NCBI RefSeq assembly: GCF_024713975.1
Contig: NC_091098.1
Location: 11,442,816-11,506,815, forward strand
DNA: 64,000 bases
Source: Paralichthys olivaceus
Lineage: Eukaryota; Chordata; Actinopteri; Pleuronectiformes; Paralichthyidae
Direction of reading: 5' to 3'
A program made the position numbers and the translations under genes. A model generated the notes under the pieces. It did not search any database. It was not told the origin of the DNA and saw nothing but the letters and a program-made list of their open reading frames with translations. Of this stretch, positions 1-64,000 are shown piece after piece (position 1 is the first letter of the stretch; each line of letters begins with the position of its first letter).

Positions 1-1746
1 TCCCCAGATTTGCGTAAAAGACATGTATTGTATTGTTTGATATGTCTTATTTACAACCAAAGACTACATACAAGGTAGTACATTTCTTTTTATGACAGGA
101 AATGGGAAGTTAAATTTGATATTCAGCAAGTTCACGATGCGAAACACAAATTAGTTACATTTTATTCAGTAATAAATAAATATGTATATAGTTCATCTTT
201 TTTTTCTAAAACAAAAATAGACAAGGGAACAGAATCATAAAAAGATGGGAAATAGATTTTTATGGATTGAATGTTGCTTTTGTGGTGAACTTTTTGTGAA
301 ACCACGCGCTGTTAAATATTCTTAGTGGGTTTTGTTGGCAGATTAGCTCTCTCGTGTGACCAAAGCAGCTTTATTTGAGTAAGAGAACAAGGCTTTGATT
401 CAGTTCATGTAAAAGGAGCATGTTTCATGTTAAGATTATACACATGCAGCTTTAGGTCCGGTGTAAGAGAGACCCCTCTATCCACAAAACGGAGTCAGAT
501 GTTTAACTCGGCTGTTTTAGTTGAGCACTCTTACTTTCCGACATCTGACATCTATCTGAACCTGGAGCTGTGAACGCAGAATATTAAACTTCTGTCAATG
601 AGGAGTCGTCACTGTTTGCTGCTGTTAGATCAGACTCTAAATATTTCAGGGTTCTCAGATATTACCAAGGAATAAGTTCACTTTGCATTTTTGTCATTTT
701 GACTAAAATGCATCTCTGAGTCAATGTGCTGATGTTTCGCTCATGCAAAACCATTGCATTTGCATGAATTTCTCTGCAAAATTAACTTTGCATGAAACCT
801 TTTCCCAAGAAATTACTTTCCGTAACGTAATCATCCCAAATGTCAGCTAACCCTGAATGTGAAACAGACCCTTTTTACAATATATTTTGAAAAAGTAACC
901 TTCAAAACTGTCAACTACAAGTGTGCTTAGTCAGCATAGGAAAATATAAAGTTACTTTGACATTCAAATCTCACGTAAGCTAATTTACATCTTCAATGCT
1001 TATGGCTGTCATAACTTCTCACAAAATCGAGAGGCTCAGACATCAAGCAGGTGTCCTGGGTGAACGTCAGCAGGAATTAATTGACAGCTGACCCCTGACC
1101 TCTCCTCCTTTTGTGGTGTCGTGTTCTGAGTTCTTATCAACCAGTGTTAGTTTTGTTGACTCATGTCTGCTGTCAAAGAAATGGTCCTTCAGCACTCATC
1201 AGGTGGGAGGGTAATGTGAGCAGGCAAGCGCTACAGATGGTTTCATTGTCATCCTCCGGGGAGGTGGGCCGACAATAGCAAATGCACAAAGCATATTAGC
1301 GGCACCTTCCCATCCCCCACACAGACGTACACACACAGACAAGCTATCGCCCTATTATGTGGATCTGTCTGTCATCATAAAGTCATTGTTATATATTTGT
1401 TCTTACACAGTTTTTGTATGCAACATGAGAGATCATTTAGCCTGGTTACCGCTTGACATGGTTCAGTTATGTTTGAATGCGGTTTTGCAAAAGCCTCAGA
1501 TTATAATAGTTATGCTATAACAGGTATAGGCTGCAATTTTTAAACAACAATCAAAACAGAGTCAAAGTAGACAATTAAAAATAACAGATGCAACACAATT
1601 AGCCGTGCAGCATCTCAAACAGAACAGCTGCAGAAGCTGGAGATAAGTGAAAATTGACAAAGAAACTTTTAATGTTTACTGCATCTTCTTCTACATCGCC
1701 TTTGCCTCTAGTGAAAAACAAATCCTTTAGTAACTTAACATCTTAC
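1..1746. other. left-edge stretch, probably espn intron
   Basis: No coding exon, RNA gene or clear repeat was recognised. The remaining espn exons (WH2 and actin-bundling module) must lie outside the window, so this is presumed intron. Confidence 0.5.
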
Positions 1747-1862
1747 CTTAGGGTTAGAAATCCTCCCCTGTAGCTCTGCTCCAGTCTGGACAGAGCCTTC
1801 AGCTCAGCAAAGCACAGAGAGTAGTGGTCACCACCTCTCCACTCGGCGCTACACTTGCCACT
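1747..1862 (-). CDS. possible further espn exon (doubtful)
   Basis: On the minus strand an open stretch reads GGDHYSLCFAELKALSRLEQ and ends at a consensus donor (CTAAG|GTAAGA). It lies where the next espn exon would be expected, and GDHY loosely recalls the GDYY of mammalian espin. Against it, the only in-frame upstream acceptor (TAG at 1863-1865) follows a purine-rich stretch, and the match to espin is very short. It may be coding, or chance. Confidence 0.25.
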
Positions 1863-2454
1863 CTACCTACCCTCTCACTTTACGCACAGGCCTCATCAAT
1901 AACCTATCGGGCTGTCCACAGCAGTGACAATGATGTCACCCGGAGCCCACAGACCAACCACTCCCAATGTCTCTTATGCAAAACACAAAGTCCCTGGTGC
2001 TGCCCTCACCATGGCTGACTGCACGCAAATCTCACAGTTGATGATTATATTACAATAGTTTTCAATGCCACAATAATGTCTGAAAGTTTGCTTGTTACAG
2101 TCCAACTTTTCTGGAGAGACTACAAAAATTATAAAGAATAAATGATATGTGGTGAAACAATTTCGTCACCTGCACCACAAGAAACATTTGACTTTAGTCA
2201 AAGCTAATACAAATTGCAAATGAGGAGAGAAACAAACAAAACACAGGAAACTTATTTTACTCAAACCATCATTTAACAGTTTAGCTACTCTGTCCTTTTT
2301 AAAGATTCAATAAGAGTTGGACTCTACACTTTATCTGCAGGCTGTGAGATTGATCTATCTGATCTACTTTGTCCCTGGATGAGGTTACTGTTCCCTGTTA
2401 CTATGGCGCCCAAGGCAGATTGTTTTTCCCAATGTATATAGTACACACTAATCT

Positions 2455-2640
2455 TGATTGTGTGTGTGCGCGCGCATGTTCCTCCTAGTTAAATTGTTAA
2501 TGAGGGCGCGCCCCGGGTCGGTCACCTGGGTACAGAGAGGAGAGGGGGCGGCACTAATTAAAGTCTCTCCCACGTAGCTGATGGGGCATGCGTGCACACA
2601 TGAAGACACAGAGCTCACCCAGGAGACGGGACACTGTCGC
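2455..2640. promoter_or_regulatory. GC-rich block inside an espn intron
   Basis: An island of GC-rich sequence (GGGCGCGCCCCGGG, GGGGGCGGC) sits in otherwise AT-rich DNA. It begins after a short GTGTGTGCGCGCGC run. It could be an enhancer or internal promoter; mammalian espin has short isoforms from internal starts. No TATA box or initiator was identified. Confidence 0.25.
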
Positions 2641-2772
2641 TGCTTGTGGACTTTAACAGCTAAAGGGCACTTTGAATGGCAGATCTATACAAACAGACCT
2701 CTGTGTTTTGTCTGAACAAAAGATTTTCCCCTGCAAATCAGATGGATCTGCTGCAACCCAAAGTTTTATTGC

Positions 2773-2860
2773 AGAGGTTCTCTATTTTTTCCTTAGCCAA
2801 GGAACCCCTACAAGATAAAAAATACTCTGGCGGACCCCCTCCCCAACCATCCCTGCATAT
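2773..2860. mobile_element. hAT-like MITE fragment
   Basis: The sequence starts GCAGAGGTTCTCT and runs through AGGAACCCCTACAAGAT and GGCGGACCCCCTC, a pattern typical of fish hAT-type non-autonomous elements (AGGTTCTCAAAC ... GGACCCCC). The right end was not found. Confidence 0.45.
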
Positions 2861-3595
2861 GTCCCTTGGAATAATTTCTCCATTTTTTTTCGAGATGGGG
2901 CATTTGACATTTACTACATTCTATTATTTACTACAAACTATTATTTTCTTCTGTTATACATTTAAAGTAATTAAAATAAAACACTTAAGGTTGAAAACCA
3001 ACACAAAAAAACCCTCACATCTGTATCTTGTGTTGTGTTTGGCTGAAGCTATGAAGCAATTGTGTTGGACAGATGTCACATGGTAACAATCAGAGAATAA
3101 ATCCTTCATGAGGTGAAAGTGATCCCTCAGATTAGTTGTCTTTCAATTCAATTAGAAATACAACTTCACATCCAGTTTGTATGTAGTTTACAACAGCACT
3201 GAACGACAAGATACTTCACCCAAAACATTGTTGAGTTTTAATTGCTCCTTCTGGTCAGCTCTTTATACACATCTGAGTGATCTGTGGCCAGATCCAGATT
3301 AATTACTGGAATTAAGATCGAACCCATCACAACAACCTTTGTGTGTCAACCCAGAGGCCTGTCACGGTAATGAGCATCCTCGTTAGCCTCGTTAACTATG
3401 CTAACACAATAACATCATTGTGAGCACCCAGACAAAGCACATTGTTACACATCAGAGCAACAGCCCAGCTTATTAGACACAGGGGAATATGGCATCAAGG
3501 GCCAATTTATCCCAAACACCATGGTTCCTCTGCTTGTTTAGGATTATTCCATTACACTCATGTTAATTCTTTGGATATCTAGAGTTTTAATAAAT

Positions 3596-3600
<5 letters not shown>

Positions 3601-3632
<32 letters not shown>
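3601..3632. repeat. (GT)16 microsatellite
   Basis: An uninterrupted GT dinucleotide repeat lies about 250 bases beyond espn exon 7, in the intron. Confidence 0.97.
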
Positions 3633-3634
<2 letters not shown>

Positions 3635-3880
3635 TTAAGCTATGAAACTATTAGACATGCATTATCATCCTGTATGTGAAAGACCAGGAATCACTTCTCC
3701 TAATTGCTTATCGTTATATTACAACTCTTCCTCTGTACAGTGCATCTGTTTGATGGACAAAGAACTACCAGGGATCCCAACAGCAAATGCAACTGAGACA
3801 AGAAAATCTTTGCATAGCTCTGATGCTCAAGATATAAACAGCTTCATCTCTTGAATCCATGTAGGAGCTCACCACCTTAC

Positions 3881-4164
3881 CTCCTTCTTGTTGGCATTAC
3901 TCTCCACATGCCGCAGGTTGCTCTTCACCTTCAGGAACTCTGCTGATGTCGGCTCCTGAGGGGGCTGGGGTGCTGGGTAGCCCGGAGGCGGAGGTGGCAG
4001 CGGTGGAGACAGTGGGGGAGGTGGGGGTGGATAGGTCGGTGGTGGCGGGGCCTTTGTGGTGGCATCGGCCGGTATGTCCACCTTTTTTAGCACGTCAGAG
4101 CCAATGTCTGGGTTTAGCATGTCCATGTATGCCTGCATGTCTGAAATGGCCGACTCTGATGCAC
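3881..4164 (-). CDS. espn: espn coding exon 7, proline-rich region
   Basis: The acceptor is CTTTTCACAG|G and the donor GAG|GTAAGG. The exon encodes [18 protein letters not shown], then a proline-rich block ([33 protein letters not shown]), then [15 protein letters not shown]. In espins the polyproline blocks bind profilin and the following part begins an additional actin-binding region. It is the last exon identified with confidence on this strand in the window. Confidence 0.92.
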
Positions 4165-7100
4165 CTGTGAAAAGACATGGCCCTTGTTGGCATGTTTACT
4201 GTAGATCTGAGTTTTATTACAGGAACCCAAACATGTTAAACAATTGAGAGCATTACGTAAATCGGTCGTTTACTCCATTCAATTTTCACACAAGAGTGAT
4301 TTACTTGGTTGGTCCACCTCTCTATCCTTAACAAACCTTAACAGACCACTAGGGTGCAGCACCAGTATATCATGCACCTGTGACCCAGAACAATTGGAAA
4401 CACATTTGCTGCATGTTGTTAGCTCTACTTCAGTAAATAGCTGAGGCATGCAACAAACAACCAGTGAGGATTTATGATTGAAAACTGCAAAGCTTGTTTT
4501 TTCACATAAACTCCTTTGATTGAAAGAAAAACATTGTGCTAAGTGTGTTTCCAGTCATGACATGGTTCACCTGTTCTAGTCTTAGGTTTAAAAGGTTTCC
4601 AACCTGTGTGTGCAACTGTGTTCAGCTGAGCAGGCGGCCCTCGAGACGTTGTTAAGCTGCTCCTCTTCTCCCCGGTGCTGGACTGGCTGGAGCTGGCTGA
4701 GTCGTAGTTGGACAGGGAGCTGGATGGTGAACTGATGTCAAAGTGTGCCACCTGGCTGGCAGGGGGCATAGTTGTGTTTGGGGACGAGAGGCCCGAGTCG
4801 GGCTGCTTGTACTCCAGGTCGGTTGAGGGGTCCCGGGACAAAACACGGTGCTCAACGCTCTGTCGGAGGATGTGAGTGGACATGATTCACACAGTTATAA
4901 AAACTACAAAAACAACTGTTTATTCTCAATTAATTTCTTATTATAAAAATGTGTCTGGTTCATTTTAATTTAGTTGCTTTTAGTGCTATTAGAAAATGAA
5001 TTATCCTTCACCTATCTATTCAACTTATTCTTTGAGGGTCACGGGGGGGAGCTGGAGCCAGTTTATTACAGGGCCAACATACAGAGACAAACAACCATTC
5101 ACACTCTTATTCACACCGAAGAGCAATTAGAGTCTTCAACTAGCTTCACCATAATCTGCATGTTTTTTGACTACGGGAGGAAGCATCCAACTCATACACA
5201 TTAAAGACCATGGCCTAACCGGGAATCAGACCGGGAAACTTTTGTCTCTGCGGCAACAGCTTGCTTATTATTGAATTATTATTAATATAAACAATCTTTT
5301 TCATTCACAAATTCCCAGCCCACCTCCTCTCAGTCCCTGATGAGTTACATGAGGAGAACAGCTTTATGAGTTTAATTACTGCACACTAATGACGTGTCTC
5401 ACAGCTGATCAGAAAGACTCAGGGGCCCTTTGCTTTTCCCCTCAGTGCAGGACTCAGTTGGCTGGATGTCCCCTGTGGGAAGAATAGAAGTGGGGGCAGG
5501 GGTTCCTGCACACCAGAGACAGTTCAGTGTGCAGGAGTTATTATTCCCTGGGCCAGTTGGGGATTTCACTGGGTTGAAGCTATGGAGGCCTCTGTAGCTC
5601 AAGTGTTTATAACTCTAGTATCTGCTGTAATTAGCTGAGAAAACTCAAGAAACACGTTGGCTCAGTCTGCAAAGTGTTTTTCAAGATTATAATTTTCATT
5701 TTAACTTAATATGCAGAATATTGACTGCAGTTTGTTCATCAAATGTCCCTGTAGCAGCTATGATACTTTTAATTTCTAGGTATTTGTGCTACTTATGGAA
5801 CAAACAAGGCGGCATTTATACCCTTCTGGATTTTCTCTGTCTAGAACAAATAATGTCTTGTTTTGATAGAGTTGAGCTCCCAATGGACTAATTAGTAACA
5901 GTAAATGCATGAAGCACATTGGTAAGACATGTGTCTCCATGTTTAATGAGAACCCAACCAGTGTCTGACTATTTAACAAACACTGTAATAACTGAAGCCT
6001 TCTTGACTTGAGAAATGAAGCAGTCTGCTTATGTCTCCCCTGATATATCTTATAGTTGTAGTTTAATTACATCAACCAAAGACTTCGCTTTTGTCAGCAC
6101 TCAGATTTTGTACTCTGGGAGATTTGAAAGGCAGGTGAAAATATAAATTTGACAAAAACAGTAAATATTTGAGAAAAGCTGTAAAAGAAAATAAATTATA
6201 TAGTTTTCTCTAGGTCTCAGAATGCAGCGTGGCGTCGCTGTGTCTCTTACCATGTTCTCCACAGTGCGCAGATACTTGGCACACTGGGAGTGGCCGTTAT
6301 ACTCGGCCAGGTCCGCTGCTGTGAAGCCGTCCTGGTCCCTGATGCCCAGGTCCACACCGTTCACCACAAGGATCTGACAGCACTGGACGGTGACGTGACA
6401 GAGGAACAGACAAAGTGATAGAAAGATGGGAAGAATGTGAACAAAAATACATTGACAGTGAAGAAGACTTCAATAAGACCTAAATCTGTTCGCACTTCAC
6501 ATTCTAGGGACTCCTCCTCATTATGTGGACAAAAACAAGTCCCCATAATGTAAACTGTTAAAGGTTATAGGTAACCCTATTCCACACAAAATTTGAATTA
6601 GTCACCACAACCTCACTGATCATATCCTCCTGTCATCAGTGAGGTTGTGGACCTGATTCTTGCTCATATATTATAGCAGATAATGGTTGACTAAATATCC
6701 TATTATCCTCCCATGGCTTTTTATAATGGGTTAAACTTTCATGGTCAGTAACATAAATCAAATAGGACAGTTTCCTATTTAGGTTCAATGGAACAAACAG
6801 TTGAGCTGACCAGACTTTGATACAACAAAACATTAGTCAAAGTATTAGGTCGGAGTTGTAAACCATAAGGTAGAGGCCTTTCATTCAAAACATATGGTCA
6901 AGATTTGTCAGTGCAAATCAGAGAGCATAGAGAAACACTCTGACACAACCTCTGTGAATATTGTTTGGTAAAGTACTTGACCTGTCAAATGATATCATAC
7001 ATCTATAGAAAGCCTTGATATTATTGTGCCAATTTATTACATTTCTTATGTATTATATGGGTTTGTAGACATAATAGATGAAATAATGATACAACTGAAT

Positions 7101-10100
7101 CAGCTCTACATGTGGATTATGGATGGTTTGACTAACATACTGTGTTTAATATAAACTATAACACGTGGCAAATCTTCACTATATGAAAATCATGTAGCAC
7201 GTTTCTGTGTTGACTTGTTTCACACACACCTCCAGTTCGCCGTTCTCTGCCGCATCATGAAGGGGGGTCCCTCCCCAGGTGTCAGTGACTATATCTCCTC
7301 CATGCAGCAGCAGCCAGCTGAGCACCTTTGCATGACCACGACTGGCTGCAAAGTGCATGGCCGTGGCCCCGTCGCTATCCTTGCCCGTCAGGCTGATCTC
7401 TGTGAAACTCATCTAAGGGAGGGAGAATAATGACCTACGTTACAGTCATATTCAACAACAGAAATTCAGTACATTGTTAAGGGAATGATGAAGTAAAGGA
7501 TGTATGTAGAAGAGGAAAAAGCCTGAAGTGGTCAGAACTGCAGCATCACTTGTAGTCTATATCAAACAACTTTCTTTGACTGGGGCTTTTCTGAATTGTT
7601 TGTGGCCTTGAGCAGACAAGTTATTTTACTGTCAGGACTCTACAGGTGAGGAGCAGTTATTTGAGATTGTTGGAGGAATGTTCTTGCTTGTGTCATTAGA
7701 GATGTTTTGTTTCCATGATGTCATAGCAATAGTCCATGACTCAGGAGCCTCAGAACCACTTCAAGATTTTAGATAATGGAGTAAAAGTACTTCTGATGTT
7801 GATGAACAGTCATTTAGACGCAAAATAATAATAAATACATAGACTGAAGACTAGAACTTAGTATTATTAGCATAACATGAATTCCAAAGTCTTTTTAATT
7901 GCATCATTTAGTATAATACAATCAAGGACAAAATAAATGCATTCTGCATTTGTTTATAAGATTTGCAGTGTACCAGCCAGACGATGACTGTGTTGTGGCC
8001 CATCTGGGCAGCAGCATGCAGTGGTGTCATCCCATCATTGGCTCTGATGCTTGGATCGGCTCCACAATCCTTCACCAGGTATTGGACAACCTCAAGATGA
8101 CCCTCCTGGCAGGCCAGGTAGAGCGGCGTGGCACCATTCTTAGTTTTGGAGTTGACAACACTGCAGGGAAATAAACAGGTGGTTACGCTCCCATGCAGCT
8201 CACTGGGATTTAAATTGCGTGTAACCATATCATGTACAGACCCATTCTTGCAGAGAAAGCAAGCATGATTTAGCATGGATTTCTTCCAGCAATATTTTCT
8301 TTCAGGCTTTGTAAACTAAGACAACTTGAGTTTCAAATGACAATCCAACATTTAAATTAGATGCAAAACTATTACACAAGGTTCAATGTATTTGAAGGTA
8401 AAATGTAGTCTGAAGGCAACAGGTAACAGGAAAACAGTCTTTTCTTGTCAACAGCTGACTATTTTGAGACCAGACAGCAGTGATGCTGAGACAAATCCTC
8501 TCCCCATTATTTTCAAAGGCCCTTCGCCCCGCCTCATGTGAAAAAGCACATCTAATGCGTATTTTCCTCCTTGTCCCGGATCTTTTCAGTCACAGTGGGA
8601 GGTCAGGGAGTGAATGTGTGCTTCACCAGTAAATCCCATGAGGTCATGCTTTATTTGGATACTGACAAATGAGCAATGAGTCTCCTAAGAGGATTATCAC
8701 TCCACTGGCTTTGCCTGACTTGCCATGTGCTTAACGCAGGTTTGCCAGTGGACAAGATAGACTGAGTAGGTGAAGAGGAGGAGTAGAGAAGGTGGGAGAA
8801 TTGAGAGGCAGGGTGGGTGGATCCTGTAGACACAAACATGAACCTGCTAAGCTTTCTCGCACAAGGATGTGGCTCAAGGCCAACCCTACAGACTAGAGAT
8901 CCCGAATTAAAACTACTACATGAAGTTAATTATTTGTTCTGGTCCAAAGGCTGCTTCTTTTTAGGGACGATCACTCAGGTTTTAGGTGTAACAGATAAGT
9001 TGTCAGATAAATCTATGGCTCAGGTTTGTCTTTGGGATGGAGGTAAAAGTTCTACGTAAAAACAAATGCTTAAATGTTTCAAAATAAGAGAGGGAAGTAA
9101 TATGCTGTTCTGTCATCAGGAAGTGGGCAGACATGTTAATTATTTATGGCTGTAACCAAAGTGGGCTGAAGCTCATCTGTGCACTGGGGTCTGTGGAGGA
9201 CAGGAGCTTTGTATTTGTCAATAAACCAAACCCCAAACGTTGACAGTGATAAAGTTGAGTCTATAGATAGATACAAGATAGATGGTTGACAACACTACCT
9301 TTGTCATTACTCTCCAAAGTGAAGAGGCTTGAACACACCACTAAAGAAGTGCTGTTGGAGAACAGGTGTAGATTTCAAAGAGCTAAGAAAGAGGTTAGCC
9401 TTGTGTGACACATATGGCCAAGCGTCCATCACTTTGTCACTCAAAGAAAAACCAACACACTCTGAGGTAGCAGACATTTGATATATTTCCAGTTCAGTTC
9501 CAATGAGTAATTTACCGCAGTAATTATCTGTACACTGTCTCCTCCCATCCACTATGTATATGGTAACAAAGAACAGGGTTATCTTCATTACAAATGAAGT
9601 AATTGATGTCATACTAATGGTCCTCTTGCCTGATAAAGGTGTGTTAGCTTCTTGTCTAAATAATGAAAACCTGAAATTGTATACACTTTATTTAATTATG
9701 TGACCTCTGTGGCTTCTTTATGACGTAAAGGGTTTTATTTATTCCAACATGGACATTTATTGACATAACGCACACAACTCGTGTCTATATTTTCTTATAG
9801 AGGCAGTTATTGACAGTGTCCCAAAGCAAGAAAGCTACACAATAGGGATGTTTTATGTTGTCACTTCAGGGCTTTGTTTTATCTCCCACTGAAACAGATA
9901 ATTAAAACTAGATACAACAGTCTCATGTTCATGTAATCATGTAATCCTTCACTTTAAGAATGCACATCTAAGGATTTAACTCGACAATTAACTTAACAAT
10001 GCTCCAACAAAGTATGCACTTGTAATACTGTGGGCTCTTCGCCCAAAAGCATGTGAACATACAAAAGCTCCGGTTGTAGAACAGAACAGAAAGGGGTTTT

Positions 10101-10969
10101 ATCCAACTTGTACCAAGAAGTTATTAAGAAGATTAAAGCTGAAGAAAATAGGTGCAACTCAGCCAATAGCTGAATGAAAACCCCTTCTCTCCTATTTACC
10201 CTTTGCTCTCCATGAATCAAAACTTGCTACTTACACATCACATTAAGAACTCATTTCATCAGCTCGAAGTGAGACAGGGCAGTAATAGAGCCTCTTTGTG
10301 ACCTGCTGCACAATAAGCATCAGTACATCCACTTCAAATGTTCATTCTAATCATAACATGAACAACCTTCAGAGGTGCTGGTCATATAAACTGTGTTTTC
10401 TTATCAATGTGAACTGTAGAGCTTTGTCTCTCTCCCTCACACAAAGGGTGAATACTTGCCTCATCTTGAAACAAGAAGGGGAGAATATCCATATTTATCA
10501 TTTAATGACTATAAGGAAACAGAAAGTGATGCTGCCCCTGTGAGTCCACCATGTATATTTAGACAGGTGAACTTCTAGAACGGGGGTTCTCAGACTTTTC
10601 ATCCCTGACTACCAACGTAATGGTGCTAGAGACCCAGGACGCCCATCCTTCCAGATGACTGAAGCTTTCCAAAAACTATTCTATGCTACTATTAATTAAC
10701 CTGCTGTAACAAAGAAAATCACAACGTTGATTGAATTGGCTAAAATATTCCCATTTTTGAAAATCCCCAATTCCCAAGGTTTGAAATGTTTTTGTTTAAT
10801 TGAAATCATCTCAGGGCTCCCCTCTGTGACTTGTGATAACCTAAGGGATCCCGACCTTAACCCTAATTAGGGAACCAGTGTTAGAATACCCTAATGCAAT
10901 CCTTCTCTTCTCAACTGCATGTTGTTAATTATGGCTGATTGCGTAACCTGTCTGTAGTCTACCCCCCCC

Positions 10970-11002
<33 letters not shown>

Positions 11003-14000
11003 CTCCATACAGTCTTTTGTGTACTAACTCACTATCAGCAGAGGCACAGCACATGAGCCTGTTGGCTTTTGCTTCACTGGGATGAATGTGCAAACGATGT
11101 ATCGATTCAGACGTAGCTTATAAATCTAAAGAACACTAAAACATGTGGAAACAAAGCCACATCTGTCTTCCTCTAATCTCAACACAAAGGGACAGGGGTT
11201 GCATAATGGAGAAAATTGCAAGAGAAAATTGCATGCACTATATCACCTATGTCCCCCCAAACATCCCTGAATTCTCTGAGAATTCAATGTCAAATGCCCT
11301 ATATCACAAACAACACAACAACATTTCATGGAAACTGTTTTTTTGTGCTAAATCCTTCCAACAAACAAAGAAACAAACAAATGCAGATGAAAACCTAACC
11401 GGCGGTAATAATACTGGCAGCGTAAATGTAGTGGATATTATTTATTTACTAATTTACAGTGAAGTGTTGTTATATGTACTATTACCTCTGTGCAGCAGCA
11501 CTCTCACCATGTTGTCATCATGCGGCTGCCAATTACTAAAGCGATGATGTAACACAGGGGGTCATATTATCCTTGTGAAGTCGAACAAACTGAGCTATCC
11601 AATTACCTCCTAAAACTCGCTGATACAAATTTGTGTCTTGTAATAAAGACTGAGACAACAATGCTATCTCGCCGCTGCAAAGTTCCATTCCACACAATGC
11701 CTTAGGATAGCCACTATCCATCTATTCAAACGGATTTGTTTCCCTCATTATCTTATCACCGGTTGCCGCTACTGTTTGTCACCATGGAGACAGCGGTAAA
11801 CAGCATCAGCGGGGGGGTGGTGGAGAAGAGTGAATGGGACCCAGCTATCAGGGTGCTACCGTGTCCCTGAGACTCATTAAATTTTCAGCAGCTATGCACC
11901 TGTCTGGGGTGCAACCGGACAATATTAGAGGTGCAGAGCATGTATTAGTGCCGGGACAAGCCCAATTAATTCAGAACAACTTAACAGAATAGTAATAAAG
12001 TAAAAATAAAAAGAATAAGAATTGTTTACTACTACTCTCTCCACCGAGAAGCCCCTGAGCAAGACACTGAACCCTACTGTATCTCTCAATGTTCTGGAAT
12101 TAGACCACAACAGAATATAGATAAAGTGTATATGGTGCTGAGATGAAATATTTAACAATTAATAAACATGCTCACCTACTTGGCAATGGCAGCACAAATC
12201 CCTGTCAATATTACTAATATACGTATTTACAGTGATCTGATAATACACTGTCAATCAAAGCTGCAGCCCACTTTGCCAACGCAGCATGTTAAGATATATC
12301 TCAGCTGGTGGCTCAGTGATGCTGGCCTGTTACAAATCTGGCCAAGGAGCTTTTCCACTGGCACTTTTCTCATAATACTCTGAACAATACAATTAAATTA
12401 ACTTAACACGCATTCGGTTACAGTTGTGTAACCACCATTTAATACTGAGATGTTTAAGCTGCCAACTCAGTGCATAAATTGCGTCATCATTCATGATCAT
12501 TACACATTTTAATACAATCAAACCCAAAATTTCAAGCTGACTGAAATGAGAAAGAGAGTAGGGGGCTTTAAACCTGGCTTCGTTGTGGCAGATGACTGAC
12601 TGCATCATGTAGAGTTTGTGCTGTTAGTTAATGCTTGTGGGATTAGTGCTGCTTCCCAGAAAAGACAATTGAGTCCTCTTTACACCTCACCCGGGTAGAT
12701 TATGTGTTCCATATTGGTAAGGCATTGGTGGGTCTGCCACTGCACTGATTAAGGACGCTCTTCATCGAGGGGAAATCAGAGGTGCACAGAAACACACAAG
12801 ATCCAGATTTGTATTTGGCACTAAAAAGCTCACTCGTAAATTATTTTTGTTTTTTTTAATCAACAAAATGTGGAAGAATCCCCATCCCAAAAAAACACCT
12901 CCTAATGATGATCTACACCAATATTAATGAGTTCTTCCTTGGATCATGCTCCACAATATTTCATGGAAATTGGTTGAGTAGGTTTTGGAATAGGTAAATA
13001 TCACATATATTACCACATAACCACTCATTAAAATACAAATATTGAAAATATAGAAAGAATTAATCTTTCATGAAAACACGCCAAACTATTTTGTACAGTC
13101 CACTTATTCAACTGAGAAAATAACAGATTAATTGATAATGGAAATTATCATTATTTGCAGCAGTACTTGATTTTGTAATAGACAGTGTGTTTGGAGTAAA
13201 ATAAGACTCAACAGCAAGAAGAAATCAACAACATATAAATGACACATCCTGAACACAGTGACAGGAAGCATAACCAAGTTGCTCTTACTTTGGGCTGTGC
13301 CCCAGTAACAGTCGAAGAGACGGTAGGTCTCCCTTGGCAGCAGCATAGTGAACAGGTATGGCGCCCGTGTCGGTGGACGCCCCGGGGTCCACCTCACAAC
13401 TCTTCAGCAGCCAATCTGTGATCTCGTTGTGACTGAAGCGGGACGCAAGATGGAGAACAGTGGCACCAGAGCTGTCCTTGTCCTATAAAGCAAACGCAAC
13501 ACAGCTTGAATATTGTGTTCTAAAATCAAAGTTCCGTTTGATGAATCATTCAAGATTTACTCAAACAAGTTAGCATTTACATGCAGTAACTTACTCCTAC
13601 AGATGAGGTGACATATAAAAACAAAAACAAAATTAGTGAATACGGAAAGCTTTTCAAATGCAAACAGAAGGTTAATATACATAGTTAAAAATATTTGCAA
13701 GCAAAAGCTGATGAAAGTTGGTAAGTGTGCAACGAACCTGCACAACTTACATAGGTAAATATTTAAGCAAGAATGTAAGTCTGTAATTAGCTTGTGTACA
13801 ATACACCTCACACACACACTTAAGTGTGTTAACGTATCCTTCAGCATTTAACATGCTGCATTTCTAAGCAGCATAGACGAAGAACTGAACTCAAACATCA
13901 TGATTTTAAAGCCGGAAAGAGAGATTCTGAAACTATTCAGACATACTCAAGTACCTGTCGCAACTAAAGTGGTTATAAATGAGGCACAGATCATAGTCTT

Positions 14001-16113
14001 ATCCAAACCTTAAAAAATCATTTGCATGTGTATGAACTCTGGAGTCTTATCAAATAATCTAAAGTTGCAGTCTGAAGCAGTAGAATGAAACACGTGAGCT
14101 TTAAAATCAGATAGAATTGCCATCACAGTGCAGAAACATAATAGTGAAAAGTGGAAGCTATGATCGACCATCAAGTAAATTGCACTGCGAGTGGTAATTG
14201 ATAGGTTTTACTAAATGTCAGCCAAGTATCTTATCAGTTAGTTGTTGGCGTGGGGGGGGGCTCTTTGTTGCTCTTCAGTGCTCTGTCAAGCAGTCCTCAA
14301 AAGTAATGGAGACAGTAAGTAGATAATGCAGCTCTTATTACTGTGTTTTAAATTTAGAATCACAGATGACTACAGGTGAGATCAGCCTGACCAGCTCAGG
14401 TGTGGTACTTCTTTGTCTTGTGTGTTGGTCTAAATCATTTTTGAAGAAGAGGAGGCATAATAAGCATCAGTGTATTGGCTGAGCACTGTTGATTCAGAAC
14501 CAACACAGTCTGAGGGATGAATCTGACATAACAACTAACTAGTGCAAGGTTATTTTTTAATCAGTGTTTGTTAGGTATTTAGCACGATTGAACAAAAACG
14601 ACAGCTTTCTCAAAACTAAAGAATATCAGGATATGCTACAGCGTAACCTGTGTAGTATTAGCACACATTGAAAATGGCCAGATGTATCTATTATTCAGAA
14701 AAACAACACATTCTGCAAAAAGAAAAGTATTTGACACAACAGACTATAATGGCGGTTTAACAATAATAATAATAAACTTAAATCATAAACCACCTTTCAA
14801 AGCACAAGGTGCTTTAAAAGAGAAAAGTTGAAGGGAAATGATAAGAAACAATTTAATGATCACATTATAAGTGACAGTTAATAAGTGCACATACTGTGAT
14901 ACATACCGAGACTCATTCAACGTTGCATCTCACTAACCAGCAGCCACATGGAGGTGAGGTAATTGTAAAAGTCTATTAGATTTGCAAATCCAGCTTTGCA
15001 TATACTTCATTACCATGGGAACATGAGGCAGTGCAGTTAAACTAGAACCTAGACAATATAGTCCCATTTAACAGAGAGCATATTCATCTATTTACGACCC
15101 ACAGTTGACAATAATTTCCATGTATTGAAGTTTCCTGTGTTACTTATTTTTAAGTGATAGCAGATCCTAGTTTTCAATACCTCTTACTCAAACGATATAA
15201 AACAGGCTTCTGAACCAACAGTGTTCTGATGACTGAATTATTTTTGATAAACCTCTGTAGACATTTGCCATATTGGATGAACAAGTTATCTTTTGTCATA
15301 ATCGGATCAATTACTTATCACCCGTTAAAGATAAATGGATTCTGGTTTTATAGAACCATTGTGAAGCATCATGGTAACGTCATGAACAGGTTTAAACCAT
15401 ATTTATTGGCCTTGTGGTCACAATGCCTCTTAAAACTGAAACAAAAAGACTGTGTGTGAAACACAATATTTAGCCACTTCACATTTAAAGGTTGACTGTA
15501 TTGTAGCTCCTCCTCTATGAAAAAAGAGATGAGAGAATCTGCCTTTAGATTTTATGGCTTCGTTGTCTGACGATGTATCAGGACCTTTTTAAGTCCAAAT
15601 TGGAATCTCTGTTACGGAAACACTTGTGATTTATATTTAGGATATACTCCAGATCCACTGAACTCCAGTTGGACCTGTCCAGCCCCACATGGGTTCACCT
15701 GGAAAGGAACTGGCTGTGGGAAGGCTTGACACGCAGGCCTCACATTTATGTGAGCCAGGTCAGAGGAAACAGAGACTTAGGCTGATGTCAGCCACACTTC
15801 AACGGTCACTCACCTCTGGCCGACATCCACCCTGGGTCAGCAGCCACTGTAAGCAGGCCAGGTTGCCCGTGGCTGCTGCGTCATGCGCCGGGCTCGCCCC
15901 GTTGTTGGCCAGGCAGTTGCCCGGCAGTCCTGCCTCCTCCACCAGGAACCGCAGGCAGATCAGTTTTCCGGCCCGGGCTGCGTGGTGGACCGGTGAAGCC
16001 CCCAGTACATCCTTCACATCGCCGCTCAGCGCTTTTGCCGCTAACTGCACTTTGAGAGTCTGCACGTCGCCCTGCCTGGCGGCGAGCAGCGCCCGGTCCT
16101 CCTCCACCACCAT
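3881..16113 (-). CDS. espn: espin, actin-bundling protein (5' part, exons 1-7)
   Basis: Espin is an actin-bundling protein of hair-cell stereocilia and other parallel-actin protrusions. Seven exons join on the minus strand: 15814-16113, 13289-13482, 7974-8160, 7230-7412, 6251-6382, 4571-4859 and 3881-4164. All have GT-AG borders and agreeing phases, giving 523 codons. Residues 1 to about 330 are ankyrin repeats, with motifs such as [27 protein letters not shown] and [13 protein letters not shown] that closely match vertebrate espin. Exon 6 carries the [12 protein letters not shown] and [13 protein letters not shown] signatures. Exon 7 has YMDMLNP, a long proline run (profilin-type region) and the start of the following actin-binding segment (NLRHVE, KKE). 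The C-terminal WH2 and actin-bundling module is not present, so the gene continues past the left edge. The start is the first in-frame ATG, with [15 protein letters not shown] aligning to the mammalian N-terminus. Family role is established knowledge; expression here is inferred. Confidence 0.93.
4571..4859 (-). CDS. espn: espn coding exon 6
   Basis: The acceptor is CCGACAG|AGC. The exon encodes [20 protein letters not shown] and a Ser-rich stretch ([18 protein letters not shown]), both familiar from vertebrate espin. The chosen donor ACAG|GTGAAC leaves phase 1 and joins exon 7 in frame. The last about 25 residues ([18 protein letters not shown]) have no obvious mammalian counterpart, so an earlier donor in some transcripts cannot be excluded. 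Confidence 0.85.
5025..5265. mobile_element. dispersed fish retroposon fragment
   Basis: The stretch has the layout of a very common teleost retroposon. It runs CTTTGAGGGTCACGGGGGG, GCTGGAGCC, acagagacaaacaaccattc, then actcttattcacacc, gcatgttttttgactacggg and CCGGGAATCAGACCGGGAA. Its class is not assigned here. It lies in an espn intron. Confidence 0.6.
6251..6382 (-). CDS. espn: espn coding exon 5
   Basis: 44 codons encode the last ankyrin repeat ([20 protein letters not shown]) and the conserved [11 protein letters not shown] tail. The acceptor is CGTCCAG|T and the donor ATG|GTAAGAG. Confidence 0.94.
7230..7412 (-). CDS. espn: espn coding exon 4
   Basis: 61 codons lie between a CCCTTAG acceptor and a GAG|GTGTGT donor. 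The translation includes [19 protein letters not shown] and [16 protein letters not shown]. The exon opens with an ATG codon, but this is internal: it continues in phase from exon 3 and aligns with VSCTDVSL of human espin. Confidence 0.94.
7974..8160 (-). CDS. espn: espn coding exon 3
   Basis: The acceptor CCCTGCAG|T follows a pyrimidine-rich stretch and the donor is CTG|GTACAC. The exon encodes the strongly conserved [18 protein letters not shown] and [13 protein letters not shown] ankyrin repeats. It ends in phase 0 after VIVWL, the same place as in mammals. Confidence 0.94.
10577..10885. mobile_element. hAT-like non-autonomous element
   Basis: The left end reads GGGGTTCTCAGACTTTT and the right end, reverse-complemented, CACTGGTTCCCTAATT. 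These are degenerate inverted termini of the hAT MITE type. Internal text (ATGGTGCTAGAGACCCAGGA) also fits such elements. No transposase is present. Confidence 0.5.
10962..11002. repeat. (C)19 followed by (TC)11
   Basis: A 19-base C homopolymer runs straight into a CT dinucleotide tract. Polypurine/polypyrimidine strands like this can form triplexes and are prone to sequencing error. Confidence 0.95.
12890..13010. mobile_element. LINE 3'-end-like fragment (RTE type?)
   Basis: The stretch CACCAATATTAATGAGTTCT through TTTCATGGAAATTGGTTGAG resembles the 3' end of a common fish LINE that carries this kind of phrase before its tail. Class assignment is from memory of the pattern only. Confidence 0.4.
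13289..13482 (-). CDS. espn: espn coding exon 2
   Basis: The acceptor reads TTTATAG|GAC and the donor AAA|GTAAGAG. The 194 bases encode [16 protein letters not shown] through [18 protein letters not shown], matching ankyrin repeats 3-4 of espin. It leaves phase 2, completed by the first base of exon 3. Confidence 0.93.
13483..15813. other. espn: espn intron 1
   Basis: The 2.3 kb first intron is AT-rich. Apart from short simple runs (for example the ATA run near 14.76 kb and a G run near 14.25 kb), no coding or RNA feature was recognised. Confidence 0.8.
15814..16113 (-). CDS. espn: espn coding exon 1
   Basis: This exon encodes 100 codons from the start ATG (CAT at 16111-16113) to a GAG|GTGAGT donor, ending in phase 0. 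It holds the first ankyrin repeats ([24 protein letters not shown]). The reading frame stays open a short way upstream but without another ATG, and the ATG position matches the mammalian espin N-terminus. Confidence 0.93.
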
Positions 16114-16720
16114 GACCGCCTCGGTGTGCACCACTCCTCCCTTCTGCCTGTGAGGGTCGATCCTTTCAGCTTCACCGTGTGGATGTGATCAGCATCGTAC
16201 TCACAACTTTGTAGTTAATTTCCAGTCAGTTAATTTTGGTCTGGCAGCTCAATTACCGCCCCACATCCTTCCAGAGCCAAATGCGCAAAGCAAGATCAGA
16301 TTCCATTCAAGAGCTGCAGCTTTTAAACAAATGACACGTGTTGTTTCACATGTTGAAGTAAAGCTCACTTCTATTTATCTTAAACTAGCCTGATGTCTAT
16401 GTTTGTACCGGACGATGTGGGTCAGTAATCCGCTACCTGTCTATTTTACGCCCGCAGGATGCTGAGCACCTGTTGCAGAAGTTGCTCTGTGTTCCACTAA
16501 ATCGTTTTTATAAAATAAAAACCCAGTTCACCCAGTTTATGATCTGGCTCGGAGAATATTCCGCAGTGTTTTTCTTCTTAGAGCAGATGGCGACATGGGA
16601 CTGAGCGCCTGCTAAATAATCCATCAGGGGGAGGATCGCTGAGCCGGGTACAGGTTGTTGCTCTCTGGGAAATCGGCTCAGAAGTTAAAGGCGCAGTGCA
16701 ACAACTTAAAACTGAGAAGA
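16114..16720 (-). promoter_or_regulatory. espn: espn 5' UTR and promoter region (approximate)
   Basis: This region lies immediately upstream of the espn start codon. It contains a CAGATGG E-box (16584-16590), a class bound by proneural factors such as Atoh1, and a weak TTTAAA element near 16320. The transcription start cannot be placed from sequence. Confidence 0.4.
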
Positions 16721-18180
16721 TATAGAAGTTACACAACTGTGGTGGTGGGCGTCAAGTCAATTAGACCGACGGCTGAAAACGAATTTAGCAATTAACCTTT
16801 TGAATACGTCCGCTCTGGTTTGTATGCAGGCTTCCTGGTTATATCCATGAAAGCAGCATCATTGTGCACACGCTTGCAGCCTGTACAGGTCCATCTGGTG
16901 GTCTATTGCAAAACTGTTCCCTTATATCTATTCAGCCTGTGGTTTTTAACACGAGTCACAGTTTGGAGATATAAAAACATTAACATGACGATCCTCTTAT
17001 GAAATTACTATTTATTAATGATGCATCTTTGCTGCCCTGCATTGTAGCTATAAAAACAATCACTATTTTATATTTATGCTGAGCCAGTGTGTCACAATAC
17101 ATTTTATAATATAACCTATTTATTTATTAGTTATTTTAAACCACTTAATTACAGTGTGAGGACTGGAAAACAATGGGAACTAGTTGTCACTGTGTGTCAT
17201 TAGTAAAAATGTAAGATTACAAGTGCAAGTTTATATGATGATCTGTGCCGTGGTGTAAATAGTATACTTTGACTTTACTTATCCTGAACATTTCTACTTT
17301 TCAGATGGAAATATAATAAGGTTAACAGTCCACTAATTTATCCAACAATTACAGTAGGCCTGTACTATACAGATTAAGAATTCATATCCAATAGAAATGT
17401 TCGCCTTTAAAGCAGTTTAAACTGTGTAACAACCTTAAAGTACCTCAAATTAACCACAGTAATCGCTGCTTGCACGTTAAAGCATAATGACATTACAGAA
17501 TCATAATTGTATTAAAATCTGAGTGGGGCTGATTTGCATTATAAATATTTTGCTCAGGATTTGTGGGTTTTATTTTGAGGATAATATCGGTGCCTTCCAC
17601 CATTGTTTGTCAGTGTTAATGAAGAAAGTCCAAACCTAAACAATAAGTCAGTAACACTGTTCATATCTGTTTGAAACACAGGGAGGCATTATAGTCCCTG
17701 ATGATGAACCTGACGTTATGGAGACCTGCAATACGTTGGATCACCAAACGGTGGCAGGAAAGGTTCATGTTCTGCAAGGTAGCTCTACCTGCAGAGGTGT
17801 GCAGGTGTCAGGTTACCATCACTTTGTATGGGCCTCTTTAAATCACTGTAAACTGGCTCACACACGTCAGCACATTAACCATCTGATCAACGACTACCAT
17901 CATTCATTTGTATATATTGTCGCCTGTTTCCAATGCTCCTATAAGTCTTACAGGCTAAACATTACAAAGATGAGGGCTGTTTGAATTCAAACCAGCACAC
18001 TTGTGTTCAGTCTTTATTACAGGCCAGTATAAAATGTTTACATATTGGATATTTTCATATGATAATGTGAGAGCTGATATAATAGTTATATAAATGCTTA
18101 TTAACAACCTCACAGCAGTTTCGACACTTTGTGCCTGTTTCACTGTCAGATTAGGTTGATTGATTTTTGTGCTCAGAGGT
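16720..18180. other. intergenic AT-rich stretch
   Basis: No gene, RNA or repeat family was recognised; this is ordinary AT-rich non-coding sequence between the espn promoter and the long GT repeat. Confidence 0.6.
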
Positions 18181-18304
<124 letters not shown>

Positions 18305-18597
18305 CGATTGCTGCGGAGCCGGGGCTGAGGCTGAGGCTGAGGGTGGATGAGGGGTGGGGGTTAAGGGCGAGTCTCGTGCTCGACGCGTGCCACCTCGGCC
18401 CATCTGTTGCACAGGTCCAACTGTCATAGACACCAGGGGGGGGGGGGATTCCCACGAGCATTCTTGACTAATAATGATACAACTCCCCAAAGGACATGGA
18501 CGATAATGACTCTCTGACACGAATTAGGAGCCTTTGTCAATGCCATTATATACCTTCACATAGAAGGCCTATACACGGCCTTTATAAGCGAATACAT

Positions 18598-18758
18598 CAT
18601 TATTATTATTATTGTTATTATTATTATATGTATTATCATATGTATTATTATTATTAGAACAATACAATAATAGAGCTATAGCTTATGAATGCTGCATTTT
18701 GTTTTCAGTATATATGTGTATGTATATACATATATATGGATGTGTATGTATGTCAGCG

Positions 18759-18786
<28 letters not shown>
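18598..18786. repeat. ATT-rich and (TA)n low-complexity region
   Basis: Imperfect TTA/ATT trinucleotide repeats at about 18598-18655 are followed by a TA tract at 18759-18786. Confidence 0.9.
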
Positions 18787-18789
<3 letters not shown>

Positions 18790-19443
18790 GTATATGTATA
18801 GTATATATCCCTTTGTAAATTCGATTGAATAATCATGATTTTTCGTTTAGGACAAATATAGGCTACACCCACAGTTTAAAATCCCAATGACACATTGACA
18901 ACAGGCTACACTAAATTTGAAATTTGTATAGACCAGCTTTTTTCCTATATTATTGCACTGTATTTTCAAGTTCATACTTATTTGTGCATATTTGTCCGTT
19001 TGCTAATTGAGGTCCAGACATTAAACGCTGCCTCCAGCAGACATGTTGTGTGCAGCTGCAGCCTGCAGCAGCAGCTCTGTACAATAAAGGCTCGAACACA
19101 GGGTTTAATCATGTGGAGGTGAAGCGGAGTCTTTCCCAGGCTCCTTCAAAGACGCTCCCACAACTTAAGGCAATGAGAAAAGCTAAATCCCCATTCAAGT
19201 GGAAAAGGGGCTGCCAACGGTTCTTCCACGGAGCCTGGGAAAGCTGGGATACTTCGTGCACGCGTCAGACGTGCGACAGTTATTCAAATTGGACTCAGCT
19301 ATTCAGCGCGTGGGCCCCATCTATTGTATGGTCACATCTGCTGCTGCGCGGGAACATTCAAATGAGGACAGGTCCTCTACTCATGTTCATGCTGCTGATT
19401 CAACCTGCAGCAAAATGCATGGTGTTTTTAAGACACTGTGTGA

Positions 19444-19463
19444 CCCCCCCCCCCCCCCCCCCC
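19444..19463. repeat. polyC tract
   Basis: A run of about 20 C residues. Its exact length should be treated as uncertain because homopolymers are often miscounted. Confidence 0.93.
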
Positions 19464-20076
19464 AACCACCTTAAATAACACTGGAATACAAACAGGAGAC
19501 AAATCCCAAATAACCCAGGTTCTAAATGAATCATTTACCAGTAAACACTGCAGCCCATGCTTATCACTGATATAATAACAACATTAATAATAACAACAAC
19601 AACAATAATAATAATAGAAACAATAACAACACTACTAATAATTAATACAGATATAATAAAAACATATTTCTTTATTTATTGTAAGGGTTGTAGTTATGGA
19701 GCAGCTCCTCGCGTCCATGTGTCTACAACGGCTCAGCTGGTTGGCGCGTGCCGTGGAGTAATTGCTTTCGCTTGACTAAACCTGGGCGCGTGCAGGGCAG
19801 AGCCTGTCGTTCTACGTGGAACCAGAGAAACACGTCTGCACCTGAAGGTTTAATATTCAATATAAACTACACACCAGTTTCACATTTAACCCGATTAAAA
19901 AAAACACACAAACACGAGCTGGTAAATATAATGATAAGATTATATATAAAACCATTGTATCATAATAAAAAAAGACACCAGGCAATGTTAGCTTTATTAA
20001 AGTGGTGAAAGAAGACAAACACACAAAGAGAGAACACTTCTTTATTCATCTGTCTGCACCCTGCTATCCTCCACTC

Positions 20077-20190
20077 TTCTTTCTTTCTTTCTTTCTTTCT
20101 GTCTGTCTGTCTTCCTTCCTTTCTTTCTTTTTCCTTTCTTTCTGTCTTTCTTTCTTTCTTTCTATCTGTCTTTCTTTCTTTCTGTCTGTC
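20077..20190. repeat. (CTTT)n/(CTGT)n tetranucleotide tract
   Basis: An imperfect pyrimidine-only tetranucleotide repeat of about 110 bases. The protein-like ORF across it is low-complexity translation only. Confidence 0.93.
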
Positions 20191-23100
20191 TTAAATAATC
20201 AGAAAACCATAAACAACCTGAGAGCAAGTGGCCTGTGATGGATTCTGTACAGGAGGCATTAAACATTTGAAATTATACAGACACTGACTGTTTTACATTG
20301 TTTTGGATATAGGAAGATGAAGACTGGATTACATTTAGTCACAATTGTTGTTATAATAAACACTGCAGCTGTATTTCCTCAAAGCATCTGGCCCTGGTTG
20401 AAAAGATCTATACTCTCACAAGCTACTGCCAATGAATGAAGCACAAGGATTATATGAGCCTATTGTAGAAATGTAACACCTATAGTACATCTTTTCAAAT
20501 AATTGATGGTTTTCTTCACTATAAAGATCAAATTCCAAACACATTTATTAAGTTCCATTTAATTTCTGTTCATGAGCATATTCAGTATGTGAGTGTCTCT
20601 ATCATGCTATTGGTATAAATTTAATAAACAACTACAACTGAGCATAGGCTAAATGTTGTAGAGAAAAACAAATCTTATTTCTCAGGCTCATTCTCATTTT
20701 GTAAGTAAATGATCTATACTAAAGAGTTCATCATATTTATTGTTGATTTGATAGTTACACATTTGAAAGTAATTCAAACGTCTTAATAATAAAAGCAGGA
20801 ACAAGCTGACATGTTTTCTGAAGCTGCAGGTGACGAACACAGTCATCTCATCCTAAAGTTCACCTTAGTTCTTCTGTCTTCTCTTGGAGACATCGGTGAG
20901 ACGTCTCGTGTCAGCACGCAGCCACGGTGTCTCTCCCACAGCGAGCCAGTCATCCGTGAGCTGCAGTGAGAATTTCTCTGGTCAGACTTTCTCACACTCA
21001 GGCTCATTAGCAGCAGACAGACACAGGACGACAGATTTGACGAGACAGGCGTTTCAACAAAGCAGCGTTTACAGTGAGGAGTCAAAACAGCTGGAGGCCA
21101 CTGGTGCCAGACACTGTGCCAAACTGGACTTTACATGGCTTCTCTGCGTCTCAGCTGATTGTATTTTCGGTTTTACAGTAAGAATAACTGTACAGCAAGG
21201 TGCGAAGTATAATGAATATGTAGAAAAAGATTATATACACATCTCACTCACATCATTAAATCTCATCCAAGCATTCACATTCACGTGTTACAATCAGAAC
21301 AACTGTGGAAAAATCCAATAATTCAAGCTCAAAAAACATGAAATACTGGCACATATACACTGACATATTTCATTGGTCATGAACATTTGTTATAGTAGAA
21401 TAACAAGTTGAGATTAATGTGATCGAATTAAGCCTACGTTTCCTATTAAACTGTATAATAATAATAACAACAACAATAATAATCATACCAACAATAATAA
21501 TAATATAGAACTCATACCAGGTCGTGCCATGTCTGCTCCTCATGCCCACCATTTAAAGCCACCTCCTCGCTGCCTGCTTCCATGTGGCTGCTGCAGGCTG
21601 CAGGGTGGCTGCAGTTGTATTCAGCGCCCTTTTCCTGCACGAGGTTTGAGGCTCAATGACAGGGACGCGTTGTCTTTGTGGGCGGACACCTTGTACATTT
21701 GACCACGCCCACCCATGCCCTGGATCTGAGGAACATGCAACAGCACAGAGAAGAAGATTCTGAAAATTCATATTCATAGTCTTCATCATTTTAGTTATAA
21801 TTCTATAAGACTAGAGATGATTTTATTTTGCTTTTGCTTTTATTCTTAAATGGTGGATTCAAAGATAAGAGATTGGATAAGGTTTATTGATGCCACTTTC
21901 CCAGTAGATTGTCAATATGGTGGAGACAAGAAAATAAAAAAGGTAAAAGAATAAAAATTAAAATGAAATACAAATACAGAGAATATGTACTTATTAATAT
22001 TAATATTACTATACACATTTTACTAATTAAACTGTATTTCCTTGCAACAGTCCCACAGCATATATTTCATCTCAAGCAGAACAATGTCACTGCTTATTTG
22101 TTGCTTTTGTTAATTCAAAGTTAAATATAAAATGTGCATTTCTCGTTTAAATGCTCGAACAAAAGTGGCAGAGATGTTCTCAGCAACAAGGAATAATCAT
22201 CATGATGACTGATTTGTGAAGCCTTGATTCTTAGTCGTTTAAAACTAAATATTATATATTTTATAAAATATAATAAAGTCCCACAATGGGGAGATATGAA
22301 AATGAGCCCTTACAGCATTATAAATGTGAGTTTCTGAAGTATTAAAGACACTTACATTGAAGGAGAGCACTTTGCTGATGATTTCCTCTGTACTGCACAT
22401 TGCTGCAACATGCATGTCTTACTATAAATGTTTCCCTGATTATCCTCCCCCCTGCTCCTTAATTTCCCCCCGGACAACTCTTAATGGTCCCTGTGTCTGT
22501 GTAAGTTCAAAATAATTCATCGGAGCAGCGAAGCCATCTGCTGCCTTTGTTCTCCCGGCTCGTGCTGTTCTCGTGCCCCTGATATGGCAGCACAATGGAT
22601 CCAGCTTCCATCAGAAATCCAATATTCAAAAAACCCGCCAACAAGCCGGCGTGTCCCATCCATCCCCTCCCCTGGAGCCGGGCTCGCTCTTTAATCCCCT
22701 GTAATGTGCTGCACTTTAGAGAAAGATGATGGAATAAACCACAATTTATTGTTCAAGTTTGAAGCAGTGTGTGTTTGAAATGTCAGTGTTGTAGAGTTGG
22801 TGTTGGTGTTTGTGGAGCGCACGGTGAAGAGGCCATGGATGAGAGAAGTCTGTCACAGCTGGGTTCTGGACAGCTATTGGTGGAGACGTCTTTTTTGCGT
22901 CGCTGTGAGTTTTACCTTTGTCAACTTCACTTTGAACAAAAACAAACGTGCACCACCAGATGTGCAGCTCGAACACAGCTTGGCTTTTGGCTTGGTTATT
23001 TGGATATTCAAATCCTGTCTGAGCCATTCACCCTCTGGTTTATAATGTACAATTACGCAGAAACACTTCTGCGCCTCAGAAAAGGACGCCTGCAGGCTTG

Positions 23101-26100
23101 ATGCTGGGCACAGCCATAGTCCAGACGTCTTTTTCAAATGTATAAACTCTACAATTTACACTTAAATGTGACAGAAATAAATGAAGAAATTATTTCCCCC
23201 TTTTTTCTTTCTTTCCTCTCCTTTATATTATTTTTCAATATATATTTTTCACTTAAAGTACTGTTTTATCTTTTTCTTGCCTAATTAATATACATTTACC
23301 TCCATTGCTGTTATTTAACTGTCCTGTCACTTTAGCTGGGTATTTTCTGTGTCAAGCACATACCTGCAAAACATGTATTTATAAATGTGTTTGTATACAA
23401 ATACATTTATAAATATAAAGTTATTAAAAAGCATGTGATAAATAAAGTGTCTGTAAAACCATTACAGTTTGCATGCCATGTTCAAAACATAAGTGAGTTC
23501 TCAGAGATCACAAATATGTCGTCCCACATTTAGACAAAATTTAGACAATAATTTGAGTATATAATTTAGCATTCTGGTGTATTTTAAGGGATATTTTTAA
23601 AGAATGAATGATGCTCTGTGTCCATGCGTAATATGGCACAGCTTACAGTTTCACCTCGTTGATCCAGGAACATCCAATAGACCTATATTTTGATTTTATA
23701 TAATTTATAACATGAAGAGACATTTGAAGGAAGCGTGACATTGTTCAGACCTGACACGAGGCAACTGAAACGATCACGCATCATAATCAATTGTTTTCAG
23801 ACTTTTGGATTATAGCTTATATATTATACATCACATATACTTTATATATCCTAGTACCATATATTTTATACTCTCGTTTTGTTTGATAGAGTGACTTTTT
23901 ATTTACAAATCACTCTAATTTACCAGCGTCCTTTGTCATCGTCTTGTGGAGCACGTGACCTGTGAGGATGCTGATGCAGACTCCGGGTTATAGAATGAGT
24001 GACGTCAACAGGAGCTCGTATAGGAGGAAAAAAAAAGTTTGGGTTTTGGTCAGTGCTGCACGCGGCAGATGCTTCGTGAAAATGGCGTTGTTTTAGGCGT
24101 GGGAAGCTTCACGGCAAATTTTGATAGGTCTTCATGTTGCATCCTCACAGGGAGAACTGATGCAATGTCACATGAGAGCTTTACTAACGTGAACAAAGAG
24201 AGCAAACACAAAACCAGCAACGTGGACACGTTATTCGAGTTTTATTCGTCTTCTATCTATATATTCTTTTTATTTTATGTATATGTATTCATTCTCCTTT
24301 TACTCCTATGAGGCGGAGTTTTAATATCTTATATACCCTCCTTCAAATCTTTACTTTCTATATACAAGCGAGTTGGTTTACAAGTGAGGATATTTTGATA
24401 AAATATGATCCCACTCATGAGTTAAACTTGAGATATTCTTTATTACATTACACTGTGGACAGATTTACAAATGGAAACAGGACTCAGTCACCTACACCTG
24501 GCTACAACATATTCACTCTGTTATACAACAGAGCTGTTGTATAACGAATAATGAATCATGAAAGTTTTACTGTTTAGTTTGTGTGGAAACAGTTTTTTGG
24601 AGAGCTGTTGATCAGCAGCTCATTTTAGAGGATGTAGATTGTGGCACCATTGATTGGTGATTTGCATTGTACTGAGAGGTATTAAATAAAAGCATATGGT
24701 GGACAGAATCATAGAAACACTTTGAATAAAAATACTCTGATTCTTATAAGTTATGTTATAAGTATGATTGTATTAGATGTACCAAAACAATGCGAGTATA
24801 TGATGTAAAATGTCAACAAAATGGTTATTGAATGAGGGGAGAAAAAAGCATCTGTATTCGGGCACAATCATTTTAATTTGTGAGCTTTTGGGCAGAGAGC
24901 TATTTTAACCCATAAACAGGCTTAAAATGTCTTGACAAGGTCTCTGCCAGAAAGCTCTCCAATTAAAAAGATATTAATTCTGACCAAAATCAGATTCTGA
25001 AAGTTAGAATGTGACTTTTTATTGGAGTTTATGATGGTGGTGGAGGATTCAATCATTCTAGATGGGTGTTAGTTTGTTCCTCTTAAACTGAAAAGCAATT
25101 TAAATCCATATCATTCATGTTTAGGTGAAGTACGATGCCACATTGGGCATCTAAACAAACAAAGAAGGAAGTCAGACATCAGTTCCTCATATTCTTTTTT
25201 GATTTTGAGCCTTTTCATTGTTAGAGAAACACAGACCAACATAACATGTAGTCAGACCTGAACTGACTTCAGTCAGAATATAGCAGCACAGCTTTCACCT
25301 TTTACCTCTCACACCTCTTTCTCATTCTTCAGCACTATAGAGGTCACCCCATTAAGCAAATACCCACAGATGACTCCTCTTAATGTGAGACAAAATGGAT
25401 GCGAGAGAAAGGAGTGCATGCACTTACTGTACATTATAATATCTGAAATTCCATCCTATTTGTTCTACTTTGGTCTTTGGAAGAAGCTGTTCTTGAACGT
25501 TTCTTTGCTCATTGTCTGACCAGGAAGTCTCACAGCTTTGGGACCTGCTCTTCACCTCAGAAACAACTTGGTAACATTACAGCGTGTGTTATTTTCTGAT
25601 CTGTCGTTTTATTCGTCAGTCTGAGTAGATCCCAGCATTCATGTTTGTGAGAAAAACAACTGACTCTTGAAATATAATCCTACTTTTTTGGAGGATTCAA
25701 CAAAATCTAATGGCTTTAATCATGCTAAACAAACTAGAGTTCACTCATTCATCAGGAAGGTCAAGGCATTCAGTGAATGATAAAACACCAGAGTTGGATA
25801 TAGAAATCAAAGGGAAATGAAGAGAATAGATTTTCTCCATTGTCTCTGTTGTTGCTTGTGTCAAAAAACAACACAACTGCTACACAACCACGGTGGAAGT
25901 GGTTTTAAAGTAGCCTCACTCTGAACTCTTGAGTGTATGAGAGTCTAATATCAAATATAAACAGTCTCAATTAGTTGATCAATGTTTTTGTGGACTGCTG
26001 CAGTTAGGAAACAAATATTTTCAGTCTAACAAGTGAATTATGAGGTAGCTTGTGCTATAGCCTTTCAGAGAACCATCAGTCCTGCAAACAGAGAGAGTTC

Positions 26101-26460
26101 CCATCTACAATGAGAGCTATCAGGTGTCAGTAATGGTACAATATTTGAGTAGGCATATTGTTCAAACAGCCTTGTTGTAATCATAGTACACGATCAGCAG
26201 CCACCACGATCCACAATTCACCATCACGATCATGATTAGTGTGTTTGAAAGGCTGCAAAGCTGTGTGTTCTAACCTTTATAACTTTACTTCAGTCAGTTA
26301 CCTCACAAACGTCACACAAAGATTGTTTGGATCAGTTGAATGTGTCAGTGTACGGAGGAGTCAGGAAATGCTGAATCAGGCCTCTCTGGTCGATAAAGTC
26401 TAATGAAGACCAAAAACCAAACATGTTGGTATAACTGTGTTTCTGTCTTCTCAGTGTTGT
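20191..26460. other. intergenic interval between espn and the first hes gene
   Basis: No exon was recognised. A moderately GC-rich block lies at 20840-21120 and another at 22480-22720. A cluster with a CACGTGAC E-box and a TGACGTCA CRE lies at 23950-24010. An AT-rich, homeodomain-site-rich stretch at 24860-24990 looks like a possible conserved element. Otherwise the DNA is AT-rich. Confidence 0.5.
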
Positions 26461-26535
26461 TGGCTATAACTATTTATTTCCATTGGCTGCTTGTTCTATG
26501 ACTCTAACGTATGTATGTAATCCCACCATGAGTTT

Positions 26536-27195
26536 GTCCTCTGGCTCAGGAGGTATACTGAGTTGTCCACTAACGAGGGGGTCAGCAGTTTCCAGATATA
26601 CAGGTACAGCCCACGTCAGCCAATGATGCTGCACTAAAATGGATATAACCCTATAGTGGGCCACTTTACAATCGTAAATATATCCCACATATCCGAAAAA
26701 ACAAATGTGTGCCTTTTTTGGCAAACATGTGCTGCTCTATACAAGGTGTAATCTGGATGTAAACCTGAGTGGCCCATGTGATAAATGGTGAATATGACCC
26801 AAATAACACAACACCCACCTTTAGCACCTTTGGTTGGTGTGCAGTATTGCTATGGTTTACCTGCCCCAGATCTGGCAAACAGGAGCTGACCATCAAGTGC
26901 TATTGTTCCACATGGCATGTGGGCCCAATGTCATTGTGGGCCAAAACAACTTTGCACATGGGTTCGATCCCAAATTTCCCCCATTCCACATGCGTGGTCC
27001 TTGGACAATATACTAACCCCAACGTTGCCCCTGATGGTTGTGCTGCTAGTGACTGAGTGATGTGTGATGGAGAAAGGGCTGCAGATAGATGCACTGTATG
27101 AATGTGTGTGAGGCAAAATCTTCATGGTGAAGAGCTGTGAGCGGGTTTCAAGACTAGAAAACACAATATAAATACAGAGCATTTATAGATGCATT
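26536..27195 (+). mobile_element. tRNA-derived SINE split by an inserted element
   Basis: The left part (26536-26591) has CTGGCTCAGGAGGTA and GTTGTCCACTAAC. The right part resumes at the B-box-like GGTTCGATCC (26961) and runs through TTGCCCCTGATGG and ACTAGAAAACACAATATAAA. The same SINE lies near 51.0 kb and 59.5 kb without a break. About 370 bases (26592-26960) of unrelated sequence interrupt this copy. Confidence 0.65.
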
Positions 27196-27284
27196 TAGTT
27201 TAGCTGCAGACTTGAGATTTCTGGTGGTTCTTCTTCTTGATTCATTCAATAACAATGCATTTCTGCAAAAAGCTTTAATGTATT

Positions 27285-27330
27285 GAAGGGATAGTTCACT
27301 GAAAATGAAAATTCACTCATTATCCATCAA
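27285..27330. mobile_element. fragment of a dispersed fish DNA element
   Basis: The text GGGATAGTTCACTGAAAATG followed by AAAATTCACTCATTAT resembles the end of a non-autonomous element very common in teleosts (GGGATAGTTCACCCAAAAAT). Only one end was seen. Confidence 0.45.
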
Positions 27331-28554
27331 CCACTATGTTTGAGTCCATAAAACGCTTTTGGAGTTTCAGGGGCAAACAGCATTTAACTTGCACATGCAT
27401 TACTGCTGTGCGTATTGCTTTTTATAAGTCTGCGTTTTCAAGTGAAACTGGATTTCAAACAACAATTTCAATATGAATATTTCCAGAAAAGACAATTTTG
27501 TACTAATTTCTGTAATCTGGAATTACAATCACTACGGGCTCTGACTATTAGTTAAAATCAAATATTTTAAACATTCAAATCAAGACTCACTAAGAATTCT
27601 CCCCATTTGAAATTGAGTACTCTCAATTGCAAAAGCATTAAAAAACCAAACTACATCCAGTATTTACATTGCATATACTGTTATACATTTATATTAAATA
27701 GGGTCTTACCATTGACCCAAATGAGAAATATGAATAATATTTTTTTGGTTTACAATCTTTACAGGATTTATGATTCAAACCTGGCAGTTAAATGCTTTAA
27801 GATAATAATAAAAAAATAATTTTAACCAGCTACATTTAAGATACATTTGATTACAAATTGGAAACAGCAAGAGTTTCAATAATGCTCAGTCTGAACCACG
27901 TGCAGCATAGGGACAAACACCAGCCTGCAGTCTATTGTACAGATGCTTCAGAGTCATTCTTATAATGTTGGCGTAGATTTTGGCTTGGGATGCCAGACAT
28001 CCTTCGAGCTGCAGTCACGATTTGGAGTCTGGAAAAAGCCAGAGGTCTGACATCCTCCGTGTAGCCGTGATGGCGACGATCACCTTCAGCGAGGAAGAGT
28101 CCAGTGACGCTTTTGGTTTCACGGTTCAATAAACCCGCGCAGCCTCCATCTGCCTGGACATGTTGGCTCGTGTCAGTCTCATGCCGTTTATACGCACAAA
28201 TTATTTCTCACCCATTGTTATTTTACTCCAAACTCACTCAAATGTAAAATGTTTTCTGGGAATATATTTAAGATGTATTTCACCTTTTCACATTTTGATC
28301 CAGATTATAAAATAGCCTTGTAAAAATGTAATGTGTTTGTTTATTGTTCTTAATAATCATTAATGATATATAAATCCATTTACCAGTTTTCTTTATCAGA
28401 CTTGAATCTTATTGTCAGAGAGTTCAACAACCTGTGGTTTAAATATAAGAAACTAAGAAAAGTATCATATCTCTTTCGCGTTGAGTTGCTGTAAAATTAT
28501 TGGTGATTCCACTTTTCTGTACGACCTTCAACAAAGGATCACTGTGCTCTCGGC

Positions 28555-28609
28555 TTGCACAGATGGATACCCACGCTGAAACCAGGACAAAAAGGCTCCT
28601 AACCGAAGC
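28555..28609. promoter_or_regulatory. hes upstream module 1, copy A
   Basis: The core TGCACAGATGGATACCCACG, followed by CTGAA and then CTCCTAACCGAAGC, recurs at 38558 and, less exactly, at 37621. It contains the CAGATGG E-box. Its recurrence upstream of both hes genes suggests a retained duplicate regulatory element. Confidence 0.55.
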
Positions 28610-29266
28610 ATCTCTTGAACTTTTTTTTTGTCTCATATCACAGGGTCCGATCCCAGACTGGACTTGATGGCAGTTATGTGGAGGGGCCCCATGGGGCAGG
28701 ACGCGTGCAAAACCCCGCATCTATAATGCCTGGAAAAAATAAGGGTGGAAAACCCCTCAAATTACAGCGGGGCAGCTTGCAGCCGAAGAGCAGCGTCTTT
28801 TTTCTTCTAACCAAAATGATACGAGCTTGTTGAGCTGCACATCTGTTTCTGAATGTAAATAAATGTGGCATTTGAATAGAAGTAAAATAGAAGCGCTTCA
28901 ACGAACAGTTCTGTGCGTAAAATTGGTGCGTAAAGGCAGTATTTGGCATAGATATGTTATTTATCATATTAAGCACAAAAAGATAGATCTGTGGATATGA
29001 TTGAAATATATTAAATTATCTATAACATTTAGCTACAACATTGGTTTATATATAAACGATATTTAAATACATTTTGTTTTATTTGTTCTTTGTGTGTCTC
29101 ATAGGGTTTCCTTATATTGTTGTAGGCCTGGTGCTGCGTTTTTTTTTTACAACGGTACCATTGTGTTTATGACCCAAGCCAAACTCCCTCCAAAAAAAAA
29201 GGAAAGACAAAAAGCGTTGTAGGAGAACAGTGATGGTGAGGTCAGAGGAAGAGGAGCAGGAGCCGG

Positions 29267-29442
29267 GATGCTGATGGGGACCAGCAGAGGAGTGGTGCAG
29301 CGCTGACAGACAGGGGGTGGGAGTGGGGGAGGGTAGTGTTCTTGGGTGTGTAGACATGGAAGAGCTAAAGGGGAGGAGGGAGGGGGGGTCTACATCCATC
29401 TGTTGCTCGGCTGTGGCGCGTGCCGAGCGCGTGAATCCCACT
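29267..29442. promoter_or_regulatory. hes upstream module 2, copy A
   Basis: Two sub-blocks recur at 38748-38894 in the same order: GATGCTGATGGGGA...CAGCAGAGGAGTG, and CCATCTG followed by GTGGCGCGTGCCGAGCGCGT. The second has a nearly palindromic GCGCGTGC core and an E-box. Confidence 0.6.
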
Positions 29443-29820
29443 GGCAGCTCACAGCGCTGTTTGGTTCCATGGTGAACAGCAGAGATTCACTGAAACTCCT
29501 CAACGGTTTTGAAATTAAAACACAATAACATTGAATTGAGTTTGAAATATATGCATTGTTATAAGTTGGTTTATACAAACAAGGGATAGGCTATCACTCT
29601 ATGAAGGTCCAGTCTTTTCCTCTGTCACTGTCCCTCATCGTGTTATCCAGTGTGGGTGCAGACTTGTGTGTTGCATGACTCTTTGTGCACACATATGTTC
29701 ATACGTCATACACACAGTCCTGTGCCTGTGTTGCAGGTTATCACTCAGTCTCCTCCTCCACATGCACGTCAGGTAAACACCGTGTTGTTGGATTGGAAAC
29801 AAGCTGCTGGGGCCTCAATA

Positions 29821-29866
29821 AGCAGATGTTAATCCATACATAGCGTGGCTTGGGTTGCTGATTTAT
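29821..29866. promoter_or_regulatory. hes upstream module 3, copy A
   Basis: AGCAGATGTTA, then TAGCGTGGCTTGGGT, then TGATTTA occur here and at 39268-39311 with nearly identical spacing. It lies about 0.75 kb upstream of the hes copy A start codon. Confidence 0.65.
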
Positions 29867-30357
29867 TAATTTGAGGAATAGATTATTCCTGTCACCACAG
29901 AAACTCTCGTCTGGTTCTGTGTTTTTGGGCAAGTTGAGCCCATGAGCATTATTAAAAATGTGCTTTGTATGTTTTATTATAATCATATACAAATAGTTGT
30001 TCAGTGCTTATACCAATATAACCGTCAGAATTGTCACCACACAAAAAAAGGATCTTTGACCATTTTACCCATTCATTTGAAGGGAATTAAAACATAAACC
30101 GGTTTATCTATCGTACACAAAGATAATAAACTTAACAAAGACAGACGAAACATTAAGCAGTCCTTGAAAATTGGAAGAGCCAGAAAGATGTATATATAAT
30201 GCGGTCCATGTGCTGTGTTAGAGGGAAAGCAACATTGGCTCGTGTGCGTAATCGGATCTTGGATGAAAATTATAGAAAAGTCTTAAAATTTTAAACGCAA
30301 CATCTTCGCGAAACTCCGCATACCAGAGGTAGACTGATGCAGGGGCCCACCAGAGGC

Positions 30358-30474
30358 CAGATGGTCCAGATAGAAGCACCGCTCATCTCCCAGGGGCATC
30401 GCCCCCACCCCTTTCCTCCCTTGTCACAGTGGCTTGTGTTCCCCCCGCCCTGACGCGCCGGACCCACATAAATA
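30358..30474 (+). promoter_or_regulatory. hes copy A core promoter (E-box and TATA)
   Basis: A TATA-like CATAAATA lies at 30467-30474, about 95 bases before the ATG, leaving a short 5' UTR. A CAGATGG E-box (30358-30364) sits about 110 bases upstream of it. Copy B has the same arrangement. No clear TGGGAA-type RBPJ site was seen within 450 bases upstream. Confidence 0.6.
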
Positions 30475-30566
30475 GGAGGCTCGCCAGCTCTGCCTCACAC
30501 TTCAGCTCAGCCGCTCCAAGAGCAATTATCTCTCATCCAAAAGCACAACACCAAGAAGCAAACGAA

Positions 30567-31413
30567 ATGAGTCCCAGCATCATCACAGAGGCCAACCAGC
30601 CTCTCCCTGCCAGGTCCACCGTGGCCCAGAGAAAACACGCCAACGAACTGAGAAAGGTAAGAAATGCGGAGATACTGCACAACTGTCTATTTCACTTGGA
30701 TATGTTTCATGGTCCTGATTGTTTTAAAATTGCAACCATTAACAGTTTTTCATCATTTCTTCCAGACTCTGAAACCCTTGCTAGAGAAGAAAAGACGTGC
30801 TCGTATCAATGACAGTCTCAGTCATCTGAAGAGCCTCATTCTGCCTCTTGTTGGCAAAGACAACGCACGCTACTCCAAACTGGAGAAAGCTGATATTCTG
30901 GAAATGACAGTCCGGTTCCTCAGAGATCTTCCTGCCTCTCCAGTCAAAGGTGAGCGTCGCCGCCTGAACTATGATATTCATATTTTCAAAATGCTTTACT
31001 TCACACATCCTTCCCGTGAATTTCCAGTCACTAATCGAACGTTTTCTTCGCTTCCTCCAGATTCCGCAGACAGTTACAGAGAAGGCTACAAAGCTTGCCT
31101 CCAGCGCGTCTCCGCTCTGCTTCCCAAAACGAGCCTGGATCAAGACGCGTGCCAGCGGGTAAACGACTTCGTTCAGCAGTCCATGTCCGCCACCGTCACT
31201 CCAACCTGCCTGAACTGTTGCGCTCAGAGCTCCAGGAGCCTCCCTCAGATCCAACAGAGACTCCTGAGCCTCAAATCCAGCTTCAGCTCCAGACTGGAGA
31301 GTCAGTCCCGCAGCAGCAGCAGCAGCAGCAGCGGCAACAACAGCGCAGTGGCTCCCAGCCGCGCACAGCCAGGTCCGCAGCCTGTCAGCGCTGCCATGTG
31401 GAGACCTTGGTAG
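30567..31413 (+). CDS. hes2: hes2-like bHLH-Orange transcriptional repressor, copy A
   Basis: A Hairy/E(spl) family repressor: these dimeric nuclear proteins bind N- or E-box DNA and recruit Groucho/TLE. Three exons (30567-30656, 30766-30949, 31061-31413) join to 208 codons plus stop. The basic region contains the family's proline (Pro34, [15 protein letters not shown]). The helix-loop-helix ends near residue 86 ([15 protein letters not shown]). The Orange domain spans about 97-132 ([16 protein letters not shown]), and the C-terminal WRPW Groucho motif is residues 205-208. The start is the only suitable ATG before KRK-like basic residues, and MSP is shared with copy B. The usual intron inside the bHLH is missing, since the junction falls at 30861/30862 in continuous coding sequence. 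A Ser run ([12 protein letters not shown]) expands the tail relative to copy B. Assignment to hes2 rests on similarity and on the espn/acot7 synteny. Confidence 0.9.
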
Positions 31414-31867
31414 ACTAGATGGACATTTCATTTCTCATGTGTGTTATTTATTTTGTGATTTACTACATGTATTACAATAACGTCACTGTAGTCTTGGTGA
31501 CATAAGAAGAAGAATTGTTTGAGTTGCTGTATGATAATGGAATTCAGCATTTGGCTCATTTTGCGTTTAATGCCAGAGGGCACACGAGCACAGATCTTAA
31601 AGAAACGGTAAAGTCTATGAACTTTTTTAAGACGCAATCCTCTTTGGGGTTTCAAAGATACGGGTTGTAGACAACACTTTTGTAAAACCCCAAGGGTTAT
31701 TTTATTTGAGGTTTGCACGATGGACTTAAAAGTATTTTGGTCTGTGCAACATAATAGTCTGTAAACACTATGTGTTAAATAGGATTTTTTATTATACATT
31801 GATGGCATAGAAGAGGAAAACAAACTGTTTTGTGAAACAAATGTTCTGTCACTGACAACTGATTTTC

Positions 31868-31873
31868 AATAAA
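31868..31873 (+). terminator. poly(A) signal, hes copy A
   Basis: A canonical AATAAA lies about 455 bases after the stop codon, followed by a TTTTTGTGTGGTTTG-type GT-rich stretch that suits a cleavage site. Confidence 0.7.
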
Positions 31874-31889
31874 TGTTCACTCATTGAAT

Positions 31890-34380
31890 ATTTTTGTGTG
31901 GTTTGATCTTTATACCTCGTGGTGTTTAAAGTGTCTCGGGTTTATTATGAATCCCAGATGCCTTGAAGAGACTCTCAGGGTTATGAAAGGAATAAAAAGG
32001 CGCGTAAACGCATAAAGCCACAGGTCAGCCGGAGCCCATTGATGCTGCAGGGCAGCTGCTCCATTGTTGCTGATGTGTGGCGCCTCTCTAGTTGCCGCCA
32101 AATTGGTGGGAAGAGGTTGGAGACTGGTTGTGTGATGGGACACACACAGAGAGAGAGGACCACTGCTGTGAATTACAATGATAGATTTAACACACGCGTG
32201 TTCCAGAACCACAATCACAACATAGAGTGGAACATAGAATAAAGTAAGAAGCAGGAACAGAACTATGGGCTCCAATAAATACTATTAAAAGAAACATTTT
32301 AAAATATAAAACATGTAATGGTATCTTTGTGCAGATTGTGCTGAAGTTGTGTAAGTTATATGCAAGTGGTCCATGATGTTTGCATTCATGTAACACATGA
32401 TGTCCATGAGGATCAGTATTAGTTTCCCAGTGGTTTCACATTATGGTGCAATATCTAATTAATTATGAGTTCACATCTCATCACAAAAAATTATAAATTA
32501 TAAATCAATAGACCAATGGCTTTTCACACTATGTAAGATTTCACAGTATAATAATCCAATAATTTTATAGGGCTGCAGTATTTCTGTATGTCTGTAGTTG
32601 TCTATAATGTTTTTTTCCTTTCTCCAACACACACAATTTTACAGCCTATTTTTCGCGGATGATTCTTGTTACAGCAGAAGTCACATTTTAAAGAAGAATC
32701 CACCTTTACTTCCTCAATATTTGACTTCTATAGTCATATTCTATATATAAATATATATTTTTTTATCTTAAAACAATGATCAAATACTCATATGTCGACT
32801 GAAATAGTAACTGGTTGTTTGTAAAAGTTGGGAGTTCCATCTTCATTCTATTAAAAGTAAATTCCCAAGTTTAGCCAAAGTTGATATGAGGCTTCATTGT
32901 CTGAGTTATTGAGTTGCACAGTTTATAGACCTTTTGGTAGAAAACAGAACAAGTTGATTTATCTTACAGAGGCTGAGGTCTCATATTAACTTCAGCTGAA
33001 CTAAAACTGTATTTTCATATGAACACTAATTGTGTGTAATGTTGTGAACAGACAGAATTAATCAGAAAAAAATTGGAGACATTTTTTCATTAAAATTTAA
33101 TTCAGGCTAAAATGCCAAGTATTCATTGGTTCCAGTTTTTCACAGCTTGCTTTGTGTATCATATATGACAGAAAACTGAATATGTCTTGGTTTTGGGCAG
33201 TTGGTTGGACCAGTGATGTTGCACAAGGTTCTTCCTCAGATGTGCTGAGACGTGTACTCGAAACATTACCATGGAAAAACTTGACGTGAGTGTCTTTCCC
33301 ATATTTTTTTGTTGATTTAGCATATTAGTTTCACACAGATAAAACTGCAACTTTATTTTCCTGGAAATCACTTAATCTTCACCGCTCCAAAACAACAGTT
33401 GCACTTTGGTGTCGCTGACAAGTACTGTTTTTAGATCTGCAAAGAGGAAGTGATTTCTGGTAGTGTAGCATTAGCCAGTGCTAGCTAATTTCAGCAATGT
33501 CACAATATTCGATGCTAGAAAGTCCCACAAGTAAAACAGTGACATGTACCATATGAAATACTGCTGTTTCAAATAGTTGTATCAGTGTTGCCAATAACAA
33601 CACTACCAAATCTCATAAAGCATTTGAAAAGCCATTCTACTGAAGAGCAGGAGGAGTTCACCAAGGAGAAGGGAAGAACAACAAACTGCAGTTGCAAACT
33701 TTGGAAACCGCATTCAAACGACATGATCTATTCAACGTAGACAGCCCCAAATCAAGAAATTAGGAGTTCATTGTTGTATATTCCAAGATATATTTATCTA
33801 TATTTATATTTTTTATGGCATCTTTCTCTGTGTGTATTTGTTTTTCAAAGGGTTTATCTGAGCCAGACCACACCACAATTATAGCAATCATCACTTCCAT
33901 GCAGGGTTAGTCGCATACAGCTGTCAAACTATGTCATATACGTTTTTTCTTTTTTAATGCACTGATATCGGTTCATTACTCAGTATCAGCCGACATGCAA
34001 GGTCCAGGTAGCTGTATTGGATCATCTCTACCCATTAGAAGTATCTGTGATCTGTACAAGTTCTCATGTGTTATGACTCTGTGTGTCCTGTTTCTTATTT
34101 TGTTTTGAAACTGAATCAATGATTTAACATTCATTCATTCTTTTATGTCAAAGAGAAATCAGACCTCGAATAAGGAATATAAAATATAGAAGGCTTCTTA
34201 TTTGGATTGGGATCCACCACCTTCAAGTCAGTATTTAGTATATTAGTATGTCCTCAGTCATTGTGAATAGATCTCTGTCAACTTTGAACATCTGAGCACT
34301 GCAGTGTTCAAACTACTCATGCTTTGGGGGATCATGAGTGAGATCTTTTGGATTGTGTTGGAAGACTTTCAGTCATGATT
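31890..34380. other. non-coding interval after hes copy A
   Basis: No gene was recognised. At 31985-32130 a GC-richer block contains CAGCTG and a GGTGGGAA that resembles an RBPJ/CSL site (GTGGGAA at 32106-32112). The rest is AT-rich and unremarkable. Confidence 0.5.
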
Positions 34381-34383
34381 TAG

Positions 34384-36150
34384 AATCCACCGCAGCACAG
34401 AAACAGCACTGTTAAAAGTTACTGATGACCTTTTCATGGCATCAGATAATGTCTCTATACTTGTCCTGCAGGATCTTAGTGCCACATTTGACACCATAGA
34501 TCATACAATTCTGTTACAGAGACTGGAACAACGTGTAGGGATTAAAGGAACAGCATTAAGCTTGTTTAAGTCATATTTATCAGATAGATTTCAATTTGTT
34601 CTTATTAACAATGACTCTTTCATGCACACACAGGTAAGTCATGGAGTTCAACAAGGTTCTGTCCATGGACCAATACGCTTCACCTTATATATGCTCCCCT
34701 AAGGCAACATCATCAGAAAGCACCACTAACACTTCCATTGTTACGCAGACGACACCCAGCTGTACATATCTATGAAGCCTGATAAATCTAATCACTTAGT
34801 TCAACTTCAGGAATGTCTCAAGAACATCAAGGCCTGGATGACCCAAAACTTCTTACTTCTTAACTCAGACAAAACTGTTGTCGTTGTAATTGGCCCTAAA
34901 CATCTCAGATAATCACTGTCTGACCAGATAGTCACCTTGGATGGTATTAGTTTGGCCCCCAGCTCCACTGTGAGGAACATGGAGTTAGGTTTGACTAGGA
35001 CATGTCATTTGACCCACATATAAAACAAGTCTCTAGGACAGCTCTCTTCCACCTGTGCCATATTATAAAAATTAGGAACACCCTGTCTCAGAAGGATGCT
35101 GAGAAACTAGTCCATGCATTTGTTACCTCCAGACTGGATTCCTGTAATTCTTTATTGTCAGGATGTCCCAGTAAGTCTGTGAAAAGCTGCTAGTTGGTCC
35201 AAAATGCTGTAGCACGAGTGCTGACAGGAACTAGAAGGAGAGATCATATTGCTCCTGTCTTAGCCTCTCTGCATTAACACCCTTTAAAATTCAGTATAGA
35301 ATTCTAGAACTTGCTCCTCACATTCAACAATCAAGCCCCTTCATATATCCTGTGAAAGCAGCTCCTACTCTTGGTTCGGGAGGCAGACACTATCTCTACA
35401 TTTAAGGTTAAAGGGTTTTGATAAAGGCTGAATCAGGTGAGTCCGGAACCATCCCTTAGTTATCATCACCATCATGCACTGAGCACCTCTCCCCTTCTTT
35501 CTGTCTCTCTGCCCCCACATTTATTTATTTATTTAATTTACTGCATGTCACTGACTTTGTTTTTTCCTTTGTCTCTCTCTTTCCCTCTCTCTCTGTCTCT
35601 TTGTCTCTCTGTCTCTCTCTCTGCAGATATCTCTGACTCCAAAGCTGCAGAATTCAGATAACAACTATCATCATATGAACGGTTACTGCTGTCATTAATA
35701 ACATCTTTACATCCATAATTATCACTCATATTGTTTTCATTATAACAACTACTCTGTCAGAGCTGAAACTTGATGGTGCACAACTGTTCCTGCATGGTCT
35801 CTCTCTCATCTTTCTCCCCCTCTCCTCCCTCTACCCTCCCCCTCTCTCTTCTCTCCCCTTTTTTCCACCCACCTGTCCTTTCCTCCCCAGTTTTGTCTGC
35901 TGACCCCAACCGGTTGATGCAGATGGCCGCTCACATTGAGTCTGGTTCTGATGAGGCTTCTACCAGTTAATGAGCATGTTTTTTTCTCTCCACAGTCCAA
36001 AGTGCTGCTCACTGTGGGAACTGTTGAACTGTTGAACGGTTGGGTTTCTCTTTTTAAGGTCTTGACCTCCTATTTAAAGTTCCTTGAGATAATGTATATT
36101 ATAATAATTATAGCGCTTTACAAATAAAATGTAATTGAATTTAATTGAAT
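34384..36150 (+). mobile_element. degenerate L2/Maui-like LINE (reverse transcriptase and 3' end)
   Basis: From about 34384 the translation reads STETALLKVTDDLFMAS, TFDTIDHTILLQRLE, SYLSDRFQFV and GVQQGSVHGPI, then HCYADDTQLY and NFLLLNSDKT. These are reverse-transcriptase motifs, including the YADD active-site box. The frame is broken by several stops and shifts, so the element is dead. The 3' end (about 35900-36150) has GATGGCCGCTCACATTGAG, a CCTTGAGATAATG block, and an AATTGAATTTAATTGAAT tail typical of fish L2 elements. A pyrimidine-rich microsatellite stretch (35500-35640) lies inside. Confidence 0.85.
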
Positions 36151-38550
36151 CTGAACCTTGACTGTGTGGCTTCAAGCTAAGGCTCACTGTCATGTTGGAC
36201 AACACATCTCCAAATCTCCAGGTTGCAGGTCTCTTATAGACACCACCATATTTGCTCTATAGCTGCATTCATCCCCTACCCACAAGACTTCAGTCCTGCT
36301 GCTTAGAAGCATTCTCCATAGCACCATGTTTTATTTTAGGAGATACAGATTTGTAAAAAACACTTAAACATGGAGGTAAGGTGTGCCTCCTGACATACTG
36401 TAGCTGAGATGGAATGAGTAGTCTCTCCCACGCTTCCATAAAGCTGCTCTTGAGCTAGACACTGACTTTCCAGTCTAAAGATTGAAACAGTGTCAGAGTT
36501 GTCATCGGTCTCTTGGTATCTTGTGCGGTCTCTCCTTTGTGGTTTTCAGTCATTTTTGGTTGAGTTATTGAGACAGTTCCTTTGTCTTCACATGTTTCAT
36601 GACGCTGACTCTCCAGCTGAGATACTGATGCATTTATGCTATAAAACTCTCCAGTTTACTAACCAGCTTTGTTTTTAACATTTCTAAGTGACTGCACCGT
36701 GATTTATCTGTGGGTCAATATTTACAAAGACATGTATTTTTTATCGTAGCTCATATCATCTTCTAGAAACTCTTCTCAAGCAAGGGGTTTCTATGATTTG
36801 CATCGTAAAATGCATAAAATACAACTTTCATTACATATTTGTAGAGAAACATACTTGAGTGTAGTGCAGTGGTACAGGATGAATACAATAGGATGTTTAC
36901 TGTTTTTATCTGAAGTGATATTGATAAAGACATACATATATGTTATAAGTGTAGGAAGACATATACATTATGAACATGACCTAAAAATTGTATGTGCTAT
37001 ATGAGTATAAATCCACAGTAGTATACAATATGATCTAAATATAAAAATGAATTGAATTGAAAGTTAATTTTTACAGTAAGAGTTATACATATGGAATTAT
37101 GGTATGAAATGTGTACACGTTGTAGACACACAAGTAATATGCAAGGGATACTAATGTGCAAAAGGACAAATTATGCAGTTTTTATTATTCATTTCAAATT
37201 GTGCTTATTCAGTTTTACTATTTTTGTTGAACATGAAGAAAGGGATTAAATCTCACAAAAGTAACGAAAATGACCATATTAGCCAAAAAACTGTACAAGT
37301 CTGATTTCACTATATTTGATTGCAGGGAGATGTGTTGTGTTCACGTTTGCTTTCATTGCTGAACAGAATAATGCATAAACACTGCAGACAACACATTTTG
37401 TCAACATATTACATTTCAATTTAACTGCTCCTCTTCATGTGGAGGGATCAGACATTGTCCAAAGCTGGAAACGACGCTTGGCGTTGTGTGTGACACCGGA
37501 GCCACATCACAGCAGCGGCAGGAGTCAGGTGGAGTCCCGCTTGTTGCGTCTCCACCATGTGACTCTTAATTCCCATGAAGTGTCGGAACATTGTCAGACA
37601 AAGGCTCCCTGTTATCCGGCCTGCACAGATGGGTCACCGACGCCGAATTTGCCTGTAGAGACAAAGGAGGACTCTAACCGTAAGAGCAAAAACTCAGGAG
37701 AAGTGGTTGCCCCCACCCAGCGACCTCCGCCCATCCCCCATCATCATCATCATCACCATCATCCCTCCATCCCAGCGGGACGGAGAGGGGCGCGTGCAGC
37801 AAGTGTGCCTCTCAATTTCAGGCCAGCAACGCTTGTCTCCTTTCTTCTTTTTTTAAAGCAGAACATGATGGCGACCTCAACATTTTGATTCTGCACTTTG
37901 TTTTTTCCATTTCAAGTTGTGGAAATAGAAATGAAATATAGCCTGCATGTGCATATAGATTAACCACATGCAATTCCACAGAAACTACAGTTAAAACTAT
38001 TGTGCCATAAAAAGGAAGGACAACCAACCACATAAATATAGGCTCGTATTAATTAGAAAATAATATAACGTTAATAGGCTACAAAAAAGCTGAGTACAAC
38101 GTTGGCTGCAGACTTTAGAGTTGTAAGTGAACTTCAAATCCATTGGATAACAGTTTCCCTTTGTTTGTTATACTTGACACGTATATAACTCATATGCTAT
38201 GTGGCTTATATACTTTTATTTTTGCCAAATTGTCAGAATGCATGTCAGAATAAAACGTTCTTTTAAAGATTTGAACAATCTCACTGAGCGTTTTGCAGTG
38301 TGATTCTATAATCTACGGGGCCATGAGGCAGCGTGCTCCTCCAGACAAACATCTTTCATCTCCATGCGTCATGCAGACTGAGCTTTGTGTTTCGTCATCA
38401 CCATAGCATTGATAAACAAGTACCTCATGATGGCGTGGACGCTGAAATATCCACGGAGTCAAGCTATAGAAAACAATTGCAGCACGGAGTTAGTGAACGG
38501 GGAGGGGGGGTTGGTTTGTTTCAGTTGAACTAACATGGAGCCATAATAAC
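36151..38550. other. non-coding interval upstream of hes copy B
   Basis: No exon was recognised. A GC-richer block at 37438-37800 contains a partial extra copy of hes module 1 (37621-37680), a short CAT run (37740-37760), and a GGGCGCGTGC motif. The rest is AT-rich. Confidence 0.5.
37621..37680. promoter_or_regulatory. possible third copy of hes module 1
   Basis: TGCACAGATGGGTCACCGAC followed by GCCGAA and then CTCTAACCG aligns with 28555-28609, with several mismatches and small gaps. Confidence 0.4.
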
Positions 38551-38557
38551 TCGCATA

Positions 38558-38576
38558 CAGATGGGATACCCACGCT
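38558..38576. promoter_or_regulatory. hes upstream module 1, copy B
   Basis: CAGATGGGATACCCACGCT matches the copy A module at 28558 except for one inserted G. It is followed within 50 bases by the GT repeat at 38625. Confidence 0.55.
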
Positions 38577-38623
38577 AATACTGCGTGGAGATCATGTCTC
38601 TTGGCTTGTAAAGTTTATGGTGA

Positions 38624-38624
<1 letters not shown>

Positions 38625-38696
<72 letters not shown>
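38625..38696. repeat. (TG)36 microsatellite
   Basis: An uninterrupted TG repeat separates module 1 from module 2 upstream of hes copy B; copy A has no such repeat at the matching place. Confidence 0.97.
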
Positions 38697-38698
<2 letters not shown>

Positions 38699-38747
38699 TA
38701 TGGATGAGGGATGGATCTACGATTGGACATGGGGATTGGCTCCTCGT

Positions 38748-38894
38748 GATGCTGGTGGGGATAGCAGGAGGAGTGCATGTGTGTTGGGGGTGGAGGGGTG
38801 GTGGGGCTCAGCGATGGAGGTGGGTGGGGTGGAAGGGTCGGTAACAGACAGCCATCTGGTCCCCGTGGCGCGTGCTGCGCGCGTGGTTCCCCTG
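38748..38894. promoter_or_regulatory. hes upstream module 2, copy B
   Basis: GATGCTGGTGGGGATAGCAG and GTGGCGCGTGCTGCGCGCGT repeat the two sub-blocks of copy A (29267-29442) in the same order, including the CCATCTG E-box. Confidence 0.6.
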
Positions 38895-39267
38895 AGTGCA
38901 GTGGTATTTGATGGGTCGTCATGTCTCTGCAGTTTTTATTGAAAAATCTCAAAGATGTAAGTTTGATTCATATTCCTCACAGGGCACGATGCTTTTAGTT
39001 ATTAACTACATGGAGTATTTCACCAAAGTATTGTGTGTACCCAAGGTCCCATGAGTTTAAACACAGGGTAACTTTACTGTACTGTGATTATCGGCTATTG
39101 TGATTAAAGAACATGCACCCTCACTGGCCACCCTCTGGCTTTCAGCCCCCACCGCCCTACATGCGTGAGTGGCTGGCAGCAGGGGGATGCACCGTACAGG
39201 TAGAGACTCCCCCGGGCTGAAACTGCATTAAACGTCATATGCAAAACTATTGTTGTCCAAATCTAGG

Positions 39268-39311
39268 AGCAGATGTTATATGAAAGTAGCGTGGCTTGGG
39301 TATGTGATTTA
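39268..39311. promoter_or_regulatory. hes upstream module 3, copy B
   Basis: AGCAGATGTTA, TAGCGTGGCTTGGGT and TGATTTA are shared with copy A (29821-29866). The GCGTGGCTTGGGT core is identical. It lies about 0.93 kb upstream of the copy B start codon. Confidence 0.65.
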
Positions 39312-39979
39312 AGAGTCTGTATCTCCATAGACACTTAACGCGCACGCAAGCGTGCCCCCTATGCCAGCAATGTATGTACTGCACCCTGTTCTAAGTGTGC
39401 TGGATTATTTTTGAAATATTTCCAATATTCAGCATTAAATTATATGTTTTAAAAACTGAAACTGATCCAACCAAATGAGATTATAAATAATAATAATACA
39501 TGATAATAATATACGATACTACCAACTGGAAAGAAGCAGTCAACTGCATCTTCAATCAAATGGAGACATTTTTGTCTCGATAAACATAATTCTTTTTGTT
39601 TATTCTGATGTGTTTCATCAGTAGCTCACCTAATATTTACATGCTATTAACCCTACGCTTTTCTCCAAACATATACAGCCCAAGTATTGGTGCGTAATTA
39701 CGCGCCAGATATTTGTATTCAACAAATAAACAACATTATTTTCCATCTATACTTGAGAATTGATTACTAATAATGAGCTAAATTGTTTACTTTTTAACAG
39801 TATGTTTATTTGGAGAGTGCAGATTTGTATTTGGTGAATGGGCATTCGGTGCGTCCAAGCTTTAGGCTTCTTTACGCACAGTTTTCTGCAGCTTTTTGAG
39901 GCACAATTTGTCTGATTAGGTCGATGGATTTTACCGCAGACACGCACTGCAGTTGTCACGCTTGGATTAGAGTAGAAGA

Positions 39980-40114
39980 CAGATGGTTATCTTTCCAAAA
40001 TGTGAAGCGCTTGCGTTGTTTTCACCCAATACGTAGTCATTTCAAATTGTTTTGTGTCGGCTTGGGGGCGTACCCGTGACGCACGAAGACCGAAGCCACA
40101 GACCTGGATAAATA
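39980..40114 (+). promoter_or_regulatory. hes copy B core promoter (E-box and TATA)
   Basis: ATAAATA at 40108-40114 lies about 82 bases before the ATG. A CAGATGG E-box at 39980-39986 sits 128 bases further upstream, paralleling copy A. Confidence 0.6.
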
Positions 40115-40195
40115 CCGCAGCCTTCGGCCGTTAGAGACACTCTTCCACCAGATTTGTACTCCGGACACTTCTCTGGCACAAAGACGACGCTGAAA

Positions 40196-41118
40196 ATGTC
40201 TCCAAACATGACTTGTGAAGCTCTCCAAGCTTTTTCTCCACGACCATCTGTGGCCAAAAGAAAACAGGCCCTTGAGATCAGAAAGGTATGTGAAGTCCTT
40301 GCATTTTCTTTCCTTATTTTAAACATTTTGTTCTATGTATTTCTCTTGATGTAACGAATGAAAACTAAACATCATTTTATCTTTTCAGACTATGAAACCT
40401 TTGATGGAAAAAAGAAGGCGCGCCCGTATCAACGACAGCCTGAACCACCTGAAAAACCTCATCCTCCCCCTCACAGGCAGAGATGTAAGTTATCATATAC
40501 ATTTCAGTATATGCAATATATACGCCTTTTATTTATACAAAAATCAAGGTAACGTAACGAATGATATATTAAACATGTTCTTTTTATAATTTTCCACAGA
40601 AGACTCGTTATTCCAAGCTTGAGAAAGCCGACATCCTTGAAATGACTGTGAGGTTCCTCAGTGACACCCCCCCTGTTAACACCAAAGGTGGGTTATGGTT
40701 CTGCTTGTTTGCAGATAAAAAACTGATTCTTTATTGATGTGAACGTTGTTTTGAACAATGAAAGTAACATTTCATTGTCTTTTCAGATTCAACAGACAGT
40801 TACAGAGAAGGTTTCAAAGCCTGCCTCCAGCGCGTTTCAACCCTGCTTCCCAAAACGAGCCTGGATCAAGACGCGTGCCAGCGGGTGAACTGCTTCGTTC
40901 AGCAGTCCATGTCCGCCACCGTCAGCCCAACCTGCCTGAACTGTTGCGCTCAGAGCTCCAAGAGCCTCCCTCAGATCCAACAGAGACTCCTGAGCCTCAA
41001 ATCCAGCTTCAGCTGCAGACTGGAGAGTCAGTCCCGCGGCAGCAGCAGCGCAGTGGCTCCCAGCCGCGCACTGCCAGGTCCACAGTCTGTCAGCGCTGCC
41101 ATGTGGAGACCTTGGTAG
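40196..41118 (+). CDS. hes2: hes2-like bHLH-Orange transcriptional repressor, copy B
   Basis: A Hairy/E(spl) repressor and tandem paralogue of copy A. Four exons (40196-40285, 40389-40484, 40600-40687, 40787-41118) join to 201 codons plus stop. Pro34 lies in the basic region (MKPLMEKRRRARIND). The bHLH runs to about residue 86 ([15 protein letters not shown]). The Orange domain starts at [16 protein letters not shown], and WRPW occupies 198-201. The four-exon layout, with an intron between GRD and KTRYS in the bHLH loop, is the usual hes arrangement. The last exon is almost identical to that of copy A, including CQRVN and [16 protein letters not shown]. Exon 1 and the bHLH exons differ much more. 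The start is the first ATG after the TATA box with matching MSP. A second in-frame ATG at codon 5 cannot be excluded. Confidence 0.92.
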
Positions 41119-41609
41119 ATCTCTCAACTTCAAGAAGCCGGGTCTCACCAAAGCCTGGAAAAGACTAAAATAATTCATATGTAGGTAACGTGTTCAGATA
41201 GATTCACTTGTAAATATACACAGTGATTTAATGCCTCGTTTCCGATGATGAAAAGCCAGAATTCATCGTTAAATCGTAATGATTGAGTATTATATACTTA
41301 CGTTTTGCGCACGAGTCTTATGTCCTATATAAGTTGACAAGTTTAGACAGTCGTATTTTTTAAATCTGCATGTATGTATACGTTAAATATTTAGTCCTCT
41401 TTGTGGACTAAATGATGAAGGGCTGTTGAAACAGCCCTGTAAGACCCAAAGGGTCAAAGTATGTATGAATTTGCACCATAGACGTCAGTGTCCTGAGTCT
41501 GTGCAGATGAACATTGTAGACATATTATGTGTCTCTGCTGTATCTCTGTTGGGATCTGTTCTATTTTTGCTATTGTCAGCAAATGTTGTATATATGCTAT
41601 ATAAACAAA

Positions 41610-41615
41610 AATAAA
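41610..41615 (+). terminator. poly(A) signal, hes copy B
   Basis: AATAAA lies about 490 bases after the stop codon, a 3' UTR length close to that of copy A, followed by a TGTGTTGTCTATTTG stretch. Confidence 0.7.
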
Positions 41616-42386
41616 ACTGCGATGTCGTGGTTATATGCTGTGTTGTCTATTTGTTTACACTTGTATTGTGAGAATACTGGTCTTTACGCGTGCGTAATTA
41701 CGCATTGTTGACGCACTAAAGGCTACAAAAAAGCCACATAAAAGAGGAAAACGTTGATATAGTTGGATAGACTGAATGTAATTTGTATGAAAGAATAAGT
41801 GATGAAAAAACAAGTCACAAAAAATATCACACACAAACTAAAAACATGTTTTATGCAGCCCCCACCAAACAATGGGTGAGTGGAGACTCACGACAGCATC
41901 GCCAGACTCTGAATTGAACTTTGGTGCAACTCGGTGACGCATAATTATATCGTGGGTAAAAGCAGGGGGCCACACATCTGTCAAACTCATCTCAACACAA
42001 TAAAAGCCGTTGGACTCCCTGGTGGATGTTGAGGTCAGAGGCGCCCACAGCAGGCAGCTTGAAACACCACCACGGCTTTGATTACAGTATTATGTTGCTA
42101 AATGTGGTCTCTGCTGCCCCCATCTGGCAGATGAAGCCACTGACATGGTTGTGTTTCCTACTTCTCTTGCACAATTACATCTCCCACGTTTACTTCTCAT
42201 TTGTTTTAGCCTATTCTAAGATATTTTAGCTCCTTCACTCAAACCAGTATTCTAGCAGTTCTGTGAATTTTGTACTATTATCCGGGATGAGTCATTTCTC
42301 AGAGAGACCGTGACCAGACCGGCTGCTGAACACCGGATGAGTCGGATCCCCTCCTCACACCACACAGGAACAAAGAGACCAGAGAG

Positions 42387-42419
42387 CTCATCATCATCAT
42401 CAGCAGCAGCAGCAGCAGC
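42387..42419 (+). repeat. (CAT/TCA)n-(CAG)n tract abutting the acot7 ATG
   Basis: Four or five TCA units run directly into about six CAG/GCA units, ending at the A of the start codon of the first acot7 exon 1. It would lie in the 5' UTR. Confidence 0.85.
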
Positions 42420-42469
42420 ATGTCGGCACCAGAGCCGTGCTGGGCAGCATCCTCCCTCCAGTTGAGCAG
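42420..42469 (+). CDS. acot7: acot7 alternative first exon 1a
   Basis: The peptide MSAPEPCWAASSLQLS plus a split Arg resembles the mammalian start MSGPDVETPSAIQICR. The exon ends AG|GTAGGA in phase 2, exactly what exon 2 (G ATC ATG CGG) needs. Confidence 0.75.
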
Positions 42470-43119
42470 GTAGGACGATTTTATACGATTCGATCCCGGA
42501 TGTGTGAGCAGCCATCACACGATTATAACGTGCGACTGACGAGAACAGCGCGGCCACCGGCGTCATCGCGTGAGCGCTCCTCACAGGACAGGATAATCCG
42601 CTCCATGTCCTGTTGTAAGACACAGACACCTTCGTGTCCACACCGTGGTCCACATAGAGACTGTCTCTGCCTCACCCGGCTCCTCGGTGTTTGATTATGT
42701 GAACCAGTTCCAGGGTTTTCAGCCCGAGCAGCTGTGCAGATGGTCTGACTTATGTCGTCGCCTGCATGATGACCTCAAGCACCGGTATGACGCGTTGAAA
42801 CTACCAAGGACACGTCGAGGACGCCAATAAAAGTTGAATTCATGGCTTTTAAGCTTGAATAACATGGCTCCGGTAAAGTCTGGGTGTGTGGTTATAAACA
42901 CAGCATGCAGCTGATCCATTGTTAATATTCTGACCATACAATAAAAAAGAACATTGTAGTTAAATTTCAGCTCCGAGTGACACAGTGAAAGTGGCTGGTA
43001 CTTATTAAAACACCTTTGTAATGAATAGGTTTCATTTCCCAGCAGCAGGCAGGGGTGTTGTCCTTGAAGGTTGAGGTATACACCTCTGTCACACTACAAC
43101 ATCTCCATCTACACCATTC

Positions 43120-43162
<43 letters not shown>

Positions 43163-45443
43163 GCCTGCCTATTTCTGATTGTCAGTTGACTCAACAGACT
43201 GGACACAAGATTAATCCATAAAGCTGTCCTCTCAGCTGAAGACTGGCCTGGTGTCTTTATGAATCCTGATTATTGTGATGGCCAATGTCCAATGTTGCTT
43301 TCTGTCTTTGTAAGTGTTAAAATAACACAGTTCCTATTAACGCCTCATGGTATTTTGTGATTTTAAAGCTGCATTATAGTAAACAATTCCATTTCTACTT
43401 TTCATCTCTTGTAAAAACAACCAGTCAGAGCAACACTATGTAATTTGAGCAACAGTGCCCTCTGCAGCCAAATGTGGTGATCAATTCTGTTGGGCTCCAG
43501 CCCTGTCAGAGCCATTACAGGTACAGTGTGTAGAATTTTGTGATATCTAGTGTTGAAATTGCATGTTGCAGCTGAACACCCCTCACCTCACCCTCTCCTT
43601 CCAAACATGAAAAAGAACCTATAGTAACCTTCAGTTGTCATAAAAACCTCAAAAGGTGTTTCGTTTGTCCAGTCTGGACTAATGTAAAAAACATGTCGGC
43701 CTCCGTAGAGAGGACCCCCGCGATGTAAATATAAAGTATTTCAATATAAAGGGCCTTTTCTGGGCTGAATAAATCTACAATTCATACAATTTAAATGAAA
43801 CGAACTAGTGAAAACATCATGAGGATTATTCTACATTATATTTCTGCCAAAAGTTCCCTTTCTGTTTCTGTCCAGGAGAGCTGCAGCTGTATTGGCAAAC
43901 TCTGTTTAGAATTCTTCAAATCTTAAAAGTTTCCACACTGAATATTGAGATAAACACTGCCGTTTAGTTACTTCTGTCTTTTTAACTGATAGCCCAACAG
44001 TTCAGTATTAATCTTGAGCTCAATGGGCCTAATTCTGGTAATCTATGCAACTGTCAGTTACACACTTCTCACTATACCTGCTCACCAAGTTAAATAGAGC
44101 AAGAACAAACACAATTACATTTCAACTTGTTCTTCTATTGATTGCAGGTTGTCTCAAATGCAAATAAAATAGCAAATGGCCACGGTTGTTGATAATGTTT
44201 TTTAATAATCAAACTAAGGAAATAAATCAGATAAGCATGTGTCTGTCTGTTCAAACGCACACTAATGCATTTGTGGGACTGATGTGTGTGTTTGAAGTTG
44301 GTGTATACACAGTTGTGTTTGTTTGTTAAAATACCTTTCTTACCTGGTGTTGGAAGATTGTGTGGTTAAAATACAGTTTAAGCCGAGTGTTATATAAACT
44401 CCCTCCCAACACAGTCAGATCTAGATGTGTTTCTCATTGTTGGAGCCCGGGACAGAAATGACACCAAGATATGTTTTTCTGAAGCTGCTTCAAAGCTTTC
44501 ACCACTGTTCTTCTCCACACAGGTAAAACATGGGTGAGGAACTGGGTTTCTGTGGGGTCTTAAATAACCTTAAATAGAATTGAATAGTCAGAATTGTAGG
44601 CCTGAAAAAGTCTTAAATATGTTGAAATATTACATCCTGGGTCCGAAATACATTTAGTTAGGTCTTAGTTGTGTTAGTGTTAATTTAAGGCTACTTCTGT
44701 CACGCTTTACAAGTTTTGGTACCATGTGTTGCTTGTAAAGTCTTATTCTTTCTCAACAACACAGAAATGATTCAGATAACAACTAAAAAGACCAGCGTAG
44801 AACTGGTAACTGTATATAAACGCTCTCATCAGAATATACATCGGTACATTTGACCTGGCTGTAGAAAAACTATGGTTACTGACTTTCTCTGCTTGTAAGA
44901 TAACTTGGTCTCCAATATTCCTTCAAATCTGTCATACTTAACAAAGGTCTTTAAAAGTCTGAAATTTAACATGTTAAAACTGGCAGAAACCATGGAGGGA
45001 AGATTATGATGATGGATTTAAGTATTTGTTCATGGTAGAACTCTGACTTTTCAGTCAGTTCCGTGCTTTATTTTGATCTCACCAGCTATAACTATAATGT
45101 GTAATATGTGGCTGCTTTGACTGCCAAACTAATACATAAGGGAAACTGAAGGTTATATTTTACTACTTTGACATATGCCTCAACTAATTTTAAGCAGTTC
45201 ACATGTTGCTGGGTTGTTTACACCTCTCGGACATGACCTCATAACTCAGTGATAAATTCCTTTCAGTTGTTTTTCATTTCATTGTACAGTATGAGGAAGT
45301 TTAGACTTTCATTGGCACTGAAAAGGACTATTATGCTGCACTTTAACTTTATAACTATAAAGTTTAGATGTGATTTGAAGGGCTGATGCAGACTTTCAGA
45401 CTATTGGGTATTTAACCCTGGCATAGACGTTTACCTCTAAATC

Positions 45444-45513
<70 letters not shown>

Positions 45514-45572
45514 TGGCATTTTGAGATTTTTGCGTCGAATTCAGCAGAAACAAATATTGTAACACAAATGTC

Positions 45573-45612
<40 letters not shown>

Positions 45613-48600
45613 ATGACGGGTTTCATCGGTCTGCATCAGTGGGTGTGTTGGTTGTGATCCAGTTTGACCAGTTGTCATGAAGTCAGTAAGGCGGGGTCAA
45701 CATGAAACCCTGCCAGGTATTAGTCGCTGCCGGGACCTAATTCTCCAGAGTCAGTGGATGTAGAGGCAGGAGAGAGGCTGGAGGTCAGAGGGTGAGAGTC
45801 AGTCAGGCTGGTGCAGAGATGCGGTGTTTCAGACCTCGGAGGGCGGCGGATGAAGTGGATAAGCTGGTGAAACGTCCCCTAGTCAGCGGAGATGTCAGGG
45901 AAGGAGGGGAGAGCTCCACATCTCAACTCAGCAGGTAGATCATCACACTGAGCTGCAACGTAAACACCACCACACGTGTGTGGTCAACATGACACTGGAC
46001 CCTACAGGGCTGTGTTTAGCGTTAGCTCGCTGTTAGCCACTAGCTCCCTGAATGTGTCTGTGTATCACGAGGAAGGATTCAGACTCCATTTACGAGACTT
46101 CATGATCACCATGGTGACACATATGAAAGCTGAGAGATGCTCAGTTTTTTTATTTGATTAGTTCATTATTTGTATCAGCCCCACAACAGTGACATTTGAG
46201 TTAGGGCAGCAAAGAGGACAGTGAAAAAATAGAATCAGTAAAATGATGAGCAAACATGCAACAGAAGGGAAATATATATAAATAGAAATAATACATACAG
46301 TGTATACAATATATATAATATATATACAGTAAGAGCAGCATATATACAGTGAAAGGGATTGCACATTGACCATTGAATTGTACATAAATGAATTGTATAT
46401 ATATATATAACTATTGTATATATTATACTTACCCCCAAACCTTAATCAGGAACAATTAATACCTTATCCTAACCTAACCACGGTTTAAATCTTACCACTA
46501 ACCTTAACCAGGACCTCAGACATGATGTTTTGCCTCATTAGGACCGAGCTTTGGTCCCCATGAGGTCTACTGGTCCTGACAAAGTCAGTGATAATGATGG
46601 AAAAGTTCCCAAAGAGATAACAGGCATACACACACACACAGAGGGATGCTGGATGTACGGTTTGCTTTTTGTACCAGACAACACATCTGACAATAGGTTT
46701 CACAGCGTCAGTCTCGTAGGTCTGAACTTTGACATTCATCTACACAAGGAACATTCATCACATTCCTGCAAATCTTAACAATGTGATTAGTCAGATGTCA
46801 GTGCAATGGTGCATACTTGTGTGTTTGTAACCTCTGAGTTTGTGAAGCGATCAGATTGTAAGTGGTAAGACTAGTTTGACGCACGCACTCGAGAATAGGA
46901 AACAGCTGATACGTGACACTGATGCATAGACAATGATATATAATGTATGTCGACTATATCTACAAGCACATCACAGCAGTTGTTGTTCCTGGTCCCTTTG
47001 TCTGCCTTTTGTCAACAAACATGGTTTCATTAAACAGGCCTTTCTTTTATTAAAGCAAAATATTGGCCTCATGGTTCAATTAAATCAACTACACTAACTA
47101 GAATGGCACTCATATACCCCCACCAGGTCAAGAAACCACATTGAAATTCATACTAACAAACTGACTAACTATCAAATGCCCATGGAAACATAACCTTGTC
47201 GGAGGTAATTTACCCATCTTCAGCCTTCTGTCTCAAGGTTCTGACTCAAATCAGTTTTTTTAAACTCAGTTGTTATAAGAAGAGCTTCATATCTGTGAAG
47301 GCTCAGTCCTTCAGGTCATTATTTCTGCAGGGTTTGTTCACCCGTACACAGAGAAGTGGACTTGCTGGTGTTCTCTTGAAGACATTTCACCTAATCCAAG
47401 AGGCTTCTTCACTTCTAACTGACTAGTGGAAGGTTTTCATGTATTTACCTCTGTGGGTCTGTTGATACCTGTGAGTTGTAGACCCTCCCAGATTTTGGGT
47501 CATTAGCGTCACTGGAGTTGAGGTGGGATACTGAGCTGTCTGGGGAGAGAATCCTGGACAACATTGTAGGTGGTTGATAGTTGGTGTCTTAAACAATTAA
47601 CTATTAAGTTGACTGATGGTTTTCCCAGTTTGACAAAGATGGCTTCTTTCACCCCTCTTTCAAACCATCTGCCTTCTCTGGCTAAAATTCGTTCCATTAC
47701 CATCCTCAAAAGAGTGTCCCTTGTCCTTGATTTATATAAATAAACTGCTGAGTACAGGCCTGATGAAGTGGTGCACCTATGCTGGGCCATCTGTTTATGT
47801 ACTGATTGTTTTATTCCGCAACGTCTGAGCAATCCTTGTTACAAAGCCCTGCATAATCCACATTGTTCTGTTTGTGTCTGGATGTCTTATCTTCCATAAG
47901 AAGAAATTTCTCTCTCTCTCTCTGGAAACTAAAAATAAAATATGTGAAACAGGATGCTGTCATAACACATGATGCTAATAACACGTGTTAAACCTACCAT
48001 TCATCAGATCACTCGGTTAATCTTAATACATCTCCTCTTTACTGCAGGATCATGCGGCCAGATGACGCCAACATCATGGGCAACGTCCATGGCGGCACTA
48101 TCCTCAAGATGATCGAGGAAGCTGGTTGCATCATTGGCACACGACACTGCAACACACAGAACGGGGTGAGAGACGAGGACAAGGGTCATCATGGAAGAAC
48201 ATATGTACATAGTCGTCTGAACTGTAGAAATGAACTGCTCAATGAAATGAACTGCTCAATAGCCCATATTAACCTTAAATTGGGAAAAATTAAAATCAAC
48301 CAAAGGTTTTGTTTTTCTTTCACAGTGTCATTAGAGCTGAAAAGCTTTTAGAACTGCTGAATAGATAGAATATGGCAAAGTCTTATAGTACAGCTTTTAA
48401 ATCTGATATGTAAAAATGCGGAACTATAGGATACCTTTCATAAAAAATCTGTAGCATGTTACATCACAATGTGTTTACTAAGCTATTGCATTCTCTGGTA
48501 TGCCATACCAAGAACTGAGTTTCCTCAGTCATCACATATTTTGTGCACAAGGGATATATCTTTTACAGACATCATGGTTCCTTTAACTAATCTGACAGTA

Positions 48601-51600
48601 TGAACAAATGTTGATGAATAAGATTAAGAGGTTTTTACCTGGGTTTGCCCCTACAACCTCAACAACCTGATCGTGGACACACTGAAATTGCAGGAGCTAA
48701 AGAAGAGCAGGCGACGTACTTCAGTTCACAACTACATGTTTATTCAAATGGGATGGCTACTATGAAAAAAGAGAAAACAACAGAGTTCACAAGGACAAAC
48801 GAGCAGGCATTACTCCAGGGAGATTCGATCATATACCCCAATAGAAACCATCACATGTGCACGCTGTGATCACTGGCAACACTGCAACCACAGGTCGTAG
48901 AATTGAGGGTGATGAAAGTCATTGTTTACTAAATTGCATCTTTTAAAAAAGACATTTTCGTGGTGAATTTGTGCATGACATTCCTTGAAGCTTGGAGGTT
49001 TGCTGTTTCTCTTCGCCAGGACCGCTGTTTGGCAGCTCTGGTTCGGGTGGAGAAGACAGAGTTCCTGTCCCCTGTGTTCATCGGCGAGGTCGCCCACGTC
49101 ACGGCTGAGATCACGTACACCTCCAAGCACTCACTGGAGGTGCAGGTCCAAGTTATGGCTGAGAACATCCTCACAGGTGACTTATTTGGAAATGTAAAAA
49201 CAGGCACTTACAGTGTACAACATAGTAAAGTTCAGGTATTGCTTTAACTATCTGATAATAAATGAATAATTTCATTCAAAGTAAATCATTAAAATTTAGT
49301 TTGTATAGTTATAATGTTACACATGCGTTGAGTCAATGATTTTGCTTTGTGGAAATCACGTTGAAGCTGCTATAGGTTTTTTTAAATCTAAGGATCAACA
49401 TCAGGGGAGATTCCTACTAATAAAAACAGAAGTTATGTTGCTGAATAACCTTTGTCTGAGAGGAACTTATAGCAGACACTAACCACAGGTGTTCCAAAAA
49501 ACAATAACCATCTGTCTCTGTAAGACATGACAGTGGGACAGTTTTCGCCAACAGTAGCACCAGGATAAAATTCAATCACTATTTTTTTATTATTCATACA
49601 TGCTTTTTCTGAAATTACGTGGAAAAAAAGCTGCTGATGTGGCCCTCGCAGAACTGTAATACATTCATCCAATCATCTGGACATGACCAGGGAGATGCAC
49701 ACTCTTGAAGCAGAGACGGTAGCCAGAACTTAGCGAGTGAGTCACTTTGAAAAATATAATTCAACTACATAACTGTGATATTCTGCCATTTGATCAGTGG
49801 AGGGCAGCATACGATAAGTAAAGCAGCTCGGAGCAGCATGAACGCTTACAAGCACTTTACAGGAGGAGCTGCATTTAGAGCTGAGACACGGGAATAGAAA
49901 CTCAGAGTCGTGTTGGCTGAGTGATGCAGTCTGTGTGTCTTGTTAATTACTAAGATTTGTGCACCTTTATTGTGTGCCATGTACATAACAAAGCATGCAG
50001 AAACATACATTATGTATGCAGACACATGCACACACACACACGCACGCACGCACACACACACACACACACACACACATGCTACCCAGAGTCCCTTCAGTAA
50101 AGACACAGGGAGGATCACATTGTGCTGACCTAGCGTTGTCTCTGAACCTTTAAATGCCAGAAGCAACAGAAATTCACAGACTGCCTGAAACAACCAAATG
50201 TCACGTGCTGTACTGGAACTTCTTTAGTTCACATCCAGGTTGGATAGACGCTGCATATACCTAGTAATACATGCAAAGATAGACACATGCAACATATCAT
50301 TGAAGTTCTGCAACATGTGCAGTTTCTTGAGATGAACAACAGCAAAGCTCACTGGATTCTGTGTTGTTTTTATTTGTTTTTATGAATTCGAAATGAAGAG
50401 GGAGTTTGATTAAAGCAAAATGTCCCTCTTCCATTTCAGAAGATCCGAGAGAGTGACGTATAGAGAAAGAACGAGGGATATGGAAGTGAGACAGGAAGAC
50501 AAATGGGAGGAGATAAGTAGTCAGACATATCAATGGGCAGAAAGACAGCTGAGAGATTGAAAGAGGAAGCAAGATTGAGAGTACGGAAGAGACGGAAAAA
50601 AGCATGGAGGAAAGGAGGTGTGAGAAACAAAAGAAGTATCCCCTAGACAGCCGTTGCCCTAGCAACAGGCTTATACTGGTTGGTTGGCTGGTTGCTGGGC
50701 TGGAAGCAGGTTGACGGAGGCGGAGGCAGTGATATGAGATGACAGGTGGAGAGAAGCGGATGTACATACAGGCATCTTCACAGGCAGCCCACTATAGTAG
50801 GTGGCCCTGCCAGGAAGGACCTCAGTCAGGAAGAGAGCTGATGGAGGGAATACACTGAAGGCACTTCTCATAGTGTTGCAAACTGTTATTTTCCAAGACG
50901 TTAATTTCATTTTCTTTTTTTTGTTAATTAACATACATTTTTGGCACGTAGTTATTGTTGGCGGCTGTGACTCAGAAGGTAGAGTGGCTCGTCCACTTTT
51001 TAAATTCTGCATGTCAAAGATATTGAACCCCAGAGTGCCCCTGATGGCTGTGCAGACAGTGTGCGATTGATAGAGAAATCGCTGCACATTGAAGCACATT
51101 GTAATATTGTGCGTCAATGGTTGAATGGCAAAACTGTACTGTGAAACGCATTGAGAGGACATCAACACTAGAAAAGCTGCTCTGAAACTGCTCTCTAATT
51201 ACTGAAGCTCTGTATGGTAGTTTTAGTAATTATTAGATTTAACAAACTTTTCCACTTCAATAATTGCACAGCTTTGCGTGTGAGAGCTCAAAGAACAGTA
51301 AACAGTTCTGAAGTCTAGGTGCAGGTTCACTGTCAGGGCAGTGTGGGTGTAATGAAGATGAGGAGCTCATGCTTATGTCGAGAGCAGGCGCCGAGGTGAG
51401 TTCCTCTGGGAGGACAAAACTTCCCTTTCGAGCTCTCTGGAGGCTGCATGGGCCAACCACAACATCTGTGATGGGATTTGCCAACGTAATAGCCCAAATG
51501 ATATGTATAAACTCTGCCTTCACCCTGATTAAGATTAAATGGCATAATTTTTTAGTCTAAAAATACAAAAAAAAAACTTGCATACCACTTTGAGAGAATA

Positions 51601-52442
51601 GAATACGATTTTCAAAGGAATATTCTCCAGTTCTGTGTGGAGTGAGCGGATGACTTTGTGTCCTCAAGTCAGGCACACACACAGGCAGCGTTGACATTAA
51701 AGGAGAGCCAGAGGAGGCTGCAGCCTGGTGGTCTATTAGTTCATAGCTATGGGATGTAGGTCATATGTGTGAAAATGTATGTTTGGTTGCATTTGAGTTG
51801 ACACAGCTGTTATTCATTATATACGTATGGACGTCTCTGTTTCTATAGATTTATTTTTATCTAAACCTCAGTTGGCTTGTCCATGTAAATGAATGGCTGA
51901 GCATGTGTTGATTTGTTACGTATTTAGGTTTTAGAATGTGAATTTGTACAGGAGCTAATTTAAATGTCAATAATTGAGAAAAAGCAGAGGTTACATGTGT
52001 TTTCCACTTTGCACCTAGATGCATGTTTGTGTCTTTATGTGTGTACTACAGTATGTGTATGCACTGTATTGTATACATGCATGTGTGTGCATGGATATAT
52101 GTGTTTTCATCAGTGTTTGGCCCTTTAAAAGGTTCCTGCAGGGCCGAGGGGGAAGAGAAGATAACGGGAGCAGACATTATTTGCTTCTGTCATGTCGTCT
52201 TAGCGTCAGGCCTCACACACTGTGGCCCAGTCAGATACAAACACCAAGAGGATGTACCTGCACACATGCTCTGACACGACGTACGCACGTACCCGACTCC
52301 CTGAGACATGTGGTTGTGTAGGAACGATCTGTGCATGTGCAGCCTGATCTGCACATACTGACACGTTCTGCACAGAAAAGTCATACATCTACACATTCTC
52401 TCTCTCTCTCTCATGCATGCACGCACACAGGCACGCACGCAT

Positions 52443-52512
<70 letters not shown>

Positions 52513-52778
52513 ACTTCCTTCTACACTAATTCTCATACTGAGGCAGGACTGACTGGTGTCACATGTTCCTGGCTGCACTTTTGCTCAGGAAAGATTGTTA
52601 TTCTTTGGCTCTAGAATATGATATTTAGTGTGAGTGCATGTTTATGTACGTTAGAGGTTGAGTGTATGTGTAGCCATGCATGCTTTTACAGCTTTATTCA
52701 TATGTAAGTGTGCATGGGTCTGTGACAGTATATCACACTCTGAGCATGCGTGTTTGTATTTATACATTCATGTTTATT

Positions 52779-52829
<51 letters not shown>

Positions 52830-55800
52830 GGGGGAGGAGGCAAGAATCCAGGTTCCACAGTCAGTCAGGCAGCATCTCGTCAGGCAGTCCTCAGTCACGG
52901 CCCCCCAGGGGAAGGCTGCCTACTGTGGGCACGAGCCGTGATGATTGTCCCCGCTGGGGGGAATGCACATGCGCACAAATGTACTACACATCCGCACTCA
53001 CAAAGAGACCAACACACAACAGCTCAAAGAGATTTGCATATACCTATATTTGTTCAAACATGCATGTAAGTACAGTACACTTACACTGAGTATCTGGGAA
53101 AACTGCATACTGCACACAGATGCAACAGGATACATATAGATAGACTTTACACTTACGCACACACATGCACACACGCATTCATCAAGATCTGCAGATGTGA
53201 AGAGAAAAAAACGTTAATGTATGAATAACGCAGTTACACTTTGAACAAACACACACAAGCAGAATTCTCACAGAGGTAATAATGCTTGTATCGCATGCAC
53301 ACTCAGGCGCAGATTTGCATAAAGACGGCATAGACAGATCGTGCCCCCTTAACACACACACGCATGCATAGACAGAGCTGAGAGCAATGCATTGTGGGTT
53401 GAGGCTTAAAATAAGCATGACAGTTCCTGCCATGATCCTGGTGGGTCACACAACTGCAACGCAGTGTTGTAGGAATACACACACACACACAGACACACAC
53501 AGACACACACACACACACAACCTTTTAAGATGATAAATAACATATAATAATTGTTTCCTTTTGCACTTAAAAAAGATTATTCATGCTTTATTAAAGACGT
53601 GTACATTCATCGAATCAGTAACACCAACAGCAACATTTGAGGCTAGGATGACTTTTGTAGCAGAGAAAAGGACCTGAGGGCAGATCTGAGGTCTAGAACT
53701 GGATAGACAACACTCCTCTCATACTAAGCACAACAGACTACTGTTTATTTAGAGTCACTCTGCAACATGTCAACTGTGGAGTTTTTGTTTTCCCATTTTT
53801 ATATTTTCATGTTTAAAAAGTGAGGTGCTCACTAAATCAATATTCACCGCTGAGTCTCATAAACTTAAATAAACCCTAATGTTGATAGTTTCTGTCAGAA
53901 AGCTCTGTCACAAAACTCAACTCCTGTCATGATTTAATTTCTCCCTATCAGGCTGTAACATCCCACAGTGCAACTGTAATGTAGTTAAAACTAATGGAGC
54001 CTTGGCTCAGCACAGTGGAAAATGTGGTTTTGATCACAGAGATCAAGCACTGAGGATGAATCTCTCTGCACTGTCTCTGAGCCTGGAACACGCTGTTCAG
54101 GAAGGAGAAGGAGTTTTTTTTGCTCCGGAGGAAGAATGAAGGGTATAGTGGGTAAGAGACGAAGGGGAGAGCAGAGGGGTGAACGAGTAAAAGGCTGCAA
54201 TAAATCAAGTGAAACTGCTTGAGGTAAAAGAAATGGATCCGGGTGGGGTGCACAGAAAGAGGATGGAGCAAAAAGAGAGGGAGAGGAACAAGAAGATTTT
54301 ATTTTAAAGATCTTAGAGCAGTGTAGGCTCAGGTTTGGTATTCTTTTGAGTGATAACAGACATTTTGCATTTAGGATTTTTCAAGACCAGCATGAAGTCA
54401 TGATTGATGCCTTAAGCTTAGATTTAAGGGGACAGGACGAAGAATAAACAAAGACTTTCCTCTTGAGCTCCCATACTCATATCACCCCCCCCCACAAAAT
54501 GCTTTAACTTATAATGAAATCTGCAGCCTGTTTGGAAGGGACTGTTCTCTTGTCCTGTGTTAATGCTCCAGAACTCCTTCGGAATGATTCCTCATGAGTG
54601 ACTCCTCCTTAAACAGTTCTACCATATACTGTCACTTGTTATTGTCTCCACACTGGATGTTGTGTGCAGAGCTTATCATTGAAAGTCTGTGGTGCAGTGT
54701 AAAGTAACAAAACTTTGTTCATCCTGCCTGGTTTGTCTGCAGTGACGATAGTCAATGCTTTTCATAAAATGCGGCTGAAATTGCTTTATTACTATTCACA
54801 TATTTGACTTTTATATAAGTTCAATAGGCCTGTTATGCAATCGACAAAATGTTCATACGCAAGTTCACAACTTTTCAAAATAAAACACTTATAATAAATC
54901 ATTGCAGCTACAAAACGAACAATGTCCTTTAAATTCGAAGACAAATCACCAAACAGGAAATGATTCTATAAATGCTGTTGCTATGACTGAGATCAGCACC
55001 TGTGACTCAAGAGTGTGCTGTAAAACATTCTGCTGGTTTGGCTGCTGCTGCTTTGTGTTGATACCTGATTTGCTGTGATCGGTGGAAAGTATAATATTTT
55101 TGGGGTTGACGTATTAACTGTCAGACAAATCAGATTTTTCCTATTCCTCATTTTACTGCCAGATTTTATGTGCCTGTGCTTTCCATTGTTGCTATGCTTA
55201 CATCATTATGTTTTATTACTTCTTATGTCAAAGTGCTTTCTGTTTGCTGACAATATATTCCTGTAAAATTAGCGAAGAGATGTCAGTTGGACTATCTGAT
55301 GTGTAATATCCTGCTCACATGCAGGTTTCTTCTTGTAAGTTCATGCCCTCATTGCACTGCTGCAAATCTGTCACACCTTGCACTGCCAAGTACCTGTCAT
55401 CAGAACATCCACATTTCCGTCTTATATTCATGGAGCTCCTGGTTTTAAAGCTTAGAGAAACTAGACAAACCATGATCCATGAAGTCACTATGTTTTTGGT
55501 GTGTTTCTTCAGCATTGTGCCAGGGTGTGGAAATCTGACTGAGCAGATTTGGAGCTTGTGTTCAGTGTGGTCACAGCCAAATTCTTATTCTTATCCCATT
55601 CACACAATTCATTAATGCTAACTAAGTAAGCCAGCTGTCCCCATTTTTAGTTGCACCTCCTCCATTGTGGCTTATTTTTGTTCTCCACAATCACTTATAA
55701 ACCACATAGTCACATAGAAACCAATATGAACAACAAACCTATTCTACATGTTACAGTTTTAAGGTGAATTTAGACACAGTTTGTTTCCCCTTAACAACTT

Positions 55801-58800
55801 GCATGATACTGTGAAGTTTAAGTAGTGTGAAGGTAATAAGGGTGCAGGCGATAACATGATCAAACACTGACATTGTCTTCATTTGATACAGAGGGATTTC
55901 AAATTCAAATCCAGAGCCCACGTTACTATCTGGTCAAAAAAGGTTATCAGTCAGACTGGGAATGGTTCTTAGCTGGCCGGTTCATTCCAGTGCTTCACCC
56001 TCCAGTCTTTGTCTCTCTTTCTTTCTCTCTTTCTCACTCCTCCTCTTCTTCCCTCCATCCTAAACACAGTTCACTTAAAGGGTCCAGCAGGAACTAATAA
56101 TAGTCACTCAGTCTTGGTAGAGTCAAGGATATGTAAATATGCCTCCCTTTCTCCTGTGGGCAACTTCCTGGTTGCTGGCAAGGGCGGGAGCCAATGAAAG
56201 GAGGAGGAGGAGGAGAGAAGTGCGGTCGGCATGGTAACGCGGCTCGACTGTCTGCATGATTTTAACTTGGGTGTAAAATGCAGATGTTATCCACGACGAC
56301 TAGCCTGCTACTCCCTCAGTCTTCCTTTAACTTCACATTTCCTGTGGCAAAGTCTCAGTCACAGTGACACCCCAATTCTCCTTTTTTCATTTCATTATTT
56401 TTTATGTATGATGTGTCCTACTTTTATTTTTTCTCCATGTTGATGCACTGCACAGCTTTAATTTTGTAAACCATCCATCCCAGTGAAACTCCCCTCGCAG
56501 TTAATCAGATGGTGCAGCCTCAAGTAAGAAGCCTTTCACCTATACAGGCTGTGATTTCATTTCAACCTGATGGCCCTGTGCTGTCTTTAATCTCTGCGTC
56601 TCCCTTGCATGCCATAACAACACAACCTCAAAATAGCCCCCCTCTCTCTGTTAGGGAATTAAGTGAAAAAGTGTAAGCAGAACCGAGCAGATATTACTAT
56701 GACAACCTCTCCGCCTGATTGCTATGAGATGTGATTTCCACAAGTTTCATACTTTTATCTTATGGTTCTTAACTTTCTGTCGGAAGGAAGAGCTCATGCT
56801 GCAGCCTCCAACGCCCTCAATATTTTATGATCTATAAGGTGAAAAATCTATTGGATCTAATGGATAAAATGTTAATGTCAGTGTTTTTCTATCATATTGA
56901 CCCAAAAAGGGCTGGGCCCAACAGTTCCAAATTTAATGAAAATATGTTGAGTCGTTTTTGGTAATCCTGCTGACAAATAAACAAACTAACTAATAAACAA
57001 ACTAGAACTTGGAGAGCATATAGGTCTGCCAAGGTTAACGCTCTAGCTTACCATGTTGAAGATAGTAAAAAACAAAATCCTGGATCCACCTGATCTGGAT
57101 CCAGAAATTGGATGGGTTCTCTCTTCTCTGACTCCCACCCCCAATAAAAATTGATTGTTTAATAGGTTTTAACGTTTTTTGCATAATCTTGCAATCTGCT
57201 ATACTTCTGTAACTACGGATGAAAACATAAGCTCTTTGGTGGTGGTAATAATTTTACTTAATATCCATTAATGCACAGGTTTATTCAGTAATTCTCTTTA
57301 TCCTTTCTCATTGGAGTTTGGGAAAAGAACAGAACAAGGAAAAAATGAAGCTGCTATTGACAAAACAATATAACACACATATATCCATGTTTGCTGGTAG
57401 TTGTTTTGATGGACTGAATGAAAGATGTCCTATTGTGTGAAATCTGGATTTTTTGTTTTCATTTGAAAGACTCTTGTGATTCGTTTTTGAAAAAGTGCTC
57501 ATGAAAACCATTTTAATTGTCACAGAAGACAACACCTCTAATAATAATGTGTCAAACAGCAAAACAATGAATGTCACAACAATTTTAATGAGTGAATTCA
57601 TATTCCACCCATTTTATATTTACATTATACAAATGCAGATAGTTTGGGATTGATAAAGATCAGGCTAAACAATCTGCAAACCTCCTTAACAAGTTAAGCT
57701 TGAACAAAACATGAATTATTGTCTTTGAATATTTTCCTCAATTGTATTCTGTCCCTTTGTCTGCAAGAGAATGTCTAATGTTTGGACAGCACCAGTTGCT
57801 TTGTAAAATTTGGTTTGTGTTAACAAGTGTCTGCTTTGACAACAGCAGTTTCTAAATGGTTTGCTCCATTGTTGTTTTCTTCAAAAGAAACATCAAACAT
57901 CAAAAACATGTCAATTTAGTTGGTAGCAGACTCCACGCTGACATTTTCCTGGGAAAAATAATTAATCCTTTTTTCTCTGTGACTGCAGGTGCAATGAAGC
58001 TGTCCAACAAGGCTGCGCTGTGGTACGTTCCCGTCTCTCTGAAGAATGTCGACAAGATTATGGAGGTGCCGCCTATCAAGGTACATCCATTCTGACCTTA
58101 GCAGACAGATTTTTGGCATTTTACCTGTCAGCTGTCCTCTCTTTATCAGACTCTCTTTCCTCCATATGTATGAGAAATTACACGGGAGGTCGAGGACAGC
58201 GAATCCATTGGGTCAAAATAAAAATGACATGTAACACTGCGAAAAGGTCCTATGTGCTCCTCTTGTTTCTCTTGAAACCCAGTGTATTAAAATAGTTTTA
58301 TATATAGCCATGCAGGGACAGGTGTTTAATGGATGTGTAAATGTGTTCTGTAGTATGCCAGTGCAGAGCAAGCAGAGGAGGGCAAAAAGCGCTACGAGGC
58401 TCAGAAGCTGGAGAGACTGGAGACTAAAACAAGGATTAAAGACGTGGTGTCACCTCCATCCAACCCAGGTAATATCCTGTACCCTTAAAGGCTCCAAACA
58501 CAAACATACAACATCAACAGAAATCTGAAGTTATGGATTATGCTTTTAACTCCCTCATAGATTGAAGATGTTGCAGTTGTTGAAACACTGTAATTACAGT
58601 GAAATATTATTGCAAAATACTGATTTAATAAAAGTAACTTATTTCTGTAGCGTAATGAAAAAATCCCTCATGCTTTCAGTATTTAATGTGCAATCCATTG
58701 TTGCAACGTTGCAACTTCAACATATGTTGGAAATACAAGAAAACACTTCCAATTTTTTTTTCAAATGTGCTTTATTGCTGTGCAAAAGTTTTCAGTCATC

Positions 58801-59088
58801 ATGTTAATAAAGTTATTAACTTAAAGTTATTTGTCATCTTTGTGCAACCGCAGAGGATCCAACAAAAGGTATGATATGTTGTTGAGCATGCTGCATGTCA
58901 GTTCATGTGTGGAAGCATCAAGTGTTAGTCTGTGTTGGCTTGTTTGGGCCAAATATACACTCGTTAAGTTTTTTGGGGTGTTTGTGTGTTTTGCACTGCA
59001 GAGCAGCACACTGTGGGTTTCAGCCAGTCCAGTCTGATCCATCTGGTGGGCCCCTCTGACTGCACACTACACGACTGTGTTCATGGAG
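42420..59088 (+). CDS. acot7: acyl-CoA thioesterase 7 (5' part, first hotdog domain)
   Basis: Acot7 hydrolyses long-chain acyl-CoA to fatty acid and CoA in the cytosol, notably in neurons. Exons are 42420-42469 (1a) or 45819-45934 (1b), then 48048-48165, 49020-49176, 57989-58080, 58354-58468, an optional 58854-58868, and 59002-59088. All phases agree and all borders are GT-AG. The translation closely follows mammalian ACOT7: IMRPDDANIMGNVHGGTILK, EFLSPVFIGEVAHVTAEITY, LWYVPVSLKNVDK, GKKRYEAQKLERLETK and SSLIHLVGPSDCTLHD. The active-site Asn of the first hotdog domain (RPDDAN) is kept. The partner Asp of the second hotdog domain lies in exons beyond the right edge, so the gene is partial: about 206 codons with exon 1a, or 211 with the microexon. 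No matching exon was found between 59089 and 64000. Confidence 0.93.
42645..42830 (+). CDS. unidentified ORF, possible terminal exon
   Basis: The frame is open from a stop at 42594 to TAA at 42828. The C-terminal part reads FDYVNQFQGFQPEQLCRWSD then LCRRLHDDLKHRYDALKLPR and a basic end. It looks coding-like (mixed composition, few rare residues), and its TAA stop overlaps an AATAAA signal (42826-42831). No family was recognised and no start codon in good context was found. It could be a last exon of an unannotated gene, a retroposed fragment, or chance. It lies inside acot7 intron 1. Confidence 0.3.
   Translation: MVHIETVSASPGSSVFDYVNQFQGFQPEQLCRWSDLCRRLHDDLKHRYDALKLPRTRRGRQ
43119..43170. 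repeat. (CTGT)n/(CTAT)n tetranucleotide repeat
   Basis: About ten CTGT units pass into CTAT and CTGC units within acot7 intron 1. Confidence 0.94.
43518..43868 (+). mobile_element. dispersed repeat, MITE-like (copy 1)
   Basis: The sequence from CAGTGTGTAGAATTTTGTGA to ATCATGAGGATTATTCTACA is shared at high identity with 61934-62287. This copy lacks the right terminus seen in the other. Confidence 0.75.
43870..45440. other. acot7: acot7 intron 1a interior
   Basis: AT-rich non-coding sequence. No exon, RNA gene or recognised repeat was seen. Confidence 0.6.
45447..45509. repeat. (TC)31 tract
   Basis: A pure CT/GA repeat of about 63 bases lies 310-370 bases upstream of acot7 exon 1b. Confidence 0.97.
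45574..45610. repeat. (TG)18 microsatellite
   Basis: A TG repeat lies 65 bases after the TC tract and about 210 bases before the exon 1b ATG. Confidence 0.97.
45819..45934 (+). CDS. acot7: acot7 alternative first exon 1b
   Basis: ATG at 45819 opens 38 codons (MRCFRPRRAADEVDKLVKRP ... SSTSQLS) and ends AG|GTAGAT in phase 2. It therefore joins exon 2 as S-R-I-M-R-P just as exon 1a does. Mammalian ACOT7 has several alternative first exons. This N-terminus is basic, and whether it directs targeting cannot be judged. The frame is open with a good donor, but transcription is inferred. Confidence 0.65.
47335..47835 (-). mobile_element. Penelope-like element fragment (GIY-YIG nuclease end)
   Basis: On the minus strand an ORF reads KQSVHKQMAQHRCTTSSG, SAVYLY, ILAREGRWFERGVKEAIFVK and CLRHQLSTTYNVVQDSLP. 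This matches the C-terminal GIY-YIG-type region of fish Penelope-like retroelements (MAQHRRATSSG, WFERGVKEAIYVK, LRHHLS). The GIY motif itself and the reverse transcriptase are missing and the glycine-rich NRGGG is degenerate, so it is a dead fragment. Confidence 0.7.
48048..48165 (+). CDS. acot7: acot7 exon 2
   Basis: The acceptor is CTGCAG|G and the donor GGG|GTGAGA. The exon encodes IMRPDDANIMGNVHGGTILK and MIEEAGCIIGTRHCNTQNG, the start of the first hotdog domain, with the catalytic Asn in RPDDAN. Confidence 0.96.
49020..49176 (+). CDS. acot7: acot7 exon 3
   Basis: The acceptor is TTCGCCAG|G and the donor ACAG|GTGACT. 52 codons plus one base encode DRCLAALVRVEKTEFLSPVF and IGEVAHVTAEITYTSKHSLE, core strands of the hotdog fold. 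Confidence 0.96.
50028..50076. repeat. (CA)n with CGCA units
   Basis: A CA repeat interrupted by three CGCA units. Confidence 0.95.
50959..51183 (+). mobile_element. tRNA-derived SINE copy
   Basis: The copy starts GGCGGCTGTGACTCAGAAGG and ends near ACACTAGAAAAGCTG, with GTGCCCCTGATGGCTG inside. It matches the SINE at 59417 but lacks part of the promoter-side region. Confidence 0.7.
52397..52514. repeat. (CT)n-(GCAC)n-(CA)n composite repeat
   Basis: A CT run, then about a dozen GCAC units, then about 20 CA units. The GCAC and CA parts alternate purine and pyrimidine for almost 95 bases. Confidence 0.95.
52781..52828. repeat. (GT)24 microsatellite
   Basis: An uninterrupted GT repeat in acot7 intron 3. 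Confidence 0.97.
53479..53519. repeat. (CA)n with CAGA interruptions
   Basis: A short CA repeat with two GACA interruptions. Confidence 0.92.
56880..57200. mobile_element. LINE 3'-end-like fragments (RTE type?)
   Basis: The text TGAGTCGTTTTTGGTAATCC, TGCTGACAAATAAACAAAC and CTGCCAAGGTTAACG, then CCTGATCTGGATCCAGAAAT, is characteristic of a widespread fish LINE tail region. No reverse-transcriptase part is present. Confidence 0.5.
57989..58080 (+). CDS. acot7: acot7 exon 4
   Basis: The acceptor is GACTGCAG|GT and the donor AAG|GTACAT. It encodes AMKLSNKAALWYVPVSLKNV then DKIMEVPPIK, the end of the first hotdog domain. Confidence 0.96.
58354..58468 (+). CDS. acot7: acot7 exon 5 (linker)
   Basis: The acceptor is TCTGTAG|T and the donor CCAG|GTAATA. 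It encodes YASAEQAEEGKKRYEAQKLE and RLETKTRIKDVVSPPSNP, the charged linker between the two hotdog domains. Confidence 0.95.
58854..58868 (+). CDS. acot7: acot7 candidate 15-nt microexon
   Basis: AGGATCCAACAAAAG lies between an ACCGCAG acceptor and a GTATGA donor. In frame it adds five residues (EDPTK). Skipping it also keeps the frame and gives NPEQHTVGFSQ, the same length as the human segment NPEPNTVSYSQ, so it would be an optional cassette. A TGC motif sits ten bases before the exon. Only transcript data can prove it is used. Confidence 0.5.
59002..59088 (+). CDS. acot7: acot7 exon 6 (start of second hotdog domain)
   Basis: The acceptor is GCACTGCAG|A and the donor GGAG|GTGAGT. It encodes QHTVGFSQSSLIHLVGPSDC then TLHDCVHG. 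It is the last acot7 exon in the window. Human has HGFVHGG where this has HDCVHGG. Confidence 0.95.
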
Positions 59089-59416
59089 GTGAGTCCAACT
59101 GTTTCTTTTTTATTTACTGACTCAGGTCCAAAGTCCATCCGTTTTATATGCTGGTGTGAAGAATGAGTAGTCTCTAAAGGTCCAGTAAGCAATTATTTTA
59201 GAGGTGAATTAAATGACTACCTGTACCTTGAGGCGTCAAACTTATCTCCAAAGAGACCCAGAATTTGTAGCTGGATAAAACCAAAGCTGAAGAGAAGGGA
59301 GAGCTGAACTTATTAATGAAGTGGACAGAAACACGACTCCAGCAGGTTAACACTCCCAGTGGTATCTCAGGTCTGGGTTTCTTTTAGTTTTTTTTTCTGC
59401 ACTCCAGCTTTTTTTT

Positions 59417-59693
59417 GGGCAGCTGTGGCTCAGGAGGTAGAGCCAGTCCTCCACTAACCAGAGGGTTGGTAGTTTGATCCTCTATTCCATGAGCTGAAGT
59501 GTCTTTGGGCAAGATGCTAAACTCCAGATTGCCCCTGATGACTGCGTCTGCAGAGTGTGAGTGTGAGTGATGAGTTATAGAGAAAGTGCTGCGCAGTGTG
59601 AATGGGGGAATGGAAAACACTGTACTGTAAAGTTCTTTGAGTGGCAATCAAGCCTAGAAAAGGGCTACATAAACACAGACCATTACCATTTAC
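59417..59693 (+). mobile_element. tRNA-derived SINE, near full length
   Basis: The element starts GGGCAGCTGTGGCTCAGGAG, has the B-box-like GGTAGTTTGATCC, and includes GTGTCTTTGGGCAAGATGCT and ATTGCCCCTGATGACTG. It ends GGGCTACATAAACACAGACC and CATTACCATT. This is a well-known teleost SINE layout. It lies in the acot7 intron after exon 6. Confidence 0.75.
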
Positions 59694-60688
59694 TTTCAGT
59701 GGTGTCCAACCTCTTTATATACAGTCTATGTGTCCAACATGTCCAAGAGTGGTTGATGTCATTTTCATGATATGATGATATTTTCTAAGAATCCAGTGAG
59801 GAGATGCAGTTCCTCTTAACTAAATTGACCAATGTGTTTGTAATTACCTTTTCATAGTTTTATATTATACATTTTAGCCTAAAGAATATAACTGCACATT
59901 ATTTTCTCTAAAAGGAAGTAGCATTGCTGTAAGCGTGCAGTAAATGAACACACATCTCTTGCTGTAATTTTCTTCTAGTATTTAAATAAATGCAAAGTAT
60001 CATTTTATAACTTATAACACTGTGTGATTGATCCAGTCTGTACATCTGCTGTTTCAGTGCAGTCTCCAAGTCGCCCTCTGCCACTTAGTCTCCGCTCTAT
60101 CTGAGATCAAGGCAGGGAAAGGCGAGACTGTCCACTGCTTTGGTACTGTATGGAAATCCTGCAGAGGGAGAGTATTAAACAGAGACACTTACACAGAGAA
60201 CATATAGAAAAGGATTAAAAGGTCAGAAGAATGGAGGGAGGCAGAGATTCATAGAAGACAAAGAGATGGAAACAGAAGGAGAAGAGAAAAGCAACATTTA
60301 TGACTAGTGATCAAACATTTCAACACATGTACACACAAGATTCTCCGTCATACAGGATATACAGTTTATATTCTCATATGCTTTCAGTATCTAAATTGTT
60401 TTGTTAATTCTGTCCTCAGCAGTTCTCATGAATCACCAACAAGGTTCCCAAGTTTTATAGCCTTTAGCATCAACCCCCTCAGTCAGTACACTGGCACAGC
60501 GTGTCCTGTGGGACAGTAGAGTCACAGAGGAAGAAATGCTGCTGAATTTAATAGAAAGTGAAGCATCCTTGAGAAAGAATTTTATGGCCATTAGTGCTCC
60601 TAAGTGAGTGGACGAGAGATGAAAGTAAAATGTGTTTTTAGGTTCTGTAATGGAAATGGTAGTTTCTTCACTGTGTGTTTTTCTGTAG

Positions 60689-60734
<46 letters not shown>

Positions 60735-61930
60735 ACTGTGTGTCTCGGTGAAATGAGTGCTGGAGTTGTTCTTTGTTCACTGACTGGTTTCTGCTCCTGT
60801 TATGAGCAGGGCTGTAATCGTAAAGAAACAGTGGCACGGACAAAACAGGAAAGGCAAAACTAGAACCATTAATGGAAACAAGAAGGCTGCTTCATTCACA
60901 GCAACATCAAAATCCTTTTTGCAAGCAAGAAGCTTCCAGTCGTGCTTTTTTCAGATATTTTCATAAAAAGTTTTCAGTCAACTTTGAAATCAAAAGCTAG
61001 AAAAACAATACAATAAAGATTTGATGGTTTAGCCACCCGTAAACAAAAATCGCAATTGTCTGATGTCTCATGCAACATAAAAAATGCAAATCCTCAGCTG
61101 AAACCTTTCTGGCTACATCTGTAACAAATCCTACAGTTTTATCAGCACCGAACAGATGACAGGATGGGAAGAGGAGGAGGGAGCTGGGCGGAACATATAA
61201 GCGTCACATGTGTCATGGTTGCCTTTTTAATTTGGAGAGCTAGCTGAAAAATCGGTCCAATTAAAAAATCAAATGAGGAACAAGCATGCGGGTCATTGCG
61301 AAAACACACACTCACACATACACACTCTACTGCTCTCTCTATATATGCCATCGCTCATTAGGCAATGTTCCCTGTTGTTCGCTGCTGCTGCTTTCACTAC
61401 ACTTATTTTGTTTACATAACCGAGTCAGGTCAGGCACCCAGGGCTCTCTCTCTCTTTTTCTCTCTCTCTCTCTCTTCCTCTCTTCCGCTCTCTCACCCCG
61501 TCCTCTGTCCTCTTGCTATTATCTTGTTGGACAAAAGCAAACTGACTTCTTCATGACAATGACAGGTTATTTACGCACTTTATGTTTCCCCTTTGAGGTG
61601 TGGAGAAGTGGCCTACTTAGTGTGAGCCTTAAGGAGTCACAAAGCACTCGCACATGAACATCTGAGGACACACACACACACCCTTTTTTCACTCAGGGAA
61701 TCCTGACTGACAGCAGATGGTGTTAGCAAAGCCAAAACTAGACACTGTGTGACAAGTATGTCGCTAAGACTAATAAAATTAAATTTTTTACATTTTAATG
61801 CCATCAATTTGGTCAGGATTGATTTGACGGTCACATGGGATTCCATTCTGACCTGTGTGGGTGTCTCAGTCTCTCATTCAGCAAATGATGGTTGAAATTA
61901 TTGAAATGAAATGACCGACAAATCCTGTTC
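59694..61930. other. acot7: acot7 intron after exon 6, first part
   Basis: Non-coding. It holds a (GT)21 microsatellite at 60691-60733 and CT-rich runs at 61444-61480. No exon resembling the second hotdog domain was found. Confidence 0.7.
60691..60733. repeat. (GT)21 microsatellite
   Basis: An uninterrupted GT repeat. Confidence 0.97.
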
Positions 61931-61933
61931 ATT

Positions 61934-62287
61934 AAAGGTTCAGTGTGTAGAATTTTGTGATATCTAGTGTTGAAATTGCATGTTGCAGCTGAACACCCCT
62001 CACCTCACCCTCCCCTTCCAAACGTTAAGAAGAACCTGTTGTAGCCTTTAAAAACTCAAAAGGTGTTTAGTTTGTCCATTCTGGACTAATGTAAAAAACA
62101 TGGCAGCCTCCATAGAGAGGGTCCCCTCGATGTAAATATAAAGTATTTAAATACAAAGGGCCTTTTCTGGGGTTAAGAGAAAACTACAATTCATACAATT
62201 TAGATGAAACCAAGAACATCATGAGGATTATTCTACATTAAATTTCTGCAAATAGATCCCTTTAGCCTGAATCTTACACACCTTTAA
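61934..62287 (+). mobile_element. MITE-like element (copy 2, both ends)
   Basis: The left end AAAGGTTCAGTGTGTAGAAT and the right end, reverse-complemented TTTAAAGGTGTGTAAGAT, form imperfect terminal inverted repeats with a short gap. The interior matches 43518-43868 at high identity. No coding capacity is present. Confidence 0.75.
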
Positions 62288-63527
62288 ATAAAAGAAAATA
62301 AAAATTAATATTTTTTTAATGACATTGGATATTTATGAGGTCTTTTAATTGGAACTACCTTCGACAGATGAAATAATCCATTTGAGAAACAAAATATTTT
62401 GAGAGTCACAAGATCTTGTTCTCAAATGTAATTTATCACTGAGTTTTATCTTTGTTATTTGAACTGTTGTTGGACCATAGAATGTAAAGACATGACTTCA
62501 CGCTCCAAAAAGTGAAGCCAAAGTGTCTCGTGCCACCTGGTGGCTGTCCTCAGAATAGGTCATGAACCCTGCCATCTCCATGTTAGCGGATGGTACATGG
62601 ACCAGATTAAAAAGTCAAGGTACATATCAAAAAAATATTTCTCAAAGATGATTCCTGTCATTTTAGGTAGTTCATATCACACTTCTGTATATTCAGGTGC
62701 TCATTTTTCTGTTAAGTTTAGTAATAAGTTATTTGCTGCTATAAAAACTGAAATATCATGATTGACAGCTGAGACTCATGATTAGTCGAGCAATTTTTGT
62801 CGGCAGGACCTCGCTACACTGGCACCATCTCTCAGTTGCCTCGTGTAGACTCAGGCTCCATATGAACAATCTAGCAGTGTTCATGTCTGGGATAGTTTCA
62901 TTTCTGGATAGTGGAAGAATAGACGCCCATCTTTATATACAGTCAATGAGGTGGATTATCTCTTTATTCAATAAAACATTAATGTGCTGCTCAGCACTAA
63001 GTAAAGGAGAATAACCTGTGCATTGTGTCGAAAACCTTACCCATTAATACCCACAACGTTTACAAAGCCAGATGTTGTCAGTCCAGGCCTGCGACTGTAC
63101 AGCTGCCACTCAAACGGCAGATGCCTGATTGTGTAATGAAAGTCTCCAACATGCCTGTAAAAAAGATCAAAGTATCAGAAACTTTGACTAGAGCCCACCA
63201 TGAGTCCCTTTAACTCAATGTTCTTTCTTCTCTCTCTCTCTCCTTTTCTTTGTTGCATGCAGCTTCTTTAAAGTCTGTCCACCTCTCCTCATTATCTCAT
63301 GCTCTCTCTTCCTCTTCTCTCCTTGCTCGCTCCCCTCTCACCTTCATGTTCTGAGGAAGCGTACCACCTGTTTCCATAGAAACAGCAATTGATTGCCACA
63401 GGTGGACAGCACTGCAGTCCCGATTAAATCAAACAGAGCGACGAAAAGGCTAAAGCAACAGAGCCGTTGATAGAGGTTGGGAATTGTTCTGTTGGTTATT
63501 CCTCTACATTTTCATCCGTGCACAAAA

Positions 63528-63571
<44 letters not shown>

Positions 63572-64000
63572 CAGAGCACAGGAACACATCCATCACTGTG
63601 GCTCTATATATTATCTGTCCTCTGCTCTGATCTATGCTCAGTGAGTATATAAACATGTCACTGCTGGAGACACAGGAATTCATGGAGACAGGGATATGTC
63701 CAATGGAGCTTGTGTGATCGACCTTTATGAGGACTGTGTGTGTGTGTTTGTGCGTGCGTGCGTGCGTGCATGCGTGTGTGTGTCCCTTGACTTTGTCAGC
63801 CTTGTGTCTTTTCCAAACCAACATTGATTCAGAAATAAAATACTGAATCAGGTTGTTATGATTAAGACACTGGTTTCTTCCCTGGTAGACTGAAATATAT
63901 GGTGCACCTCATTAACCCTAAAGTTTTCTTTGAAGGTTTTCATCCGTCTGATAAAACTATAGAAATCTCTGTTTCCCTGTCTGTGTATGGAACTCGTATC
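62288..64000. other. acot7: right-edge stretch, acot7 intron
   Basis: Non-coding, with GT-rich repeats at 63531-63570 and 63736-63782. No exon was recognised; the remaining acot7 exons are beyond the window. Confidence 0.65.
63531..63570. repeat. (TG)20 microsatellite
   Basis: A TG repeat. A second, GTGC-interrupted one follows at about 63736-63782. Confidence 0.96.

Follow-up and report, generated by a model that had tools for sequence, protein, structure and literature searches.

Non-coding elements that are conserved between paralogues are already a known kind of element, and the modules upstream of the two hes2 genes of Paralichthys olivaceus are a clear example of it. The closest described counterparts are the duplicated conserved non-coding elements of Fugu co-orthologues, which are likewise short, lie beside developmental regulators, are retained by both copies and are partly partitioned between them, as described in PMC1896008. 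However, the Fugu pairs stem from the fish-specific duplication and were recognised by fish-mammal alignment (PMC1896008), whereas the hes2 genes are tandem copies whose elements are proximal and came to light when one copy (A) was compared with the other (B). A second likeness is to the Drosophila Enhancer of split complex, in which clustered bHLH repressors oppose proneural identity and Notch-activated modules combine Su(H) sites with local activators, according to PMC3390367 and PMC3261227. In contrast, the flounder upstream region of hes2 A contains no consensus Su(H) site and that of B contains one. A tandem pair of HES2 genes on chromosome 8, and an intron loss in one HES2 gene, are reported for zebrafish (PMC3396596); the main text of that paper makes no mention of conserved non-coding elements or of gene conversion. 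At the flounder locus, the survival of regulatory DNA after an old tandem duplication can be followed in a compact natural test.

The hes2 pair and its last exons

Both genes lie on the forward strand of the window, i.e. the whole stretch of 64,000 nucleotides that was analysed.

30567..31413, + strand: hes2 copy A, exons 30567-30656, 30766-30949 and 31061-31413, splice sites predicted from sequence
40196..41118, + strand: hes2 copy B, exons 40196-40285, 40389-40484, 40600-40687 and 40787-41118
31061..31413, + strand: last exon of copy A; resembles its counterpart in copy B (40787-41118) far more closely than other parts of the gene resemble theirs
31638..31775, + strand: element 3' of copy A that is shared with copy B, putative 3' UTR from its position
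41395..41532, + strand: shared element 3' of copy B, partner of 31638-31775

Copy B is 100% identical to a P. olivaceus HES-2-like record, and copy A, the type called HES-2.1 in some fish records (naming is inconsistent), is without the intron that interrupts the corresponding part of copy B. The HLH domain scores above cutoff in both, and both proteins contain the basic-region proline and the WRPW end; the Orange domain reaches 26.0 bits in B (cutoff 25.3) and 20.1 bits, below cutoff, in A. Ankyrin open reading frames on the - strand (6104-6469 and 15802-16188) are read as espn, and 4HBT thioesterase frames (47992-48348 and 48933-49244) as acot7; medaka hes2.2 is placed near espn and acot7 in PMC8320183.

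The original prediction held the duplication to be old, which agrees with the coding sequence. In exons 1-3 only 10 of 26 fourfold sites are identical between the copies, i.e. near saturation, and a tree of these exons gives a clean A|B split with 100% support across 25 genera; seven further genera with both copies were outside this main tree and were included in later analysis. The last exons, by comparison, agree at 42 of 49 fourfold sites. This likeness forms one continuous tract with 94% of aligned bases identical over 327 bp and a single 21-bp gap, and last exons often group by species. To judge from these patterns, the last exons of the two copies have apparently been homogenised repeatedly by gene conversion. 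The shared element 3' of each gene, which the original prediction did not include, is identical at 95 of 142 columns (0/500 shuffles).

Upstream modules shared by the two copies

Upstream of the genes, the following features were delimited, mainly by local alignment.

28528..28608, + strand: module 1 (M1) of copy A, ACAAAGG ... CAGATGG-ATACCCACGCT ... GACAAA ... TAACCG; 67 of 92 columns identical to 37594-37684
37594..37684, + strand: main partner of module 1 in copy B (B1), from local alignment; lies inside 37557-37823, conserved in nine outside sequences
38557..38576, + strand: second, partial match of module 1 in copy B (B2), CAGATGGGATACCCACGCT; from local alignment, shuffles and genome-wide pattern
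29264..29294, + strand: module 2a (M2a) of copy A; local alignment, shuffles
38745..38775, + strand: module 2a of copy B; local alignment, shuffles
29392..29439, + strand: module 2b (M2b) of copy A, CATCTG E-box and CACGCG doublet (29416-29433)
38848..38891, + strand: module 2b of copy B, same layout, doublet at 38868-38885
29821..29865, + strand: module 3 (M3) of copy A, AGCAGATGTTA-TAGCGTGGCTTGGGT-TGATTTA
39268..39311, + strand: module 3 of copy B; local alignment, shuffles, genome-wide pattern
37557..37823, + strand: conserved non-coding stretch around B1; tblastn of P0160-P0168, matches in three frames

That modules 1, 2 and 3 precede both hes2 genes in identical order, as originally predicted, and on the same strand was upheld by local alignment of 27000-30567 (A side) with 36500-40196 (B side) and by shuffling. 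Five matches score at least 28, all five being the modules, and the opposite strand yields no match of at least 28. None of 200 local dinucleotide shuffles of B equals the best score, the match count or the colinear chain score. Taken module by module, 0/300 shuffles reach the observed score for M1, M2a, M2b or M3, nor do any (0/300) for M1 against B with the best site, B1, masked. A tandem repeat on the B side was masked at 38617-38696 (38600-38696 in the first local alignment). The modules span 20 to 92 columns and are 73-95% identical, with indels.

Real sequence served as a further control. The A/B upstream pair gives three matches of at least 32 and a colinear chain score of 90, compared to at most one such match and a chain of at most 68 in 46 partly overlapping controls per side against other window DNA. 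Single scores of 37-52 also arise when the A region is set against other DNA of the window; what is distinctive among these controls is therefore how many matches there are and in what order, and not the individual scores. Copies of a diverged repeat (27001-27183, not part of any module) account for the scores of 52, 44 and 41, and 21-bp matches at 28218 and 28952 for those of 37. In a wide comparison at a loose cut-off, weak matches were also observed at 18144/39909 (score 33) and 35652/44770 (score 32).

Five strings each have only two sites in the window, one per copy and all on the + strand: ATACCCACGCT (28567/38566), GATGCTG.TGGGGA (29267/38748), GTGGCGCGTGC.G.GCGCGTG (29413/38865), AGCAGATGTTA (29821/39268) and TAGCGTGGCTTGGGT (29841/39287). 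The predicted coordinates of these long strings were correct, while the CAGATGG in module 1 begins at 28560 instead of 28555. The predicted partner of module 1, at 38557-38576, is real but secondary, the strongest B partner at 37594-37684 having been overlooked; copy B thus has module 1 divided between two places, B1 and B2. In the 588 Mb genome, each of four module signature patterns has exactly two occurrences, one at either hes2 locus; among the four are the B2 pattern (the CAGATGGGATACCCACGCT site), present only in A and at B2, and the module 2b CACGCG doublet pattern. The M1, M2 and M3 stretches of copy A and the B1-region stretch match only themselves genome-wide in a search too coarse to find the partner copy. 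Viral and prokaryote contigs, when searched, contained no stray fish DNA.

The DNA between the modules was predicted to have diverged, and it has done so fully in two of the four spacers, where 45/100 and 87/100 shuffles reach the A/B score. The spacers M2b-M3 and M3-ATG, for which 5/100 shuffles each reach it, may retain a weak residual likeness. With spacers and synonymous sites near saturation, DNA that is still common to both copies is probably functional.

The stretch 37557-37823 is recognisable by tblastn in nine outside sequences in different frames, and is therefore both conserved and non-coding; the frames of P0166 and P0167 run across stops in flounder. In flounder it contains TTCCCATG (37570), ACAAAGG, CAGATGG, ACAAAGG, TAACCGTAAG and GCGCGTGC (about 37790). 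The claim that the modules are selectively kept draws on conservation across species in the case of the B1 region; where M2, M3 and M1 of copy A are concerned, it draws on the A/B comparison. The non-coding nature of M2 and M3 is indicated by gaps that break the frame and by one overlapping frame in which no Pfam family was found.

Proposed regulatory reading of the modules

The preferred explanation, to which we assign a probability of about 0.8, holds the modules to be short proximal cis-regulatory elements. An old tandem duplication would have copied them along with hes2, and purifying selection would have maintained them in both copies since. Their motif content suggests, tentatively, how such elements could work. 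CAGATG has a CACGC within 30 bp at 7 of 11 sites in the two upstream regions versus 5 of 64 elsewhere in the window (Fisher p about 1e-4, for a post hoc choice of motif with paired sites that are non-independent). The combination recurs in M1 (A, B2), M2b and M3; the CAGATG of B1 (37626) has no CACGC within 30 bp, so within module 1 of B it is found at B2 alone, and one of the seven sites, 39980, is not shared with A. Each upstream region has three CACGCG sites in corresponding order; the second and third are the module 2b sites, 11 bp apart and in minus-strand sense in both copies. Neither the CACGCG pair 28702/37791 nor the promoter-proximal E-box (CAGATGG) pair 30358/39980 is significant when taken alone, their scores being reached by 73/300 and 144/300 shuffles, respectively. 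CACNAG N-boxes number six upstream of A and three upstream of B; both copies hence have nearby sites of the N-box and class C types, as looked for in negative autoregulation.

The modules may accordingly be pictured, in a reading that is less likely than not, as small enhancers on which a proneural-type bHLH activator would bind CAGATG and Hes-type repressors, Hes2 proteins included, would bind the nearby CACGC/CACGCG, foremost the module 2b doublet. Both genes would then be activated jointly in neural and sensory progenitors, and their products would repress their own gene and the partner gene, a direct auto- and cross-repression that the mechanism predicts. Module 1 might add SOX-like (ACAAAGG) and SIX-like (GATACC) input; the SIX, SOX and Su(H) assignments come from consensus strings, not scored matrices.

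Published accounts touch on several of these steps. PMC12313500 describes a preference of Hes factors for N-box and class C (CACGCG) sites and attributes it to the basic-region proline. Zebrafish hes2.2 in supporting/progenitor cells of the inner ear is termed Notch-independent in one study (PMC9540346), which would make the modules short candidate enhancers for such a Hes gene; it also marks retinal progenitors in PMC10465922, where it is labelled a Notch-signalling gene. Xenopus Hes2 is listed among presumptive Six1/Eya1 targets with placode expression, with dashes in the merged statistics (PMC5035141). HES2 goes up in human retinal cells with mutant ATOH7, a proneural factor, and the authors ascribe this rise to Notch (PMC11240604).

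A wider reading, which we consider unlikely, joins both ends of the locus: from a time before the acanthomorph fishes diversified, the hes2 twins would have been kept interchangeable in two respects. Shared E-box/class C modules would impose mutual cross-repression under common proneural control, and recurrent conversion of the last exon only would keep the Orange/WRPW halves alike in many lineages while the DNA-binding halves stay distinct.

Alternative explanations

The strongest alternative, with not quite an even chance, is a variant within the best explanation and compatible with kept cis-regulatory elements: the modules are regulatory, but respond to inputs other than a proneural E-box and Hes auto- and cross-repression. 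GCGTGG/TGGCTTGG could, for example, take EGR-, AHR- or NFI-like factors, and TTCCCATG could take Notch/RBPJ. The longest invariant block of module 3, TAGCGTGGCTTGGGT, is unexplained by an E-box, and the Su(H)-like TTCCCATG lies inside the conserved B1 stretch, its residues being compatible in 7 of 9 outside sequences on hand reading, so that Notch input to B may exist. Notch-responsive Hes enhancers carry high-affinity or paired Su(H)/RBPJ sites, a description that the flounder regions do not fit: the consensus YRTGRGAA is absent from A 28000-30566, which speaks against such input, and occurs once in B 37300-40195 (CATGGGAA, - strand). The rise of HES2 in the ATOH7-mutant cells (PMC11240604) also fits other inputs, whereas the recurrence of CAGATG near CACGC across the modules favours the E-box reading.

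It is very improbable that the modules instead belong to transcripts that lack annotation, whether as upstream exons, small proteins or structured RNAs. Open frames of 149 and 109 codons do overlap B1 and M2 of A, but neither contains a Pfam family (E up to 0.001), no Rfam match reaches the gathering score in the window, and the outside sequences match the B1 stretch in three different frames, in some cases across flounder stops. Coding or RNA-family identity of the modules is thus rejected or unsupported.

Slightly less probable still is that gene conversion between the upstream regions, and not selection, keeps the modules alike. Conversion does seem to be active at the locus; however, the last exon is one continuous tract, whereas the modules are short, indel-bearing and set between diverged spacers, a shape from which conversion was deemed unlikely, and the B1 stretch is conserved in outside sequences as well.

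Chance or a dispersed repeat, the latter a possibility raised with the original prediction, deserves almost no weight: short motifs such as CAGATGG (13 on the + and 14 on the - strand) and TGATTTA are frequent in the window, and the diverged repeat and single scores of 37 do exist elsewhere, but the shuffles (0/200 and 0/300) speak against chance, and the confinement of the four signature patterns to two sites each excludes a dispersed repeat as the origin of the modules.

Shared modules upstream of the two hes2 copies

Upstream features of the hes2 pair
30567-31413, + strand: hes2 gene, copy A
40196-41118, + strand: hes2 gene, copy B
28528-28608: module 1 (M1) of A
37594-37684 (B1) and 38557-38576 (B2): two copy-B partners of module 1
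29264-29294 (A) and 38745-38775 (B): module 2a (M2a)
29392-29439 (A) and 38848-38891 (B): module 2b (M2b)
29821-29865 (A) and 39268-39311 (B): module 3 (M3)

The original prediction placed non-coding modules in the same order upstream of both hes2 genes, and the five long strings that define them are found at their sites in both loci and are absent from the rest of the window (C6:11442816-11506815; genome of 588 Mb, 25 contigs). Alignment of the two upstream regions gives five matches with a score of at least 28, all of which are modules, and the opposite-strand comparison gives zero. The matches are better than in shuffled sequence, with best score, match count and colinear chain all reached by 0/200 shuffles, and the individual scores of M1, M2a, M2b and M3 each by 0/300. 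Compared with real sequence (46 overlapping control windows per side), the colinear chain is 90 versus at most 68, and three matches score at least 32 versus at most one in any control. Single control scores do equal or exceed those of the modules: 52, 44, 41 (diverged repeat 27001-27183) and 37 (two 21-bp matches). This dispersed repeat lies outside the modules and is about 67% identical to other copies in the window. For each module, the top match across the entire window is the partner copy.

Module spacing is partly kept between the copies, the start of M3 lying 429 bp after that of M2b in A and 420 bp after it in B. The predicted divergence of the DNA between modules holds for spacers M1-M2a and M2a-M2b, whose alignment scores are reached by 45/100 and 87/100 shuffles, and is borderline for M2b-M3 and M3-ATG (5/100 each), where a weak likeness may be left.

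The modules are not copies of a dispersed repeat, as their signature patterns match both copies and nothing else in the 588-Mb genome. The patterns AGCAGATGTTA-N(3-16)-AGCGTGGC, CAGATGG-N(0-2)-ATACCCACGCT, GCGCGTG-N4-GCGCGTG and TAGCGTGGCTTGGGT each occur at the two hes2 loci only, with 0, 0, 1 and 0 matches for the respective reversed control patterns. When the copy-A sequences of M1, M2 and M3 and the B1 stretch were searched against the genome (E ≤10), each matched itself alone; since this search misses even the partner copy, it rules out close repeats only. In general terms, we read the modules as kept cis-regulatory elements, with a probability of about 0.8.

Module 1 and conservation outside the flounder

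Module 1 had been paired with B2, which is a second, partial match: with B1 masked, its score is reached by 0/300 shuffles, and its pattern occurs twice in the genome, in B2 and in module 1 of A. B2 covers the right half only of module 1 of A, and the main partner is instead B1 (67/92 columns identical). As module 1 of A matches two sites, its parts are split in copy B between sites about 960 bp apart.

The outside-species comparison covers the B1 stretch. The open reading frame overlapping B1, used as query in a protein search, matched nine predicted proteins from short contigs. Together their alignments span flounder 37557-37823 and use each of the three forward frames, and those of records P0166 and P0167 run through flounder stop codons in this interval. 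The DNA is conserved yet the frames shift, so the stretch is non-coding. In a residue-level hand reading from protein, CAGATGG, TAACCG and GCGTGC are each compatible with 9/9 outside sequences and TTCCCATG with 7/9. The N-terminal extensions of fish records P0085 and P0124 (MVQTGAPL...) resemble, by eye, the flounder reading from the ATG within CAGATGGTCC at 30358, which hints at possible conservation of the A promoter. CAGATGGT is found at 30358 and 39980 (-209 and -216 relative to the respective ATG), a pair that is not significant alone and whose A side is apparently echoed in these extensions.

Age of the duplication and the last exons

The duplication is old, as had been proposed. Of the 26 fourfold sites that can be compared in exons 1-3, only 10 are the same in A and B, which is near saturation. 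The tree of these exons in 25 genera (flounder and 24 hand-picked genera with both copies present in two listings of the 120 best proteins) has an A|B split supported at 100% and zero same-species pairings. FastTree on 32 genera, with Scophthalmus, Sarotherodon, Cyprinodon, Fundulus, Anableps, Pseudoliparis and Channa added, gives the A|B split a support of 1.0 and zero same-genus pairs. Because Polymixia, Lampris and Lota are sampled among the genera with this split, the duplication presumably predates acanthomorph diversification. Copy A lacks one copy-B intron (40485-40599), the matching A exon (30766-30949) being undivided; for zebrafish, excerpts of one study place two HES2 genes on the same chromosome and report that one HES2 gene has lost an intron (PMC3396596).

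The HES-2-like record of Paralichthys olivaceus is identical to the copy B protein over its full length. This protein has 19 matches in the genome, the top six being exons of the two copies in the window and the remaining 13 more remote Hes relatives, with identities of 34-62% and E values no better than 1e-8. The pair is flanked by ankyrin-repeat ORFs (- strand) on one side and thioesterase ORFs (+ strand) on the other, read as espn and acot7, which in medaka are placed close to hes2.2 in the available part of PMC8320183. A retroelement reverse-transcriptase fragment (RVT_1) lies between the copies at 34436-34699.

Features at the 3' ends of the genes
31061-31413 (A) and 40787-41118 (B), + strand: last exons, with much higher A/B similarity than the other parts of the gene
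31638-31775 (A) and 41395-41532 (B), + strand: shared 3' element, from the A versus B alignment

Across 109 aligned codons the last exons share 94% identity, interrupted by a single gap of 7 codons, and 42/49 fourfold sites are identical. In the last-exon tree of 25 species the A|B split is lost and in 14/25 species the A and B exons pair with each other, in 13 of them at a support of 85 or more and in Genypterus at 13; with 32 genera, 16 such pairs form (support 0.18 to 1.0). Several genera, e.g. Gambusia, Pholidichthys and Anableps, show no sign of homogenisation (last exons 60-61% identical). This looks like recurrent lineage-specific gene conversion that does not extend beyond the last exon, as judged outside the flounder from protein sequences. 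The flounder last exons are absent from the species-wise pairs, so that their homogenisation may date to a flatfish ancestor. Titles and abstract openings of the papers listed for hes2.2, for hes2 with conserved non-coding elements and for hes2 with gene conversion describe neither the modules nor the exon conversion, and no paper was found for hes2.1 together with hes2.2, most subscription journals being outside the scope of these searches. The 138-bp element 3' of both stop codons is identical in 95/142 columns (0/500 shuffles); it folds into three clean hairpins in copy B, and copy A differs.

Candidate regulatory inputs

CACGC lies within 30 bp of the E-box CAGATG in module 1 of A, in B2 and in modules 2b and 3 of both copies, whereas B1 has CAGATG without CACGC inside 30 bp. 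In a post hoc comparison, such a CACGC accompanies 7 of the 11 CAGATG sites upstream of the two genes versus 5/64 elsewhere in the window; one of the seven, at 39980, is not common to A. The class C site CACGCG occurs three times per upstream region in matching order, two of the three 11 bp apart. Su(H) consensus sites number zero upstream of A and one upstream of B.

Extracts from the literature describe binding of E-boxes by proneural factors (PMC5665482) and of N-box and class C (CACGCG) sites by Hes factors (PMC12313500). From these preferences and the CAGATG/CACGC layout we propose that proneural factors would activate both hes2 genes via the E-boxes, and that Hes proteins would repress their own gene and the partner copy via CACGC/CACGCG sites. 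As exact inputs these are tentative, and contrary results have made us slightly less confident in them. For the same reason we have marked down a little the wider reading, a cross-repressing hes2 pair under common proneural control with recurrent last-exon conversion, which we consider unlikely. Against the proposed inputs, Hes autorepression is described via N-boxes in the part of PMC5665482 consulted, and a passage of PMC11240604 reports HES2 up, not down, in ATOH7-mutant human retinal cells. Also against them, studies disagree on hes2.2, one terming it Notch-independent (PMC9540346) and another counting it among the Notch-signalling genes (PMC10465922). A further counterpoint comes from Xenopus, where a Six1/Eya1 target list includes Hes2, but without merged-analysis statistics in the section available (PMC5035141). 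An excerpt of PMC3549485 places Xenopus Hes2 expression in retinal progenitors as well.
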